Shown: positions 1-64,000 of the stretch, one piece after another
How the letters are laid out: every line of letters starts with the position of its first letter
How positions within the stretch are numbered: position 1 is the stretch's first letter
Assembly (NCBI RefSeq): GCF_036017915.1
Contig: NZ_CP107929.1
Coordinates: 4,220,001-4,284,000 of the forward strand
Direction: 5' to 3'
Source: Micromonospora sp. NBC_00421
GTDB taxonomy: Bacteria > Actinomycetota > Actinomycetes > Mycobacteriales > Micromonosporaceae
DNA: 64,000 nucleotides
The notes under the pieces: generated by a model
What the model was told of the DNA's origin: nothing
Database searches by the model: none
Seen by the model: only the letters and a program-made list of their open reading frames with translations
Program-made: the position numbers and the translations under genes

Positions 1-66
1 GCCGGCACAGAAGTGACGGCGCGCTTTTTCGCGGTGGTGCTGTTCAGTTTTCTGCGGATCCGAAGA

Positions 67-261
67 TCAGGTGAGCGCCGGCTCGGCCAGCCGGAGGAGG
101 TCGTCCACCTCCGCCGCAGCCGCCGCGAGCCGATCGTTGTCGGCGCGCAGGCGCGTGATCTCGAACTCCAGGGCCTGCACCCTGGAACGCAGTCGGGTGA
201 CCTCGTCGAGCAGACGCCGGTCGGGCGCTGCACCTACGTGGCCGTAGAGGGCCTTCGCCAT
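67..261 (-). CDS. small coiled-coil hypothetical protein (64 aa)
   Basis: Unrecognised small protein. The ATG at 261 is chosen because GGAG sits 6 bases upstream of it; a longer reading frame to 300 lacks this. After a short MAKALYGHVG start the rest is a charged heptad-like helix (LLDEVTRLRSRVQALEFEI onwards) with Leu/Val at regular spacing, so it is probably a short coiled coil. There is no signal peptide or membrane segment. It stands alone, divergent from the CAP-domain gene. Small helical proteins of this kind occur in actinomycetes, but no function can be inferred. Confidence 0.6.
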   Translation of the reverse strand: MAKALYGHVGAAPDRRLLDEVTRLRSRVQALEFEITRLRADNDRLAAAAAEVDDLLRLAEPALT

Positions 262-636
262 GCTGACTCCTTGATATGCGCTGCCGGAAAAGCCGGCCAA
301 CGCGCGCCCATTTCGTGTTCGCGACTACTACCAGGCCACTGAGATCCGGGCGTGGCTGGGCGCGACTGGCGACACCTATATATTGAGCGATAACCCGCCG
401 TTCGTCAAGTTCTCGCAGGCCGTAGATCATCTCCACGCCTACCCTGACCACTTACACCGGGGGCCGCAAGGCTCGGACACTCTCTGTCCGGACTTCTTGA
501 CTCTACGCCTTCGGAAACGGGTACGGTGACCCTGGACGCCTGTCCCGCCTTAACTCTTCCTTAGCCACGTTGCCGCTGTTGTCGTCGCCGCCGTAGCGTC
601 ACCCCGGCCCGCAACCGACCCGTGGAGGCGACAGGC
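262..636. other. non-coding gap between divergent genes
   Basis: About 375 bases separate the small coiled-coil gene from the CAP-domain gene. The stretch is less GC-rich than its surroundings around 375-400 (a TATATA-containing run), which would suit promoters firing in both directions. No structured RNA or convincing reading frame was seen. Confidence 0.4.
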
Positions 637-2001
637 GTGTACGGCTGGACCGATCCGAACGACCCGGACGCCGCATACCGACGGCCGCAGCCGTCGGCGG
701 ACGACCCGGCCTGGCTGACCGACCGCCCCGAGCCCCGCTCGGCGTACCTCTTCGGTGACGGGCCGGTGCAGGACGGGCCGGTGCAGCCGGACTCCGGTGC
801 GGTCGACGCCTCCGCCCGGCACTTCGAGGACACGCCGGACCGTTGGGTCGACCCTTCCGGTCCGACCCCCTCCGCGTCGCCCGGGGAGCCCTGGGCCGGT
901 GTCCCGCGCGGCCAGCACCCGACGGAACCGACCGGGCAGTGGCGCCACGAGCAGGCTGGCCAGTGGTCGGCCGGGCCGACCGACCAGTGGCGGGACGAGC
1001 CGACCGGGCAGTGGACCGGTGGGCAGACCGGATCATGGCAGGGCGAACAGGCCGGGCAGTGGCAGGACGAACAGGCCGGGTCGTGGCAGGGCGAACAGAC
1101 CGGGTCGTGGCAGGGCGAACAGGCCGGGCCGCAGGCGTACCGGGCCGCCGCCGTGCCGGTGCCCGCCGACCTCGACCGGGACGCCACCGCGCTCACCCCG
1201 GCGGTCGTGCCGGTCGGCGGGCGTCCGGTGGCGACCGACCGCACCCGGTCGCGCCGCCGGTCGAAGCGCCCGTTGCTCATCGGTGGGGCCGCCGCCGCGG
1301 CTACCCTGGTGGTGAGCCTGGGTATCGGCGCCCTGCTGCTGCCCGACGACGACGGGCCCGCCGACCGGGCCGCCCTCGACGAGCCGGTGGCCACCGCGCC
1401 GGTCATCCCGGACGCCGCGCCGAGCGCCACCACCGCCGCCCCGGCCTCCCCCAGCGCGTCACCGAGCCCGTCGACGGTGTCCCCGAGCCCGTCGCCGAGC
1501 CGGACCGCCACGCCGACCCCCACCCCGAGCCGGACCCAGGCGGCCTCCCGGCAGACCACCAGGGGTGGCGCCATCCCCACCGCGGCGACCACCACCCGGG
1601 CCGCGGTGAGCGGCGGCGGTGGCAGCCAGACCCAGCAGGTCGTCGACCTGGTCAACGCCGAGCGGGCCAAGGCCGGCTGCGCCGCCGTCACGGTGGACGA
1701 CAAGCTGACCCTCGCCGCCCAACGGCACAGCCAGGACCAGGCCGACCACGAGAGCATGACGCACACCGGCAGCGACGGCAGCAACGCCGGCCAGCGGCTG
1801 GACCGGGCCGGCTACACCTGGCGCACCTACGGCGAGAACGTCGCCTGGAACCAGCAGACCCCGGCCGCGGTGATGGCCGCCTGGATGAACAGCTCCGGGC
1901 ACCGGGCCAACATCCTCAACTGCGCGTTCACCGAGATCGGCGTCGGCGTGGCCAGCAGCAACGGGCCGTACTGGACGCAGGACTTCGCCGCCCCGCGCTG
2001 A
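637..2001 (+). CDS. membrane-anchored CAP/SCP-domain protein with Trp/Gln repeat N-terminus
   Basis: Likely type II membrane protein of 454 aa. The GTG at 637 is preferred over GTG 622 because GGAGG lies 8 bases upstream. Residues 1-205 are hydrophilic and include a run of GQW/GSW-x-x-EQ-type repeats (roughly 100-165). One membrane helix follows at about 213-234, then a Ser/Thr/Pro linker (250-320). A C-terminal CAP domain (about 331-454) shows the GENVAWN, SGHRANIL and EIGVGV motifs and the His/Glu positions typical of the family. CAP proteins are extracellular, with roles ranging from wall remodelling to lipid binding. The N-terminal repeats should lie in the cytoplasm, which is unusual for this family. 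The gene is monocistronic with a strong terminator behind it. Confidence 0.85.
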   Translation: MYGWTDPNDPDAAYRRPQPSADDPAWLTDRPEPRSAYLFGDGPVQDGPVQPDSGAVDASARHFEDTPDRWVDPSGPTPSASPGEPWAGVPRGQHPTEPTGQWRHEQAGQWSAGPTDQWRDEPTGQWTGGQTGSWQGEQAGQWQDEQAGSWQGEQTGSWQGEQAGPQAYRAAAVPVPADLDRDATALTPAVVPVGGRPVATDRTRSRRRSKRPLLIGGAAAAATLVVSLGIGALLLPDDDGPADRAALDEPVATAPVIPDAAPSATTAAPASPSASPSPSTVSPSPSPSRTATPTPTPSRTQAASRQTTRGGAIPTAATTTRAAVSGGGGSQTQQVVDLVNAERAKAGCAAVTVDDKLTLAAQRHSQDQADHESMTHTGSDGSNAGQRLDRAGYTWRTYGENVAWNQQTPAAVMAAWMNSSGHRANILNCAFTEIGVGVASSNGPYWTQDFAAPR

Positions 2002-2013
2002 CCGGGGACGGCC

Positions 2014-2057
2014 ACGCCCTCCGGTGACGACGTGACCGCGTCGTCACCGGAGGGCGT
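2014..2057 (+). terminator. 19-bp perfect hairpin after the CAP gene
   Basis: Inverted repeat 2014-2032 / 2039-2057 with a 6-base loop, perfectly paired, beginning 13 bases after the CAP stop codon and followed by a short T-containing tail (GTTCGTTT). It is probably an intrinsic terminator. Confidence 0.8.
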
Positions 2058-2112
2058 TCGTTTGACCGGGTGAGGAGTGCGGCGGGCACCGCACGGGACC
2101 CGGGAGCTGCCG

Positions 2113-3042
2113 ATGCGGATCCGGCTGCCAGCGTCCGCGACGCGCGGCGGGTCGCCTGCCGCGTCCGCCCGGTCACCACACCGGCAGCCGGCCCGCCGGA
2201 CGCTGCCGGCCGCCGTGGCACTCGCCCTGCTGACCCCGGTGTACGCCTGCCGTCCCGACCTCGGGCCGCCCGGCGCACCGACCCCCTGGCCGCCCGCCGC
2301 CGCCCCGCAGTGGCGGTGGCAGTGGCAGCTCACCGGGCCGGTCGACACCACCGTCGAGGCCGACGTGTTCCTCCTCGACCCGGTCCGGGTGAGCAGCGCC
2401 GAGACCGGGGCGCTGCGCCGGCGCGACCGGCGACTGGTCTGCCACGTCCCCGTCGGGACGTACGCCGGGACCGATCCGGACGCCGACCGCTACCCGGCGG
2501 CGGTCGGCGGCGGTGCGGCCGGGCGGCCCGGGAGCCGTTGGGTGGACGTCCGGCGGTGGGACCTGCTGCGTCCCGTCCTCGCCGACCGGTTCCGGCTCTG
2601 CCGGGGCAAGGGGTTCGGCGCGGTGGCCCTCGTCGACGCCGACGGGTACGCCCACCGGTCCGGCTTCCCGCTCGACTTCGACGACCAGTTGGCGTTCAAC
2701 CGGCTGACGGCCGGGCTGGCCCGGGGGCTGGGCCTCTCCCCCGGCCTGGTCGGTGACGTCGGTCAGGTGGCCGCGCTCGCGCCGGACTTCGACTTCGCGG
2801 TCGACGAGGAGTGCGTCCGGCTGCGCCGCTGCGCCAAGCTGCTCCCCTTCGCCGACGCGCACAAGCCGGTCTTCCAGGTCGAGTACGCCGGTGACCCGGC
2901 CCGTTTCTGCGTGACCACGATCGGCTACGGCTTCGCCTCGATCCGCAAGAACCGCACCCTGGACGCCTGGCGCGAGCCCTGCCCCACCCCAGGGCAGCCG
3001 GCCGCCGGGGCGACCCCGAACCGGCTCCGGGTCACCCCCTGA
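2113..3042 (+). CDS. secreted GH114-like (endo-alpha-1,4-polygalactosaminidase family) lipoprotein
   Basis: Predicted 309-aa glycoside hydrolase of the GH114/TM1410 TIM-barrel type. The ATG at 2113 follows GGGAG by 6 bases. An Arg-rich N-terminus leads to a hydrophobic stretch ending LTPVYAC, which fits a lipobox. The mature part starts with the family hallmark WRWQWQLTG, then [31 protein letters not shown] (acidic residues D175/D177) and DEEC (E232/E233), in the usual GH114 order. The family cleaves alpha-1,4-linked galactosamine polymers. It lies 17 kb from a Pel/galactosaminogalactan-like gene cluster that carries a second GH114-type gene, so the two may act on the same polymer; that link is inferred. 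It ends 11 bases inside the convergent mutM gene. Confidence 0.75.
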
Positions 3043-3889
3043 GGGCACCCCGGGGGCGGGGCTGACAGCGGGGGCAACTGTACGACGACCGGTTCATGAA
3101 CGCCTCCCGGCGGATCGGCGCACCGCAGCGGCGGCAGGGCTCGCCCTCCCGGCCGTAGACGTTCAACGACCTGTCGAAGTAGCCGCTCTCCCCGTTGACG
3201 TCGACGTACAGGTCGTCGAAGCTGGTGCCGCCCTGCTTGATCGCCTCGCCGAGGACGTCCCGCACGTGCCCGAGCAGCCGACCCGCAGCGGGGGCGGTCA
3301 CCGCGTCGGTCGGCCGGGCACCGTGCAGCCCGGCCCGCCACAGCGCCTCGTCGGCGTAGATGTTGCCCACCCCGGAGAGCAGCGTCTGGTCCAGCAGGGC
3401 GCGCTTGACCTCCGTACGCCGGCGGCGCAGCGCGGCGACGAACCCGGCGTCGGAGAACTCCGGGTCCATCGGGTCGCGGGCGATGTGCGCGATCTCGGCG
3501 GGCAGCTCGGCCCCGCCCTCGCTGACCGCGAGCCCGCCGAACGTCCGCTGGTCGACGAAGCGCAGCTGCGGACCGTCGTCGGCGAACCGGAACCGGACCC
3601 GCAGATGCAGCTCGTCGGCCGCCTCGGCCGGCTGGAGCAGCAGCTGCCCCGACATGCCCAGGTGGCCGACGAGGGCGTCACCGCTGTCCAATGGCAGCCA
3701 CAGGTACTTGCCCCGCCGTCGTACGTCGGTCACCGTCCGACCGGCCAGCACGTCGGCGAAGTGCGCCGCACCGGGGAGGTGCCGCCGGACGGCCCGGGGG
3801 TGACGTACCTCCACCGTCGCGATCCGCCGGCCGGTGACCCACTGGGCCAGCCCCTGCCGTACCGTCTCGACCTCGGGCAGCTCAGGCAC
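3032..3889 (-). CDS. mutM: formamidopyrimidine-DNA glycosylase
   Basis: Bifunctional base-excision enzyme that removes 8-oxoguanine and formamidopyrimidines from DNA and nicks the abasic site. The protein (285 aa, normal length) begins [14 protein letters not shown], giving the catalytic Pro2 and Glu3. It has the helix-two-turn-helix region around [15 protein letters not shown] and a C-terminal zinc finger with Cys252, Cys255, Cys272 and Cys275. Its start overlaps the end of rnc by 8 bases, so the two are translationally coupled, and this is the last gene of the rsmD-to-mutM minus-strand run. Confidence 0.97.
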
Positions 3890-4694
3890 GGCCCGACCCC
3901 ACCTCGGCGGCCTCGTCCACCATCGGCTGCACGCCGTCGGGCTGCTCAGCGTCGGATGACACGGCGTCGGACCGGTCCCGCTCGGCCTGCGCGGTGAGTT
4001 CCCGCCAGGCCGCCTCGGCGGCCCGCTGCTCGGCCTCCTTCTTGCTGCGCCCCTCGGACCCGCCGTAACGGTTGCCGGCCACCACCACCCAGGCGGTGAA
4101 GGTCTTCAGGTGGTCCGGGCCGGTGCCCTCGATCCGGTACTCGGGCACCCCCAGGCCCAGCGCGGCGGTCAGCTCCTGGAGGCTGGTCTTCCAGTCCAGT
4201 GCGGCGCCCCGGCCCGCCGACTCGGCCATCAGCGGGTCGAAGAGCCGGTGGACGACGATCGCCGCGGTGTCCAGCCCGTACTGGAGGTAGATCGCGCCGA
4301 GCAGCGCCTCCAGGGTGTCGGCGAGGATGCTCGCCTTGTCCCGCCCGCCGGTGGTCTCCTCCCCCTTGCCGAGGAGCAGGTAGGCACCGAGCCCGTCCGG
4401 GCCTAGCCCCCGGGCCACGTCGGCCAGGGCGCGCATGTTGACCACGCTGGCCCGCAGCTTCGCCAGTTGCCCCTCGGGCAGGTCCGGGTGGTTGCGGAAC
4501 AGCGCCGTGGTGATCACCACGCCGAGCACCGAGTCGCCGAGGAACTCCAGCCGCTCGTTGGTGGGCAGCCCGCCGTTCTCGTACGCGTACGACCGGTGGG
4601 TCAGCGCCCGCTCCAACAGCTCGGCGTCGAGTGTCACCCCGAACGCCCCCTCCAGATGGCTGACGGGCGAACGCCGCCGCTTGTCGTTGGTCAT
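3882..4694 (-). CDS. rnc: ribonuclease III
   Basis: Double-strand-specific endoribonuclease for rRNA precursor and mRNA processing; 270 aa. The start [10 protein letters not shown] at 4694 is chosen because it overlaps the plsX stop as ATGA; upstream extensions run into plsX. The catalytic-domain signature [13 protein letters not shown] lies near residue 50, followed by the second acidic cluster ([12 protein letters not shown]) and a C-terminal dsRBD with [19 protein letters not shown]. The tail is acidic. The plsX-rnc-mutM order is common in actinobacteria. Confidence 0.97.
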
Positions 4695-5827
4695 GTCCCT
4701 ACCTCTGCTTCGTTCACGACTACGGGATACCCGGTCGGGTGACCGGCGGGCCGGGCCGGCGCGTCCCCGCGCTCCTGGTCGGTGCCGTCGTCGGCCGGGA
4801 GGGCGGCGAGCTGTTCCCGGACCCGGTCGGTGGCCCGGCGACGCCACAGGTGGGCGGCCAGGGCGATACCGGAGGCGACGTCGTCCGGGGTCGCCGCGCC
4901 GTGGCAGACCACCACGGTGCCGGCCACCCCGAGCAGGGCCGCCGCCCGTGGGGCGCCACCGCTTGCGGGCGGTCCCCCGGCCATCGCGTAAGCCCCCTCG
5001 ATGGCCTTGAGCAGGACGTTACCGGTGAAGCCGTCGGTGACCACCACGTCGGCGTGGACGCCCAGCGTCACGTCGTACCCCTCGACCAGGCCGACGTAGC
5101 GGGCATCGCAGGGCAGCGGTGCGGCGGCGAGCAGCGGGTCGGCGGTCCGGCGCGGGCGGTCCCCCTTGCCGGCCTCGGTGCCCACCGAGAGCAGGCCGAC
5201 CCGGGGCGCGTCGATGGCGTGCGCGACGGCGGCGAAGGCCGCACCCAGCGCGGCGTGGCGGACCAGGGTGGCAGGTCGGGGTTCCAGCGAGCCACCGACG
5301 TCGAGCAGGATCACCGGGCCGGAGACGGCCGGGAGGGTCGCCACCAGCGCGGGTCGGCGCACGTCGGCCCAGCGGCCGAAGCCGAGGGCGGCGGCGGAGA
5401 CGGTGGCGCCGGTGGACCCGGCGGAGACGAGCGCGTCGGCAGCGCCGTCACGGACGGCGAAGACCGCCGCGCGCACGGTGCTGTCGGCACGGGGGGCGTG
5501 GTCGGCCGACCCGGCGGCGGTACGGGTCGCGCGGATCGTGATCCGGGTCCGTTGCGCCGGGGTCAGGGCGTCGACCACCCCGGCCGCGACCTCGGTCGGG
5601 CCGACGAGCAGCAGGTGCAGGTCCGGGTCGGCGCGCACCGCCCGCAGAGCGCCGTCAACCACGACGGCGGGAGCATCGTCCCCGCCGAGGAGGTCAACGG
5701 CGATCCGCGCGGTGCCCGGCTCCGTCGTCACGCCGGCCGGAGCAGGCCGGTCGGCGTCGGACGGAGCCGGGGCACCGGGCGATCGTCTGGGTGCGCGCGC
5801 CACCCGACCCGTGGTCGGGGGTGTCAC
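4691..5827 (-). CDS. plsX: phosphate acyltransferase PlsX
   Basis: Makes acyl-phosphate from acyl-ACP, the donor for glycerol-3-phosphate acylation in membrane lipid synthesis. The protein (378 aa) has a Pro/Ala-rich extension of about 38 residues before the family start [14 protein letters not shown], so a later GTG start is possible. [32 protein letters not shown] and [14 protein letters not shown] match PlsX motifs. The catalytic core [18 protein letters not shown] is intact. It overlaps rnc by 4 bases and starts 12 bases after the rpmF stop, the classic rpmF-plsX coupling. Confidence 0.92.
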
Positions 5828-5839
5828 TCGGCGTCCAGG

Positions 5840-6013
5840 TCAGACCTCGAGAACCTGGCGGCCGTTGTACGTGCCGCATACGGAGCACGCCGCGTGCGGC
5901 AGCTTGGGGGACTTGCACTGCGGGCAGGCCACGGTCGCGACCACAGCCGCCTTCCAGTTCGCCCGGCGGGACCGGGTGTTGCTGCGCGACATCTTGCGCT
6001 TCGGGACGGCCAC
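5840..6013 (-). CDS. rpmF: 50S ribosomal protein L32
   Basis: Zinc-binding ribosomal protein of the large subunit, 57 aa. The GTG start at 6013 (MAVPKRKMSRSNTRSRRANW) is preceded by GGAG 8 bases upstream. Four cysteines in two CxxC pairs (C30, C33, C43, C46) mark the zinc-containing form. It sits 5 bases behind the DUF177 gene and 12 bases before plsX, so all three are probably one transcript. Confidence 0.96.
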   Translation of the reverse strand: MAVPKRKMSRSNTRSRRANWKAAVVATVACPQCKSPKLPHAACSVCGTYNGRQVLEV

Positions 6014-6018
6014 GGTTC

Positions 6019-6582
6019 CTACTCCTCTGTACGGTTCAGTTGCGACAGGCTCGCCCAACGCGGGTCGATCTGCTGGTGGCTGTGATCGGCCGGCAGATCG
6101 TCCCAGTGCACCCCGCATTCGGGGCACAGCCCTGGGCAGTCCTCCCGGCAGAGCGGGTTGGTCGGCAGCGTGAGCACCACCGCGTCCCGCAGCGCCGGCT
6201 CCAGGTCGATCAGATCGTCCTGCATCCGGCCCACCTCGTCCTCGTCGGTCGTGATGTCCGTGGTGCTGTTCTCGTACGCGTACAGCTCCTGGACGTTCAC
6301 GGCCACCGAGTAGTCGATCGCGCGCAGGCAACGGCCGCACTCGCCCTGGACGGGACCGGTGACGGTCCCGGAGACGAGCACGCCCTCGGACACCGACTCC
6401 AACCTCAGGTCGAGGTCGAGGTCCGCGCCCGCCGGCACGCCGATCAACTCCACGCCGAGGTCCGCCGGTGCCGGCACGACCCGCCGAAGCGTACGCAACG
6501 CACCAGGGCGACGCGGCAGATCCCTCGTGTCGAGGACCAGCGGCGCCTTGGGGTTGAGTGATGAAGGCGAGTGTTTGGGCAT
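6019..6582 (-). CDS. YceD/DUF177 family protein
   Basis: DUF177 protein of 187 aa encoded immediately upstream of rpmF, its usual place in bacteria. In E. coli and plants the family is tied to 23S rRNA accumulation. Visible features are the GECGRCLRAIDY segment in the middle and a C-terminal cysteine cluster CREDCPGLCPECG that could bind metal; the Asp/Glu-rich stretch between them is typical. The start at 6582 gives MPKHSPSSLNPKAPLVLDTRDL, a normal N-terminus for actinobacterial members. A role in ribosome assembly is inferred from the family and neighbours. Confidence 0.88.
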   Translation of the reverse strand: MPKHSPSSLNPKAPLVLDTRDLPRRPGALRTLRRVVPAPADLGVELIGVPAGADLDLDLRLESVSEGVLVSGTVTGPVQGECGRCLRAIDYSVAVNVQELYAYENSTTDITTDEDEVGRMQDDLIDLEPALRDAVVLTLPTNPLCREDCPGLCPECGVHWDDLPADHSHQQIDPRWASLSQLNRTEE

Positions 6583-6692
6583 AGTCAGACTCCGGCCGGT
6601 GAGAGGCCGACAAAAAAGGTTACCTGGGCGACCGCCGGATCGTCGAACCGGGGGCGACGCCCGACCAGTCCGTCGGTGCGATGAGGTGCCGC

Positions 6693-7190
6693 TCAGAAGG
6701 GTAGCGGGCGTTCCGCCTCGTCCCCACCGAAGGTGCCGATCTCCCGCAGCGCGTGCATCTTGTCCCGCCCGCGCTCGATCGACGCCAGCGCCCGGGTGAG
6801 GAACTGCTCGAAGTTCGCCAGCGCGGTGTCGACGTAGTCGTCGACCTCGTCACGCAGCCGCTGCGCCTCGGCGCGGGCCTCGGCGATGATCCGCGCCCCC
6901 TCGTGCTCGGCGGAGACCGTGATCTCGTTCACCGACACCAGTCGGGCGTGTTCCGCCTCACCCTCGCTGATGATCCGGTCGGCCTCCCGCTTGCCGGCGT
7001 CCATGATCTTGTCCCGCTCCTCCAGGAGGGCGGCGGCACGGCGCAGGTCGGCGGGGAGATCGGCGCGCATCTCGTCGAGGGCGGCGATCATCTCGCCCCG
7101 GTCGACCATGCAGTTGTTGCGCGACATCGGGACGGAGCGCGCCTGCTCCACCATGGCGATCAGTTCGTCGATGCGATCGAGCGGGTCCAC
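6693..7190 (-). CDS. DivIVA/SepIVA-like coiled-coil protein
   Basis: Coiled-coil protein of 165 aa. The GTG at 7190 (VDPLDRIDELIAMVEQARSV) is preferred because GAGG lies 5 bases upstream; the frame extends further but without support. Nearly the whole chain is helical and rich in Glu/Arg/Ala, with the segment DAGKREADRIISEGEAEHAR resembling the stalk of ATP synthase b subunits, so databases often misname it. Its place upstream of DUF177, rpmF and rnc matches mycobacterial SepIVA (Rv2927c/MSMEG_2416), a DivIVA-domain septation factor, although this protein is shorter. A cell-division role is inferred. Confidence 0.7.
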   Translation of the reverse strand: MDPLDRIDELIAMVEQARSVPMSRNNCMVDRGEMIAALDEMRADLPADLRRAAALLEERDKIMDAGKREADRIISEGEAEHARLVSVNEITVSAEHEGARIIAEARAEAQRLRDEVDDYVDTALANFEQFLTRALASIERGRDKMHALREIGTFGGDEAERPLPF

Positions 7191-7334
7191 CGGTACCTCA
7201 CTCCTGTCGTTCGTCGGCCGACCTACATGATGCGGCCTGCGCCCGGCTTCGGCGCTGCACCACATGATGTCGTGCCCCGGCCACCACCGCCGCCACCACC
7301 CCGGCCCGACGCGCCGCCCGCTGCCGGACGACGG

Positions 7335-7820
7335 TCAGGGACGGGGGACGGTGAGCCGGGCCGCAAGCGCCTGTCGGACGGTCTCGGGGACGTGGGAGGA
7401 GACGTCGCCACCCCACTTGGCCACGTCCTTCACCAGGCTGGAGGAGAGGAACGAGTAGAGCGGGTTGGTCGGCATGAACAGCGTCTCCACGCCGGCCAGG
7501 CCGATGTTCATCTGGGCCATCTGCAGCTCGTAGTCGAAGTCGCTGACCGCCCGCAGGCCCTTGATCAGCACGCTCGCCTCCTGCGCCCGGCAGAAGTCGA
7601 CGAGCAGGCCACGGAAGGACTCGACCCGCACGTTGCCGTATGAGGAGGTCACCTCGCGGAGCATGTCGATCCGCTCCTCGACGGTGAACAGGCCGCTCTT
7701 GGACTGGTTCACCAGCACGCCCACGATCACCTCGTCGAAGAGCCGACTGGCCCGTCCGACGATGTCGAGGTGTCCGTTGGTGACCGGGTCGAACGAGCCG
7801 GGACACACCGCACGTCTCAT
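7335..7820 (-). CDS. coaD: pantetheine-phosphate adenylyltransferase
   Basis: Converts 4'-phosphopantetheine and ATP to dephospho-CoA, the penultimate step of coenzyme A synthesis. At 161 aa it is full length. MRRAVCPGSFDPVTNGHLDI holds the T/HxGH nucleotidyltransferase motif, LIKGLRAVSDFDYELQMAQMN is the conserved middle segment, and SSSLVKDVAKWGGDV the ISSTxVKE-like motif. The start at 7820 overlaps the rsmD stop as ATGA; longer frames read into rsmD. Confidence 0.97.
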   Translation of the reverse strand: MRRAVCPGSFDPVTNGHLDIVGRASRLFDEVIVGVLVNQSKSGLFTVEERIDMLREVTSSYGNVRVESFRGLLVDFCRAQEASVLIKGLRAVSDFDYELQMAQMNIGLAGVETLFMPTNPLYSFLSSSLVKDVAKWGGDVSSHVPETVRQALAARLTVPRP

Positions 7821-8380
7821 GATCGGCGACCGTACCAAAGAGTGGTCTCGCCGTAACGCCGGCTGCGGTCGGCGGTGATGCCCCGCACCCATTCCAACGG
7901 TCCACCGCGGGTGGACCGTTCGACCACCACCAGCGCGTCGGGGGCGAGCCAGGCGTGGTCGACCAGGGCGGCCAGCAGCGCGGTGATCTCGTCGTCCGGC
8001 ACCGCGTAGGGGGGGTCGGCGAAGACCACGTCGTACGGCTCGCCGCCGGGACCTGCCGTGAGTACCGCGGCCACCTTGCCGGCCACCAGCCGGGCGGCCG
8101 GGGCGGCGCGGAGCACGGCGACGTTCTCCCGGATCACCCGGGCGGCCCGGGGATCGGACTCGACGAGCAACACGTGCCCGGCACCCCGGGACAACGCCTC
8201 CAGCCCGACCGCGCCGGAGCCGGCGTACAGGTCGGCGAAGCGCGCGCCGACCAGGTCCACCTCGGTGGCGACGGCGCTGAAGAGCGCCTCCCGCACCCGG
8301 TCGGAGGTGGGTCGGGTGCCGGCGCCGGCGGGTGCGGCGATCCGCCGGCCACCGAGCGTGCCGGCCACGATCCGGGTCAT
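7817..8380 (-). CDS. rsmD: 16S rRNA (guanine(966)-N(2))-methyltransferase
   Basis: SAM-dependent methylase of the small-subunit rRNA, 187 aa. Residues 1-30 carry MTRIVAGTLGGRRI and TRPTSDRVREALFS, which are diagnostic for RsmD. FADLYAGSGAVGLEALSRGA is the SAM-binding loop and VVFADPPY the catalytic DPPY motif. It is the first gene of the rsmD-coaD pair, with a promoter region of about 300 bases shared with the divergent LPVTG protein. Confidence 0.95.
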   Translation of the reverse strand: MTRIVAGTLGGRRIAAPAGAGTRPTSDRVREALFSAVATEVDLVGARFADLYAGSGAVGLEALSRGAGHVLLVESDPRAARVIRENVAVLRAAPAARLVAGKVAAVLTAGPGGEPYDVVFADPPYAVPDDEITALLAALVDHAWLAPDALVVVERSTRGGPLEWVRGITADRSRRYGETTLWYGRRS

Positions 8381-8678
8381 GGTCTCCCCCTGTCCATGTC
8401 TGTGACGCTACGCGACGGGCGGACCGTCCGATCCATTCACCTTCGTGTTCAAGTGATCACTTCCTGTACATGAATGATCTCAAATACATAACAAGCTCTT
8501 CGGTGCCAGCTGTGCGCTGTGCCCGGATCGGCGAGCCCACTAGGGTCTGCCCGGTGCCGGTGCCGCTCCGCCGGCCGGGGCGCCGGGAGGCGCCGTCGCG
8601 GCGCTCCGCACGCGCACCGCGACCTGGCAACGCCACCCCCCGCCGCACCCCTGACGCATCTTCACCCCGGGAGTACGC
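8381..8678. promoter_or_regulatory. divergent intergenic region between rsmD and the LPVTG protein
   Basis: Nearly 300 bases between divergent genes. An unusually AT-rich patch (about 8445-8500) contrasts with the GC-rich flanks and is the likely promoter zone. No riboswitch or operator could be recognised. Confidence 0.4.
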
Positions 8679-9968
8679 GTGATCCGTCCCCAGCTGTCGC
8701 TCCGGCGACCGCTCGCCGTGACCGCCGCCGCCCTGGCTGGCCTGGCCACGGTCCTTGCCTGCACCGCTCCGGCGAGTGCCAGCCCGGCCTCGCCGTCCCC
8801 GACGGCCACGGCCACCCCGACGGCCACGGCCACGGCCACACCGAGCGCGACGGCCACCACCCCGTCGGACGAGCCGACCGCGCCGTCCTGCGTCGCCGCC
8901 GCCGACGCGCGCTACACGCACACCTTCGACGGCCCAGCGGGCAAGGCCTCGATCACCCTGACCAACGGCCCTCTCTGCCGGGGCGAGGAGCAGGAACTCG
9001 CCCTGGTGTCGTACGTGACGCCGTCGGCGAAGTTCGCCGTGCCGCAGTACGTGCTCGACAAGTCGATCAAGAAGTTCACCGGGGTGGCCCCGGGTGAGCT
9101 GGGGGTGGCCACCCTCGACTTCGCCGTCGAGGTGCCGAACTGCTACACCCAGGTCGACTTCGTCTTCGGCAGCAAGCTGATCGACCCGCTGACCGACACC
9201 AGCGACCGGTACGGCGACCGCAAGGTCGGCAGCCCGTCCGGCATCGGCGCCCGCTCCACCGGCCCGCGCGCCTGGTACAACGGCGGCTCGGGCACCTGCT
9301 CGGCGGCGCCCGAGGTGATCGCCGAGTCCGACTGCGACGGCAACGTCGAGCTGACCCTGGTCAACCGCAGCGGCAACGCCGAGGCGACGTTCACCATCAC
9401 CGGCAGTGGTGGCTTCACCGAGAAGGTGACCGTCCCGCTTCGCAAGATCGAGACCCGGAAGCTCAGCGCCGGGGAGGCGCAGGAGATCACCGTGGCCGCC
9501 CCGGGCATGAAGGACTTCACCGGCGGCTGGCAGAAGCCGGCGGACTGCCAGCAGCCCGAGGTGGGCACGCCTGACGCCAGCTACGAATCCGACTGCGACA
9601 AGATGATCTTCCGGATCAGCAACCCGGAGGACGGCGCCCCGCTGACCTCCGTCTTCACCCCCAACAAGGGTGAGCCGAAGAAGCTGACCGTCGAGCCCGG
9701 CCGGACCGGCACGGTCAGCTTCCCGGCCAACAAGGGCCTCACCGTCACCGTCACCGGCGACCTCGACTCCGGCGGCCCGCTCAAGTGGGAGCAGCCGAAG
9801 GACTGCCCGTCCACGGGCGGCGGCAGCGGCGGGGGCGACCAGGACGGCGGCCTCCCGGTGACCGGCGCGGCGGCCGGTGCCATCGCGGCCGGCGCTGCCA
9901 CCCTGCTGGCAGCCGGCGTGGTGCTCTTCTTCGCCGCCCGACGCCGACGGATCCGCTTCACCGTCTGA
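8679..9968 (+). CDS. secreted, LPVTG-anchored surface protein of unknown function
   Basis: Predicted cell-wall-attached protein of 429 aa. GTG 8679 has GGGAG 5 bases upstream. A signal peptide (about 1-35, ending in ASAS) is followed by a Thr/Ala/Pro-rich spacer and an ectodomain of about 300 residues with paired cysteines, whose later part has repeat-like beta-rich segments (ESDCDGNVELTLVNRSG and ESDCDKMIFRISNPEDG). The C-terminus is a sorting signal: LPVTG at 392-396, a hydrophobic helix, then ARRRRIRF. It should be anchored by a sortase, none of which is encoded in the window. The ectodomain is not recognised. Monocistronic, with a 23-bp terminator. Confidence 0.82.
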   Translation: MIRPQLSLRRPLAVTAAALAGLATVLACTAPASASPASPSPTATATPTATATATPSATATTPSDEPTAPSCVAAADARYTHTFDGPAGKASITLTNGPLCRGEEQELALVSYVTPSAKFAVPQYVLDKSIKKFTGVAPGELGVATLDFAVEVPNCYTQVDFVFGSKLIDPLTDTSDRYGDRKVGSPSGIGARSTGPRAWYNGGSGTCSAAPEVIAESDCDGNVELTLVNRSGNAEATFTITGSGGFTEKVTVPLRKIETRKLSAGEAQEITVAAPGMKDFTGGWQKPADCQQPEVGTPDASYESDCDKMIFRISNPEDGAPLTSVFTPNKGEPKKLTVEPGRTGTVSFPANKGLTVTVTGDLDSGGPLKWEQPKDCPSTGGGSGGGDQDGGLPVTGAAAGAIAAGAATLLAAGVVLFFAARRRRIRFTV

Positions 9969-9990
9969 CCGCAACACGCCTGACCCGTAC

Positions 9991-10040
9991 CACGACGTAG
10001 GCGCGTGCCGACCACCCGGTCGGCACGCGCCTGCGTCGTG
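9991..10040 (+). terminator. 23-bp hairpin after the LPVTG gene
   Basis: Inverted repeat 9991-10013 / 10018-10040 with a 4-base loop and a single G:T pair. There is no clear T-run, as is usual in GC-rich actinomycetes. Confidence 0.8.
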
Positions 10041-11205
10041 TGGCCCCGCAGCCGTCGCCCCGCCGGACGGTGGATGAGAGACGTCGCCCCGCCGGACGGT
10101 GGGGTGTCGAGAGCCAGGGGTCGCTTCTGGCACGTCGGTGGGTCGGGCGTCATTGCCCGGTGCTGCGGGATCCCCGACGCACCACCTCCGGCACTGTCCG
10201 AAGCCGAACCGAACCGAGCCGAGCCAATTCGATTGCCGATCCGATGGTGGCCGTGCTGGTGCTGGTGCCGCTGCTGGTCGTCGCGCAGGGACAGCGTTCC
10301 TTGCCGATCCGATTGCCGATCCGATTGCCCACGCGGTCGCCGACGCCTACAGCCGCTCCGGCCATCACCGGCCCCCACCGGGGGCACCGTTACCCCGTCG
10401 GTGTCCTGTAGAGCTGATGACGTTAACGAGTCACCCTCCGGACCACCGGACCACCGAACCGAACAGGACCAACAGGCGGGACTAGATCGAAGGCCCATAC
10501 CCGACCGAGCCAGAACGGGCCGAGCCGAGCTAAATCGAGCCGAGCCAAGCCAGGCCAGGCCGGCCAGGCCGAACCAAGCCAAGCCGGACCGAGCCGGACC
10601 GAGCCGGACCGAGCCGAGCCGGGCCGGGCCGGGCCGCGCTAGTGGTGGGCAACACCGTTGCGTTAGGGGGAACGGCTGTTCGTCAACCACCGCTGCCTCG
10701 CCGATCATGGAGTTGTGGTGGGCAACAGAACGCCCGTAAACCCCCAAAGTCGGCACCACAACTCCATGATCGCCAAGCGGGCCCACCCCGCTCCCCGATC
10801 GGGCACTTCCTGTCCCGGGTTGACCAGCCGCCCACGGCGTTAACGCAACGGTGTTGTAGTGGTGGGTGGTGTGTGATCCGTTAACGTCATCAGCTCCAAA
10901 GGACGCGGATGTACCAAGCGTCGCTGCCCTCAGTAACGATGTGCTTCGACCGGCTAACCCGCCCTGAGCAGGGCAGCGATTGCCATTCACTAACTGTGCA
11001 GGTTGTCACACGGCGCGAGCGGGACCGGACCGCCCCGGAGCATGGTCGAGCAGCCCGGAGCAGAACCCGGCAACGCAGGGAAGCACCCCGCCGCACAGAG
11101 CGTCGCCGAGCAGCTCGCCGCCCAAAAGGAGCAGCGCAGACCACGGGCGACGCAGACCACGGGCGACGCAGACCACGGCACGGGCACGGCGGGGCGGGGG
11201 GTGGG
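10041..11205. repeat. repeat-rich non-coding region with nested inverted repeats
   Basis: About 1.2 kb without a believable gene. It holds a 21-bp direct repeat (10053-10073 and 10082-10102), iterated TTGCCGATCCGA units near 10230-10330, and a pentanucleotide-like low-complexity tract of GAGCC/AAGCC units (about 10500-10636). Three nested inverted-repeat pairs follow: 18 bp at 10411-10428/10879-10896, 15 bp at 10651-10665/10841-10855 and 19 bp at 10702-10720/10754-10772. A 16-base tandem unit recurs almost three times at 11135-11178. The long frames crossing it are low-complexity artefacts of these repeats. Confidence 0.75.
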
Positions 11206-13410
11206 TCAGCCCTTCTCCAGGTACTCCGCGCGCTCCTCGTCGACCAGGGCGGCGACCGAGGCCGCCAGCGCCGGGTGACGCGTCAGCTCCGGGTCCTCCT
11301 CGACCAGGGTGAGCGCCTCGGCGCGGGCGTCGCGGATCAGGTCGGCGTCGCGGAGCAGGGACAGCAACCGCAGGTGCGAGCGGTGGCCGGACTGGGTCGC
11401 CCCCAGCACGTCGCCCTCCCTGCGCTGTTCCAGATCCAGCTCGGCCAGCTTGAACCCGTCGGTGGTGGAGGCGACCGCGTCCAACCGCTCGCGCGCCGAC
11501 GAACCCTCGGCCGCCTCGCTCACCAGCAGGCAGAGCCCGGGTGCCGAGCCCCGACCGACCCGGCCACGGAGCTGGTGCAGCTGCGAGACACCGAACCGGT
11601 CGGCGTCCAGCACGATCATCACGGTGGCGTTGGGCACGTTGACGCCGACCTCCACCACAGTGGTGGCGACCAGCACGTCCAGCTTGCCGTCGGCGAAGGA
11701 GCGCATCACCGCGTCCTTCTCGTCGGCGGGCAGCCGGCCGTGCAGGACGCCGATCCGCAGCCCGTGCAGCGGCCCCTCGGCGAGCAGCGGCGCCACCTCG
11801 GTCACCGCCAGCGGCGGCCGCCGCCCGTTGTCGTCCTCCCGGGGCGGCTCCTCCTCGACTGCCGGCCCCTCACCGATCCGCGGACAGACCACGTACGCCT
11901 GGTGGCCGGCGTCGACCTCCTCGCGCACCCGCCGCCAGGCCCGGTCCAGGAAGGCCGGCTTCTCGGCCGCCGGTACCACGTGCGAGGCGATCGGGGACCG
12001 TCCCTGCGGCAACTGGGACAGGGTGGACGTCTCCAGGTCGCCGTAGACGGTCATCGCCACCGTGCGCGGGATCGGGGTGGCCGTCATCACCAGCACGTGC
12101 GGCGGCTGGTCGGCCTTGGACCGCAGGGCGTCGCGCTGCTCCACGCCGAAGCGGTGCTGCTCGTCGACCACCACCAGGCCCAGGTCGGCGAAGTCGACCC
12201 CCTCGTAGAGCAGGGCGTGGGTGCCGAGCACGATGCCGGCCCGCCCCTCGGCGACCTCCGCGAGGGCCCGGCGGCGGGCCGCCGCGCCCAGCGAGCCGGT
12301 GACCAGCTCCACCCGGGTCGCGTCGTCGGCCGCGCCCAGCTCACCGGCCTGGGCAAGCGGGCCGAGCAGGTCGAGCATGCCCCGGTGGTGCTGGGCGGCG
12401 AGCACCTCGGTCGGGGCGAGCAGCGCCGCCTGGCCGCCCGCGTCGACCACCTGGAGCATCGCCCGCAGGGCCACCACCGTCTTGCCGGAACCGACCTCAC
12501 CCTGCAACAGCCGGTGCATCGGGTGCGGCTCGGCCAGGTCGGCGGCGATCTCGACGGCGACGTCCCGCTGGCCGGAGGTCAGCTCGTAGGGCAGCCGGGC
12601 GTCGAACGCGTCGAGCAGGCCGCCCGCCTTCGCCGGGCGCGGCCTCGCCGGCCAGGACGCCGCCCGCAGCTTGCGCTGCACCAGGGTCAGCTGTACGGCG
12701 AACGCCTCGTCCCACTTGAGTCGGCGGCGGGCCCGGTAGAGCTCCTCCTTGCTGGACGGTCGGTGGATCTCGCGTAGCGCGGTGCCGATGCCGACCAGTT
12801 TCCGGCCGACCCGCAGCTCCGTCGGCAGCGGATCGTCCGGCGGGGTGACGGTGTCCAGCACCACCCGGACGCAGCGGGCGATAACCCAGGTCGGCACGGC
12901 CGCTGCGGCCGGGTAGACCGGAATCAGCGCCCCGGCGAACTCCTCGACCTCCTCGGAGGCCGCCACCTCACCCTCGCCCCCTTCGCCGAGCAGGACGTAC
13001 TCCGGGCCGTTGAGCTGCCGTCTGCCCCGGAACTCGGTGACCTTGCCGGCGAACAGCCCCCACCGGCCGGGCCGAAGCTCCCGCTCCCGCCACGCCTGGC
13101 TGCCGAAGAAGGTCAGGGTCAGCGTCCCGCCGGAGTTGTCACCGACGGTCACCTCCAGCAGGTTGCCCCGACGCTGCCGCATCGGTCGTACCGCCGTGCG
13201 TTGCACCTGGGCCAGCACGGTGACCTGCTCTCCGACGTCCAGCGAGCGGATGTCGGTGTGCTCACCGCGCTCGTCGTAGCGGCGTGGGAAGTGGTACATC
13301 AGGTCACCGGCGGTGTGCAGGTCGAGGTGGCCGGCGAGCGCCTTGGCGGTCTTCTCCCCGACCAGCTTCTTGAGCGCGGTGTCCACCGTGGCCGGTTCGG
13401 CCGTCGTCAT
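11206..13410 (-). CDS. recG: ATP-dependent DNA helicase RecG
   Basis: Branch-migrating helicase that remodels stalled forks and Holliday junctions; 734 aa, full length. An N-terminal wedge/OB domain precedes the motor: Walker A GEVGSGKT at 304-311, motif II DEQH at 415-418, then TATPIPRTVAM and the C-terminal helicase half containing QLRGRVGRG. Its ATG at 13410 overlaps the DAK2-protein stop as ATGA. The neighbourhood matches mycobacteria, where recG follows the DAK2-type gene. Confidence 0.97.
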   Translation of the reverse strand: MTTAEPATVDTALKKLVGEKTAKALAGHLDLHTAGDLMYHFPRRYDERGEHTDIRSLDVGEQVTVLAQVQRTAVRPMRQRRGNLLEVTVGDNSGGTLTLTFFGSQAWRERELRPGRWGLFAGKVTEFRGRRQLNGPEYVLLGEGGEGEVAASEEVEEFAGALIPVYPAAAAVPTWVIARCVRVVLDTVTPPDDPLPTELRVGRKLVGIGTALREIHRPSSKEELYRARRRLKWDEAFAVQLTLVQRKLRAASWPARPRPAKAGGLLDAFDARLPYELTSGQRDVAVEIAADLAEPHPMHRLLQGEVGSGKTVVALRAMLQVVDAGGQAALLAPTEVLAAQHHRGMLDLLGPLAQAGELGAADDATRVELVTGSLGAAARRRALAEVAEGRAGIVLGTHALLYEGVDFADLGLVVVDEQHRFGVEQRDALRSKADQPPHVLVMTATPIPRTVAMTVYGDLETSTLSQLPQGRSPIASHVVPAAEKPAFLDRAWRRVREEVDAGHQAYVVCPRIGEGPAVEEEPPREDDNGRRPPLAVTEVAPLLAEGPLHGLRIGVLHGRLPADEKDAVMRSFADGKLDVLVATTVVEVGVNVPNATVMIVLDADRFGVSQLHQLRGRVGRGSAPGLCLLVSEAAEGSSARERLDAVASTTDGFKLAELDLEQRREGDVLGATQSGHRSHLRLLSLLRDADLIRDARAEALTLVEEDPELTRHPALAASVAALVDEERAEYLEKG

Positions 13411-15083
13411 TCGACCCCCACCAGGAGCGGATAGTACGGTTGCCCACCCGGGTACGCCTGCACCTCGACGAAGGGCCAGCGCCGGCTCACGTGCTCCCGG
13501 ACCGCCTCGACGAGACCGGTCGGGGCGTCCGCGCCGGTGAGCAGGGTGACCAGCTCGCCGCCGCCGCCGAGCATCCGGTCGACCATGGCCGCGCAGGTGT
13601 CGACCAGGTCGCTGCCGATCAGGTGGACCTCGCCCTCGACCAGGGCCAGCACGTCACCGGGGCGGCACGGGCCGGCGACGGTCAGCGCCTCCCGGCTGGC
13701 GTGGCACACCTCGGCGTACCGGCAGGCGCCGGCGGCCTCGGCCATCGCGATGACGTCGTCTTCGAACCGGCGCTGCGGGTCCCGGACGGCGAGGGCGGCG
13801 AGCGCCTGCACCGGCGAACGGGTCGGCACCACGCTCACCTTCACTCCGAGCCGGTGCGCCTCCCTGGCGGCGGCGCTCGCCACGGCCTGGGTGTTCGGGT
13901 CGTTGGGGAGCACCACCACCCGGGCGGCGGCGGTGGCCCGGATCGCGTCCAGCAGCTCACCGGTGGACGGGTTGCCCGGCACCACTGTCGCCCCCTCGGC
14001 ACCGAACAGCTCGGCGATGCCGTCGCCGGCCGCGACCACCACGGCCGCCCGCCCGTCGGCGGCGGTGGGACCGGGCGCGGGGGCCGGCGCAGCCTGCTCG
14101 GCCGGCGCGTGGTGCTCGGCGAACCGGGTCACCGAGATCCGGTACGGCCGGCCGGCGACCACCCCGGCCTCGACCGCCGCCCCGACGTCATTGACGTGGA
14201 CGTGGACGTTCCAGGTGGTGGACTCGGCGGGTGAGCCGCCGTCCCCGACCACCACCAGCGAGTCGCCAAGCGTGGCCAGTTCGGCGCGCATCCGGGTCAC
14301 CGCCTCGTGCGGGGCGTCGAGGAGGAACTGCACCTCGTAGGCGTACTCGGTGGAGCCGGTCTCCCGGACGGCGGTCAGCGGCGGGCGGACCGTGCGGGTC
14401 ACCGGCGTCGGCCGGGGTGGGATCTCCCCCGTGACCACCTCGACCAGCGCGTCGAGCAGCAGGCAGAGCCCCCGGCCGCCGGCGTCGACCACGCCGGCGC
14501 GGGCCAGCGCGGGCAACTGCTCGGGGGTACGGGCCAACGCGCGGGCGGCCTCACCGGCGGCGGCCCGGGTCACCGTGCGCAGGTCGTCGCTGTCGGCCTG
14601 CTCGGCGGCGGTCGCGGCGGCGGCGACCACGCTGAGCACCGTGCCCTCGACCGGCCGGGCCACCGCGGCATAGGCGGCGGTGGTGGCGTCGCGCAACGCG
14701 GCAGCCAGCGCCCGGCCGGCGACTGCGGGTACGACGCCGAGGGCGTCGGCGAGGCCGCGCAGGATCTGCGAGAGGATCACCCCGGAGTTGCCCCGGGCGC
14801 CGAGCAGCGCTCCCCGGGCCATCAGCCGCAACGCGTGCCCGTGCGCGGTGTTGCCGTCCTCCGGCAGGGTGCCGAGGTCCATCGCCAGCGCCTGCTGGGC
14901 CGAGGTGAGGGTGAGCACGAGGTTGGTGCCGGTGTCCCCGTCGGGGACGGGGTAGACGTTGAGGTCGTCGATCTCGCCCTGGTGCCGACGCAGGACCGCG
15001 AGGCCGCTCGCGCACCAGCGGCGTACCGCGGCGTCGTCGAGGGTGTCCAGCACGGCCAGAAGCCTACTGGCGGCGACCGACAC
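13407..15083 (-). CDS. DAK2 (DhaL-like) phosphatase/kinase-fold protein, FakA/YloV-like
   Basis: Two-part protein of about 558 aa. The N-terminal DhaL/DAK2 domain has NVYPVPDGDTGTNL, where the aspartates bind Mg-ADP in the family, plus GARGNSGVILSQILRG. The C-terminal part contains the YloV/FakA-type segment with IVLPNDPNTQAVASAAARE-like sequence and PTRSPVQALAALAV. In Firmicutes FakA phosphorylates fatty acids bound to FakB; whether the actinobacterial protein does so is not known here. Start choice is uncertain: GTG 15083 and GTG 15053 (giving MLDTLDDAAVRRW) are both possible and neither has a strong ribosome site. Coupled to recG. Confidence 0.85.
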   Translation of the reverse strand: MSVAASRLLAVLDTLDDAAVRRWCASGLAVLRRHQGEIDDLNVYPVPDGDTGTNLVLTLTSAQQALAMDLGTLPEDGNTAHGHALRLMARGALLGARGNSGVILSQILRGLADALGVVPAVAGRALAAALRDATTAAYAAVARPVEGTVLSVVAAAATAAEQADSDDLRTVTRAAAGEAARALARTPEQLPALARAGVVDAGGRGLCLLLDALVEVVTGEIPPRPTPVTRTVRPPLTAVRETGSTEYAYEVQFLLDAPHEAVTRMRAELATLGDSLVVVGDGGSPAESTTWNVHVHVNDVGAAVEAGVVAGRPYRISVTRFAEHHAPAEQAAPAPAPGPTAADGRAAVVVAAGDGIAELFGAEGATVVPGNPSTGELLDAIRATAAARVVVLPNDPNTQAVASAAAREAHRLGVKVSVVPTRSPVQALAALAVRDPQRRFEDDVIAMAEAAGACRYAEVCHASREALTVAGPCRPGDVLALVEGEVHLIGSDLVDTCAAMVDRMLGGGGELVTLLTGADAPTGLVEAVREHVSRRWPFVEVQAYPGGQPYYPLLVGVE

Positions 15084-15301
15084 CCGCCGGGGTCGCCCGG
15101 CGTGTCCCCGCGCCGGTCGGCGGAGACGCGCGCCGGCCGGCGGAGGCACCCGGGACGGTGACCGGGCGCACACCGCAAGCGGCTACGGCGGGCCGGGACG
15201 GGCCGGTTGGGCCGGCCCGGGGTCCATCGGGTAACCTGGCCAGGTTGTCCGGGCAGCGCCTGCCGGCGACCTCATGAACGTATCAATCTCAGGAGTATCC
15301 C

Positions 15302-15493
15302 GTGGCTAGCGTGTGCGACGTCTGTGGCAAGGGACCGGGCTTCGGCCACAACGTGTCCCACTCGCACCGGCGGACCAACCGCCGCTGGAACCCGAACATC
15401 CAGTCGGTGCGTACCCCGGCCGGTGGTGGCAACACCAAGAAGCTCCAGGTCTGCACCTCGTGCATCAAGGCCGGCAAGGTCACCCGCGCCTGA
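15302..15493 (+). CDS. rpmB: 50S ribosomal protein L28
   Basis: Large-subunit ribosomal protein of 63 aa with GTG start at 15302 and GGAG 6-7 bases upstream. It is the zinc-binding form, with CDVC near the N-terminus (C5, C8) and CTSC near the C-terminus. [22 protein letters not shown] is typical for L28. Divergent from the DAK2-recG pair, with its own strong terminator. Confidence 0.97.
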
Positions 15494-15521
15494 CCCGGTA
15501 GCACCTCCACCGCTTCAGCTT

Positions 15522-15562
15522 CGACGATACCGGCGGGCCACGACGGCCCGCCGGTATCGTCG
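15522..15562 (+). terminator. 18-bp perfect hairpin after rpmB
   Basis: Arms 15522-15539 and 15545-15562 pair perfectly around a 5-base loop. It lies between the convergent rpmB and GNAT genes and can serve both. Confidence 0.85.
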
Positions 15563-15583
15563 TGTGCCCGTGTCCGGCGGCGG

Positions 15584-16045
15584 TCAGAGCACCCGGCCGA
15601 ACGACAGGCAGCCGGGGGCGTCGGCGTAGTAGCCGAAGTTGGGGATCCGCTCGTATCCCGCCGAGGTGTACAGGGCGATCGCCTCGGGCTGCCGGTCACC
15701 GCACTCCAGGATGATCCGCTTGCGTCCGTGCCGGCGGGCCGAGTCCTCGACGGCGGTCAGCACCGCGCGGGCCACCCCGCGCCCCCGGACGGCCGGGGCG
15801 GTGTACATCCGCTTCAACTCGGCGTCGTCGTCGCCGTGACTGCGCCACCCCGCGCAGCCCACCGGCTCGCCGTCGAGGCGGGCGACGAGGAAGTCGCCGT
15901 GCGGCGGCGCGAACTCGGTCGGGTCGACGGGGGTCTCGTCGCCGTTGCCTCCGTACCGGACGCCCAGGTCGGCCAGGGTCGCCCGGATCAGCGTCTGCGC
16001 CACCGGCGCGTCGAAGCCGAGCGGGCGGATCTCGATCTCACTCAC
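15584..16045 (-). CDS. GNAT family N-acetyltransferase
   Basis: Acetyl-CoA-dependent acyltransferase of 153 aa; the substrate is not evident. GTG 16045 (VSEIEIRPLGFDAPVAQ) starts 22 bases after thiL, so both are probably cotranscribed. Motif A, APAVRGRGVARAVL, binds the acetyl-CoA pyrophosphate. The ending AIALYTSAGYERIPNFGYY is the usual motif B region. The frame runs further upstream into thiL, but homologous-looking sequence begins here. Confidence 0.85.
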   Translation of the reverse strand: MSEIEIRPLGFDAPVAQTLIRATLADLGVRYGGNGDETPVDPTEFAPPHGDFLVARLDGEPVGCAGWRSHGDDDAELKRMYTAPAVRGRGVARAVLTAVEDSARRHGRKRIILECGDRQPEAIALYTSAGYERIPNFGYYADAPGCLSFGRVL

Positions 16046-16067
16046 GGGTGAAGGGTACGACCGCCCC

Positions 16068-17006
16068 TTACCGGAAGTGGTCCCAGCCGGCCGGTCCGTC
16101 GTACGCGTCACCGTCGACGGTCACCCCGGCGCCCTCGGCCACCCGGCCCACCACCCGCCACGACTGCGGCAGGGCCACCGCCTGGGGAAAGGTGGCGACC
16201 AGGGCATGGTCGTCGCCACCGGCCAGAATCCAGGTGTACGGGTCGACGCCGAGCGCCTGGGCGGCGTCGCGCATCTGCCGGGGCAGCTCGAAGGCGTCCC
16301 GGCGCAGGTCCACGCCGACGCCGCTGGCCTTCGCCAGGTGCCCCAGATCGGCGAGCAACCCGTCCGAGACGTCGATCATGGCGGTGGCACCGAGCCGGGC
16401 GGCCTCCGGCCCGGCCGGATAGGGCACCTCCGGTCGCCGGTACGCCTCGACCAGCAGGCGCGGGGTCCGGAAGCCCCGGGAGAGCACGGTCAGCCCGGCG
16501 GCGGCCCAGCCGGTGCGCCCGGCGAGCGCCACCACGTCACCCGGGCGGGCACCGGAGCGGACCACAGGTGGCCGGCCGCCCAGGTCGCCGAGGGCGGTCA
16601 CCGCGATGGTCAGGGTCGCGCTGGCGGACATGTCCCCGCCGACCACCCCCGCCTCGACAAGCGCCGCCTCGGCGGCCAGCCCGTCGGCCAACTCCTCCAC
16701 CCAGGCGGTGTCCAGGTCGGCGGGGATGCAGAGGGCGACCAGCAGGGCGGTGGGGGTGGCGCCCATCGCGGCGATGTCGGCGAGGTTGGCCGCCGCCGCC
16801 CGGTGCCCGACGTCCCGCGCGCTCGACCAGTCCCGCCGGAAGTGCCGCCCCTCGACCAGCACGTCGGTGGAGGCGACCACCCGCCGGTCGGGGGCGGCCA
16901 CCACGGCGGCGTCGTCGCCCGGCCCGAGCAGGCAGGACGATCCGTAGGTCAGCCGGGCGGTGACCCGGTCGATGAGGCCGAACTCGCCGACGTCCGCGAC
17001 ACCCAT
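16068..17006 (-). CDS. thiL: thiamine-monophosphate kinase
   Basis: Phosphorylates thiamine monophosphate to the coenzyme thiamine diphosphate; 312 aa. LGPGDDAAVV and STDVLVEGRHFRRDW are the metal and substrate loops, with NLADIAAMGATP and SGARPGDVVALAGRTGWAAAG conserved. IDVSDGLLADLGHLAKAS and AGGDDHAL complete the AIR-synthase-like fold. No other thiamine gene or TPP riboswitch is visible. It is divergent from the RAM-domain and DUF3515 genes. Confidence 0.96.
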   Translation of the reverse strand: MGVADVGEFGLIDRVTARLTYGSSCLLGPGDDAAVVAAPDRRVVASTDVLVEGRHFRRDWSSARDVGHRAAAANLADIAAMGATPTALLVALCIPADLDTAWVEELADGLAAEAALVEAGVVGGDMSASATLTIAVTALGDLGGRPPVVRSGARPGDVVALAGRTGWAAAGLTVLSRGFRTPRLLVEAYRRPEVPYPAGPEAARLGATAMIDVSDGLLADLGHLAKASGVGVDLRRDAFELPRQMRDAAQALGVDPYTWILAGGDDHALVATFPQAVALPQSWRVVGRVAEGAGVTVDGDAYDGPAGWDHFR

Positions 17007-17126
17007 GTCTTCCTTCCGACAAGCTCGCTAGCTGCTTCGGCTCGACCACCGATAGGGATCACCCCTGCTCCGTAGGGTATTTTCACCCTTCGGGCCGCCC
17101 TGGGCGGCGACGGACGGAGGTCGAGC

Positions 17127-17360
17127 GTGGTACAGGCGTACATCCTCATCCAGACCGAGGTGGGCCGGGCGCGGGACGTGGCCGGTCTGATCGCGGACCT
17201 TACCGGCGTGGTACGCGTCGACGCCGTCACCGGGCCGTACGACGTGGTCGTCCTCACCGAGGCGAACACGGTCGACGAGCTCGGCAAACTCATCGTCAGC
17301 AACGTGCAGATGGTGCCCGGCATCACCCGCACCCTCACGTGTTCGGTGGTGCGCCTGTAA
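17127..17360 (+). CDS. stand-alone Lrp/AsnC ligand-binding (RAM) domain protein
   Basis: 77-aa protein that is only the effector-binding alpha/beta domain of Lrp/AsnC regulators, with no helix-turn-helix. GTG 17127 has GGAGG close upstream. VQAYILIQTEVGRARDVA, GPYDVVVLTEA and VPGITRTLTCSVV match such SraA-type proteins, which oligomerise and bind amino acids. It is followed with no gap by the DUF3515 gene, whose GTG directly abuts its TAA. Target unknown. Confidence 0.88.
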   Translation: MVQAYILIQTEVGRARDVAGLIADLTGVVRVDAVTGPYDVVVLTEANTVDELGKLIVSNVQMVPGITRTLTCSVVRL

Positions 17361-18071
17361 GTGGACGAGAAGACTCCCTCCCCAGCGACCCCGCAGACCG
17401 CGACCGACTCCGTGGCCACCGCCGACCCGGCGACCGGGGCACCCGACGCCGCCCCGTCGACCGACCAGGTGACCGACCGGTCTGCCGCCGACGGCCGGCG
17501 GGCCGGTTGGGACCGGTCGACCCGGCGGGCCGCGTTGTTCGCCGCCCTGGTCGCCGTCCCGGTGACGGTGGCCGTGGCGGCTTTCACCTTCGACAGGCTG
17601 TCCCCGGACACGCCGGCCGCCGCGCCGAGCCCGTCGCCGACCAGTCTCCGTCCCCAGTCCGTCACCCCGGTCGAGATGGCCGCCCCGGCGCTGGCCGAGC
17701 GACCCGGTGTGGTGTGCCGGGCGCTGGTGTCGCAGTTGCCGGCGACCGTCCGGGAGCTCGCCCAGCGCCCGGTGACCGCCGGCGCGGAGCAGAACGCCGC
17801 CTACGGCGACCCGGCGTTGACGGTCGCCTGCGGCGGCCCCGAGCCGACCGTGGACGCCACCGCCGACCTGTGGATCGTCAACCGGGTCTGCTGGTATGCC
17901 GCCGAGCGGTCGGACGCCACAGTGCTCACCACCCTCGACCGGGAGACCGCGGTCACGGTGACGGTGCCCCGGGCGTACGAGGGGCCGTTGCAGTGGATCA
18001 CCCCGATCTCCGACGCGGTGGTCGCCTCCGTGCCGTCCGGCGGGGACAGCCCGTCCGGCTGCCGGCGCTGA
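17361..18071 (+). CDS. DUF3515 membrane-anchored protein
   Basis: 236-aa actinobacterial protein. An acidic N-terminal tail of about 50 residues is followed by one membrane helix (RRAALFAALVAVPVTVAVAAF) and an extracytoplasmic domain with conserved cysteines: VVCRAL, VACGGP, RVCWYAA and the final SGCRR. This pattern is typical for DUF3515, found next to thiL and ddl in mycobacteria too (Rv2980). Function unknown. GTG 17361 begins right after the preceding stop codon, so translation is coupled. Here the conserved order breaks: ddl is about 24 kb further on. Confidence 0.85.
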   Translation: MDEKTPSPATPQTATDSVATADPATGAPDAAPSTDQVTDRSAADGRRAGWDRSTRRAALFAALVAVPVTVAVAAFTFDRLSPDTPAAAPSPSPTSLRPQSVTPVEMAAPALAERPGVVCRALVSQLPATVRELAQRPVTAGAEQNAAYGDPALTVACGGPEPTVDATADLWIVNRVCWYAAERSDATVLTTLDRETAVTVTVPRAYEGPLQWITPISDAVVASVPSGGDSPSGCRR

Positions 18072-18203
18072 GGTCCAGGCAGCCGGTCGGTGGTGGAGAC
18101 GACGGCGAAAATCGTTTGACGGCACCGATATTCTGATCCTCCGTACCTGCGGCTGACCGTGGGTGGCGAGGGGGCCCTGCCCCCTCACCAACCAGGAGCC
18201 GCA

Positions 18204-19409
18204 ATGCGCCGGGCACCCGCCCTCTCCTTCCTCCTCGTCACCGTCTTCCTGGACATGCTCGGGCTCGGCCTGGTCGTGCCGATCATGCCGGCCCTGCTGA
18301 GCTCCGTCACCGAGGATCCCGCCGCCGCTGTCCGCTGGTCCGGGCTGCTCGGCTCGGTCTACGGCCTGTTGCAGTTCGTCGTCTCGCCGCTGCTCGGCCG
18401 GCTCTCCGACAGGTACGGCCGGCGGCCGGTCCTGCTCGTCTCGCTCACCTGCCTCGGCGTCGACTGGCTGGCCCACGCGGTCTCTCCCAGCCCGTGGACG
18501 CTGCTGCTGTTCCACGCCCTCGCCGGTGCCTGCGCGGGCACGTACACAGTGGTCAACGCGTACCTCGCGGACGTCACGGCACCCGAGGCGCGGGCCCGTG
18601 CGTACGGGTCGGTGGGTGCCGCGTTCGGGCTCGGCTTCGTCGCCGGCCCGACCGTCGGCGGCCTGCTCGGCAGCGTCGACGTACGCCTGCCGTTCCTCGC
18701 CGCCGCCGCGCTGTCCTTCGCCAACGTCGGGTACGGCTGGTTCGTGCTGCCCGAGTCGCGGCCCGGTGACCGGACCACCCCGTTGACCCTGCGGACGGCG
18801 AACCCGGTCGCCGCCATCGTCGCCGTCCTGCGTCGACCGGTGCTCGGGCGGCTCGCGTACGCCCGGCTCTGCGCCGACGTCGCCCGGATGACTCACCAGT
18901 CGACCTGGACGTTCTTCCTCACCCACCAGTTCGCCTGGGGCACCGCGCGGGTCGGCACCGTGCTCGCGGCGGGGGCGCTCGCCGGGGCGCTCTTCCAGGC
19001 CAGGGCCGTCGGGCCGATCGTGCGCCGACTCGGGGACAAGCGGGCCGCGGTGGTCGGCGGCCTGCTCGGGGTGGCCGCGCTGGCGGGTACGGCGTTCGTG
19101 ACGGTGCCCTGGCTGCTCCACCTGCTCCAGGCGGTCGGCGTGCTCGCCGCGGTCGGTGGTGCCGCCGCACAGTCGTGGCTCTCAGGCATGGTCCGGCCCG
19201 ACGAGCAGGGCACGGTGCAGGGGGCGCTGACCGGGATCGGGGCCGCCGCCGAAACCCTGGTGCCGGTGGTGGCCGGCGCGGTGTTCGGGTGGTCGCTGGC
19301 GTACGCGTCACCGGGCCTGGTCCTCGTCGGTGCGGCCGTCTTCGCGGCCGGGTCGACAATTCTGCTGGCCACGACACCCGACCTGCGGCCACCGCCGACC
19401 GGGCGGTGA
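18204..19409 (+). CDS. MFS drug/metabolite exporter (TetA-like)
   Basis: Major facilitator of 401 aa with about 12 membrane helices. ATG 18204 has AGGAG 6 bases upstream; a longer frame lacks this. FLDMLGLGLVVPIMPALL in helix 1 and GRLSDRYGRRPVLL (motif A) are hallmarks of the TCR/TetA and multidrug proton antiporters, and GFVAGPTVGGLLGS is motif C, characteristic of exporters. Substrate unknown. It is the first gene of the accessory block and has no regulator next to it. Confidence 0.87.
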   Translation: MRRAPALSFLLVTVFLDMLGLGLVVPIMPALLSSVTEDPAAAVRWSGLLGSVYGLLQFVVSPLLGRLSDRYGRRPVLLVSLTCLGVDWLAHAVSPSPWTLLLFHALAGACAGTYTVVNAYLADVTAPEARARAYGSVGAAFGLGFVAGPTVGGLLGSVDVRLPFLAAAALSFANVGYGWFVLPESRPGDRTTPLTLRTANPVAAIVAVLRRPVLGRLAYARLCADVARMTHQSTWTFFLTHQFAWGTARVGTVLAAGALAGALFQARAVGPIVRRLGDKRAAVVGGLLGVAALAGTAFVTVPWLLHLLQAVGVLAAVGGAAAQSWLSGMVRPDEQGTVQGALTGIGAAAETLVPVVAGAVFGWSLAYASPGLVLVGAAVFAAGSTILLATTPDLRPPPTGR

Positions 19410-20305
19410 TTTCGGCACCCCGGTTCGGGTTTGCCGGGTCGTTCGGTCGGCAAGTCGGCGGCGGTCGTGCACATCCAATTCTGCATTTTGCCGTCCGCAG
19501 AAGTCCCCAGCCGCCGATCGGGTCCGCTTGCAGCGATTTCATCAAGCGGTCCTGATCGGCGAATCAGGACAGGTTCCAACGGGTGGGAATTGGGCAACTC
19601 CTGAAGCTGGGAACAGCAGGCGGCGGCACTCGCCGACTCGGCGGTCTCCGCTGGGGTATTCGCCATTTCCGAACGGGTCGTTCGACCGTCCTCGGCCGTG
19701 AAGCTCAACGAAAACGGTGTTCTCCGCTATCTACGGTCGATCGAGAGATTGCCCCACAAAGGCACGCAGGACGCCCGACCACCGGGGTCGGCAAGGGCAC
19801 TGGCTGCGGAAACGGCGGGTAGGCCCCGCCTCGGAGCCCTCGGGCCGGCCGACACCGGCCCGATCGACCGAAGGGATGGCCCGGCAATCGGCTGATCAGC
19901 GGGCCAGCATGGGCTGATCGGTCACACCTGCCCCACGTCAATTGCCCGACCCGAAGCGAATGGCCGATGCGCCCGGGCGACCGACCCCGATCGCCGACCA
20001 CATTCTGGACGACGCCGGCTACAGCCCTGTGAAGCGAACGTGAATGCCGTGTTTCGGTGCTCCCGGAAAAGAGCACGTCAGCGTGCCTGAGACCGACGTG
20101 ACCCGACTTCACGATCCCCGAAAAAGACGTTACCGGAAGTCGCCGTCACAGGTGCGGCGCTAACATCCCACCCCGCTTGCGTCAATGCTCCACATGCGAC
20201 AGGATCGGACGCTGAATCCGGAAGAATAATTGCTAGCCTTCGATGGCAACCCGGCAGCTCCTACTGAGCTGCGGCATTGTTCTTCTCCTCATCGGAGGTC
20301 ACCAC
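19410..20305. promoter_or_regulatory. 896-bp non-coding region before the exopolysaccharide cluster
   Basis: Less GC-rich than surrounding genes and free of plausible reading frames with codon bias. Such a long leader upstream of the CE18 deacetylase gene is the natural place for the cluster promoter and regulator sites. An AT-rich stretch GAAGAATAATTGCTAG (20221-20236) lies about 70 bases before the start. No known riboswitch could be identified by eye. Confidence 0.45.
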
Positions 20306-22441
20306 ATGGTCCCCACCGGACCTGCGCGCCCGCGCGCGAAACGAATCGCCCTCGCCGGGCTCACCGCGCTCGCGGTCGTCCTCGGCACCCAGACCGCCGG
20401 CCTCGCCCAGCCACGGACAGCGCCAAGCACGCTGGCCCAGCCGCCGAGCGCACCCGGCCTCGGTCAGGTCGCGAGCAAGAAGGAGGCCCGACCCGGGCCG
20501 CTGCCCACCCGGTCCGGCACCGTCAAGGTCGCCCCGTCCCCGTCGGGCGCCCGCAGTGGCGCGGTGGGCACCCAGGCGCTCAACGACAAGGTCGCGCTCC
20601 GCTCGCTGATCGTGGCCACCAACACTGCGGACTTCGGCGTGGCCACGCTCACCACCACCCTCGACCGGGTCGGCGCGAGCTACGACATCATCTACACCGC
20701 CAGCCAGACGCTCTCGGCGAGCACGCTCGTCGACTCCAACGGGGTCGGCAAGTACAACGCGATCCTGCTGACCAACAGCATGTTGATCTACGAGTCGGGC
20801 GGCAACTACCTGGAGGGCCTCAGCAGCACGGAGTGGACCACCCTCTGGGCCTACGAGCGCAACTTCCAGGTGCGGCAGGTCGCCCTCTACACCAGTTACG
20901 GCACCTGGCCGGAGGACTACTGCCTCAACTCCGCCGGGGAGACCGCGGTCGGCGACACCGCCCTGCCGCTCTCGCTGACCACCGCCGGCGCCGGGGTCTT
21001 CGACTACCTCAAGAGCACCGCCCAGATCCCGTTGACGCAGTCCTACGTCTACAAGACGTCGATCAAGAGCGGTTGCAACGCCGACGCCCTGCTCACCAAC
21101 GGCTCCAACGTGCTGGCCGTGCGCACCACGTCGACCGACGGTCGGGAGCGGATCGCCCTGACGTTCACCTCCAACCAGTACCTGCTCCACTCGGACCTGC
21201 TGGTCTACGGCCTGTTCCGGTGGGCGACCAAGGGCCTGCACTTCGGTGAGCAGAAGCACCACCTCAACGTCGACATCGACGACTGGTTCAGCTTCTCGGA
21301 CCACTACAAGGACGACGGCACCATCGAGTACACCCCCGGCTTGCAGATCAGCGGGCACGACGCGGTCAACCTCGACACGAAGCAGACCGCGCTGCGCACC
21401 GCGAACCCGCTGGCGTCCGGCCTCACCTTCAACATCCCCTACAACGGCGCCGAGATCGACCCGTTCGCCGGCAGCACGTGCAGCCCGAACGGCGACGCCA
21501 CCACGCTGACCGCCACCACGAAGTGCCTGAAGAACAACTTCCGGTGGATCAACCACACGCTCACCCACCCCGCGCTGAACACTACCGACTACGCCACCAC
21601 CCACGACGAGATCAGCTCGAACCAGACCGCTGGCACCTCGATCGGGTTGAACCCTCCGGCCGCCGTGCTGAAGACCCCCGAGTACTCCGGCCTCGGTGTC
21701 TACAACAACTCCAGCGGCGTGCTCACCGACTACGGCCTCGCCGCGTCCAACCCGGACCTGATCGACGCGGCCGGCGACCTCGGCATCAACACGCTTGTCG
21801 GCAACATGTCGTTCGCCAGCCACGTGCCGGCGCACTTCAACGCGTCCACCGCGCACCCGCTGGACCCGAGCATCGCGGTGGTGCCGTGCTGGCCGACCAA
21901 CATCGCCTACCACACCACCAACCAGGCCGAGGAGACGCACTTCTACAACGCCTTCTACGGTCCGAACGGCCACTTCCCCTACTGGCCCACCGACCGCACC
22001 TACTCGCAGATCCTGGACTACGAGTCGACGGTGGGGCTGCAGCACGTGACGTCCGGCTCGATCTACGCGCACACGTTCCACGTCGCCAACGTGCGTGACT
22101 ACGGCTCGGGCAACAGCCTGGTCACCGACTGGGCGGGTGCGGTGCTCACCAAGTACAGCTCCTACTACTCGGTGCCGCTGCTGAACTCGGCGTGGACCGA
22201 CATCGCCGCCTACACCAGGGCGCGCACGGCCCACTTCGCCGCGCTCGGCGCCGGGGCGTCGGCGGTCTACGACCGGACCACCGGTGAGATCACGGTGACC
22301 TCGCCGGCCGCCGGCTCGCTCCAACTCGGTGGCGTGACCACGACCACCGCGGGTGCCGGCACGTACGGCAGCGACGTCACCGTCCCGGTGACGCTTGTGG
22401 CGAACACCCCCGTGACGTTCACCGCCGCTCCTCGCCTGTAG
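20306..22441 (+). CDS. secreted exopolysaccharide deacetylase, CE18/Agd3-like
   Basis: Extracellular enzyme of 711 aa predicted to remove N-acetyl groups from a GalNAc-containing polymer. ATG 20306 is chosen for the GGAGG 7 bases upstream. A signal peptide (1-36) and Pro-rich linker precede an N-terminal alpha/beta domain (about 96-310; SLIVATNTADFG onward) that resembles the CBM87-bearing half of Agd3. The deacetylase half carries HHLNVDIDDWF (D325/D326) and WINHTLTHP (H417, H421), the Asp-His-His metal set, then TPEYSGLGVYNNSSG. A short beta domain ends the chain. In Aspergillus, Agd3 partially deacetylates galactosaminogalactan. It is first in a cluster with PelF-, PelG- and GH114-like genes. 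Family assignment is from memory. Confidence 0.75.
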   Translation: MVPTGPARPRAKRIALAGLTALAVVLGTQTAGLAQPRTAPSTLAQPPSAPGLGQVASKKEARPGPLPTRSGTVKVAPSPSGARSGAVGTQALNDKVALRSLIVATNTADFGVATLTTTLDRVGASYDIIYTASQTLSASTLVDSNGVGKYNAILLTNSMLIYESGGNYLEGLSSTEWTTLWAYERNFQVRQVALYTSYGTWPEDYCLNSAGETAVGDTALPLSLTTAGAGVFDYLKSTAQIPLTQSYVYKTSIKSGCNADALLTNGSNVLAVRTTSTDGRERIALTFTSNQYLLHSDLLVYGLFRWATKGLHFGEQKHHLNVDIDDWFSFSDHYKDDGTIEYTPGLQISGHDAVNLDTKQTALRTANPLASGLTFNIPYNGAEIDPFAGSTCSPNGDATTLTATTKCLKNNFRWINHTLTHPALNTTDYATTHDEISSNQTAGTSIGLNPPAAVLKTPEYSGLGVYNNSSGVLTDYGLAASNPDLIDAAGDLGINTLVGNMSFASHVPAHFNASTAHPLDPSIAVVPCWPTNIAYHTTNQAEETHFYNAFYGPNGHFPYWPTDRTYSQILDYESTVGLQHVTSGSIYAHTFHVANVRDYGSGNSLVTDWAGAVLTKYSSYYSVPLLNSAWTDIAAYTRARTAHFAALGAGASAVYDRTTGEITVTSPAAGSLQLGGVTTTTAGAGTYGSDVTVPVTLVANTPVTFTAAPRL

Positions 22442-22487
22442 GGCGGCACGACGAAATCAGCACAGCAAAGGTGAACGGGAGCAATTG

Positions 22488-24323
22488 GTGAGGATCGCGC
22501 TGGTCTCGGAGGGCACCTACCCGTACGCGATGGGTGGGGTGAGCATCTGGTGCGAGCAGCTCATCCGGGGAATGCCGGACTACCGGTGGGAGGTCGTGGC
22601 GCTCACCGTGGACGGCACCGAGGAGCCGGTGTTCGAGCGGCCGGCGAACCTCGACCGAGTGCACTCGATCCCGTTGTGGGGCGGTCGGCCGGCAGGCCGC
22701 CGCCCCCGGCGGGGCCGGGGAGTGCTGGTCCCGTCCGGCCGCCCCGGCGCGGAGTTCGTCGAGTCGTACGAGGTGTTCCTGCGGGCGCTGGTCACCCCGC
22801 TGGAGTCGACCCGCTCCCAGGCCGGCGCGGTGAACCGGAGCACCTTCCTGCTCGCCCTGCGCGGCATGTTCGAGTACGCCGCCGGCGGCGGTGACCTGAG
22901 CGCCGCCCTGCTCTCCAACGAGGCGCTGCGGATGATGCTGGAGGCCTGGCACACCCTGCGGGTCGAGGAGACCGGGCCGACGCCCACCGTCGCCGACGCG
23001 CTCGAGGCGGCCTGGCTCATCTCGCACATGCTCCGGCCGCTGAGCGCGCCGCCGGTCCGCGCCGACATCGTGCACTCGTCGATGAACGGACTGTCCACGC
23101 TCGTCGGGATGGCCGCCACCTGGACGTACGGCACCCCGCTGGTGCTCTCGGAACACGGCATCTACCTGCGCGAACGCTACATCTCCTATCTGCACGACGA
23201 CGCGCCGCACCCGGTCCGGGTGCTGGTGCTGAGCTTCTTCCGCTCGCTCGCCGGCGCGGCCTACCTGATCACCGGCGCGCTCGCGCCGCACTCGCAGTAC
23301 AACCGGCGCTGGCAGCTGCACAACGGCGCCGACCCCGACCGGATGTGGACGATGTACAACGGCGTCGACCCGGACGAGTTCCCGCCGGCGGCCGGCGAGC
23401 CGGACGAGCCGACCATCTCGTTCATGGGCCGGATCGACCCGCTCAAGGACCTGCACACCCTGATCCGGGCGTTCGCGGTGGTCCGCGCGGAGATCCCGAA
23501 CGCCCGGCTGCGCATCTTCGGTGGGACGCCGGCCGCCAACAAGGTCTACCACGAGAGCTGTCTGGCCCTGATCGACGAACTCGGGTTGACCGGGCAGGCC
23601 GTCCTGGAGGGCCGGGTGGGCAACGCCGTCGAGGCGTACCACGCGGGCAGCCTGGTGGCGCTCACCAGCATCTCCGAGGGCTTCCCCTACACGGTGGTGG
23701 AGGCGATGGCGTGCGGCCGGCCCACCGTGTGCACCAACGTGGGCGGGGTCGCCGAGGCGGTCGGCGACACCGGCTTCGTCGTCGCGCCACGGGACGTCGC
23801 CGCGATCGCCGACGCCTGCGTACGGATGCTCAACGACAGGGAGCTGCGGCTGCGGCTGGGAGCGGACGCCCGCGCGCGGGTGCTGGAGAAGTTCACCCTG
23901 CAACGCTCGTTGCAGGCGTACCGCGACATCTACGAGGGGCTCGCCGAGCCCCCGACCGCGTCCCCCGCCCCGAAGCAGCTGCGCGGTCAGGCCCAGGGTT
24001 TCGTCCGCGTCCCGAACCGCTCGGTCCGCCCCGGGGTGGCCGCCGTCGCCGCCCGCCCCGAGGCCGTGCCCGTCGCCGCCCGGCCTGAAAGCGTGCCCGT
24101 CGCGCCCCGGCCCGAAAGCGTCCCCGTCGTCGCCCGGGTGCCCCGCCAACGGGGGCCGGAACAGTACTCGTCCGCCGCGTACCCGAGCCGCCACGACCCG
24201 AACTCGTCCGGGCCCGAGCTGCCGCAGTCCGCCGGAACGCGCTCGGACGGCACGTATCCGGACGGCACGTGTGCGGGCGACGATCCAACTGTCGGCATCC
24301 TGCGCGCCACCGGCGGTCGTTGA
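22488..24323 (+). CDS. pelF: PelF-like GT4 glycosyltransferase (DUF3492)
   Basis: Cytoplasmic polymerase-type glycosyltransferase, 611 aa. GTG 22488 has GGGAG 6 bases upstream (TTG 22485 is possible). The N-terminus RIALVSEGTYPYAMGGVSIW is the DUF3492 signature of PelF, and a GT-B fold follows: SFMGRIDPLKDLHTLIRAF and the EX7E retaining motif at E397/E405. PelF assembles the Pel chain from UDP-sugars. About 130 extra C-terminal residues (from about 480) are disordered and contain a 9-residue unit repeated about three times (RPESVPVAP-type), absent from Pseudomonas PelF as far as I recall. Stop and next start overlap as TGATG. Confidence 0.87.
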   Translation: MRIALVSEGTYPYAMGGVSIWCEQLIRGMPDYRWEVVALTVDGTEEPVFERPANLDRVHSIPLWGGRPAGRRPRRGRGVLVPSGRPGAEFVESYEVFLRALVTPLESTRSQAGAVNRSTFLLALRGMFEYAAGGGDLSAALLSNEALRMMLEAWHTLRVEETGPTPTVADALEAAWLISHMLRPLSAPPVRADIVHSSMNGLSTLVGMAATWTYGTPLVLSEHGIYLRERYISYLHDDAPHPVRVLVLSFFRSLAGAAYLITGALAPHSQYNRRWQLHNGADPDRMWTMYNGVDPDEFPPAAGEPDEPTISFMGRIDPLKDLHTLIRAFAVVRAEIPNARLRIFGGTPAANKVYHESCLALIDELGLTGQAVLEGRVGNAVEAYHAGSLVALTSISEGFPYTVVEAMACGRPTVCTNVGGVAEAVGDTGFVVAPRDVAAIADACVRMLNDRELRLRLGADARARVLEKFTLQRSLQAYRDIYEGLAEPPTASPAPKQLRGQAQGFVRVPNRSVRPGVAAVAARPEAVPVAARPESVPVAPRPESVPVVARVPRQRGPEQYSSAAYPSRHDPNSSGPELPQSAGTRSDGTYPDGTCAGDDPTVGILRATGGR

Positions 24324-25849
24324 TGACCGGCACCAACGACCCGGACGTCACCGACCCCTTGTTCCGACCCTTCGCCACGATGACCACCGAGGCGGGGACC
24401 GACGACCGGGCGGACAGTCCCGAACGCACGATCCTGCTGCCCCGGATCTCCACCGATCCGGTCGACGACCTGGTCGAGCGGGTCCGCCCCCAGCTGACCC
24501 GGGCGGTGGACGCGCTCCAGGTCGCCGCCGCCCTGGAGGCCGACGGGCACACCGACCGGGCCGCCCAGGTCGAGTACGGCTACCGCGACGTCTTCGTCCT
24601 CGCCTCGGAGGTGTTCCGGCGGTTGGGGCCCAACCCGCCGGTGGTGGACGGGCCGCCCGCCGCGTCCGCGCCCGGCCCCGACCGGCGGGGCGACCTGCGG
24701 ACGATCTCGCACGGCCTGCTGTACGTGCTGCCCAGCGCCGCCTTCCCGGCCGTACTGGCGGTCGTGGGTCGACCTGGCCTGGTGCTCGGCATGATCCTCG
24801 CCGGCACGGTGGGGTGGATCTGGTCGGGGATGGCCGCCCACGCGGCGTTCCGCCTGCTCGGCCTGGGCCGGGTCCGGTCGGCCAGCCGGGTGCTGCGGAT
24901 CGCCGCGCTGACCGCGCCCCTGCTCGGCGCGGTGGCCGGTGCCGCGCTGCTGCCGTACGGCGGCCTGCCGCTCGCCGTCATGATGGTCTTCCAACTGACC
25001 TACCAGTTGGCGAGCACGCTGCTGCTCTTCCACAGTCGTGAGTGGTGGCTGGCGGCGGCCATGCTCCCGGCGGTGCTCTCCGGCGCCGTCTTCCTGCTCG
25101 ACGGGGGCGCGACGGCCCGGCTCTGGGCGGTCGGCGGGGCGGTCCTCGGCGTGCTGGCCAGCCTCGCCGCCGGGCTCTGGGCCACCCGGGAGGCCGTCCG
25201 GGCCGAGGAGCCGGTGGCCCGGGAACCGCTGTGGCCGCCCGCGCCCCGGCTGCTCGGCGTCGCCGGCTACGGGTTCTGCTCGGCGGTGCTGCTCTTCCAC
25301 GCGCAGGCGCCCTACCTGCTGGGCCGGTTGGACATCGCGGCGGCGGCGGTGCCGCTGATCCTGTCCATGGGGTTCGTCGAGTGGCGGACCAGCCGGTTCT
25401 GGGCGAGCGGGGTCGCGCTGTCCCGACGGGCCCGCGTCCCGCGCGGCTTCGTCGCCGGGATCTGGCGCACCATCGGCCGGGAGGTCGCCGCCTGTCTGGC
25501 GGTGCCGGCGGTGCTCGGGGCGGTGCTGATCGTCGTGCTCGCCCAGCTGGGCCGGCTCTCGGCCGCCGGGGTGGTGATGACCGCTGCGCACGTGGCCCTC
25601 GCCGGGGCGTACTACCTGGCCTTCCTGCTGGTCGGTAGGGGCCGGTACGGCTGGCTCTGCCTGGCCATGACGGTGGTGGTCGTGCTGCACGTCGGCCTCG
25701 GCGGGCTGCTCGGCGTCGCCCCGCTGCTCGGCCAGGGCGACGACCCGGTCGCCGACACCTCGCTCTACCTGGGCAGCGTGCTGCTGCTCCAGGCGTTGTT
25801 CGCGCTCGGTCTGTTTCCGGTGATCGGGCAGGTTCGGCACTACCGATAG
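24323..25849 (+). CDS. PelG-like 12-TM polysaccharide transporter with soluble N-domain
   Basis: Integral membrane protein of 508 aa. ATG 24323 overlaps the glycosyltransferase stop by one base. A soluble N-terminal region of about 120 residues (helical; LTRAVDALQVAAALEADGHT) precedes about 12 hydrophobic segments spread evenly to the C-terminus, as in MATE/Wzx-type flippases and PelG. PelG partners PelF to move the polymer across the inner membrane; fungal gt4c fuses both functions. The soluble N-domain is not typical for PelG and might replace the missing PelD/PelE interaction surface, but that is speculative. Sequence identity to PelG was not measured. Confidence 0.65.
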   Translation: MTGTNDPDVTDPLFRPFATMTTEAGTDDRADSPERTILLPRISTDPVDDLVERVRPQLTRAVDALQVAAALEADGHTDRAAQVEYGYRDVFVLASEVFRRLGPNPPVVDGPPAASAPGPDRRGDLRTISHGLLYVLPSAAFPAVLAVVGRPGLVLGMILAGTVGWIWSGMAAHAAFRLLGLGRVRSASRVLRIAALTAPLLGAVAGAALLPYGGLPLAVMMVFQLTYQLASTLLLFHSREWWLAAAMLPAVLSGAVFLLDGGATARLWAVGGAVLGVLASLAAGLWATREAVRAEEPVAREPLWPPAPRLLGVAGYGFCSAVLLFHAQAPYLLGRLDIAAAAVPLILSMGFVEWRTSRFWASGVALSRRARVPRGFVAGIWRTIGREVAACLAVPAVLGAVLIVVLAQLGRLSAAGVVMTAAHVALAGAYYLAFLLVGRGRYGWLCLAMTVVVVLHVGLGGLLGVAPLLGQGDDPVADTSLYLGSVLLLQALFALGLFPVIGQVRHYR

Positions 25850-25888
25850 TCCACCGATAGTCCACGCGAGACCTATGGGGAGGTCCGG

Positions 25889-26692
25889 TTGCACGCGGTG
25901 ATTCTTGCCGGCGGCAAAGGGGTGCGGCTGAAGCCGTACACCACGACGCTGCCGAAGCCCCTGATGCCGATCGGGGACAGCCACTCGATCCTCCAGATCG
26001 TGCTCGACCAGCTCGCCTCGCGCGGGTTCACCTCGGTGACCCTGGCGATCAACCACCTCGGCCCGCTGATCCGGGCGTTCGTCGGGGACGGCAACCGGTG
26101 GGGCCTCGCCATCGACTACGTCGAGGAGGACCGACCACTGTCCACGGTCGGCCCGCTGTTCGCCCTGAAGGACCGGCTGCCCGACGAGTTCCTGGTGATG
26201 AACGGCGACGTCCTCACCGACCTGGACTACGGCGACCTGCTGCGGGACCATCAGCTCTCCGGGGCGGGGCTGACCCTGGCGACCTCCGAACGGGTGCACC
26301 GGATCGACTTCGGCGTGCTCGACGTGGACGACGGGCGGGTCGTCGGGTTCCGGGAGAAGCCGGCGCTGCACTACCCGGTCAGCATGGGTGTCTACGGGAT
26401 GTCCCGCCGGACGCTCGACCCGTATCCGGCCGGGTTGGCCCTCGGCTTCGACCAGTTGGTGCTGGACCTGCTGGCGGGCGGCGACCAGCCACGGACGTAC
26501 CCGTTCGAGGGGTTCTGGCTGGACATCGGCCGACCGGAGGACTACGACGAGGCGAACCGCTCGTTCCCCCAGCTCAAGCCGATCCTGCTGCCCACCCGGT
26601 CGAGGCCGGTGGAGGTGACCGTCGGTGAGGCGGCCGAGCCGTTGGCCGTCGCCGACCTGCCGGGCGTGGTGCGGGCCGGGGAGCTGACGTGA
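25889..26692 (+). CDS. sugar-phosphate nucleotidyltransferase
   Basis: Makes an NDP-sugar from a sugar 1-phosphate; 267 aa. TTG 25889 follows GGGGAGG by 5 bases. The N-terminus [17 protein letters not shown] and [10 protein letters not shown] form the nucleotide-binding signature, and [14 protein letters not shown] the metal-binding GD motif. FDFGVL-like and [18 protein letters not shown] segments are as in glucose-1-phosphate thymidylyl- or mannose-1-phosphate guanylyltransferases. The exact sugar is unclear. It overlaps the next gene as GTGA, fifth-from-last step of the same operon. Confidence 0.85.
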
Positions 26693-27585
26693 CGCGGGTA
26701 CTGCTGTTCGGGGCGTCCGGATTCATCGGCGGGCACGCCCGCGACGCCCTGGCCGCGGATCCCCGGGTCACCGAGGTGATCTGCCCGGGGCGGGCGACGT
26801 ACGACCTGCTCGACGGCGAGCCGGCCGCGCTCGCGGTGCTGCTGCGCGAGGTCGCCCCGGACGCGGTGGTCAACTGTGTGGGCGCCCTCACCGGCTCCGC
26901 CGCCCAACTGGTCAACGCGAACACGGTGGTCGCGGCGAAGCTGCTTGAGGCGACCGCCGCGGCGGCACCGCAGGCCCGGCTGGTCCGGCTCGGCTCGGCC
27001 GGCGAGTACGGGCCGCTGCCGCAGCGCGTCCCGGTCACCGAGGAGGCACCGGCCCGACCGGTCAGCGCGTACGGCGTGAGCCACCTGGCCGGGACCCGGC
27101 TGTTCCAACTCGCCGGGGAGGCCGGCGAGGTCGACGCTGTCTCGCTGCGGGTGTTCAACCCGATCGGTCCCGGCATGTCGCAGGAGAACCTGCTCGGTCG
27201 GGCGGCGGCGCGGATCCGGGCCGCGCTGGCCGACGGGGCGACCGAGATCACCCTGGGACCGCTGTCGGCGTACCGGGACTTCGTCGACGTGCGGGATCTC
27301 GCCGCGCTGATCACGGTGGCGGCGCTCGCGCCCGCGCTGCGGCACCGGGTCGTCAACGCGGGCAGCGGCCGGGCGGTCAGCGCCCGGCAGGCCGTCGCGC
27401 TGCTGGCCGACGCGGCGGGCTACGACGGCGCGATCCGGGAGGCCGGCGTCGGGCCGCAGCGCTCGCAGGCGGTCGACTGGATCCAGGCCGACATCGGCCG
27501 GGCCGCCCACGAGCTGGGGTGGTCGCCGGTGCGCGACCTGGCGACGTCGATCAAGGACATCTGGGCCGCCGGCGACGCACGCTGA
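26689..27585 (+). CDS. NAD-dependent epimerase/dehydratase, atypical YxxxH
   Basis: Extended SDR enzyme of 298 aa acting on a nucleotide sugar. The Rossmann glycine motif GASGFIGGH is at the N-terminus, [10 protein letters not shown] follows, and [11 protein letters not shown] is the Ser/Glu-Tyr segment. The catalytic pair is unusual: Tyr128 is followed at +4 by His132 (AYGVSHLAG) instead of Lys. A true epimerase would normally need that Lys, so activity may be altered or limited. The C-terminal half contains [11 protein letters not shown] as usual. Coupled to the nucleotidyltransferase by a 4-base overlap and 55 bases before the dehydrogenase. Confidence 0.82.
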
Positions 27586-27640
27586 GCCGGCGGACCGCTC
27601 CCCCATCACGACACACCCGTAACACGAGAGGACACCGCAG

Positions 27641-29020
27641 ATGAGTACGAAGATCGGGGTCGTGGGCCTGGGCTACGTGGGGCTCACCCTCACCGCCGCC
27701 CTCGCCGACAAGGGCTTCACGGTGTACGGCGCGGACGTCTCGCCGGCGGTGCTGGACGCGCTCTCGCACGGCCGGCCGCACATCTTCGAGCCCGGCATCG
27801 AGGACGTCTTCGCCGCCCACCTCGGCAAGAGCATCCACGTCGCCGCCGACCTGCCGAAGGACACCGTCGACGTGGCGGTGATCAGCGTGTCGACGCCGGT
27901 GGACAACATGACCCACCGCCCCAACCTGGCGAACCTGGCCGCCGCCGCCCGGGTGGTGGCCGCCAGTTGCCGCCCGGACACCCTGGTGGTGGTGCGCAGC
28001 ACGGTGCCGGTCGGCACCAGCCGCCGGGTGGTGCTGCCGGAGCTCCAGGCCGCCTGGGGTGAGCGGGTGAAGCTGGTGATGGCCCCGGAGCGGACCATCC
28101 AGGGCCAGGCGCTGCGGGAACTCGTCGAGCTGCCGCAGGTGGTAGGCGGCCTGGACGACGAGAGCCTCGCCGCCGGGGTCGAGTTCTTCGACGGGTTGGC
28201 ACGCACCGTCGTCCCGGTCTCCGGGCTGGAGACCGCCGAGTTGGTGAAGCTGTCGAACAACTGCCACACCGACCTGATCTACGCGTTCGGCAACGAGATC
28301 GCGTTGATCGCCGAGCGGCACGGCCTCGACCCGCTGGAGGTGATCCGGGCGACCAACGTCGACTACCCGCGCCCGGATCTGGCCAAGCCCGGGTACGTGG
28401 GCGGCGGCTGCCTCTCGAAGGACCCGTACATCATGATCGACAGTGCGGGTGACAGGCGGCCGTTCCTCGTCGGCAAGGCCCGCCAGCTCAACGAGTACCT
28501 GCCGATCCACGTCGGTGAGACCGTGGTCCGGATGCTCGTCGAGGCGCGCGGGCGCAGCCTCGGCGCCCGGCTGGCGGTGCTCGGCTGGGCGTACAAGGGC
28601 TGGCCGGCGACCGACGACATGCGGGGCACCCCGATCGAGCCGATGATGCGGGTCTTCTCCGCCGCCGGTGTGACAGTCCTCGGCCACGATCCGATGGTCA
28701 CCGACGACGTGATCCGCCAGTACGGCGGCGAACCGGTCAGCCTGGACAAGGCGTTCACCGAGGCGGACGCCGTGCTGATCATCAACGACCATCCGGACTA
28801 CCGGGCGTTGCGGGTACCGGAGGTGCTCGGCGCGACGCCCCCGGCGTTCGTCTACGACTCGTGGCGGGTGCTCGACGGCGACGCGGTGATGGCCGCCGGG
28901 GTGCGCTACGCCGGACTCGGCTACCTGCCGCCCGCACCGACCGGTCCGGGTGACGACGGCGGTACGGCCGGCGCTGCCGCCGGCGCCGGCGCGGCGACCG
29001 CCGGGGCGGTGTCCGCATGA
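27641..29020 (+). CDS. nucleotide-sugar dehydrogenase (UDP-ManNAc/UDP-GlcNAc dehydrogenase type)
   Basis: Four-electron NAD dehydrogenase of 459 aa that oxidises the C6 hydroxyl of a UDP-sugar to a uronic acid. The N-terminal Rossmann motif GVVGLGYVGLTLTAAL, VISVSTPVDN, MAPERTIQGQALREL and the catalytic Cys257 in GGGCLSKDP are intact. WAYKGWPATDDMRGTP marks the C-terminal domain. PER-x-Q/PG-type sequence points to the WecC/TviB side of the family rather than UDP-glucose dehydrogenase. Its presence suggests a uronic acid in the polymer, unlike standard Pel. It shares 4 bases (ATGA) with the next gene. Confidence 0.88.
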   Translation: MSTKIGVVGLGYVGLTLTAALADKGFTVYGADVSPAVLDALSHGRPHIFEPGIEDVFAAHLGKSIHVAADLPKDTVDVAVISVSTPVDNMTHRPNLANLAAAARVVAASCRPDTLVVVRSTVPVGTSRRVVLPELQAAWGERVKLVMAPERTIQGQALRELVELPQVVGGLDDESLAAGVEFFDGLARTVVPVSGLETAELVKLSNNCHTDLIYAFGNEIALIAERHGLDPLEVIRATNVDYPRPDLAKPGYVGGGCLSKDPYIMIDSAGDRRPFLVGKARQLNEYLPIHVGETVVRMLVEARGRSLGARLAVLGWAYKGWPATDDMRGTPIEPMMRVFSAAGVTVLGHDPMVTDDVIRQYGGEPVSLDKAFTEADAVLIINDHPDYRALRVPEVLGATPPAFVYDSWRVLDGDAVMAAGVRYAGLGYLPPAPTGPGDDGGTAGAAAGAGAATAGAVSA

Positions 29021-29982
29021 GGGCACTGCTGCTCGGCGGGGCCGGCTTCATCGGCCTGCACCTGGCCCGCCGTCTCGTCGCCGACGGTCACCAGGTGACT
29101 ATCGTGGACGACTTCTCCCGGGGCCGCGACGACGCCGACCTCGACCGGCTGCGCGCCGATCCGGCCGTACAGGTGATCTCCGGCGACCTGACCAGCCCGG
29201 ACACCTGGGCCGCGCTGCCGACCGGCTGGGACCAGATCTACCTGCTCGCCGCCGTCGTCGGGGTGCGCAACGTGGAGCAGGATCCGGCCCGGGTGATCCG
29301 GGTCAACACCCTCTCCGCGCTGCACCTGCTCGACTGGGTGGCCCCGGGTGAGCGGGTCTTCTTCGCCTCCACCAGCGAGGTCTACGCCGGGGGCGTCACC
29401 GCCGGGGTGGTGCCGGTGCCGACGGCCGAGACGGTGCCGACGATGATCTCCGACATCGCGGCCCCCCGCTTCGCGTACGCGGCCAGCAAGCTGCTCGGCG
29501 AGGCCGCCTTCCTGCACACCGCCCGCGCCAAGGGCTTCGAGACCGTGGTGGGCCGATTCCACAACGTGTACGGCCCCCGGATGGGCGCCGACCACGTCAT
29601 CCCGGAGATGTCCCTGCGTGCCCTGCGCGGGGCCGACCCGTTCCCGGTCCCCGGCGCCGACCAGTACCGGGCGTTCTGCCACGTGGACGACGCGGTCGAG
29701 GCGATGCTGCGGCTGATGGGGGCACCTGCCGCCGCCGGGCAGATCGTGCACATCGGCAACGACCGGGAGGAGACCAACATCGGCGACCTGGCCAAGCTGG
29801 TCCTGCGGGTGGCCGGGGTGAGCCCCGCCATCGTGCCCCGGAGCGCGCCACCGGGATCGGTCGCCCGCCGCTGCCCGGACCTGTCCCGGCTGCGCGAGCT
29901 GACCGGCTACGAGCCGGGCGTCAGCCTGGAAGAGGGGGTACGCAGCACGTTCGCCTGGTACCAGGAGCACGGATGGACGTGA
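29017..29982 (+). CDS. NAD-dependent epimerase (UDP-GlcNAc/UDP-glucose 4-epimerase type)
   Basis: Extended SDR enzyme of 321 aa. GGAGFIGLHLARRLV binds NAD, FFASTSEVYAGG carries the catalytic Ser/Thr region, and Tyr154-x3-Lys158 (YAASK) is intact. GRFHNVYGPRM and YRAFCHVDDAVEAM complete the family pattern. In Pel and galactosaminogalactan clusters a UDP-GlcNAc 4-epimerase (PelX, Uge3) supplies UDP-GalNAc; this gene is the best candidate for that role here. The start overlaps the dehydrogenase, and the stop lies 10 bases inside the following GH114-type gene. Confidence 0.86.
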   Translation: MRALLLGGAGFIGLHLARRLVADGHQVTIVDDFSRGRDDADLDRLRADPAVQVISGDLTSPDTWAALPTGWDQIYLLAAVVGVRNVEQDPARVIRVNTLSALHLLDWVAPGERVFFASTSEVYAGGVTAGVVPVPTAETVPTMISDIAAPRFAYAASKLLGEAAFLHTARAKGFETVVGRFHNVYGPRMGADHVIPEMSLRALRGADPFPVPGADQYRAFCHVDDAVEAMLRLMGAPAAAGQIVHIGNDREETNIGDLAKLVLRVAGVSPAIVPRSAPPGSVARRCPDLSRLRELTGYEPGVSLEEGVRSTFAWYQEHGWT

Positions 29983-30674
29983 CGAACCGACGCCCGATCT
30001 GCTTCTACTACGGCGACGGCCGGCTGCCCGAACTCACCAGGTACGTGCGGGTGGTCCTGCAACCGGACTTCTACCGGCCGGCCGAGCTGCGCTACCTCGC
30101 CGAGCAGGACGTGCAGACGCTCGGCTACCTGTCGCTGTCGGAGGACCAGGGGCCACCCGCGCCCTGGCAGCGGCAGGAACGCAACCCGGACTGGGGTGGC
30201 GCGTTCGTCCACGTCGACCATCCGCTCTGGGTGGCGCACGTGGTGAAGCAGGCGAAACAGGCGATCGCGCAGGGCTTCGCCGGGCTCTTCCTGGACACGC
30301 TCAACGTCGAGCTGACCTTCCCGGAGGACGTGCCGCACCTGCTCACCCTGGTCGCCGCGGTCCGGGAGGAGGCCCAGCCGGCGTACCTGCTGGCCAACCG
30401 GGGGTTCGGCATGCTGCCCCGGTTGGCCGAGATCGTCGACGGGATCGTCTTCGAGTCGTTCTCGGCCCGGTGGACCGACCAGGGTTACGCCGCCTGGCCG
30501 CCCGACGTGCTGGAGTTCCACGCCCAGATCGCCGAGCAGTTGCTCCAGTTGGAGCTGGACCTCTACAGCCTCGACTACGCCGACAGCCAGGGGCTCACCG
30601 ATTTCGCCGAGCGCCGGGCCCGCCAGTTCGGGCTCCAGTCCTCGGTCAGCGACCGCGCCCTGTCCCGTACCTGA
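29973..30674 (+). CDS. GH114/PelA-hydrolase-like protein lacking a signal peptide
   Basis: 233-aa TIM-barrel hydrolase related to the endo-alpha-1,4-galactosaminidase domain of PelA and fungal Ega3. Visible landmarks: ICFYYGDGRLPELTRY, VVLQPDFYRPAELRYLA, TLGYLSLSED, GFAGLFLDTLN (candidate catalytic D108), LLANRGFGMLP and VFESFSARW (candidate E161). ATG 29973 has GGAG 5 bases upstream and lies within the end of the preceding gene. No secretion signal or membrane segment is present, although the known relatives act outside the membrane. It may trim or check chains in the cytoplasm, or the true start may differ. Last gene of the cluster. Confidence 0.75.
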   Translation: MDVTNRRPICFYYGDGRLPELTRYVRVVLQPDFYRPAELRYLAEQDVQTLGYLSLSEDQGPPAPWQRQERNPDWGGAFVHVDHPLWVAHVVKQAKQAIAQGFAGLFLDTLNVELTFPEDVPHLLTLVAAVREEAQPAYLLANRGFGMLPRLAEIVDGIVFESFSARWTDQGYAAWPPDVLEFHAQIAEQLLQLELDLYSLDYADSQGLTDFAERRARQFGLQSSVSDRALSRT

Positions 30675-30872
30675 CCACCCCGTTCGGGACGTCCGCCCGG
30701 ACCGGTCCGGTGCCCGGTCCGGCTTGGGCACCCGCCCCTGCCGGGCCGGGACCGGATCGTGCGTCGGCACCACGCGCGACCGGCTCCCGCCCGACGGGGG
30801 CGGGGTTCCCCGCAGCGGTCGGGCGGCAGACGGCGTCCGGCCGGCGGGCAGGCAGCGGGTCGGGGCGGCGGG

Positions 30873-31499
30873 TCAGGCCGTTGCGGTGTCGAAGGCGGGG
30901 GCGAGCGGCAGCAACGCGGCCCGGACGAGGTCCGGCAGTGGCCCGGACGGCACCACGAACCCGGCCATCGACGGCACCTCGCTCGTGCCGTCCAGCCACT
31001 GCCGCAGCGCCACCCTGGTCGCCGCGCCGACGGCGGCGGAGAGCACCCGGGCGGTCAGAAGTTCGATGCCTGGGCAGCGGGCGGTGACCGCCTCGAAGAG
31101 CGGTTCGTCGATCGTGGTGACCGCGTCGACGTAGCAGGCGCGCAGCGCGGGGCTGGCGGCGATCATCAGCAGCGCGGCGGGGGGATGGTCGCCGGGGTCG
31201 GTGTACAGGCCCACGACGGCGTCGATGACCGCGTCACCGAGGCCGACCCCGGCCGGCCGGGCGAGCACGGCCCCCGCGATCCCGGCCGCGCGGTCCGCAG
31301 CGACCCCGGCGACGATCGCCTGCTCCCGGCTCGGGAAGTAGTTGTTGTAGGTCCGGGGCGACACGCCCGCCGCCTGGGCGATCTCCTCGACGCGGACGTT
31401 GTCCGGCCCGCGTTCCAGCGCGAGGCGCAGGGCCGCCGACTGGAGCGCCTCCCGGGTGGCCCGCTTCTTCCGTTCCCGCAGCGTCGATGGACTGCTCAC
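30873..31499 (-). CDS. TetR family regulator
   Basis: 208-aa repressor-type regulator. GTG 31499 begins SSPSTLRERKKRATREAL. The helix-turn-helix is VRVEEIAQAAGVSPRTYNNYFPSREQ (about residues 30-55), with NNYF replacing the usual YHHF; the ligand domain is not diagnostic. It is divergent from the TIM-barrel gene at 31608, with a 28-bp palindrome between them that is a likely operator for both genes. Confidence 0.9.
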   Translation of the reverse strand: MSSPSTLRERKKRATREALQSAALRLALERGPDNVRVEEIAQAAGVSPRTYNNYFPSREQAIVAGVAADRAAGIAGAVLARPAGVGLGDAVIDAVVGLYTDPGDHPPAALLMIAASPALRACYVDAVTTIDEPLFEAVTARCPGIELLTARVLSAAVGAATRVALRQWLDGTSEVPSMAGFVVPSGPLPDLVRAALLPLAPAFDTATA

Positions 31500-31529
31500 G
31501 GTGCCACTTTCGCACACTCGGTACGTGCA

Positions 31530-31557
31530 CGCAAACTTGCGTGCACGCAAGTTTGTG
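31530..31557. promoter_or_regulatory. TetR operator-like palindrome
   Basis: A 28-bp near-perfect palindrome (one mismatched pair) centred on GTGCAC, with half-sites GCAAACTTGC and GCAAGTTTG. It lies between the divergent TetR gene and the gene at 31608, the classic arrangement for autoregulation. Confidence 0.7.
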
Positions 31558-31607
31558 CTACGGTTCCTCCGAACCGTCTTGGAGCACCACGATCGAAAGG
31601 GGCCGAC

Positions 31608-32660
31608 ATGCGCGCCAAGGGCATGGCCTACGACACCGGCTTCGTCACCGACGGCGTCAGTTCGGTACCGCACTGGGACCCCGAGGTGGTCCGCCGGGAA
31701 CTGGCCATCATTCGGGACGACCTGCACTGCACCGCCGTACACCTGGTCGGCGGCGATCCCGGGCGGCTGGAGTCGGCCGCCCGCACCGCCGCCGAACTCG
31801 GCCTGGAGGTCTGGTTCTCGCCGTATCCACTGGAGCTGGAACCCGACCTGATCCGCGCGCTGTTCCTCGACTGCGCCGAGCGGGCCGAGCGGCTCCGCGC
31901 GACGGGGGCCGAGGTCGTGTTCGTCACCGGCGCCGAGCTGAGCATCATGAACCGTGGCTTCATCGCCGGGGAGCGTCTCGCGGACCGCCTCCACCACCTG
32001 TTTACCGACCCGAACGGCCGCGCCGAGCGCATCGCCGAGGTCCGCGTCCGCCTCGACAAGTTCCTGCGCACCACAGTGGCGGCGGTCCGCGAACGCTTCC
32101 ACGGCAAGGTCACCTACGCCGCGATCCCGTTCGAGGGCGTCGACTGGGACCTGTTCGACGTGGTGACCGTCGAACTCATCCGGTCCGCCGAGGTCGCCGA
32201 CCAGTTCCGCGACGGCGTACGCCGGCTGGTCGACCAGCCCAAGCCGGTCGCCGTCACCGGCTTCGGCACCGCGACCTGGCGCGGCGCGGGCGAAGTCGCA
32301 CCACGCAGCATGGAGATCATCGAGTACGACGCGACCAGCGGGAAGCCCCGGCGACTGGACGGAGTGTACGAGCGCGACGAGGACGGTCAGGCCGCATACC
32401 TGCGCGAACTGCTCGACATCTTCGACAGCGAGGGCGTCGACAGCGCCTTCGTCCACCTCTTCGCGCTACCCAGCCTGCCGCACCGGCCGGACGGCGATCC
32501 CCGGGACGACCTCGACCTCGCCAGCCCCGGAATCGTCAAGGTGCTCGACGGCCGCACCGGCGAGACGTATCCCGGCCTTCCCTGGGAGCCGAAGGCCGCG
32601 TTCGCCGCCGTCGCCGAGCACTACTCCCGCCCACCCGCGTCGGCCGGTCGGCGCGGCTGA
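31608..32660 (+). CDS. conserved TIM-barrel-like hypothetical protein (TetR-linked)
   Basis: 350-aa soluble protein starting at ATG 31608 (AAGGGG 5-6 bases upstream). MAYDTGFVTDGVSSVPHWDP, LHCTAVHLVGGDPGRLESAA, LGLEVWFSPYPLEL and EVVFVTGAELSIMNRGFI suggest a beta/alpha barrel with carboxylates at strand ends, like a glycosidase or sugar-modifying enzyme. Related actinomycete proteins are sometimes named abortive infection protein; I cannot support that name from sequence. It is controlled by the divergent TetR gene, and an antibiotic- or sugar-response role is possible. Function unknown. Confidence 0.7.
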   Translation: MRAKGMAYDTGFVTDGVSSVPHWDPEVVRRELAIIRDDLHCTAVHLVGGDPGRLESAARTAAELGLEVWFSPYPLELEPDLIRALFLDCAERAERLRATGAEVVFVTGAELSIMNRGFIAGERLADRLHHLFTDPNGRAERIAEVRVRLDKFLRTTVAAVRERFHGKVTYAAIPFEGVDWDLFDVVTVELIRSAEVADQFRDGVRRLVDQPKPVAVTGFGTATWRGAGEVAPRSMEIIEYDATSGKPRRLDGVYERDEDGQAAYLRELLDIFDSEGVDSAFVHLFALPSLPHRPDGDPRDDLDLASPGIVKVLDGRTGETYPGLPWEPKAAFAAVAEHYSRPPASAGRRG

Positions 32661-32715
32661 ACGGACGACGCCCGGCCGGAGGGGGCAAGTGTCCGGGCCA
32701 CTGGGCACTGCCCCC

Positions 32716-33306
32716 TCAGCGCAGGCGCAGCCCCGCGACGAGGAGCCCGACCATGCGGCGTGCGTCGTAGTAGGGGGCGCGGCCGGCGCAGAGGTTGCCG
32801 ACGGCGAACAGGAACTCCTGGGCGTTCTGGCCGGGGTGGATCTCGCCGGCTTCGGCGGCGGCGTCGAGCAGCTGGGCGCACGCGGGGACGAGCCGGTCGA
32901 GGAAGTACCCGTGCAGCGTCTCGAAGGCGGCGTCGTCGGACTGTAGCGCCCCGGCCAGGCCGTGCTTGGTGACCAGGAAGTCGACGAACAGGTCGATCCA
33001 GGTGGCCAGGGCGGCGTGCGGCGTACCGCTGGTGGCGAGCAGGGCCGGCGCGGCCTCGGCGCACGCCTGCACCTGGTGCCGGTAGACGGCGACGATGAGG
33101 TCCGCCCGGGTCGGGAAGTGGCGGTAGATCGTACCGACGCCGACGCCGGCCCGTGCGGCGATGTCGCGGACGGGCGCGTCGACGCCGACAGCGAGGAAGG
33201 CCGCGGCGGCGGCCTCCAGCAGCGTCGCCTCGTTACGCCGGGCGTCGGCCCGCTTGCGTGGGGCCGGCGACGCCGCTCCCCCGTCGCGGCCGGTCATCGC
33301 GCCCAC
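32716..33306 (-). CDS. TetR family regulator
   Basis: 196-aa regulator. GTG 33306 is preferred because AAGGAGG lies 8 bases upstream. A short basic lead is followed by the helix-turn-helix VRDIAARAGVGVGTIYRHFPTRADLIVAVY. The C-terminal half (LFVDFLVTKHGLAGALQSDD) is the SbtR/TetR_C-like domain often paired with oxidoreductases. It is divergent from an aldo/keto reductase, with a perfect 19-bp palindrome in between. Confidence 0.9.
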   Translation of the reverse strand: MGAMTGRDGGAASPAPRKRADARRNEATLLEAAAAAFLAVGVDAPVRDIAARAGVGVGTIYRHFPTRADLIVAVYRHQVQACAEAAPALLATSGTPHAALATWIDLFVDFLVTKHGLAGALQSDDAAFETLHGYFLDRLVPACAQLLDAAAEAGEIHPGQNAQEFLFAVGNLCAGRAPYYDARRMVGLLVAGLRLR

Positions 33307-33352
33307 GCCTCCACCCTCCTTGGCAAGCGGAACAGGGTTCCGTATAGTTCTT

Positions 33353-33371
33353 AGCGGAACATTGTTCCGCT
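33353..33371. promoter_or_regulatory. TetR operator-like palindrome (perfect 19 bp)
   Basis: AGCGGAACA-T-TGTTCCGCT is perfectly symmetric. A second, weaker GGAAC/GTTCC site is at 33326-33342. Both lie between the TetR gene and the aldo/keto reductase, so the regulator probably represses both. Confidence 0.75.
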
Positions 33372-33446
33372 TGAGCCATGATGCCAGAACCGGCCGGCCG
33401 ACCGCCAGCGCGGGGACGGCCGCCGTCATCCCCAGGAGGAACAGCC

Positions 33447-34466
33447 ATGCAGTACCGCACCCTCGGCCGCACCGGCGTGCAGGTCAGCACCCTCGCGCTC
33501 GGCGCGATGAACTTCGGCGCCATCGGTCGGACCGGCCAGGACGAGGCCACCGCGATCATCGACGCCGCCCTGGAGGGAGGGATCAACCTGATCGACACCG
33601 CCGACCGGTACAGCCAGGGCGAGTCGGAGGAACTTGTCGGCCGGGCCATCGCCGGCCGCCGCGACGACGTCGTGCTGGCCACCAAGGCGACCATGCCGAT
33701 GGGCGACGAGCGCAACCACCAGGGCAGCTCGCGGCGTTGGCTGGTCAGCGCGCTCGACGACAGCCTGCGCCGGCTCGGCGTCGACCACGTCGACCTATAC
33801 CAGATCCACAGGTGGGACCCGACCACGAGCGACGAGGAGACGCTGTCCGCGCTGACCGACCTCCAGCGGGCCGGCAAGATCCGCTACTTCGGCAGCTCGA
33901 CGTTTCCGGCGTACCGGATCGTGCAGGCCGAGTGGGCCGCCCGGGAGCACCGCCTGAGCCGGTACGTCACCGAGCAGCCCAGCTACTCGATCCTGCAACG
34001 CGGCATCGAGACGCACGTGCTGCCCGTCACCGCACAGTACGGGCTGGGCGTGCTCGCCTGGAGCCCGCTCGCCTCGGGCTGGCTGTCCGGCGCGGTCCGG
34101 GCGGGCCGGGAGATCGCCACCCACCGCGCCGACGTCCTGCCGCAGCGCTTCGACCTCACCGTCGCCGCCAACCGGGCCCGGCTCGACGCCGTCGAGCAGT
34201 TGGCCAAGGTCGCCGACGGGGCCGGGCTGACCCTGATCCAGCTCGCGCTCGGCTTCGTCACCGCGCACCCCGCCGTGACCAGCGCGATCATCGGCCCCCG
34301 CACGCCGGACCACCTGCGCAGCCAGCTCGCCGCCGCCGACACCGTGCTCACCGCCGACGTGCTCGACGCGATCGACACGATCGTCGCCCCCGGCGTCGAC
34401 CTGGCCCCGGACGAGAAGCACGACGCCCCGCCCGCCCTGCTCGACCCGACGCTGCGCCGCCGCTGA
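33447..34466 (+). CDS. aldo/keto reductase
   Basis: NADPH-dependent oxidoreductase of 339 aa; ATG 33447 has AGGAGGA upstream. MQYRTLGRTGVQVSTLALGAM is the usual start, and the catalytic tetrad is visible as DTADRYSQGESE (Asp, Tyr), LATKAT (Lys) and YQIHRWD (His). The C-terminal NADPH-binding part holds AIIGPRTPDHLRSQL. Substrate unknown; TetR control suggests a role in detoxifying carbonyls. Confidence 0.93.
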   Translation: MQYRTLGRTGVQVSTLALGAMNFGAIGRTGQDEATAIIDAALEGGINLIDTADRYSQGESEELVGRAIAGRRDDVVLATKATMPMGDERNHQGSSRRWLVSALDDSLRRLGVDHVDLYQIHRWDPTTSDEETLSALTDLQRAGKIRYFGSSTFPAYRIVQAEWAAREHRLSRYVTEQPSYSILQRGIETHVLPVTAQYGLGVLAWSPLASGWLSGAVRAGREIATHRADVLPQRFDLTVAANRARLDAVEQLAKVADGAGLTLIQLALGFVTAHPAVTSAIIGPRTPDHLRSQLAAADTVLTADVLDAIDTIVAPGVDLAPDEKHDAPPALLDPTLRRR

Positions 34467-34516
34467 GCGGTCACCCGCTCGATCCACCTGCGGCGCGGGG
34501 CTCCGACTCGCACCGC

Positions 34517-35419
34517 CTACCGGGTGGGCCGGGCGGCGAGTGGGAAGGTGACGCCGGTCAGCTCCTCGGAGACCGTCCACAGGCGACGGGCGGTAGCGCC
34601 GTCCCGGGCTGCCTTCGACCGGCCGACGAGCTTGGGCGCACCGCGCCCTTCGAGCAATCCGTCGGGCCCGACGTAGCTGCCGCCCGGGATGTCGGCCACC
34701 GCCGCGTAGAGGGTGGGCAGCGCGCCGTCCGCCTCGCTCTGGGCGAAGCGGTTGACGAGGGTCGTCTGGAGCCGGTTCCACAGGGAGCGGTCGTGGTCGA
34801 GGTGCCCGAGCAGGTTGGTGGCGGCCAGGCCGGGGTGGGCGGCGGTCGCCCGCACCGGCGAGCCGACCTCGGTGAGGCGGCGGTGCAGCTCCGCGGTGAA
34901 CAACAGGTTCGCCAGCTTCGACTGCGCGTACGCGGGGAACGCCCGGTAGGACCGGCGCTCCCAGTTCGGGTCGTCGAAGTCGATCTTCCCGGCCCGGTGC
35001 CCGCTGGAGGAGACGGTCACCACCCGCTCCCGGATCTGCGGCAGCAGCAGGTTGGTGAGCGCGAAGTGGCCGAGGTGGTTGGTGCCGAACTGGAGCTCGA
35101 ACCCGTCCGCGGTACGGCCGAGCGGCGGGATCATCAGCCCGGCATTGTTGATCAGCAGGTCGATCGGCCCGGTGCAGCCCTCGGCGAACGCCCGGACCGA
35201 GGCGAGGTCGGCCAGGTCGAGCCGGCGGACCTCGACCTCGCCGGTCATGGTCGCGGCGGCGGCAGCGCCCTTCGCGGTGTCCCGGACGGCGAGCACGACG
35301 TGGGCGCCCCGGGCGGCGAGCACCCGGGCGGCGATCCGGCCGATGCCGCTGTTCGCCCCGGTCACGACGACGGTACGGCCGGTCATGGCGGGAACCTGGG
35401 CGGGCGTGAATGTTGTCAT
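34517..35419 (-). CDS. short-chain dehydrogenase
   Basis: 300-aa SDR with the retinol-dehydrogenase-like pattern. [20 protein letters not shown] binds the cofactor, LLINNAGLM and the catalytic AYAQSKLAN (Tyr-x3-Lys) are intact, and [11 protein letters not shown] follows. ATG 35419 is chosen ([12 protein letters not shown]), although no ribosome site is obvious, so the transcript may be leaderless. Divergent from the TetR gene at 35478. Its substrate cannot be told. Confidence 0.9.
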
Positions 35420-35477
35420 GGAAAACAATGTAGCCGGCGACAACAATGTATGCAACGACGACTTTTTGTCGACTACG

Positions 35478-36071
35478 ATGACCGTCGTGCCCGCGTACCA
35501 CCATGGAAACCTTCGCTCGACGCTGCTCGCGGCGGCCGAGCGCAGCCTGCGTCAACACGGCGCGGGCCAGCTCTCGCTGCGTGAACTGGCCCGGGAGGTC
35601 GGCGTCAGCCACGCCGCGCCACGCCGGCACTTCCCCGACCGGCAGGCGCTGCTCGACGCCCTCGCCGAGGCCGGCTTCGCCCGGCTGCACGCCGAACTGT
35701 GTGCGGCGCTCGCCGCCGCCGGGGACGACTTCGGGCCGCGCCTGCACGCCATGGCCGCCGCCTACCTGCGGTTCGCCACCGAGGACGCCGCGCTGCTGGA
35801 GCTGATGTTCACGGCCAAGCACCGCCAGGGGGCCGACCATCTCGTCGTCGCCGCCGCCGGGCCGTTCGGGCTGATGGACGATTTGATCGCCCAGGGGCAG
35901 GCCCAGGGCTTGCTGGAGCCCGGCCCCCCGGACCGCGCCGGCATCGTGCTGTTCGCGACGTTGCAGGGCATCGCCACCCTGGTCAACGGCAACCTGGTGG
36001 CAGCAGAGCTGCTCGACGGGATCACCCAGACCGCCGTCGACCAGTTCATGCGGGGGTCCCGCCCCCGTTAG
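35478..36071 (+). CDS. TetR family regulator
   Basis: 197-aa regulator that starts [20 protein letters not shown]. The helix-turn-helix [28 protein letters not shown] is clear, with the APRRHF variant of one TetR subgroup (TetR_C_13-like, with WHG-domain features). The 58-base gap to the divergent short-chain dehydrogenase contains two AACAATGTA direct repeats (35424-35432, 35442-35450) that could be its binding sites. A GTG at 35487 is an alternative start. Confidence 0.88.
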
Positions 36072-36186
36072 CGGGCGACGTCAGCCGCCGAGCGGGGAGA
36101 TGCGGGTCACGTTCGGACATGTCACTGGGCGGTGGGCTGCCCCGTCTCAGGGGGTGTAGCCATGAACGACCGCAGAGGAGCACATC

Positions 36187-36660
36187 ATGGACGCCCGACT
36201 GAACTTCCTCGCCGCCCCGACCGCCGGCAGGGCCCTCAAGCACATGATGTCGGCGGGCAAGGCGTTGAAGGAGTCACCGCTGCCGACCGCCACCCAGGAG
36301 TTGGTGGCGCTGCGCGTGAGCCAGATCAACGGCTGCGCCGTCTGCGTCGACATGCACACCAAGGACGCCGCTGCGGCGGGCGAGACGTCGGTGCGGCTGA
36401 ACCTGGTCGCGGCCTGGCGGGAGGCCACGGTGTTCACCGAGGCCGAGCGGGCCGCGCTGGCACTGGCGGAGGAGGGAACCCGGGTGGCGGACGCGGCCGG
36501 CGGGGTCAGCGACGAGGTGTGGACGGACGCCGCCAAGCACTACGACGACGAGCAACTGGTCGCGCTGGTGTTCCTGGTCTCGTTCATGAACCTGGCGAAC
36601 CGGATGAACATCATCACCCGGCAGCCGGCCGGCGCCTACCAGCCCGGACAGTTCCACTGA
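36187..36660 (+). CDS. AhpD-like carboxymuconolactone decarboxylase family protein
   Basis: 157-aa helical protein with the AhpD-type redox motif NGCAVCVDMHTKDA (CxxC then His), used by alkylhydroperoxidases to reduce peroxides. ATG 36187 has GGAG 6 bases upstream. It ends 95 bases before a SigJ-type sigma factor gene, a frequent pairing in actinomycetes in which the ECF sigma factor probably controls peroxide defence. Confidence 0.9.
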   Translation: MDARLNFLAAPTAGRALKHMMSAGKALKESPLPTATQELVALRVSQINGCAVCVDMHTKDAAAAGETSVRLNLVAAWREATVFTEAERAALALAEEGTRVADAAGGVSDEVWTDAAKHYDDEQLVALVFLVSFMNLANRMNIITRQPAGAYQPGQFH

Positions 36661-36755
36661 ACGCACCACAGCAGCCACCGGCCCGGTGTCCCGACTACGG
36701 GCCACCGGGCTCGGAGCCCGCGCAGGTGCACACGAGTGGGTGGGAGGGGTTCCGC

Positions 36756-37712
36756 GTGACCAAGGTCGAGGAGTTCGAGGAACTGCGACCGCTGCTGTTC
36801 TCGATCGCCTATCGGATCCTGGGAAGTGTGGGTGAGGCCGAGGACACGGTGCAGGAAACCTGGCTGCGCTTTGACGGCTCAGCGACCCGGCCCACGTCGA
36901 CCAGGGCTTTCCTGTCGACCACGGTGACCCGACTCTCGATCGATGTGTTGCGCTCCGCGCGGAGGCGGCGGGAGGAGTACGTGGGCCCGTGGTTTCCCGA
37001 GCCGCTGCTGCACGACCCGTACCAGGACCCGGCACGGTCGGTGGAGCTGGCCGACTCGGTGTCGATGGCGGCGTTGCTGCTGCTGGAGCGGCTCAGCCCG
37101 TTGGAGCGGGTGGTGTTCGTGCTGCGGGACGTGTTCGCCTTCGGGTTCGACGAGATCGCCGGCGCGGTCGGCCGATCGGAGCCGGCATGCCGGCAACTGC
37201 TGGTACGGGCACGCCGGCACATGGCGGCCGGGCAGCCGCGCTTCGAGGCGGACCGCCAGGAACGGCAGAGGCTGGCGACCCGGTTCTTCGACGCGCTGAC
37301 CGACGGCAACGTCGACGAACTGCGCGAGCTGCTGGCCGCCGAGGTGCAGCTGGTCGGCGACGGCGGCGGCAAGGCCCCGCAGCTGGCCAGGGCCGTGACG
37401 GGCGCAGAGAACGTGGCCCGGGTGCTGGGCACGGTCCTGCCCTGGCTGACCCGGATCGACGTGTCGTTCGCGCCGCACGAGATCAACGGCCAGCCCGGCG
37501 TGATCTTCCGCGACCCGGATGGCAGGGTGCTCCAGGTCCTCGCCCTCGATGTGCACGACGGACAGGTGCAGACCATCCGGGCGGTCATCAATCCCGACAA
37601 GCTCCGCCACATCGGGCCGGTCGCCGACGCCTGGGCCATCAGTCGTCAGGCGAAACAGGCCCGTCGACACCGGAACTCAGAGGGTGCGACGCCTCAAAGG
37701 GCCGGTCAGTGA
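36756..37712 (+). CDS. ECF sigma factor, SigJ/ECF41-type with SnoaL-like C-domain
   Basis: 318-aa extracytoplasmic-function sigma factor. GTG 36756 has GGGAGG about 9 bases upstream. Region 2 is FEELRPLLFSIAYRILGSVG and AEDTVQETWLRF; region 4 is LSPLERVVFVLRDVFAFGFDEIAGAV. The C-terminal SnoaL-like extension (from about 185) replaces a separate anti-sigma factor and ends NPDKLRHIG, as in ECF41 members. The AhpD gene just upstream is its likely target. Its stop overlaps the convergent DUF397 gene by 7 bases. Confidence 0.92.
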   Translation: MTKVEEFEELRPLLFSIAYRILGSVGEAEDTVQETWLRFDGSATRPTSTRAFLSTTVTRLSIDVLRSARRRREEYVGPWFPEPLLHDPYQDPARSVELADSVSMAALLLLERLSPLERVVFVLRDVFAFGFDEIAGAVGRSEPACRQLLVRARRHMAAGQPRFEADRQERQRLATRFFDALTDGNVDELRELLAAEVQLVGDGGGKAPQLARAVTGAENVARVLGTVLPWLTRIDVSFAPHEINGQPGVIFRDPDGRVLQVLALDVHDGQVQTIRAVINPDKLRHIGPVADAWAISRQAKQARRHRNSEGATPQRAGQ

Positions 37713-37894
37713 GGCTGGCGGATGGTGGCGAGGAAGCTCCGCCAGGACTGGGCGGAGAACACCAGTACCGGCCCGGCAACATCCTTACTGTCCCGCACTC
37801 CCACCCCGACAGCCAGACTGTCGGCGAACTCCACACACGCGCCCTCGGCACTGCGTGTGCTCTTGCGCCAGCGAGAACTTGCCAGCTCATTCAT
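37706..37894 (-). CDS. DUF397 protein
   Basis: 62-aa member of DUF397. RWRKSTRSAEGACVEFAD and VRDSKDVAGPVLVF are diagnostic. Such proteins are encoded beside an XRE regulator with DUF5753 and probably work with it, as in the Streptomyces WhiJ/BldB-type systems. Its start overlaps the end of the truncated DUF5753 gene by 8 bases. Confidence 0.85.
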   Translation of the reverse strand: MNELASSRWRKSTRSAEGACVEFADSLAVGVGVRDSKDVAGPVLVFSAQSWRSFLATIRQPH

Positions 37895-38564
37895 CGTAGG
37901 TCTCCTTGATCACACGTCCGATGAGATCCTCGGACTCACGCTCGTCGAGGGCAAGCGCCGAGAGCGCCTGCCAGGCTTCGGAGTAGGTTTCCAGCTCGTT
38001 CGGGCCGTCCAGGTAGAGACTGCCGGTGAGCGACGCGCTGTAGATAGTGGAGGGTTCGGCAGGGCGGGTGCCGAGGGCCGGAGAATCCAGAAAAATGAAG
38101 GCGCTCGCGACAAAGACCATGTGCGGACCAGCCGACTGCGGAACGATGCGGACCGACACGTTGGGCGCTTGAGCGGCGTTCACGGTATGCGCAAGTTGCC
38201 TGCGCCACGCCTCCACATCGGCGATGGGTCGGCGGATGACCGCCTCGTCGATGATGGCCTCGAAGGTCGGAGCGACCGGGCGGCGTCGAGACAGCAGACG
38301 CTGCCGCTCCAGCCGAAGGGACACCTTCCGCGCCACTTCCTGTGCGGCACGCCCAGGCTTGCTCTCGAACACCGCCGCCATGTACTCCGGAGATTGCAGC
38401 AGGCCCGGGATCAACATCGTCTCGTAGTGGCGGATCTGGCGTGCTGCCGCTTCCAGCCCCACGTACAACTCGAACCATGCAGGGATGACCTCTCCAGCAA
38501 CCGGCCGAGCTGCCTGCGGGGGACCGAAGATCCGTCGCTCACGTTCCGCTTCCCGTCTCAACAC
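37887..38564 (-). pseudogene. XRE/DUF5753 regulator remnant lacking its DNA-binding domain
   Basis: 225 aa open from GTG 38564. The DUF5753 domain is intact (ARQIRHYETMLIPGLLQSPEYM, FEAIIDEAVIRRP, IVPQSAGPHM, ETYSEAWQALSALAL). An in-frame stop lies just upstream, and the helix-turn-helix of about 60 residues that should precede it is missing. A 19-codon frame (38616-38675; SPKRIEVQRLIEKFSERC) on the same strand may be the beginning of the original gene, ending in a stop. The protein is therefore probably a deletion remnant, or a regulator that no longer binds DNA. No good ribosome site is seen. Confidence 0.65.
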
Positions 38565-38720
38565 CGTGCGTCACCTGTCTCATCTGAAACAGATGGCGGG
38601 CCCGATGAGGCATCGTCAACATCTTTCGCTGAATTTCTCGATGAGACGTTGCACCTCGATCCGTTTCGGACTCATCGTGGCGGACAGGGCGGCCTGTCGA
38701 CGATCAATGGAGGTGGCACT

Positions 38721-38864
38721 GTGCCCCGATGGAATTGGTTCCAGCGCCCGGATCATCCGGTCGATGTGGTCGGTCGGTCGAGTGCCCCGCAGAAGGCCGA
38801 CACCATCGGGCACACCGGGAGGGATGCGGGGCGGGCCGACCGGCGTGGAACAGCCCTACGGTGA
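38721..38864 (+). CDS. small hypothetical protein (47 aa)
   Basis: Unrecognised. Included because GTG 38721 has an ideal GGAGG 7 bases upstream and because the next small genes follow closely on the same strand. The product starts MPRWNWFQRPDHPVDVVG and is basic. It is divergent from the truncated XRE gene. It could be spurious. Confidence 0.35.
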   Translation: MPRWNWFQRPDHPVDVVGRSSAPQKADTIGHTGRDAGRADRRGTALR

Positions 38865-38940
38865 TCTTCGCGCGGGACCTTCCGTTGCTGACCTCCGCCG
38901 CGTAGTGGCGGGCACGGAACGCGGTCAGGGGGCACCGCCG

Positions 38941-39018
38941 ATGAGGCTGCACATGCCAACCTGCCCAGCGGTGCGCCGGACAGGAACGGGCGTCGAGCGG
39001 GGCACCCGCCATGTTTGA
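38941..39018 (+). CDS. tiny hypothetical protein (25 aa)
   Basis: ATG 38941 (MRLHMPTCPAVRRTG) to a stop that overlaps the ATG of the next gene by 8 bases. GGGG lies upstream. Length and composition alone prove nothing; the overlapping arrangement with two further small genes is the reason to list it. Confidence 0.3.
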   Translation: MRLHMPTCPAVRRTGTGVERGTRHV

Positions 39019-39272
39019 GGGACGACCCGGGCCGCCGTTCCGCGTCCTGATGGCCGGCTACGTGGTCGACTTCCACCACTGCAACGCCTGCCCCCCGCTG
39101 CCGCCCCGACGGCTCCTGCCGCCGCCTCACCGCAGTCGCCGACACCGTCCGCGCCTGGCGCGACCGCCCCGACCGGCAACCCCGCGAGCCCGCCACCGGT
39201 GAACAGGGCGGGTCGACCGACCGGCCCGCGCAGACCAACCGACATGCGCAGACTGACAGGGGTACGCCGTGA
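39011..39272 (+). pseudogene. small protein gene with a +1 frameshift in a poly-C run
   Basis: Read from ATG 39011 the product starts with FRVLMAGYVVDFHHCNAC, then becomes proline-rich nonsense. If one C is removed from the six-C run at 39091-39096, the frame continues PRCRPDGSCRRLTAVADTVR and stops at 39270-39272, overlapping the next start as GTGA, which is the expected coupling. The restored protein has a CxxC-x-C-like cysteine set. This is either a real frameshift or a homopolymer sequencing error. Function unknown; neighbours suggest it belongs with the XRE/DUF397-associated small genes. Confidence 0.6.
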
Positions 39273-39535
39273 AGCCCGGCGACCTGCTGCTGATCACCAG
39301 GGCCGCCAGTGTGCAGTTCATCCGCCCGATCCGGTGCCGGCTGATCCGGATCGACGACCGGCCGACGTACGACGGGTGGGTCTGGCTGGATGTCTATCAG
39401 CTCGACGCCCGGGACCGGGCGGCGGTCCGGCGGAGCATCTTCGTGCAGCGCGCCGGGGTGCGGCCGGCTGCCCATGGGCAGCCACCCCCGCAGCGCGCCA
39501 CCCAGCGACCTCCCCTGCGCACGACGCCCAGCTAG
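39269..39535 (+). CDS. small conserved hypothetical protein (KPGDLLLITRAASVQF type)
   Basis: 88 aa from GTG 39269. KPGDLLLITRAASVQFIRPI, YDGWVWLDVYQLD and SIFVQRAGVR recall a small beta-rich protein that I believe is frequent in Micromonosporaceae next to XRE-type regulators; function unknown. The last 25 residues are Pro/Arg-rich and may not be conserved. It overlaps the frameshifted gene upstream by 4 bases. Confidence 0.65.
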   Translation: MKPGDLLLITRAASVQFIRPIRCRLIRIDDRPTYDGWVWLDVYQLDARDRAAVRRSIFVQRAGVRPAAHGQPPPQRATQRPPLRTTPS

Positions 39536-39641
39536 ATCCGGCGCGGGTCCTGACAATTTCCCGACACCCGGCGCGCATTTCCACGACGGGAAGGCACGAC
39601 AGTGCCCTGGCCGGCGGCCAGGGCACTGTCGGGGGAGGGAA

Positions 39642-40643
39642 TTACGCGGGAGAGCCGGCTTCCGCGTAGTCGTACAGGCTCTTGATGTCGTCGTCGTAGT
39701 ACGGGCCGTCGAATTGCCCGTTACCCGGATTGTCGCCGTGGCTGACGGTGCTGTTGATGTATCCGGCACCGATCGAGTCGTTGTATTCCTGCAACCAGGG
39801 TCCGCCGCTGGAACCGTAGGTCATGTTGCAGCTCATCCGGATCTGCTGGCCGCCCGCGTCCCAGGTCGTGCCCTGGCAGTATTGCTGGCTCTCACCGCCG
39901 CCGAGGTTGGACGGGTAGCCGAGGGCGGTGACAGCGACGCTGTAGCCCCAGTTCCAGCGCAGGCCGTTGCCGCCGACGGTGTCGACGACCTTGGCGTTGT
40001 AGATGCCGCCGTTGGACATCACCGCGATGCCCATGTCCTCGGCGTAGCTCGACGAGCTGGCCCACGCGCCACGGGTGGAGAGGGTGTACGCCACGAAGGT
40101 GCCGAACGGCCGGACGCCGTTGCGGTACCGGGGGACGAACTGCCAGTTGGTGTACCACCCACCGCCGGCGCCCTGGTGGACGCAGTGGCCGGCGGTCACC
40201 ACCAGCCGCCGCTTGGCGCTGGCGACAGTGCTGGCCGAGCAGGAGGCGGTGCCGCCGCCGGGGACGGTGAAGTAGACCTTGCCCACGGTCACCGCCTCGT
40301 TCAGCAGCGTGCTGGGGCCGCCGGCGATGCGCGGCGTCACCGGCGCGACCGAACCGGCAGGCCCGGTCGGCCTCGGCGCGCGGCCGGTCGACTGGGTGGC
40401 GGACGCCGACTTCGGGAAGTCCAGGTCGACGGCGGACGCCATGCGCGCCGGGGTCCAGAAGTCGGCGACCTCCTTGGCGATTTTCTCGTTGGTGATGGCC
40501 CGGCCGTCCAGGGTACGGGCAATCGCGGTGATGTTTCCTTTCTGGGCGACAGTTGTCGAATTCGCCTCGGCTGCCGGCGCACCGGTCAGGATCAGGGTAA
40601 ATGCCGCACCGGCACTCACAGTCCAACGCAGAGCGGATTTCAA
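39642..40643 (-). CDS. secreted trypsin-like serine protease
   Basis: 333-aa extracellular S1-family endopeptidase. TTG 40643 has GGAGG 5 bases upstream. A signal peptide (about 1-28, ending AEAN) and a propeptide of about 75 residues precede the catalytic domain. The triad is visible: LVVTAGHC (His), YAEDMGIAV (Asp) and TYGSSGGPW (Ser). Cysteines near His and Ser fit the usual disulfides. Monocistronic, facing the ricin-lectin gene across a divergent region of about 320 bases. Confidence 0.92.
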   Translation of the reverse strand: MKSALRWTVSAGAAFTLILTGAPAAEANSTTVAQKGNITAIARTLDGRAITNEKIAKEVADFWTPARMASAVDLDFPKSASATQSTGRAPRPTGPAGSVAPVTPRIAGGPSTLLNEAVTVGKVYFTVPGGGTASCSASTVASAKRRLVVTAGHCVHQGAGGGWYTNWQFVPRYRNGVRPFGTFVAYTLSTRGAWASSSSYAEDMGIAVMSNGGIYNAKVVDTVGGNGLRWNWGYSVAVTALGYPSNLGGGESQQYCQGTTWDAGGQQIRMSCNMTYGSSGGPWLQEYNDSIGAGYINSTVSHGDNPGNGQFDGPYYDDDIKSLYDYAEAGSPA

Positions 40644-40967
40644 GAGGACCTCCTAATGCCCCTCACACCATCCAAGCTCCGGCAGCATATTGAATTGATT
40701 CTATTGATCACAACGCCGGACATTGTCAGGAATCCGTGCCACCCGGCCGCGACCGCCATCACCGACGCCACTTTTCCCACCAATGGGAAATGCCGCTGCG
40801 GGCCCCGACCCAACTCGACCCACCCGTGGTCGGGCCCCGCCTGGAAAGATCGCCAGGCGACCAGGAGGAGGAGCAGTGATCGATGCAATGGCCGAACGGG
40901 TATTGCAATCTCCCGCCCGCGTCCGGATACTAACGAAGAGTATTCACGTCTACGAATGGATCACCGT
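40644..40967. promoter_or_regulatory. divergent promoter region, protease / ricin-lectin protein
   Basis: 324 bases between divergent genes with AT-rich patches (around 40680-40720 and 40915-40960), which suits two promoters. No operator palindrome was recognised. Confidence 0.35.
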
Positions 40968-41609
40968 ATGATTCATCTCCATCGTGATCGCCGTGCCCTC
41001 ACGGCAGGATTCGGGGCCGCCCTTCTCGCGCTGAGTCTTCTGGTATGGCCGGCCGCCGGCGCGACGGCGCAACTGGAAGCTCCCGGTCGGAATGACACGA
41101 AAGCGGGTGTCAACGCCAACTACTACCAGCTCAAGAATCCAGACTCCGGATTGTGTCTCACGCTCTACAACGGCAACACGATCGATGGGGCGCCGCTGGT
41201 CGTCATGCCATGCACCCAAGGCGGGAAGCCTATGAGCTGGGCTTTCAGCGCTGGGAACGCTGGCACTCTTTCCTCCCAAGCCGATCCGCAACGATGTGTC
41301 GATGTCCTGAATGGCGTGACCGCCAACGGAACTTCCGTGCTCGACTGGACCTGCGGTTCCACTAACCCCAACCAGCAGTGGACTCTCACCAATGGCGGCA
41401 GATTGCTGAGCGGCCTGTCAGGCGGCTGGTGTCTCTCCATCTACGGGAACAGCCCGACGCCTGGGACGATCGTCGTCCTGATGTCGTGCCTGAATGAGGG
41501 TGGAAGCCCGCCCCCCTCCCCCTCGTCGTCTCCGTCTCCGTCTCCCTCTTCGTCTCCATCCCCGCCTCCGAGTGGGGCGGGCGATTACGCGAAGTGGGTT
41601 GTCAACTAG
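40968..41609 (+). CDS. secreted ricin-B lectin domain protein, probably truncated
   Basis: 213 aa from ATG 40968 (ATG 40956 also possible). A signal peptide (1-35, ending GATAQ) is followed by a beta-trefoil lectin domain: LKNPDSGLCLTLYNGN, DPQRCVDVLNG, NPNQQWTL and GGWCLSIYG. Ricin-B domains bind galactose-type sugars. A Pro/Ser linker follows, then only GAGDYAKWVVN before the stop. Linkers of this kind normally lead into a second, often catalytic, domain, so the gene looks cut off. Base composition is slightly lower in GC than its neighbours. Confidence 0.75.
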   Translation: MIHLHRDRRALTAGFGAALLALSLLVWPAAGATAQLEAPGRNDTKAGVNANYYQLKNPDSGLCLTLYNGNTIDGAPLVVMPCTQGGKPMSWAFSAGNAGTLSSQADPQRCVDVLNGVTANGTSVLDWTCGSTNPNQQWTLTNGGRLLSGLSGGWCLSIYGNSPTPGTIVVLMSCLNEGGSPPPSPSSSPSPSPSSSPSPPPSGAGDYAKWVVN

Positions 41610-41750
41610 TGCCATGACCATGACGTTCGCGGTGTCGGGCCAGGCGGGCCGGTCGCGGGCCGGCCCTGGACCTGGACGACGTGGAGCTGCCCCTGCGGCG
41701 TTCCCTTGCCCACTAGTCGGGCCAGCTGTCCGGCCGCCGACAAGGCGACG

Positions 41751-41803
41751 TTCCGCCGATGTGGCGGTATCCGAGGTGCGGGGATACCGCCACATCGGCG
41801 GAA
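41751..41803. terminator. 22-bp perfect inverted repeat between lectin gene and ddl
   Basis: Arms 41751-41772 and 41782-41803 with a 9-base loop (TTCCGCCGATGTGGCGGTAT-type arm). It lies between the convergent lectin and ddl genes and probably ends both transcripts. Confidence 0.75.
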
Positions 41804-41866
41804 CCGGCGTCGGGACCACGCCCGGACGCCGGTCTGCGGAAGGGCCGGCCACCGCCGGCGCGGAGG

Positions 41867-42967
41867 TCAGCGCGAACCGGAGCCGAGGGCCGTCCGGATC
41901 AGCCGGTTGACAAGCTTCGGGTACTCCAGGCCGCTGGCCGCCCACATCCGGGGGAACATCGACGTCGGGGTGAACCCGGGCATCGTGTTGATCTCGTTGA
42001 GGTAGACGTCCAGGTCGGGGGTGACGAAGAAGTCGACCCGGGCCAGGCCGGCGCAGTCCAGCGCGGTGAACGCGCGGGTGGCGTACTCCTGGACCTGGCG
42101 GGTGACCCGGTCGGGCAGGCCGGCGGGGACGTCGTACTCGCAGACCTCGTCGGCGAAGAGGTACTTGGCCTCGAAGTCGTACCACTCGCGGTCGCCGACC
42201 ATCCGGACCTCGGCCAGCACTGACGCCTCGGGCGCCCCGCCGGCCTCACCCTCCAGCACACCGCACTCGATCTCCCGGCCGACGATCGCGGCCTCGACCA
42301 GCACCTTGGTGTCGATCTCACGGGCGGTGGCGACGGCGGCGTCCAGCTGTGCCCAGTCGTCGACCCGGGTGATGCCGAACGACGAGCCGGCCCGGGACGG
42401 CTTGACGAAGACCGGCAGCCCCAGCCGCTGCTTGTCGGCCTCGCTCAGGGTCACCCCGTTGCGCAGCACCGCGTACGCCCCGACCGGGATGCCCTCGACG
42501 GCGCAGAGCTTCTTGGTGAACTCCTTGTCCATCGCGGCGGCGGAGGCGAAGACGTTCGCGCCGACGTAGGGGATGTCGGCCATCTCCAGCATGCCCTGGA
42601 TGGTGCCGTCCTCGCCGTACGCGCCGTGCAGCACCGGGAAGACCACGTCGACGTCGGCGAGCGCCCGGGGGCCCTCGGTCGGGTCGAGCACCAGCAGGCC
42701 ACCGGCGGTCGGGTCGGCCCGGAGCACCACCTCGACGCCGGCCCCGGCGGTGACCTCCGGGAGCTTGCGCGCCCGGATCGCCAACTCGCCCGGTTCCCCG
42801 CTGGTCAGCACCCACCGGCCCTGCCGGGTGATGCCGACCGGCACCACGTCGTACTCGTCGGGGTCCAGCGCGCCGAGCACGCTGCCGGCGCTGACGCAGG
42901 AGATGCCGTGCTCGGGGCTGCGTCCGCCGAAGACGATCGCCACGCGGGTCTTGCCTGGGGTGGTCAC
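41867..42967 (-). CDS. ddl: D-alanine--D-alanine ligase
   Basis: ATP-grasp enzyme making the D-Ala-D-Ala dipeptide for peptidoglycan; 366 aa. GTG 42967 ([20 protein letters not shown]) has GAGAGG about 7 bases upstream; the frame continues upstream without a site. [37 protein letters not shown] and the metal-binding [16 protein letters not shown] are all intact. Its gpsA-side neighbours match mycobacteria except for three inserted genes and the small XRE/DUF397 pair. Confidence 0.96.
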
Positions 42968-43117
42968 TCGGGTCACCTCTCGATACGCGACTGCGGAGCC
43001 GTCAGCTGCGCTCACCCGACTGACCTTACTGTGGGTGGCGACGCGCCGATGGGGATACCCGGCAGGACGCGAGTCACCCTCGCAAACGGTCATCCACCCC
43101 GATACGGTACGTGACGG

Positions 43118-43360
43118 TCAGCCCCGTCCGGGCGGCAGGACGCGGCGTCGCCGACCGACGGCGATCACCTTCACCCGCTGTCGCCCGGCCCGGACCATGC
43201 CCAGCGCCATGAACGCCCCGGCGATCCGGTCGGCAGCCTCCCTGCTGTTGGCGCCCACCACCTGGCGGCGCCGCTCGGGACAGGACCGCTCGTCGCGTCC
43301 CTCCGTCTCCATGGGCCGGACGTCACTGAGCACCACCAGGAACCGGGTCATCGCCGTCAT
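43118..43360 (-). CDS. small hypothetical protein (80 aa)
   Basis: Unrecognised. ATG 43360 has GAGAGG 4 bases upstream. MTAMTRFLVVLSDVRPM is followed by an Arg/Glu-rich centre and a helix (ANSREAADRIAGAFMALGMV) ending in a basic tail. It sits between ddl and the XRE gene. It might be spurious. Confidence 0.4.
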   Translation of the reverse strand: MTAMTRFLVVLSDVRPMETEGRDERSCPERRRQVVGANSREAADRIAGAFMALGMVRAGRQRVKVIAVGRRRRVLPPGRG

Positions 43361-43604
43361 CAGGCCTCTCACAGTCCGAAGTCCCTTCCAGACGGATGGC
43401 GGCGGCGGCGCGTGACGATCGGGAACGGGGGAGTAAACCCGATCGCCACGCGCCTCATCCCCTCCGGTCACTCACCATCGCCGTCGCCACGACAACCGTT
43501 GGTGAGGACGTAGTCACAGAGTGCCATGTGGACATGCATGAATGCAACTCTCATCGACCTTCTCTCATGCACTGATTCCCATCGACGTGTGTCACCATCA
43601 ACGT

Positions 43605-44450
43605 ATGGCACCGAAGACCGCTCGGGCTCGCCGCCTGGGCATCGCCCTGCGCACCCACCGGGAAGCCGCCGGCCTCACCCTGGAGGCCGCCGCCGACGAG
43701 ATCAACAGCACCCGCAGCACGCTCAGCCGCTACGAGAACGCGCAGACCCTGGTCAACCCGGCCACCGTCCGCGCGCTGCTCAGCCTCTACGGGGTACGGC
43801 CCGAGGAGATCGCCGCGGCGGTCCAGCTCGCCAAGGACACCCGCAAGCCCGGCTGGTGGGTGCCCTACTCACACCTGTTGGACAAACGCACGATCGACTT
43901 CATCGCCCTGGAGGCCGAGGCCACCGGCATCGCCAACTTCGAACCGTCGATCGTGCCGGGGCTCCTCCAGACCGCCGACTACATCCGGGGCGTGATGCGG
44001 GGCGGCCCGCACACCCTCACCGACGAGCAGGTCGAGCAGCGGGTCAAGCTCCGCCTGGACCGGCAACAACGGATCACCGCCGCCGAACCACCGATCTTCG
44101 ACGCGATCATCGACGAGGGCGCGCTGCTGCGCCCGGTGGGTGACCACACGGTGATGGGGGCGCAGCTCAGCCACCTGCTCAAGACGTCGGAGCTGCCGAA
44201 CATCACCGTCCAGGTGATCCCGCTCTCCGCCGGCTACCACCGGGGCACCCGGGGCTCGCTGCACATCCTGGAGTTCGCCGACCCGGAGGACCCGCTGATC
44301 GCCTCGGTGGAGACCGTCGCCGGTCAGATGGTCCTGGACCGGCCGGGCGACCTGCGTACCTGCACCAAGATCATGGAACACCTGCGGACCGTGGCGCTCA
44401 GCCCGGCGGACAGCCGCGACCTGCTTCTGCAACTGGTGAAGGGACGGTAG
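43605..44450 (+). CDS. XRE family regulator with DUF5753 domain
   Basis: 281-aa regulator. ATG 43605 begins MAPKTARARRLGIALRTHRE; there is no ribosome site, so it is likely leaderless. The helix-turn-helix is AAGLTLEAAADEINSTRSTLSRYENAQ (about 20-48). The DUF5753 domain follows with EPSIVPGLLQTADYIRGVM, IFDAIIDEGALLRP and VIPLSAGYHRG. Such proteins pair with DUF397 proteins in Streptomyces developmental and antibiotic regulation. The partner starts 7 bases downstream. This is the intact counterpart of the truncated pair at 37706-38564. Confidence 0.92.
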   Translation: MAPKTARARRLGIALRTHREAAGLTLEAAADEINSTRSTLSRYENAQTLVNPATVRALLSLYGVRPEEIAAAVQLAKDTRKPGWWVPYSHLLDKRTIDFIALEAEATGIANFEPSIVPGLLQTADYIRGVMRGGPHTLTDEQVEQRVKLRLDRQQRITAAEPPIFDAIIDEGALLRPVGDHTVMGAQLSHLLKTSELPNITVQVIPLSAGYHRGTRGSLHILEFADPEDPLIASVETVAGQMVLDRPGDLRTCTKIMEHLRTVALSPADSRDLLLQLVKGR

Positions 44451-44457
44451 GAGACCG

Positions 44458-44658
44458 ATGACACCGACGATCAGCGCGGCCCTGTCCAGGACCGCCTGGC
44501 GAAAGAGCAGCCGCAGCGGGGACGAGGGGGCCTGCGTCGAGCTGGCCCCGCTGCCGGGCCGGGTCGCGATCCGCGACTCCAAGGACCCGACCGGCCCGGT
44601 GCTGCTCTTCCCACCCGCCGCCTGGGCCGCCTTCGCCGCCGCCCCGCCGCGCCGCTGA
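44458..44658 (+). CDS. DUF397 protein
   Basis: 66-aa partner of the XRE/DUF5753 gene 7 bases upstream. AWRKSSRSGDEGACVELA, IRDSKDPTGPVLLF and the final WAAF helix are diagnostic. Probably regulatory; biochemical role unknown. Confidence 0.88.
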   Translation: MTPTISAALSRTAWRKSSRSGDEGACVELAPLPGRVAIRDSKDPTGPVLLFPPAAWAAFAAAPPRR

Positions 44659-44661
44659 CCC

Positions 44662-44703
44662 CGCCCGCCCCCGCAGTGCACCGACGCGCTGCGGGGGCGG
44701 GCG
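44662..44703 (+). terminator. 15-bp hairpin after the DUF397 gene
   Basis: Arms 44662-44676 and 44689-44703, perfectly paired, 12-base loop, between the convergent DUF397 and ROK genes. Confidence 0.7.
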
Positions 44704-44744
44704 CGTCCGGCCAGCGGGTCGGGTCAGTGGGCCAGCCGGGCGGG

Positions 44745-45785
44745 TCAGTCACCCCGGGTGGCGTCGGGGCGTACCGATTCGGCGGCGGCGATGGCGGCCC
44801 CGCGTGCCCCGGCCATGTCCCGGTCCGGGACCAGGGCGAAGGTGGCCAGCGCGGCCTGCTCCGCCCGGAGCACGGTGTGCGCGCGGACGGTGTCGAGGAA
44901 CCAGTCCCGGAACTCCGGCGTCGCCTCCACCACCCCACCACCGACGAAGTACGCGTGCGGGTCGGTGAAGTTCGCCGCGATGGTGAACAACCGGCCGAGC
45001 GCCGCCGCCTGCTGGGCGAAGACCTCCCGGGCCAGCGGGTCACCCTGCTCGGCGTACCCCCGGAGCAGCTTGGCGGCCCGCGCGGGCGGCTCCTGGGCCA
45101 GTGGGTGCCCGGGATACCGGGACAGCCAGTACGGCAGCAGGTTGCGCCCGATCGCGGTCAACGAGGCGACGCTCTCCGCGTCCCCGACGAAACCGCAGGC
45201 GCACCGCGGTTCCGGCTGGCCGGGGGCGAGCAGCCCGCCCAACGGGATGTGCACGTGGCCGAACTCGCCGGCCATCCCGGCCGCCCCGGTGACCACTCGG
45301 CCGTCGACCACCACCCCGCCGCCGAGCCCGGTGCCGACGATCGCCGCCACCGAGGACCGGGTGACCGCATCCGCTCCGAAGTGGACGTGGTGGGCGTAGA
45401 GCGCGGCGGCGTTGCCGTCGTTGTGGTAGACCACCGGGAGGCCGAGCCGCCGCTCCAGCGCGCCCCGCACGTCGAAGCCGTGCCAGGCCGGCTGGGCGAA
45501 GTTCGTCGAACCCCGGGACGAGATGACGCCGGTGGCGCTGGCCGGGCCGGGGGTGTCCAACCCCACCGCCCGGACCAGCTCACGGCGCACGCCGGTGTGG
45601 GTCAGCACCCCGTCGAAGGCGCGGGCCAGCGCCTCGATCGCCGCCTGCGGCCCTGCGGTCACCTCGCTGGGGATCTCCACCAGCCCGTCCACCAGGAACC
45701 GGTCGTCCAGGCTGAGCACGGTGGCGTTGTTGCTGGTGCCACCGTTGTCGAGGCCGACCACCACCGGTACGTCCGCGCCACCCAT
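44745..45785 (-). CDS. ROK family sugar kinase
   Basis: Cytoplasmic ATP-dependent sugar kinase of 346 aa, possibly a glucokinase. ATG 45785 has GGAGG 6 bases upstream. VVVGLDNGGTSNNATVL is the phosphate-binding loop, YHNDGNAAALYAHHVHFG has the catalytic Asp and VGTGLGGGVVVDG is conserved. The ROK zinc motif appears as GHVHIPLGG followed by CACGFVGDAESVASL, with fewer cysteines than the standard CxCGxxGCxE, so the metal site may differ. There is no DNA-binding domain, so it is a kinase and not a ROK repressor. Confidence 0.87.
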   Translation of the reverse strand: MGGADVPVVVGLDNGGTSNNATVLSLDDRFLVDGLVEIPSEVTAGPQAAIEALARAFDGVLTHTGVRRELVRAVGLDTPGPASATGVISSRGSTNFAQPAWHGFDVRGALERRLGLPVVYHNDGNAAALYAHHVHFGADAVTRSSVAAIVGTGLGGGVVVDGRVVTGAAGMAGEFGHVHIPLGGLLAPGQPEPRCACGFVGDAESVASLTAIGRNLLPYWLSRYPGHPLAQEPPARAAKLLRGYAEQGDPLAREVFAQQAAALGRLFTIAANFTDPHAYFVGGGVVEATPEFRDWFLDTVRAHTVLRAEQAALATFALVPDRDMAGARGAAIAAAESVRPDATRGD

Positions 45786-45814
45786 CCGCCACCTCCGCCA
45801 CGCCTGATGCGAGG

Positions 45815-46630
45815 TTAGTTCCCGTTCCCGCCGCCCGTCACGCCCGGACGGCGGGCGAGGACGCCTGTGGCGTCCCACTCCTCGGCGTACAGCACCGTCG
45901 GCACCAGGCCCAGCCCGGTCATCGCCGCACACAGCGCCTCGATCTGCCCGGTGCTGACCTCCACCACCAGGTGACCGCCGGGCCGCAGCCAGTCGACCGC
46001 CCCGGCGGCCACCCGACGCAGCACGGCCAGCCCGTCGGCACCACCGTCCAGCGCCACCGGCGCCTCGTGCAGCCGGGCCTCCGCCGGCATCAGCGCCACC
46101 GCCGGGGTGGGCACGTACGGGGCGTTCGCCACCACCACGTCCAGCCGGCCCCGCCAGTCGGGCGGCAGCGGGTCGTACAGGTCGCCCTGCAGCACTGTGG
46201 CGTCCCGGCCGGCCAGGTTGCGGCGGGCGCAGGCGACGGCAGCCGGGTCCACGTCGACGGCGGCGAGCCAGCGCGGGGCGAGCCGGTCGGCCAACGCGAC
46301 GCTTATCGCGCCCGACCCGCAGCAGAGGTCGACAAGCGCCGGCGCCGGCCCGGCGACCGACGCGGCGGCCTCCACCAGCAGCCCGGTGCGCGCCCGGGGT
46401 ACGAACACCCCCGGGTCGACGGCGATCCGTCGGCCGCAGAACTCGGCCCAGCCGAGCAGGTGTTCCAACGGTTCGCCGGCGATCCGGCGGTCGGTGAGAG
46501 CGGCCAGCTCCCGCGGCGAGCCGGCGGCGGCGCTGATCAGCGCGGCCTCGTCCTCGGCGTAGACACAGCCGGCGGCACGCAGCCGGGCGACGAGAGCGGT
46601 GTGGTCGTGGTGGAACGGATCGGATGCCAT
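45815..46630 (-). CDS. PrmC-related SAM methyltransferase
   Basis: 271-aa protein of the N5-glutamine methyltransferase (HemK/PrmC) group. VDLCCGSGAISVALADRLAP is the SAM loop. The catalytic NPPY motif reads NAPY (VVVANAPYVPTPAVAL), as I recall for a PrmC-related subfamily, so it may not modify release factors. The C-terminal WLRPGGHLVVEV is typical. It lies 29 bases from the ROK gene start. Confidence 0.82.
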   Translation of the reverse strand: MASDPFHHDHTALVARLRAAGCVYAEDEAALISAAAGSPRELAALTDRRIAGEPLEHLLGWAEFCGRRIAVDPGVFVPRARTGLLVEAAASVAGPAPALVDLCCGSGAISVALADRLAPRWLAAVDVDPAAVACARRNLAGRDATVLQGDLYDPLPPDWRGRLDVVVANAPYVPTPAVALMPAEARLHEAPVALDGGADGLAVLRRVAAGAVDWLRPGGHLVVEVSTGQIEALCAAMTGLGLVPTVLYAEEWDATGVLARRPGVTGGGNGN

Positions 46631-46789
46631 GGTGCTGCCTTTCGGGAACGCACGTCGACGCTCCCACCGTCGCTGTCACGGCGACGGGGACTCCGTTACC
46701 GCAGCGACGGGGACTCGACGGGGAGCGCCGGTCCTGATGTCTGACGGATCGGACTCACCTCCTCGGGTCGGGGCCCGTGCGGGCCGGCA

Positions 46790-47941
46790 TCACGATAGCG
46801 GACCGGCCGCCCCCGCGCTGTCCAGTGCCGCGGCCACGTCGGCGACCAGGTCGACGGTGTCCTCCACCCCGCAGGAGAGCCGTACGAAGCCGGGGGCGGT
46901 GTCGTCGCCCCACTGCGCCCGCCGGTCGGCGCTGGTGTGCACGCCGCCGAACGAGGTGGCGGCGGCGACCAGCCGGGACGCGGCGACGAACCGGGCCACC
47001 CGGTCGGCGTCGCCGAGGTCGAACGAGAGCACCCCGGGCATCCGCCGCAACTGCCGCGACGCCACCGGGTAAGCCGGGTCCTCCGGCCGCCCCGGCCAAC
47101 GCAGCCCGGTCACGTCGGCCCGACCGGCGAGCAGTTCGGCAAGCGCCGCCGCGTTGGCGCTCTGCCGGGCCAGCCGCAGGTCGAGGGTGGCCAGCGAGCG
47201 GTGCGCCAGCCAGGCGTCGAACGCCCCGGGCACCGCGCCGGTGGTGGTCCGCCACCCGGTGACCGTCTCCAGCAGCTCCGCCGACCGGGACGCGACGTAG
47301 CCGAGCAGCAGATCCGAGTGGCCGGTCAGCGCCTTGGTGCCGGAGGCGACCACCAGGTCCGCGCCGAGGTCCAGCGGGCGCTGACCGAGCGGGGTGGCGG
47401 TGGTGTTGTCCACCGCCAGCAGCGCGCCGGCCGCGTGTGCCGCCTCGGCCAGTACGGCGATGTCGGCCACGTCCAGGCCCGGGTTCGCCGGGGTCTCCAG
47501 CAGCACCAGCCGCACCCCGTCGAACGACGGGTACGGCCCGGCGGTGGGCACGAAGCCGACCCGTACCCCCATCCCGGCCAGGGTGGCGGTCGCGAACGCC
47601 CGGATCGGGAAGTAGCCGTCGGCGGGGAGCAGCACGGTGTCGCCGGGGCGCAGCACCGCCAGCAGCACCCCGGTGATGGCCGCCTGCCCGGAGGCGAAGG
47701 CCCGGCAGTCGCCCCCCTCCAACTCGCCGATGGCCGACTCCAGTAGCCGCCGGGTCGGGTTGTCCGGGCGGCCGTAGCCGTTCGGGGTCGCGGCCGGCCC
47801 CTGCCGGGGGTCGAGGTGGTACGGCGCGGCGAACACCGGGCCGGGCAGGAACGGCTGCCCCGGCTCCGGTGCGGGCAGCCCGGCGTGCACGCACCGGGTG
47901 CCGTCGTGCCAGTGCGGCGTGGTCCCCGGTCGGCCGCTCAC
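46790..47941 (-). CDS. PLP-dependent trans-sulfuration enzyme (cystathionine gamma-lyase-like)
   Basis: 383-aa Cys/Met-metabolism enzyme. [22 protein letters not shown] and [16 protein letters not shown] are the early motifs, [15 protein letters not shown] and [20 protein letters not shown] surround the cofactor site, and the Schiff-base lysine lies in [11 protein letters not shown]. The C-terminal [18 protein letters not shown] and VRLSCGVED are usual. It could split cystathionine or make it. GTG 47941 overlaps the gpsA stop by 4 bases. Confidence 0.88.
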
Positions 47942-48945
47942 TCGTACGACTCCGGCTTGGCGGTACGGCTCATCAGGGTCTCCACGGCCAGCCTCGGGTC
48001 CATCCCCTCGTGGCAGATCCGCTCGATCTGCTCGGTGATCGGCATCTCCACCCCGTGCGCGCGGGCCAGGTCCCGGATGGCCAGGCAGCTCTTCACGCCC
48101 TCGGCGGTCTGCCGGGTGGCCGCCTGGGCCTGTTCCAGGGTCTCCCCCCGGCCCAGGTGCTCGCCGAAGGTGCGGTTGCGGGCCAGCGGCGACGAGCAGG
48201 AGGCCACCAGGTCACCCATCCCGGCCAGGCCGGCGAAGGTGATCGGGTCGGCGCCGAGCGCCACCCCCAGCCGGGCGGTCTCGGCCAGCCCCCGGGTCAT
48301 CAGCATGGCCCGGGTGTTGTCGCCGAAGCCCATCGCGGTGGCGATCCCGTACGACAGGGCGATCACGTTCTTGACCGCCCCGCCCAGCTCGCAGCCGATC
48401 ACGTCGTCGTTGGTGTACGGCCGGAAGTACGGGGTGCGGATCGACTGCTGCACCAGCTCGGTGCGGCGGGCGTCGGTGCCGGCGACCACCGTCGCGGCCG
48501 GCTGCTCGACGGCGATCTCGGGGGCCAGGTTGGGGCCGGAGACCACCACCACCCGGTCCGGGGTGACCCGGGCGGTCTCCACGATCACCTCGCTCATCCG
48601 TCGGGTGGTGCCCAGCTCGATCCCCTTCATCAGGGAGACCAGGGTGGCGTCCGGGGCGAGGTGCCCGGCCCACTCGGCGAGGTTGCCGCGCAACGTCTGC
48701 GACGGCACCGACAGCACCACCAGCTCCGCGCCGGAGATCGCCTTGGCCGGGTCGCCGGTCGCGGTGACCCGGTCGGGCAGCCGCAGCTCCGGCAGGTAGT
48801 CGGGGTTGCGCCGGTGGGCACGGATCGCCTCGGCGACCTGCTCCCGCCGGGCCAGGATCGTCACCTCCCGACCGGCGTCGGCGAGGATCTTGGCGAACGC
48901 CGTCCCCCAGGAGCCCGCCCCCAGCACCGCCACGTGACCGTTCAT
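47938..48945 (-). CDS. gpsA: NAD(P)-dependent glycerol-3-phosphate dehydrogenase
   Basis: Supplies sn-glycerol 3-phosphate for phospholipid synthesis; 335 aa. ATG 48945 ([20 protein letters not shown]) is preferred over a longer frame. The Rossmann motif, [31 protein letters not shown] (catalytic Lys) and [13 protein letters not shown] are all present. With plsC 37 bases upstream it forms a phospholipid pair. Confidence 0.96.
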
Positions 48946-48982
48946 GCCCCTGCCGTCCCTGCGTCGCAGTCGATCCACTCGC

Positions 48983-49708
48983 TCATTCGGTCACCTCGGG
49001 ATTGTGCGGACGGGCGGTACGTTCCCACAGCGGCGGTGGTGTCCCACCCCGGATACCGGCGAGCAGGTCACGCAGGGTCACCATGATCTGGTCGGTCATC
49101 TCGTCCAGCACCACCCGGCTGGGGGTCGCCTCCGCCCACCGGCTCAGGTCGACAGGCGGACCGGCCACCACCGTCACCGGGGTCCGGGGCCGCAGGCCCA
49201 CCCGGCCGGTACGTGGGTCGAAGAGCCGTTCCGGCCCCCACATCGCCACCGGGACAACCGGCGCGCCGGTGGCCAGCGCCAGCCGGGCCGCCCCGGTCTT
49301 GCCCTTCATCGGCCACAGCTGCGGCTCGCGGGTGATGGTGCCCTCCGGATAGACGACCACCGCGCCGCCCGCGTCCAGCGCGGCGACCAGCCGGTCCAGC
49401 GACCTGACGGCGGTGGAGGTCTCCCGTTCCACCGGGATCTGCCGGCACCGGTGCAGGATGTAACCGACCACCGGGACCCGGAACACGCTCGCCTTGCCGA
49501 GGAACTGCGGCCACCGGCCGGCGTCGTAGACGAAGTGCGCGCAGACCAGCGGGTCGGCATGCGACAGGTGGTTGGGGACGATGATGACGCCGCCGTCGGT
49601 GCCCAGCCGCTCGGCCCCGTGCCAGGTGCGCCGGGTCCAGACCAGCATCACGGGCTTGACCAGCGCCACCGCGAACCGTCGCCAGAAACCGAGCCTGCGC
49701 CGTGTCAC
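48983..49708 (-). CDS. 1-acyl-sn-glycerol-3-phosphate acyltransferase (PlsC family)
   Basis: 241-aa acyltransferase that adds the second fatty acid to make phosphatidic acid. GTG 49708 has GGGAGG 4 bases upstream. Motif I is [10 protein letters not shown] (HX4D), motif [22 protein letters not shown] and motif [19 protein letters not shown]. It is probably cotranscribed with gpsA. Divergent from cofC. Confidence 0.9.
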
Positions 49709-49833
49709 CGTGCCTCCCCTCGCCCCGTCCGCGTGCCACACCCCACCGTCGCGCGCCCGCAGCGAAATCATGCCTGCTCGTCCCGGGTACGGCCAGTGAG
49801 GGTACCGCCGTCGGCGCTGGCAGGATTGTCGAC

Positions 49834-50499
49834 GTGGGCCAGGCGAGGTGGGTGGTGGTGGTGCCGGTGAAGCGGCTCCGGGCGGCGAAGAGCCGGCTGC
49901 GGGGGGCGCTGCCGGTCGTACCGCATGAGGAGCTGGCGTTGGCCCTGGTGGCCGACACGGTCGGTGCGGCGCTGGCCTGCCCGGCGGTGGCCGAGGTGCT
50001 CGTGGTCACCGCGGATCCGCGGGTGGCGGCGACCACCGGCGCGGCGGGCGCCCGGGTGGTGCCGGAGCGGCCGGACGCCGGGTTGAACGCGGCCCTGCGG
50101 CTCGGCGTCGACACGGCGGTCGCCGACGGTGACGAACGGACCTGGGTGGCCGCCCTCACCGCCGACCTGCCGGCGCTGCGCCCGACCGAGCTGGCCGCCG
50201 CACTGCACGCGGTCGTCACCGGCCCACCGGGGGTACGCCGGTTCGTGGCCGACGCCCCCGGCACCGGCACCGCGCTGCTCGCCGCGCCGCCCGGGGTGCC
50301 GCTGGACCCCCGGTTCGGGGTCGACTCCGCCGCGGCCCACCTGGGCTCCGGGGCGGTGCCGCTGGTCGGCTCCTGGCCGAGCCTGCGGCGCGACGTGGAC
50401 ACCGCCGCCGACCTGGTCGACGCGGCCCGGCTCGGCCTCGGCCCGGCCACCGGCGCGCTGACCGGCGTCGTCCCGGCGGGCCCCGCCCGGCCCGACTGA
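49834..50499 (+). CDS. cofC: phosphoenolpyruvate/2-phospholactate guanylyltransferase (F420 synthesis)
   Basis: CofC/FbiD enzyme of 221 aa that activates phosphoenolpyruvate (in actinobacteria) for the side chain of cofactor F420. GTG 49834 begins VGQARWVVVVPVKRLRAAKS; VVVPVKRLRAAKSRL is the GTP-binding start. DPRVAATTGAAGARVVPERP, ALTADLPALRPTELAAAL and FVADAPGTGTALLAA follow the family. Mycobacteria carry it at the same place (Rv2983). Confidence 0.9.
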   Translation: MGQARWVVVVPVKRLRAAKSRLRGALPVVPHEELALALVADTVGAALACPAVAEVLVVTADPRVAATTGAAGARVVPERPDAGLNAALRLGVDTAVADGDERTWVAALTADLPALRPTELAAALHAVVTGPPGVRRFVADAPGTGTALLAAPPGVPLDPRFGVDSAAAHLGSGAVPLVGSWPSLRRDVDTAADLVDAARLGLGPATGALTGVVPAGPARPD

Positions 50500-50582
50500 A
50501 CCGCCCGGCGGCCCCGACTGAACCGCCGGCGGGCCCGGACCGAGCGGCCACCCCGGCGGAACCACAGGTGTACGGTGCTGGC

Positions 50583-50780
50583 ATGCAGGGCACCGTGGCG
50601 ACCTTCGACGCGCAGACCCGCACCGGCGTGCTGCTCCTCGACGACGGCACCGAGCTGGCCTTCCCGGCCCGCGCGTTCGACGCCTCCGGGCTGCGCCTGC
50701 TCCGCCTCGGCCAGCGGCTCAAGGTGGAAACGGATCCGGACGGCGGGGTCGTGAGGGTGACGTTGCCGACCATGGCCTGA
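50583..50780 (+). CDS. small cold-shock-domain-like protein
   Basis: 65 aa from ATG 50583 (MQGTVATFDAQTRTGVLLLD). The pattern G-T-V-A-x-F-D, G-x-L-L-D-D-G and a LRLGQRLKVET ending fit a short OB-fold like CspA, but without RNP-type aromatic residues. Its position between cofC and ppk is typical for Micromonosporaceae, as far as I recall. It may bind nucleic acid; this is not shown. Confidence 0.72.
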   Translation: MQGTVATFDAQTRTGVLLLDDGTELAFPARAFDASGLRLLRLGQRLKVETDPDGGVVRVTLPTMA

Positions 50781-50834
50781 ACAACCCGGGCCAAGTTCAT
50801 TTTGCGTTAACCGGAATCGGGTGATTATGAGCGG

Positions 50835-53165
50835 GTGAGCACCCCTCGCGAGCACCCCACCAGCCCGTCCGCCGCCACCGACCCGACCGGCTCCCGCAAC
50901 GGCACCCGCCGCCGCAGCGGTACCCGCACCCGCCGCGCACCCGAGGACGTCGTCGCCACCGCGCCCGACTCCCCCGGCGCCAGCGCCGCCGGGGCCTCCG
51001 CCGGCCTCGACGAGGTGCTCGACACCGGCGACCGGCCCACCGCCGCCGAAGCGTCCGCCGCCGAAGGGGCGGCTGTCGCCGACGGCCCGTCCGCCGTCGA
51101 GCCGCTGCCGGCCGACCGGTTCCTCAACCGGGAGCTGTCCTGGCTCGACTTCAACGGCCGGGTGCTGGCGCTGGCCGAGGACACCCACACCCCGCTGCTG
51201 GAACGGGCCAAGTTCCTGGCCATCTTCGCCAGCAACCTCGACGAGTTCTACATGGTGCGGGTGGCCGGGCTCAAGCGCCGGCTCTCCGCCGGCCTGCCGG
51301 TACGCGGTGGCGACCGGCTGCCGCTGCGTACCCAGTTGGAGCGGATCACCGAGTGCGCCGCCGGTCTGGTCGCCCGGCAGGCCGCCTGCTTCGTCGACGA
51401 CCTGCTGCCGAAGCTGGCCCGGGAGGACATCCGGATCCTGCGCTGGGCGGAGCTGGACGACCCGGAGCGGGAACGGCTGCGCACCTACTTCCGGGAGCAC
51501 ATCTTCCCGGTGCTCACCCCCCTCGCGGTGGACCCGGCGCACCCGTTCCCGTACATCTCCGGGCGGTCGCTGAACCTGGCCGTGGCGGTGCGCGACCCGG
51601 ACGGCGGCTCGGAGCTGTTCGCCCGGGTCAAGGTGCCCAACAACGTGCCCCGCTTCGTCCGGGTGGCCCGGGACCAGCCGGGGCTGCGGATGCTGCCGGT
51701 CGAGGAGCTCATCTCGGTGCACCTCGGGCAGCTCTTCTCCGGCATGCAGGTGGTCGAGTGCCACCTGTTCCGGGTCACCCGCAACGCCGAGGTGGAGGTC
51801 GACGAGGACCGCGACGAGGACCTGCTCCAGGCGCTGGAACGGGAGCTGGCCCGACGCCGCTTCGGCCCTCCGGTCCGGCTGGAGGTGGCCGCCTCCATCT
51901 CCGACCACATGCTGGAGCTGCTCGTCCGCGAGCTGGACATGGACGGCCACGACGTGCTGCGGGTGCCCGGTCTGCTAGACCTGTCGGCGCTCTGGCAGCT
52001 CTACGGCGAGGCGGACCGCCCCGACCTGAAGGACAAGCCGTTCGTGCCGGCCACCCATCCCCGGCTGGCCGAGGGCGAGGTGCCGCGCAGCGTCTTCGCC
52101 ACCCTGCGCGACGGCGACGTGCTGGTGCACCACCCGTACCACTCGTTCGCCACCAGCGTGCAACGCTTCGTCGAGCAGGCCGCCGCCGACCCGAACGTGC
52201 TGGCCATCAAGCAGACCCTCTACCGCACCAGCGGGGACTCCCCGATCGTCGACGCGCTCGTCGACGCCGCCGCCGCCGGCAAGCAGGTGGTGGTGCTGGT
52301 CGAGCTGAAGGCCCGCTTCGACGAGGTGGCCAACATCGGCTGGGCGCGCACCCTGGAACGGGCCGGCTGCCACGTGGTGTACGGCCTGGTCGGGCTCAAG
52401 ACGCACTGCAAGACCGCGCTGGTCGTGCGCCAGGAGGGCAACCAGATCCGCCGGTACTGCCACATCGGCACCGGCAACTACCACCCCAAGACCGCCCGGC
52501 TGTACGAGGACTTCGGTGTGCTCACCGCCGACCCGGAGATCGGCGCCGACCTCACCGACCTGTTCAACGTGCTCACCGGCTACAGCCGGCAGACCGCGTA
52601 CCGACGGTTGCTGGTCGCGCCGCAGGGCATCCGCAGCGGGCTGATCGAGCGGATCGAGCGGGAGATCGCACACGTCCGGCTGGGCATGCCGGGGCTCGTG
52701 CAGTTCAAGGTGAACTCACTCGTCGACGAGGAGATCACCGACGCGCTCTACCGGGCGTCGCGGGCCGGCGTGCACGTGGACCTGCTGATCCGGGGCATGT
52801 GCACGCTGCGGCCGGGGGTGCCGGGGCTGTCGGAGAACATCCGGGTCCGCTCGATCCTCGGCCGGTTCCTGGAACACTCCCGGATCTTCCGGTTCGGCAA
52901 CAACGGCGACGCCGAGTTCTGGATGGGTTCGGCCGACCTGATGCACCGCAACCTCGACCGTCGGGTGGAGGCGCTGGTGCAGGTGAGCGATCCGGTGGCG
53001 CGCGCCGAACTCGACCAGGTGATGGGGTACGCGATGAGCCCGGAGGTGGACGCGTTCGAGCTGGCCGGGGACGGCAGCTGGACCCGGCGTACCGGCACCG
53101 CCGAGGAGCCCCTGCACGACCTCCAGGAGCTGCTGTTGCGCCGGGTGGGCAGCTCCGCCGGCTGA
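50835..53165 (+). CDS. ppk: polyphosphate kinase 1
   Basis: Makes polyphosphate from ATP by an autophosphorylated histidine; 776 aa. A disordered Ala/Ser/Pro-rich tail of about 90 residues precedes the conserved [20 protein letters not shown]. Later come [20 protein letters not shown] and [19 protein letters not shown], then the active-site HIGTGNYH (H543, with H550). [19 protein letters not shown] is near the end. GTG 50835 is used, but the tail makes the start uncertain. mutT1 follows at 70 bases. Confidence 0.96.
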
Positions 53166-53235
53166 TCCGCGGGCGCGGTCCGACGAGGCGGACGAGCGAC
53201 CGGCACGGCGGATTCCTCGGACGTAGGGTGACCAG

Positions 53236-54120
53236 ATGGTGCAGGAGGAACCGAACGGCATCCGGGCGGCCGGTGGGGTGGCCTGGCGGCCGTCCGGGCC
53301 CGGCGGGGTAGAGGTGTGCCTGGTGCACCGGCCCCGCTACGGCGACTGGTCGCTACCCAAGGGCAAGCTGGAACCCGGCGAGCATCCGTTGCTGGCCGCC
53401 GTCCGCGAGGTGGCCGAGGAGTCCGACGTACGGGCGGTGCCGCAGGTCCGGCTGCCCACCGTGCGGTACCGCAGCGAGGGGCGGCCGAAGGTGGTCGACT
53501 ACTGGTCGATGCGGGCCGTGGACACCGGCGGTTTCCAGCCGGACACCGAGGTCGACGACGTGTGCTGGCTCGACGTCGACGCGGCGGTCGGGCGGGTCAG
53601 CTACCCGCACGACGCGCAGGTGCTTGCCGCGTTCGCCGCGCTGCCACAGGTGACCGGCACCGTGGCACTGGTGCGGCACGCGCACGCCGGCAGGCGGGCC
53701 ACCTGGTCCGGGCCGGACACCGGCCGGCCATTGGACGCCGAGGGGGTCGCCCAGGCCCGGGCGCTGGCTCCGCTGGTCGCCCTCGTCCGGCCGGTCCGGC
53801 TGCTGTCGGCCTCGCCCCGCCGCTGCGTGCAGACCCTGGACCCGACGGCCGCCCTGCTCGACCTGCCGATCGAGGTGTGCGGGGATTTCGACGAGCCGCA
53901 GCCCGGTCAGCAGGTCGACGAGTGCGCGCTGGCCGCCGCCGGCCGGCTGGCCGAGCTGGCCGCCGCCGGGGCAACGGTCGGGGTGTGCAGCCAGGGCAAG
54001 GTGATCCCGGGCGCGTTGACCCGGCTCACCGGGCGGGGGGACGACTTCACCACCGCCAAGGGTGGGGGTTGGCTGCTCGCCTTCGCCGCCGACCGGCTGC
54101 TCGCCGCCGACCGCCTCTGA
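53236..54120 (+). CDS. MutT1-type NUDIX hydrolase fused to a histidine phosphatase
   Basis: 294-aa two-domain enzyme. The N-terminal NUDIX domain has the box GKLEPGEHPLLAAVREVAEE (residues 43-62, complete). The C-terminal RHG-type phosphatase begins VALVRHAHAGRRATWSGPD and has SASPRRCVQTLDPTA and VCSQGKV. In mycobacteria MutT1 degrades 8-oxo-GTP and diadenosine polyphosphates. It follows ppk as in mycobacteria and is convergent with hup, with a terminator in between. Confidence 0.92.
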   Translation: MVQEEPNGIRAAGGVAWRPSGPGGVEVCLVHRPRYGDWSLPKGKLEPGEHPLLAAVREVAEESDVRAVPQVRLPTVRYRSEGRPKVVDYWSMRAVDTGGFQPDTEVDDVCWLDVDAAVGRVSYPHDAQVLAAFAALPQVTGTVALVRHAHAGRRATWSGPDTGRPLDAEGVAQARALAPLVALVRPVRLLSASPRRCVQTLDPTAALLDLPIEVCGDFDEPQPGQQVDECALAAAGRLAELAAAGATVGVCSQGKVIPGALTRLTGRGDDFTTAKGGGWLLAFAADRLLAADRL

Positions 54121-54167
54121 AACTTCGGGTGCAGGCGCTGCGGCATCGGGCGCACGGGTGGCATGAC

Positions 54168-54209
54168 ACGGAAACGGACGTCCACCGTCGGGTGGACGCC
54201 CGTTTCCGT
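54168..54209. terminator. 19-bp hairpin between mutT1 and hup
   Basis: Imperfect inverted repeat 54168-54186 / 54191-54209 with a 4-base loop, built from ACGGAAACGG and TCCACC pairing. It lies between convergent genes and probably works both ways. Confidence 0.75.
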
Positions 54210-54220
54210 CGTACCGGAGA

Positions 54221-54952
54221 TCAGCGCTTGGCGGTGGCCTTCTTGGCCGGTGCCTTCTTCGCCGTGGTGGTCTTGGCAGCGGTGGTCTTCTTGGCCGCCG
54301 TGCTCTTGGCAGCGGTGGTCTTCTTGGCCGCCGCGCTCCGGGCGGTGGTCGACTTGGTCGCCGTGGCGCTCTTCTTCGCCGGAGCCGTCTTCTTGGTCGC
54401 GGTGGCTGCCTTGGTGGCCTTCGCCGCGGTGGTCTTCCTGGCCGCGGCCGCCGTCGTCTTCTTGGCGGCGGTGGCCTTGGTGCCGGTGGCCTTCGCCCCG
54501 GTCGCCTTGGCGGCGGTGGCCTTGGTGCCGGTCGCCTTGGCTGCGGTGGCCTTCGCCCCGGTCGCCTTGGTGCCGGTCGCCTTGGTGCCGGTCGCCTTGG
54601 CTGCGGTGGCCTTCGTGCCGGTGGCCTTGGCAGCCGCCGTGGTGGTCTTCTTCGCCGGAGCGGCGGTCTTCGGCACCTTGCCGGTGGCCACCATCTCCTT
54701 GAAACCGGCGCCCGGCTTGAAGGCCGGGACAGATGTCTTCTTGACCTTCACCGCCTCACCGGTACGCGGGTTGCGCGCTGTTCGCGCCGCCCGGACACGC
54801 TTCTCGAACGATCCGAATCCGGTGATCGCCACTTTGTCGCCCTTGGTGACCGCCGCCTGGACCTCGGCGAGGACCGCGTCGAGCGCCGCCGTCGCCGACT
54901 TCCGGTCCCCCAGGCGAGCAGCGAGCGCCTCGATGAGCTCGGCCTTGTTCAC
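54221..54952 (-). CDS. hup: HU-family nucleoid protein with long Lys/Ala/Thr-rich tail
   Basis: 243-aa histone-like protein of the HupB/Hlp type. GTG 54952 ([15 protein letters not shown]) has AGGA about 5 bases upstream. Residues 1-92 are a normal HU core with [20 protein letters not shown] and [14 protein letters not shown]. The remaining 150 residues are a tail built of [15 protein letters not shown] units and AAKKTTA/PAKK units, like the eukaryote-H1-like tail of mycobacterial HupB. It compacts and protects DNA. It is divergent from nothing close by; leuD-leuC lie upstream on the same strand. Confidence 0.94.
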
Positions 54953-55066
54953 GAATTCCTCCCGATTGTGCAACTGACTCGACGCGAGCCATTCTGCGCG
55001 CACCGTATGCCCTGTGCTGCCTGGACACAAACATTCGGTGGAAAAAAGCCCTTGTGTCGTAACGGA

Positions 55067-55099
55067 TTCGCCCCCACCGGATGAACCGGTGGGGGCGAA
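55067..55099 (-). terminator. 14-bp hairpin downstream of leuD
   Basis: Arms 55067-55080 and 55086-55099 (TTCGCCCCCACCGG type) with a 5-base loop, 26 bases beyond the leuD stop. Confidence 0.75.
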
Positions 55100-55124
55100 A
55101 ACCGTGCGCTGGTCGGGCGTACGG

Positions 55125-55712
55125 CTAGGCCACGGCGGGGGTGAACGACGGCCGACCCGCCTCGTACGCCTCGATGTCGGCGAGGTGCCGGAGGGTTAGT
55201 CCAATGTCGTCCAGTCCCTCCATCAGCCGCCAACGGCTGTGGTCGTCGAGCGGGAACGACCAGGTGGACGCCCCGACCCGGACCTCGCGGGCGGCCAGGT
55301 CGACGGTCACCGGCGTGGTCGGCTCGGCCTCCACCAGGTCCCAGATCTGCTCGACCGCGGTCAGGTCCAGCTCGACCGGAAGGAGCCCTTCCTTGAGCGC
55401 GTTGCCCCGGAAGATGTCACCGAACCGGGGGGAGATCACCGCCTGGAAACCCCAGTCGCGCAGCGCCCAGACGGCATGCTCCCGGGACGACCCGGTGCCG
55501 AACTCCGGCCCGGCCACGAGGATCGAGGCCCCGGAGTACGCGGGATCGTTGAACACGAATGCCGGGTCCTCCCGCCACGCGCTGAACAGGCCGTCGGCGA
55601 ACCCCGTCCGGGTCACCCGCTTGAGGTACACGGCCGGGATGATCTGATCGGTGTCCACATTGGATCTGCGCAGCGGCACGGCGGTGCCGGTGTGGGTGGT
55701 GAACTTGTCCAT
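55125..55712 (-). CDS. leuD: 3-isopropylmalate dehydratase small subunit
   Basis: 195-aa swivelling subunit of isopropylmalate isomerase in leucine synthesis. [20 protein letters not shown] and [20 protein letters not shown] are diagnostic. It is 15 bases downstream of leuC and pairs with it. Confidence 0.97.
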
Positions 55713-55727
55713 CTCTCGGCAGCCCTT

Positions 55728-57170
55728 CTACAGGTCGGCGGGGGCGGCGAGCCGGCCGGCCACGGCGGTGGCGGCGGCGACCGGCGGCGACACCAGGTGG
55801 GTACGCCCACCCCGGCCCTGCCGGCCCTCGAAGTTGCGGTTGGAGGTCGAGGCGGAACGCTCGCCCGGCTTGAGCGTGTCCGGGTTCATGCCGAGGCACA
55901 TCGAGCAGCCGGCGAACCGCCACTCCGCACCGGCGTCGGCGAAGACCTTGTCCAGCCCCTCGGCCTCGGCGGCCTCCCGTACGGCGGCGGAGCCGGGCAC
56001 CACCAGCATCCGTACCCCGTCGGCGACCCGCTGGCCGCGCAGCACGTCGGCGGCGGCCCGCAGGTCCTCCAGCCGGCCGTTGGTGCAGGAGCCGACGAAG
56101 ACCACGTCGACGGCGAGGTCACGCAGCGGGGTGCCGGGGGTGAGGTCCATGTACTCCAGGGCCCGCCGCGCGGCGGTCCGCTCGGCGTCGGTGGCGAAGT
56201 CCTCCGGGTCCGGCACGGCCGCGCCGAGCGGCGCACCCTGACCGGGGTTGGTGCCCCAGGTGACGAACGGGGTGATCCGGTCCGCCTCCAGGGTCACCTC
56301 GGCGTCGAAGGTCGCGTCGTCGTCGGTGGGCAGCGTCCGCCAGTAGGCGAGCGCCGCGTCCCAGTCGGCCCCGGCCGGCGCGTGCGGCCGACCCTTGAGG
56401 TACGCGAAGGTCGTCTCGTCCGGCGCGATCAGGCCGGCCTTGGCGCCCCACTCGATGGACATGTTCGCCACCGTCATCCGGCCCTCCATGGACAGCGCCC
56501 GGATCGCCTCGCCCCGGTACTCCACGATGTGGCCACGCCCGCCGCCCGTGCCCACCTGCGCGATCAGCGCGAGGACCAGGTCCTTGGCGGTGACGCCGGG
56601 GCCGAGCTGACCGGTGACGTTGACCGCCATGGTCTTCGGCCGGGCCTGCGGCAGGGTCTGCGTGGCCAGGACGTGTTCGACCTCACTGGTCCCGATGCCG
56701 AAGGCCAACGCACCGAACGCGCCGTGGGTGGCGGTGTGCGAGTCGCCGCAGACGATCGTCATGCCGGGCTGGGTGACGCCCAACTGGGGACCGATCACGT
56801 GCACGATCCCCTGGTTCTCGTCGCCCAGGGGGTGCAGGCGCACGCCGAACTCGGCGCAGTTGCGGCGCAACGTCTCGATCTGGGTACGCGACGTCGGGTC
56901 GGCGATCGTCAGCAGGTCGCCACGGCGCAGCCGGAACGAGGGATCGTCGTACCCGGTCGGGGTGTTGTGATCCTCGGTCGCGAGCGTGAGGTCGGGACGA
57001 CGGACCCCTCGGCCGGCCAGTCGCAGCCCGTCGAACGCCTGCGGGCTGGTCACCTCGTGCAGCAGGTGCAGGTCGATGTAGAGCAGGTCCGGCTCGCCCT
57101 GGGCGGTCCGTACGACGTGTGCGTCCCAGACCTTCTCGGCCAGGGTCCTCGGTTGAGTGACTCCCACCAT
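55728..57170 (-). CDS. leuC: 3-isopropylmalate dehydratase large subunit
   Basis: 480-aa catalytic subunit with a [4Fe-4S] cluster. [13 protein letters not shown] is the usual start, [20 protein letters not shown] and [19 protein letters not shown] are the cluster and substrate motifs, and the two further cysteines are in [16 protein letters not shown] 57170 lies only 25 bases from an IclR gene on the other strand, which probably controls it. Confidence 0.97.
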
Positions 57171-57219
57171 CTGGACATCCTAAATTCTGGGAGGTATGTT
57201 TCGGCTTGTGGGACACAGT

Positions 57220-57906
57220 ATGAGCGGTGTCGGCGTCCTCGACAAGGCGGTGGTCATCCTGGCCGCCTGTGTCGACGGTGCCAGCCTGGCCGAACTCGTT
57301 GAACGCACCAAGCTGCCCCGAGCCACCGCGCACCGGCTCGCCCAGGCACTGGAGATCCACCGGATGCTGGTCCGGGACACCCAGGGGCGGTGGCGGCCCG
57401 GGCCCCGGCTCGGAGAGCTGGCCAACGCCGCCCCGGACGTCCTGCTGACCGCCGCCGAGCCGTTGCTGGCCGCACTGCGCGACGCCACCGGGGAGAGCGC
57501 CCAGCTCTACCTGCGCCGGGCCGACGAACGGGTCTGCGTGGCCGCCGCCGAACGGGCCAGCGGCCTGCGGGACACCGTGCCGGTCGGCTCGGTGCTGCCC
57601 ATGACGGCCGGCTCCGCGGCGCAGATCCTGCTCGCCTGGGAACCACCCGAGGCCGTCATGCCGCTGCTGCCCCGGTCCAAGTTCACCGGCCGCACCCTCG
57701 CCGAGGTACGCCGCCGGGGCTGGGCGCAGAGCATCGCCGAACGGGAAGCTGGTGTGGCGAGCGTCTCCGCCCCGATCCGGGACCGCACCGGCCGGGTGAT
57801 CGCCTCGATCAGCATCTCCGGCCCGATCGAGCGCCTCGGCCGCCGCCCCGGCGAACGCCACGCCATGGCCGTCGTCCGCGCCGGCCAACGCCTCTCCGGC
57901 CTCTGA
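57220..57906 (+). CDS. IclR family regulator of the leucine genes (NdgR/LtbR-like)
   Basis: 228-aa regulator. A winged helix (SGVGVLDKAVVILAACVDGA, LPRATAHRLAQALEIHRML) is followed by the IclR effector domain with GSVLPMTAGSAAQILLAW. ATG 57220 is preferred because homologues such as NdgR begin SGVGVLDKA; ATG 57196 has GGGAGG but only one base away. Divergent from leuC, as in other actinomycetes where the regulator controls leuCD and amino-acid synthesis. The overlap of promoters would fit autoregulation. Confidence 0.92.
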   Translation: MSGVGVLDKAVVILAACVDGASLAELVERTKLPRATAHRLAQALEIHRMLVRDTQGRWRPGPRLGELANAAPDVLLTAAEPLLAALRDATGESAQLYLRRADERVCVAAAERASGLRDTVPVGSVLPMTAGSAAQILLAWEPPEAVMPLLPRSKFTGRTLAEVRRRGWAQSIAEREAGVASVSAPIRDRTGRVIASISISGPIERLGRRPGERHAMAVVRAGQRLSGL

Positions 57907-57963
57907 CCAGCCCTCCCCACCGCCCCACCCCCACCGCCCCGCCCCCACCCGCCCCGCCCCCAC

Positions 57964-58037
57964 CCGCCCCGGTGATCAAGAGGTTTACGTCATTTCGATC
58001 TTCAGACCTGACGCAAACCTCTTGATCACCGGGGCGG
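57964..58037. repeat. 29-bp inverted repeat after the IclR gene
   Basis: Arms 57964-57992 and 58009-58037 (core GGTGATCAAGAGGTTT) with one mismatch and a 16-base loop. It lies 58 bases after the IclR stop. Possible terminator, or a copy of a dispersed intergenic palindrome. Confidence 0.75.
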
Positions 58038-58102
58038 TGGGGTCAGGGTGGGCAGCGGGGTGTGTGGATGGGGCGGTGGGGGCAGGGGGCGGTGGGGGAA
58101 TG

Positions 58103-58145
58103 CGATCGGCCCGTCTCGGCGATGCGAGACGGGCCGATCGTTTTT
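58103..58145. terminator. 15-bp hairpin with T-run next to tRNA-Glu
   Basis: Arms 58103-58117 and 58126-58140 followed by TTTTT on the plus strand. It lies just downstream of the minus-strand tRNA-Glu. The T-run points to plus-strand termination, but the stem would also serve the tRNA transcript. Confidence 0.75.
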
Positions 58146-58147
58146 GG

Positions 58148-58220
58148 TAGCCCCGACCGGATTCGAACCGGCGCTACCGCCTTGAGAGGGCGGCGTCCTG
58201 GGCCACTAGACGACGGGGCC
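58148..58220 (-). tRNA. tRNA-Glu(CTC), copy 1
   Basis: 73-nt cloverleaf. Acceptor GGCCCCG pairs with CGGGGCT, then discriminator A; no encoded CCA. Anticodon stem CCGCC/GGCGG with loop CTCTCAA, anticodon CTC reading GAG. T-loop GGTTCGAATCC is standard. Identical to copy 2. Confidence 0.96.
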
Positions 58221-58602
58221 AGGCACTTTTCCTGCTTCACCACCCCGCAGGGCGGTGCGGCAGTAGTCTAACGGCACCGGCATCCGGCCTCCGAGACGGG
58301 GGTCGGCCCGTGCGGGTCGGCCCGGGTGGGACAGCACCGGTACTGCGAAGTAGCGGCATCAGGGCGGGTGGGACAACGCAACATCGCCCCACAGGGTTGA
58401 GCCGTCGGCGTTGCGGACTTCACCGTCACCGGGACCGGCCAGCCCACGGGACTCAGGCCCCACGGACGAGGGCTGCGCCAGCCCACGGGACTCAGGCTCC
58501 ACGGGCGCAGGCCCCACGGGCGGGACTGCCCGGTAGCGCACGGGGGCAGGGCTGCACACGACGAAGCCCGCCCCAACGAAATGGGACGGGCTTTCAGCGT
58601 TG
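58221..58602. repeat. spacer between tRNA-Glu copies, with a 27-bp direct repeat
   Basis: 382 bases without a gene. CCAGCCCACGGGACTCAGGC-type 27-bp repeats at 58439-58465 and 58478-58504 differ at one base, and a third partial copy follows at about 58508. A hairpin at 58564-58593 (AAGCCCG...CGGGCTT) lies downstream of the second tRNA-Glu and is probably its terminator. Confidence 0.65.
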
Positions 58603-58675
58603 TAGCCCCGACCGGATTCGAACCGGCGCTACCGCCTTGAGAGGGCGGCGTCCTGGGCCACTAGACGACGGGGCC
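58603..58675 (-). tRNA. tRNA-Glu(CTC), copy 2
   Basis: 73 nt, base-for-base the same as the copy at 58148-58220, with the same anticodon CTC and no encoded CCA. Probably a recent local duplication. Confidence 0.96.
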
Positions 58676-58816
58676 AGAACATAGCTTGTGCTTCCCTGCC
58701 CTATCGGGCGGGGAAGCTGCACTCTTCCAGAGATCAACTTTGCCCCCAGAGCAGGGAACGTGGTCGATCTCCGCAAGAATCCAGCGTCCGAGGATTCGGA
58801 TGAACCCTCGGTTGCG

Positions 58817-58888
58817 CTGGGGTACCAGGACTCGAACCTAGACTAACTGAACCAGAATCAGTTGGGCTGCCAATTACCCCATACCCCA
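58817..58888 (-). tRNA. tRNA-Gln(CTG)
   Basis: 72-nt cloverleaf. Acceptor TGGGGTA/TACCCCA, discriminator G; anticodon stem ACTGA/TCAGT with loop TTCTGGT, so anticodon CTG reading CAG. TAGGTTCGAGTCCTG is the T-arm. It lies upstream of the tRNA-Glu copies on the same strand, the tRNA-Gln-tRNA-Glu order seen in other actinobacteria. Confidence 0.96.
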
Positions 58889-58992
58889 TTGGCCCCTTGT
58901 GGCGCCGGGAAGGAACTTTACCCTCCCCGCGCCAACAGGCCAAATCCGATCCCCCAAACCGCCTTTGAGCTGCGGAAACAGGGGGCGTACGG

Positions 58993-59796
58993 TCAGCCGA
59001 CCGGCACCACCGAGTTGGTGAGCTCGCCGATCCCCTCGATCCGTACGGTGACGGTATCCCCGTCGGTGAGCGGGCTAACCCCGGCCGGGGTGCCGGTCAG
59101 CACCACGTCCCCGGGGAGCAGCGTCATCACGTGCGAGATGTACGACACCAGCGCCGGCACGTCGAAGACCATGTCCTTGGTCCGGCCGAGCTGGCGTACC
59201 TCCATCTCGTCCGGGTTGCGCCCGACCTCGCAGCGGACCTCCAGGTCGGTGACGTCGAGGTCGGTGGTGATCCAGGGGCCGATGGGGCAGAACGAGTCGA
59301 AGCCCTTGGCCCGGGTCCACTGCCCGTCGGAACGCTGGAGATCCCGCGCGGTGACGTCGTTGGCGCAGGTGTAGCCGAAGATGGCCCGCGCGGCGGTGGC
59401 CCGGTCGACCCGGCGGGCACCGGGCGCGCCGATCACCACGGCCAACTCGGCCTCGTGCTCCACCTGCCTGGTGAAGACGGGCAGCCGGATCGCGTCCCGG
59501 GGGCCGATCACCGAGGTGGACGGCTTGAGGAAGAGCAACGGCTCCTTCGGCACCTCACTGCCGTGCTCGGCGGCGTGCTCGGCGTAGTTGCGCCCGACAC
59601 AGACCACCTTGCTGGGCAGGATCGGCGAGAGCAGCCGGACGTCGGGAAGTGCCCAGCGGGCACCGGTGAGCTGGATCTGCCCGAACGGATGACCCTCGAT
59701 CTCGGCGATGGTCAGACCCTGCGGCCCGGCCTCCGACTCGCCCTCGACGACTCCGAACGACATTCCCTTGGCATGAGCGAAACGAGCGATACGCAC
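58993..59796 (-). CDS. fumarylacetoacetate hydrolase family protein
   Basis: 267-aa FAH-fold enzyme, probably an acylpyruvate hydrolase or 2-keto-4-pentenoate-type enzyme. VVCVGRNYAEHAAEHG, EHEAELAVVIG (metal Glu pair), YTCANDVTARDLQ, KGFDSFCPIGPWI and GDVVLTGTPAGVSPL follow the family order, so all metal ligands are in place. GTG 59796 begins MRIARFAHAKG. Mycobacteria have the same gene beside these tRNAs (Rv2993c), there followed by gltX, which is absent here. Confidence 0.92.
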   Translation of the reverse strand: MRIARFAHAKGMSFGVVEGESEAGPQGLTIAEIEGHPFGQIQLTGARWALPDVRLLSPILPSKVVCVGRNYAEHAAEHGSEVPKEPLLFLKPSTSVIGPRDAIRLPVFTRQVEHEAELAVVIGAPGARRVDRATAARAIFGYTCANDVTARDLQRSDGQWTRAKGFDSFCPIGPWITTDLDVTDLEVRCEVGRNPDEMEVRQLGRTKDMVFDVPALVSYISHVMTLLPGDVVLTGTPAGVSPLTDGDTVTVRIEGIGELTNSVVPVG

Positions 59797-59951
59797 CGGG
59801 CCAATCTATCCCCACGGCGGCGTCGGCCGTCGGCCACCGGCCGAGCGTCGGCGCAGCTTAGGCCATCGGTCGGTGCTCCGGGCGGGGTTCGGCGCTTCGT
59901 ACCCGCCCGGAGGCGGCGCGCTCATACCGTCGGCCTCGGAGGTTCGTTGGT

Positions 59952-61478
59952 ATGCCTGCATCGAAACGACACCACAGGACCCTCGCGGTTTTCGTGAACT
60001 GCCTGGGCATCCTCGCCGCCGTACCGGCGCTGCCCAGCCCAGGAACGGGCCCGGCGACACCGGCGGCCACCGCACCGGCAGCAGCGACGGCAGGGGCGGC
60101 CACCGCACAGGCGGTCATCGCACCGGCGGCCATCGCAGCGACGGCAGCAGCGGCAGCGGAAGCCCCGGCACCGGCACCGGTGGCAGCGACGGCGGCGGGG
60201 ACACCGGCTGCGGCGGCGCACCGGGGGGCTCAGGCCGCACCGGCCGTGCCCGGGGTGGCGGCCAGCGGGGCGGTCGTCCCGGTCACCCCGTCGGCGCCCG
60301 CCCCGGGGATGACCACCGCCGGCAATCCGGGTGTGCCCCGACCGGCACCGCAGCTCACCGTCGCCGTGGCACCAGCCGCGACCTCGGTGCCGGGCTACCG
60401 GATCCTGGTCCGCAACAACGGCGTCTCGCCGGTGCAGACCATGGTCCGGCAGGAGTTGCCGGCCGGCACGTCGACCACCGCGGTCAGCGCGGGCGGGCTG
60501 GTCACCCGGCCGGGCGGGTCGACCGGCGGTGGGGAGGTCACCTGGCGGCTCGTCGTACCGGCCGGGGCGACCCGGACCCTGGACACCGCCCTGGCCGCCA
60601 CCGCGCCGGGCCAGGCGCTGACCGCGCCGGCCTGCGCCTACACCGGCGACGGCGACCAGCCGTACGACTGCGCGACCGCCACCTGGCGCAGCGCGGTGAC
60701 CCCGGAGGCGGCAGTGCCCGCGACACCGACCTGGCGGCAGCCCCCGATCCTGCTCGGCGCGGCCCTGGTGGTGCTGGCGCTGCTGGCCGGCGGGCTCTGG
60801 TGGTGGCAGCGGGCCCGGCGGCGGGCGAGCGGCATCGCGCCGACCGGCACCGCCCCGACGGCGGCCGGCAGCCCGCCCTACGCCGGCGGTCCGGCAGCAC
60901 CGGGCGGCGGGACGGTGTATCCCCGACCCGCCGTTCCGGGACAGCTCGGACGGCGACGTAGCCCGTCGGTGTGGCTGGTGGTGGGGGTGGCCGCGACGGT
61001 GCTGGCCGGGGTGGTCTTCGCCGCCGCCTGGACGGCCACCCGGCAGGTCGCCGCGATCGACACCAGCAAGCAGCCGACCGCCGGGGCGTGGACGGGCACC
61101 AGCATGACCGGCACCGTCGGCACCCCGCTCCGGGAGAAGGCGTTCGAGTTCACCGTCTACCGGGTGGACTGCGCCACCGCGAGGGCGGCGAGCCAGCAGT
61201 GCCAGGCCACGGTCGGGGTGCGCAACGTCACCCCGGAGCAGCAGAGCTGGCACGGTCAGCTCCAGCGGGCCTACCTGCCGGGCGGGACCTGGGTGAGCAC
61301 CGACGAGGACGCCACCCGGCTGGCGAACCTGGGGCGTGACGTCTTCGCCCAGCCGGTCTCGGCGGGCAGCCGGGTGGTGCTGCCGCTGGTCTTCACCGTG
61401 CACGGGATGCAGAAGCCGAAACAGTTGGAGCTGCGCAGCGGGGTGTTCTCCGCCGGGGTCCGGGTGGACGTGCCGTGA
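59952..61478 (+). CDS. membrane protein with Ala/Pro-rich ectodomain and DUF4352-like C-domain
   Basis: 508 aa; unrecognised as a whole. A signal-like N-terminus (TLAVFVNCLGILAAVPALP) leads into about 110 residues of Ala/Pro/Thr low complexity, then a beta-rich segment with CAYTGDG and DCATATW. A first membrane helix (ILLGAALVVLALLAGGLWWW, about 270) is followed by a Gly/Pro linker and a second one (SVWLVVGVAATVLAGVVFAAA, about 350). The C-terminal 120 residues (KAFEFTVYRVDCA, QSWHGQLQRAYLPGG, AGSRVVLPLVFTV) look like a DUF4352-type immunoglobulin-like domain. The two parts may be distinct extracytoplasmic domains joined by a hairpin. Function unknown. Confidence 0.65.
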   Translation: MPASKRHHRTLAVFVNCLGILAAVPALPSPGTGPATPAATAPAAATAGAATAQAVIAPAAIAATAAAAAEAPAPAPVAATAAGTPAAAAHRGAQAAPAVPGVAASGAVVPVTPSAPAPGMTTAGNPGVPRPAPQLTVAVAPAATSVPGYRILVRNNGVSPVQTMVRQELPAGTSTTAVSAGGLVTRPGGSTGGGEVTWRLVVPAGATRTLDTALAATAPGQALTAPACAYTGDGDQPYDCATATWRSAVTPEAAVPATPTWRQPPILLGAALVVLALLAGGLWWWQRARRRASGIAPTGTAPTAAGSPPYAGGPAAPGGGTVYPRPAVPGQLGRRRSPSVWLVVGVAATVLAGVVFAAAWTATRQVAAIDTSKQPTAGAWTGTSMTGTVGTPLREKAFEFTVYRVDCATARAASQQCQATVGVRNVTPEQQSWHGQLQRAYLPGGTWVSTDEDATRLANLGRDVFAQPVSAGSRVVLPLVFTVHGMQKPKQLELRSGVFSAGVRVDVP

Positions 61479-61559
61479 CCGGCGGGACACGCCGAACAGA
61501 GGAGACGTGCCGGGGGACGTGCGCTGAGCGGGAGCGGGCGGCGGTCGTACCCTGAAGGT

Positions 61560-62444
61560 GTGACCGCCGCCCTCGCTCCCGCCGCCCTCGACGCGGCCGA
61601 CTGGCGGGCCCGGCGGGCGGCCCACCAGACGCGGGTGGCCAGCTGGCTGGACCCGCACCTGGCCCGTCGGCGCACCGGCGGTCGGCACCCGGTGGAGGAC
61701 TTCCTCTTCACCTACTACTCGTACCGCCCGGCGCAGCTGCGTCGCTGGCACCCCGGTGCCGGGGTGCTGCTGCGCGACGCGGACCCGGCCGAGTTCGGCC
61801 CGGACTACCGCGCCGACCCCGCCGGGGTCACCCTCGACACCGATCGGGTACGCGCACGACGCGCCGAGTCGGTCGCCTGGATCCGGGAGCTGCTGGCGGC
61901 CACCGCGAGCCGACCGGCACACCTGGGCTGCTTCGGGATGCACGAGTGGGCGATGGTCTACCGGCAGACCCAGGAGGAGGTTCGGCACAACGCCTGGCCG
62001 CTGCGGCTCAGCCCGGAACGGACCGCCGAGGTGGTGCGGGAACGCGGCGTGCGGTGCAGCCACTTCGACGCGTTCCGGTTCTTCACCGCGCCGGCCCGGC
62101 CGCTGAACGTGCTCCAGCCCAGCAGGGAGACCCAGCACGCGCTGGAGCAGCCGGGTTGTCTACACGCCAACATGGACCTCTACAAGTGGGCGTACAAGCT
62201 CTCACCCCTGGTCTGCTCGGAGCTGGTCGCGGACTGTTTCGGGCTGGCCCGGCAGATCCGGACGCTTGACATGCGGGCCAGCCCGTACGACCTGGCCGCC
62301 CTCGGCTGTCCCCCGGTGCGGGTGGAGACCCCCGAGGGCCGGGCCGAGTACGCGGCGGCACAACGCGGCTTCGCCGAGCGGGCCGCCGTGCTCCGCGCCC
62401 GCCTGCTGACCGCCCTGGACCTCGCCGAGGCTGTCCACAGCTAA
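61560..62444 (+). CDS. conserved protein, often named 3-methyladenine DNA glycosylase
   Basis: 294 aa from GTG 61560 (GAAGG directly upstream). LFTYYSYRPAQLRRWHPG, HLGCFGMHEWAMVYR, VRCSHFDAFRFFTAPA, NMDLYKWAYKLSPL and DMRASPYDLAALG are strikingly conserved-looking, rich in His/Tyr/Trp and acidic residues as in an enzyme. As I recall, actinomycete relatives carry the 3-methyladenine glycosylase label, but the helix-hairpin-helix and other hallmarks of known AlkA/Tag/MPG enzymes are not visible, so the name is doubtful. Confidence 0.7.
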   Translation: MTAALAPAALDAADWRARRAAHQTRVASWLDPHLARRRTGGRHPVEDFLFTYYSYRPAQLRRWHPGAGVLLRDADPAEFGPDYRADPAGVTLDTDRVRARRAESVAWIRELLAATASRPAHLGCFGMHEWAMVYRQTQEEVRHNAWPLRLSPERTAEVVRERGVRCSHFDAFRFFTAPARPLNVLQPSRETQHALEQPGCLHANMDLYKWAYKLSPLVCSELVADCFGLARQIRTLDMRASPYDLAALGCPPVRVETPEGRAEYAAAQRGFAERAAVLRARLLTALDLAEAVHS

Positions 62445-62506
62445 CCACCCCGGCGCACCCCTCGACCGCCCGCACGCGCGACCAGTCTCCTGCATGTTCA
62501 CGCTCG

Positions 62507-62556
62507 AACCCCGAAGTAGTGGCCTCCGTCGTTCGGGAGGCCACTACTTCGGGGTT
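62507..62556. terminator. 21-bp perfect inverted repeat between convergent genes
   Basis: Arms 62507-62527 and 62536-62556 (core CCCCGAAGTAGTGGCC) with an 8-base loop, between the convergent genes ending at 62444 and 62601. Likely bidirectional terminator. Confidence 0.75.
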
Positions 62557-62600
62557 TCAGCACGATCTTGGGGGCGCCCTTCGGCGAACGGGTGGACCGG

Positions 62601-63779
62601 TCAACTGGCGGTGCAGGTCACCGCCGGTGCCGTGGCGGTGCCGGTGCTGGTGCCGAGGAACCCGAAGGTGGCCTCGGCGACCGGGGCGAGCGCGCCGTTC
62701 CAGTTCACGTTCCGGGCGGTGACCGCGCTGCCGGTCTGGGCCAGTTCGGCGTTCCACACCTGGGTGATCTGCTGCCCGGCGGGCAGGGTGAAGGTGACCC
62801 GCCAGCCGGTGGTCCGCGCGGCGCCGGTGCTGCGCACGGTCACCTCACCCTGGTAGCCACCCTGCCACTGGTTGGTGACCCGGTAACTCGCAGTGCAGGC
62901 GACCCCGGCCGGCGGCGAGGTGGTCGGCGGGTCCACCGTGGGCGACCCGGTGGGGCTCGCCGTCGGGCTGGGTGAGGTGGTCGGGCTGGGTGAGGTGGTG
63001 GGAGTGGGTGAGGTGGTGGGAGTGGGGGTCGGGGTGGTTCCGCCGAGGGCAGCCACCAGCGCCGGGTACCACCTGTCGGACATCTTCTGGTCGCCTGCCG
63101 CGTTGGGGTGCACCCCGTCGTAGGTATCGGTGGTGGTGCTGAACCCGGTCCACTGGTCGACCACCACGATCGGCGACGCGGTGGTGGCCTTCCCCGCCGC
63201 CCAGCCGTCGATCACGGCGTTCAGGGCCACCGCCCGCTGCCCGCACTCGGCACAACTCGACGGCGCCATCGGGATGATCTTCGCGACGATGATCCGCATC
63301 GCCGGGTTGCTGGCCCGCATCTGGTCCACCAGCTTCGAGTACGCAGCGAGGATGGTCGCCGGTGCGATGTTGCTCCACACGTCGTTGGTGCCGAAGTGCA
63401 TGAGCACCACGTCCGGGCGGGTCGCGGCGAGCCAGCCGGGGAGCAGGTTCTGGTTGGCGACGTTCGTCACCAGGTAACCACCGTGGCCCTCGTTGTCCCC
63501 GTCGTACGGCTGACCGCAGCCCTGCGGGCCGAGGGTGCCGACGAAGTCGACGTCGGTGTGGCCGGTGGACTGGAGGCGGTTCCAGAGGATGGACCGCCAG
63601 CAGCCGGGTGAGCCGGTGATCGAGTCGCCGAGCGGCATGACCCGTACCGGGGTGGCGGCGACGGACCGGGCCGGTGGGGCGGCGGTAGCGGGATGGGCCG
63701 GCGGAGTGACGGCCAGCCCGACGAGCAGGGGGATGGCCGCAAACGCGGCGAGCATGGAGAGGAACGGCCTTCGGAGCAT
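62601..63779 (-). CDS. secreted SGNH-hydrolase esterase with CBM2 cellulose-binding domain
   Basis: 392-aa extracellular enzyme. ATG 63779 (MLRRPFLSMLAAFA) starts the signal peptide. The SGNH hydrolase domain has block I GDSITGSPG (catalytic Ser), block III FGTNDVW (Asn) and block V DGVHPN (Asp/His). It resembles the CE3-type acetyl xylan esterases. A Thr/Pro/Ser linker of TPTTSPS-type repeats leads to a C-terminal CBM2 (CTASYRVTNQWQGGYQGEV, ending TCTAS). It probably deacetylates hemicellulose on plant cell walls. Confidence 0.9.
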   Translation of the reverse strand: MLRRPFLSMLAAFAAIPLLVGLAVTPPAHPATAAPPARSVAATPVRVMPLGDSITGSPGCWRSILWNRLQSTGHTDVDFVGTLGPQGCGQPYDGDNEGHGGYLVTNVANQNLLPGWLAATRPDVVLMHFGTNDVWSNIAPATILAAYSKLVDQMRASNPAMRIIVAKIIPMAPSSCAECGQRAVALNAVIDGWAAGKATTASPIVVVDQWTGFSTTTDTYDGVHPNAAGDQKMSDRWYPALVAALGGTTPTPTPTTSPTPTTSPSPTTSPSPTASPTGSPTVDPPTTSPPAGVACTASYRVTNQWQGGYQGEVTVRSTGAARTTGWRVTFTLPAGQQITQVWNAELAQTGSAVTARNVNWNGALAPVAEATFGFLGTSTGTATAPAVTCTAS

Positions 63780-63953
63780 GGTGAGGGGACTCCTGTCACG
63801 TGACGACGTGCGGTCGGTGACGGCCCGGTTGCTCCCACCTACATCCCAGCAGACCGCACGTACCCGCTCAACGCCCTCCCGCATCGTGGCGAAGCGCTTC
63901 GACGGTCGCCGCGACCGAGGACACCGGCGAGCGCTCCGACGCGCAGCCGCTCC

Positions 63954-64000
63954 TCACCGCTCGGCGAGGGTGCACAGGGTGTCGGTGGACATGCCCGCCA
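63954..64000 (-). CDS. C-terminal end of a gene running off the window (partial)
   Basis: On the minus strand an open frame enters from the right edge and ends AGMSTDTLCTLAER before the stop at 63954-63956. Only about 15 codons are visible, so nothing can be said of function and it might not be coding. Confidence 0.3.
   Translation of the reverse strand, partial: AGMSTDTLCTLAER

Follow-up and report, generated by a model that had tools for sequence, protein, structure and literature searches.

Pel, GAG and agd3 loci

The Aspergillus GAG cluster carries gt4c, agd3, ega3, uge3 and sph3, and biosynthesis of both Pel and GAG requires a UDP-GlcNAc 4-epimerase. The PelA hydrolase and GH114 families act on GalNAc/GalN polymers. 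According to the accessible parts of the published reports, the Gram-positive Pel locus is arranged as pelDEA(DA)FG (Whitfield et al., 2020, PMC7112168; for PelA-DA, PMC13254593), and bacterial operons have been known since 2020 in which agd3 lies with genes for a glycosyltransferase and a membrane protein and frequently also with one for a GH114 enzyme; the named hosts include Actinobacteria and Deinococcus-Thermus (Bamford et al., PMC7229062). The cluster of Micromonospora sp. NBC_00421 presented here is of this known kind, and what it adds is the gene set and order of one variant. The accessible text of the agd3 report mentions neither a leaderless relative of the PelA hydrolase, nor its fusion to an SDR, nor the present gene order; the same operon may be among the 30 covered there (PMC7229062). 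We propose, with a probability of about 0.68, that the operon makes a Pel/GAG-like exopolysaccharide, which would be synthesised in the cytosol by F, exported by G and modified externally by A, with H acting inside the cell.

Gene content and comparison with described systems

The window analysed is a stretch of 64,000 nucleotides. A preliminary description had placed nine closely packed plus-strand coding genes at 20306-30674. The close packing and shared strand were borne out across this interval, with start/stop overlaps of 1 base (F/G), 4 bases (N/S1 and D/S2) and 10 bases (S2/H), and a recount gave eight genes instead of nine (Table 1).

Table 1. Genes of the Micromonospora cluster and the site at which related operons carry a further gene.
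Feature	Position	Strand	Length	Assignment
A	20306..22441	+	711 aa	secreted Agd3/CE18-like polysaccharide deacetylase with CBM87-like domain
F	22485..24323	+	612 aa	PelF-family GT4 glycosyltransferase with DUF3492
G	24323..25849	+	508 aa	MOP-fold membrane protein with N-terminal helical domain, occupying the place of PelG
N	25889..26692	+	267 aa	sugar-1-phosphate nucleotidyltransferase
S1	26689..27585	+	298 aa	SDR-family sugar-nucleotide enzyme, His replacing the usual catalytic Lys
Gap	27586..27640	.	55 bases	site of X (GH114 gene) in most related operons
D	27641..29020	+	459 aa	UDP-sugar 6-dehydrogenase
S2	29017..29982	+	321 aa	SDR; among solved structures, most closely related to UDP-glucuronate decarboxylases
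H	29973..30674	+	233 aa	PelA hydrolase domain (GH166) relative, no leader, probably cytosolic

The cluster shares with the Gram-positive Pel locus a PelF-family synthase, a deacetylase, a MOP-type membrane protein and, in many loci, a nearby PelA-hydrolase gene. It differs in that PelD was not found, the deacetylase is of the CE18 type and G lies outside the PelG sequence family. An Agd3-type deacetylase is held in common with the Aspergillus GAG cluster, as is the GH114 gene in most related bacterial operons; here, however, neither a GH114 nor a spherulin-4 gene is present, F and G are separate genes, and H is GH166-like and leaderless. The earlier observation that a PelD or other c-di-GMP receptor and an sph3-like gene are not visible agrees with the Pfam search, which found no GAF or GGDEF domain and no spherulin-4 (Sph3) domain, PF12138, among the eight proteins. 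PF12138 does occur in one related locus (L093). Nothing recognisable as PelE was seen in the eight proteins, using a profile set that had no PelE entry.

Conservation of the operon

In related operons a ninth family, X, is a GH114 hydrolase with a leader-like N-terminus, which adjoins D in 32 of 40 loci. The order A-F-G-N-S1-X-D-S2-H on one strand was found in 42 of the 67 loci identified with H, mostly in Micromonosporaceae and Streptosporangiaceae. A, F and G accompany H in 58 of the 67, and all nine families are present in 44. Because this order recurs across other genera and families, it reflects more than chance. G was detected in three of 37 genomes of the same genus (3/61 overall) and in 67 of 300 family members; regions were examined for 40 of these 67 G-bearing genomes, and one locus (L058) ends at a contig edge before H. 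A sample of 246 genomes of the class yielded H in three.

X is missing from the Micromonospora cluster and its nearest relatives, and it is absent from L052-L055, so that the GH114 (Ega3-like) gene of a GAG-type cluster has no counterpart inside this one. A GH114 gene elsewhere in the window, at 2077-3042, was considered as the missing ninth gene and found no support as a dedicated partner of the cluster: BLASTP against seven X proteins gave no match at 1e-5, and 110 of 121 genomes in the genus have relatives of it (two only near E 1e-3), in contrast to three of 37 with G.

Synthase and membrane protein

F had been described as a DUF3492-GT4, PelF-like glycosyltransferase, and it matches PF11997 at 155 bits (Pfam). 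The PelF component of a Pel locus is present on the evidence of the PelF equivalog NF038011, which F matches at 158.4 bits (cut-off 100), and five inspected GT4 positions are conserved in 40/40 relatives.

The assignment of G as a 12-TM, PelG-like protein held for helix number and fold, and failed for sequence. Its AlphaFold2 model (pLDDT 88.1, pTM 0.77) has 12 long helices behind a small N-terminal domain, and WzxE, MATE and MurJ structures were matched by Foldseek and VIA. Structures of the MATE, Wzx and MurJ types head the match lists for this model and for that of a canonical PelG alike. A PelG match of G was one of two sequence tests that the preliminary description offered for its own refutation, the other being a CE18 match of A. 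It is absent: PF16933 (PelG) gave no Pfam match on G (P0003), PelG is not among the Pfam families matched by 51 G relatives (the G alignment comprised these 51 of 108 listed homologues) or by 7 further proteins, and a PF16933 search returned 0/41 genomes, source genome included. From the phylum, PelG was detected in 13 of 396 genomes, seven of them above cut-off. An hhalign comparison of the G family with one and with five PelG sequences was also negative, a weak test given so few PelG sequences, as was that of a two-sequence bridge alignment with PelG. The only sequence link is a distant G relative in L097 with a sub-threshold PF16933 match (20.6 against 29 bits), which suggests that G may have descended from PelG. 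G is thus PelG-like by predicted fold and by position only, the modelled fold being that of MATE/Wzx/MurJ (MOP-type) proteins.

Deacetylase

The CE18/Agd3-like character claimed for A is confirmed by PF25116 (49.2 bits) and PF25115 (41.5 bits; Pfam cut-offs 27.6) and by a match to the Agd3 structure 6nwz at 9e-11, and the second of the two sequence tests therefore gave the expected match. The CBM87 and CE domains, the CM1 Asp-Asp and the HxxxH of CE18 (Agd3) are all present. Residues D346, D347, H438 and H442 are kept in 40/40 and 59/59 relatives, and H613, a conserved candidate for the CM4 histidine, in 40/40 and 58/59. The N-terminus carries a hydrophobic segment with a mean hydropathy of 2.21. 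As a point against the Pel/GAG reading, no Arg that could represent the CM3 arginine of Agd3 is conserved in at least 40 of 41 A sequences between HxxxH and H613.

Nucleotide-sugar enzymes and the nature of the polymer

NDP-sugar enzymes had been noted, and four were found. N matches PF00483 (115 bits, Pfam), with mannose-1-phosphate guanylyltransferases at the top of its list of structure matches. S1 matches PF01370 (119.5 bits, Pfam) and the GDP-6-deoxy-D-mannose reductase 6x3b (3.6e-19); the position of its catalytic Lys is His in 34/40 and 44/59 loci, which counts against a clean sugar-supply scheme. D exceeds the cut-off of TIGR03026 with 289.8 bits, and its catalytic Cys is conserved in 36/36 and 61/61 sequences. 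S2 matches 4lk3 at 5.4e-36; its T-S-E pattern and Y/K are conserved in 62 or 63 of 63 sequences and an aligned Arg in 60 of 63.

No gene among the eight could be assigned as a UDP-GlcNAc 4-epimerase, S1 and S2 being SDRs without a clear epimerase assignment, and this counts against the Pel/GAG reading. It also favours an alternative in which F uses another NDP-sugar, for example from D and S2, so that a different aminosugar/uronic-acid polymer is made and the processing enzymes have shifted with it. Four nucleotide-sugar genes accompanying the core and the resemblance of S2 to UDP-glucuronate decarboxylase also fit this alternative. We nevertheless regard it as improbable, since one locus (L131) retains A-F-G-H but, in the stretch examined, none of the four genes N, S1, D and S2, another (L141) lacks D and S2, and each of A, H and X resembles enzymes of GalNAc/GalN polymers. 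The Pel/GAG-like reading draws on the same families: judged by homology, the PelF-type synthase, Agd3-type deacetylase and PelA-type hydrolase would fit a partly deacetylated GalNAc-type polymer, and the GH114 nature of X in relatives is counted with H in its support.

A leaderless relative of the PelA hydrolase

H had been described as a GH114/PelA-type hydrolase. The PelA part of this assignment stands, H matching the hydrolase domain (GH166) of P. aeruginosa PelA, 5tcb, at 2.7e-17, and the Pfam GH114 part does not (17.2 bits against a cut-off of 27). H has both the sequence relation and the catalytic Asp and Glu of GH166: D108 is present in 66 of 67 named loci (one gap) and E161 in 67/67. 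In L079 the catalytic Asp is replaced by Asn. Unlike the PelA domain, H stands alone and is leaderless, and in some relatives it forms a fusion with an SDR. The hydrolase of B. cereus also differs from H in bearing a signal sequence (PMC7112168).

A leader-like segment was found on H in 0 of 65 testable loci (two of the 67 had no anchor), compared with 33/35 for X. The test applies a threshold to hydropathy and involves no trained predictor; of the proteins scored (35 of the 51 X and every one of the 59 A), it missed 2/35 X and 21/59 A, some A being clipped by the locus edge. Furthermore, S2 and H form one open frame in three genomes of one clade. H is therefore probably cytosolic, in which case it departs from the location of GH166 enzymes outside the cytoplasm, and on sequence grounds it is probably not a secreted Ega3/PelA-like enzyme.

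Export of H by a route without a classical leader, followed by trimming of the polymer outside as by other PelA-type hydrolases, would accord with known relatives, which in the accessible parts of the reports work outside the cytoplasm (PMC7112168, PMC9894940), and with the lack of X, which could otherwise do the trimming, in the source genome. The missing leader and the single frame with S2, an NAD-binding SDR, argue against it, and since H and X occur together in most relatives, H is no stand-in for X; we consider export the least likely of the alternatives. The S2-H fusion, and the adjacency of the two genes in most loci, could also mean that H is not a hydrolase of the polymer and acts with S2 on an intermediate in the cytosol, either a sugar nucleotide or a lipid-linked one. 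This too is unlikely, given the PelA match with both catalytic acids, the retention of H together with A-F-G in two loci that yielded no S2 (L131, L141) and its position after S1 in L147 and L155. H is not indispensable: the search detected none in L078 and L080, although all eight remaining families are there, and none in L090 and L091.

Proposed pathway and wider meaning

In the Pel/GAG-like pathway we favour, N, S1, D and S2 would provide nucleotide sugars, and F would polymerise an alpha-1,4-linked GalNAc-type chain in the cytosol, which G, substituting for PelG, would move through the membrane. Extracellular A would then strip part of the acetyl groups to give a cationic, adhesive polymer, which may serve biofilm formation or hyphal adhesion as the preliminary description proposed, and D and S2 would probably add a uronic acid or the pentose formed from it by decarboxylation. 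H, as an intracellular endo-galactosaminidase, would probably cut stalled or wrong-side chains, or limit length at the F-G machine. If so, a polymer-degrading enzyme works inside the cell making that polymer; we know of no intracellular hydrolase step for quality control or chain length in synthase-dependent exopolysaccharide systems. More tentatively, and less likely than not, the loci could represent a distinct nine-gene system that is spread over several families of actinomycetes and the Thermaceae and has a rearranged form in a Myxococcales MAG. Its hallmark would be an intracellular GH166-type endo-galactosaminidase that edits or clears the polymer during synthesis, on the cytosolic face of a MOP-fold exporter, for quality control or chain length. 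The loci suggest that many filamentous actinomycetes may make galactosamine-rich Pel/GAG-like polymers, of which no study in these organisms was found in the literature consulted. The role of each part can be tested in harmless soil strains, since there are natural variants that lack X or H, have S2 and H fused, or carry A-F-G-H alone.

An Rfam scan of 17000-33000 gave zero matches, a sigma-70 scan revealed no promoter, and terminator-like sites occurred at about the shuffled rate. The flanks of the cluster are common to L052-L055. In a check for an empty insertion site across 15 genomes, four had the flanking MFS gene and 14 had the downstream gene at 33378, with no arrangement in common.

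Organisation of the cluster and families of its genes

The cluster represents a broadly conserved version of the agd3 and Pel-like operons of bacteria, and the partly deacetylated GalNAc-type polymer proposed in the preliminary description is the best available hypothesis for its product. Three points of that description are corrected: the family of the membrane protein, the location of the hydrolase and a missing ninth gene. Where nine genes had been claimed, eight plus-strand genes were counted, all with strong coding signal, in a complete genome of 7.23 Mb. Overlaps of 1 to 10 bases occur at four gene junctions, and the eight genes are therefore likely to form one transcript.

Table. Features of the window and of two other loci.
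Feature	Location	Strand	Description
Whole cluster	window 20306-30674	plus	Eight genes, A to H
A			Deacetylase
F			PelF-like
G			Membrane protein
N			Nucleotidyltransferase
S1	window 26689-27585	plus	SDR
D			UDP-sugar dehydrogenase
S2			SDR
H			Hydrolase-like
Lone GH114 gene	window 2077-3042		PF03537, 177.2 bits; hydrophobic stretch near start
MFS efflux gene	window 18159-19409		Adjoins cluster
Open frame	window 31602-32660	plus	About 350 aa, downstream of H
L093 group	L093 4993-14139		Pel/GAG hybrid with candidate receptor
L097 group	L097 9304-15586		PelF-like protein with HEAT repeats near membrane protein

The expected CE18/Agd3-like deacetylase was recovered in A, whose matches to CBM87 and to the Agd3 deacetylase domain both exceed the cut-offs and which also matches the Agd3 structure 6nwz. 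Similarly, F is a DUF3492 PelF-like glycosyltransferase, matching DUF3492 and, above cut-off, the PelF equivalog. The PelG-like assignment of G did not hold by sequence: searches of Pfam and NCBIfam at E 0.1 gave no match. The closest named relative of G, its own entry aside, is from Micromonospora rifamycinica (92 % identity). In locus L097, the membrane protein matches the G family and, below cut-off, PelG.

Published work describes Agd3 homologues in 45 bacterial species (PMC7229062), pelDEA(DA)FG loci in Gram-positives, with Bifidobacteria named in a legend for the actinobacterial type (PMC7112168, PMC7112194), activity of B. cereus PelA-DA on alpha-1,4-GalNAc oligomers (PMC13254593), and a comparison of GH114, GH135, GH166 and GH191 (PMC12054363). 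Neither Micromonospora nor Actinoplanes is mentioned in the main text of PMC7229062. Searches of a partial literature collection (e.g., Micromonospora Agd3/PelF, Kibdelosporangium GH114) found no description of the operon. In L093, from another lineage of the phylum, genes for a GAF-GGDEF protein, a PelF-like protein, a true PelG and an Agd3-type deacetylase lie side by side, with a spherulin-4 gene in the same group on the opposite strand; L094 resembles it by BLAST and its PelG hit. Such a group is a hybrid of the Pel and GAG types and includes a candidate c-di-GMP receptor.

Conservation and distribution

G was matched in 67 of 300 genomes sampled from the family, in 16 of 44 genera, and 40 of the 67 loci were fetched for comparison (first set). 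A tblastn search at an identity of at least 35 % recovered F, N and S1 from all 40, G from 39, A from 38, D and S2 from 36, and H from 35. H was not found by this search in L058 (contig end), L078, L080, L090 and L091; in L078 and L080 the remaining eight families are all present, including X, the ninth gene of related operons. Scanning the contigs of named genomes with an H alignment gave a collection of 67 loci, to which nine profiles were applied at 50 bits (A 59, F 58, G 60, N 61, S1 60, X 51, D 61, S2 63); several end at a contig edge and, H being the bait, these counts say nothing on how often the system occurs without H. All nine families occur in 44 of these loci, and the single-strand order A-F-G-N-S1-X-D-S2-H in 42.

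The hosts of the H loci are Micromonosporaceae, Nonomuraea and other Streptosporangiaceae, Kibdelosporangium and Actinosynnema, together with Meiothermus granaticius, a Thermaceae MAG, two Chloroflexi MAGs and a Myxococcales MAG. A, F and G were not found in either Chloroflexi stretch, and in the Myxococcales stretch the cluster genes are dispersed on both strands. Within the genus of the window the distribution is patchy: 3 of 37 genomes have G and, separately, 12 same-genus genomes are among the 67 G-positive family members. A second, Kibdelosporangium-type cluster carries two Agd3-type genes in tandem (L156, L157, L159, L161, L164). In both clusters recorded under Rhodococcus rhodnii NRRL B-16535 (L154 and L159), F is nearly identical to that of Kibdelosporangium aridum, indicating either a mislabelled assembly or recent transfer; Rhodococcus was left out of the host count.

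The ninth gene and the sugar-supply genes

X is a GH114 member (131.3 bits in the case of L056), and most relatives carry it between S1 and D. Of the 40 first-set loci, 32 have it. It was not found in the window, L052-L055, L058 (contig end), L087, L090 or L091 or, in the nine-profile scan, in L111, L131, L132, L147, L155 and some other loci. Of the named records that neighbour the window, M. wenchangensis, M. antibiotica and M. matsumotoense (L102-L104) are likewise without X. It is present in M. okii (L105), which branches next in the H tree; the simplest reading is a single loss in the window's clade. The lone GH114 gene is the sole PF03537 hit in the genome. Within the genus, 110 of 121 genomes hold a relative of it, and in L090 and L091 genes of this kind are located close to the cluster.

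N, S1, D and S2 all fall in ordinary nucleotide-sugar families, and no 4-epimerase was assigned among them. The closest solved structure to S2 is UDP-glucuronic acid decarboxylase 1. The S and E of the T-S-E pattern, Y and K are kept in 63 of 63 S2 proteins, T in 62, and the Arg aligned with that of the decarboxylase in 60; these residues mark decarboxylases. At the usual SDR catalytic Lys, 59 relatives of S1 have His (44), Arg (4) or Lys (11); the His of the window's S1 is shared by 34 of 40 in the first set, and the Kibdelosporangium loci scored have Lys.

A probably cytosolic hydrolase-like protein

H had been described as a GH114/PelA-type hydrolase. The likeness to PelA stands (2.7e-17 against the P. 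aeruginosa PelA hydrolase), but the Pfam GH114 score is below cut-off. A Glu is kept in 67 of 67 named loci and an Asp in 66, the remaining one being a gap; in the first set, Asn takes the place of this Asp in L079, one of 35 loci. Leaders were sought in the 45 in-frame residues before an anchor at a hydropathy threshold of 1.6. An anchor was available in 65 H loci, including two fusions; none of the 65 showed a leader-like segment, and hydropathy peaked at 1.40. Of the X proteins, 33 of 35 scored had a hydrophobic N-terminus and passed. The test is simple: A proteins passed in 38 of 59 cases, some being truncated by the locus edge. Judged from sequence, H probably works in the cytosol, whereas published PelA hydrolases are periplasmic (PMC9894940) or, in B. 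cereus, equipped with a signal sequence (PMC7112168). This probably intracellular GH166 relative is the component most deserving experimental work.

S2 and H share one open frame in L077 and L088, and profiles identify the same fusion in L128 (Virgisporangium ochraceum, on a contig equal in length to that of L077) and L136 (Hamadaea MAG). Fusions were counted in three genomes. The H tree groups L128, L136 and L088 at 0.97, so the fusion likely arose once.

Flanking genes

The cluster's flanks are common to L052-L055, including the MFS gene, whose product is similar to Tet(A)/Tet(B)/Tet(C) proteins at 251.5 bits, below that family's curated cut-off of 475. The downstream open frame had no Pfam match (searched as part of P0009), and in L053-L055 the cluster has a similar frame (85-92 %) next to it.
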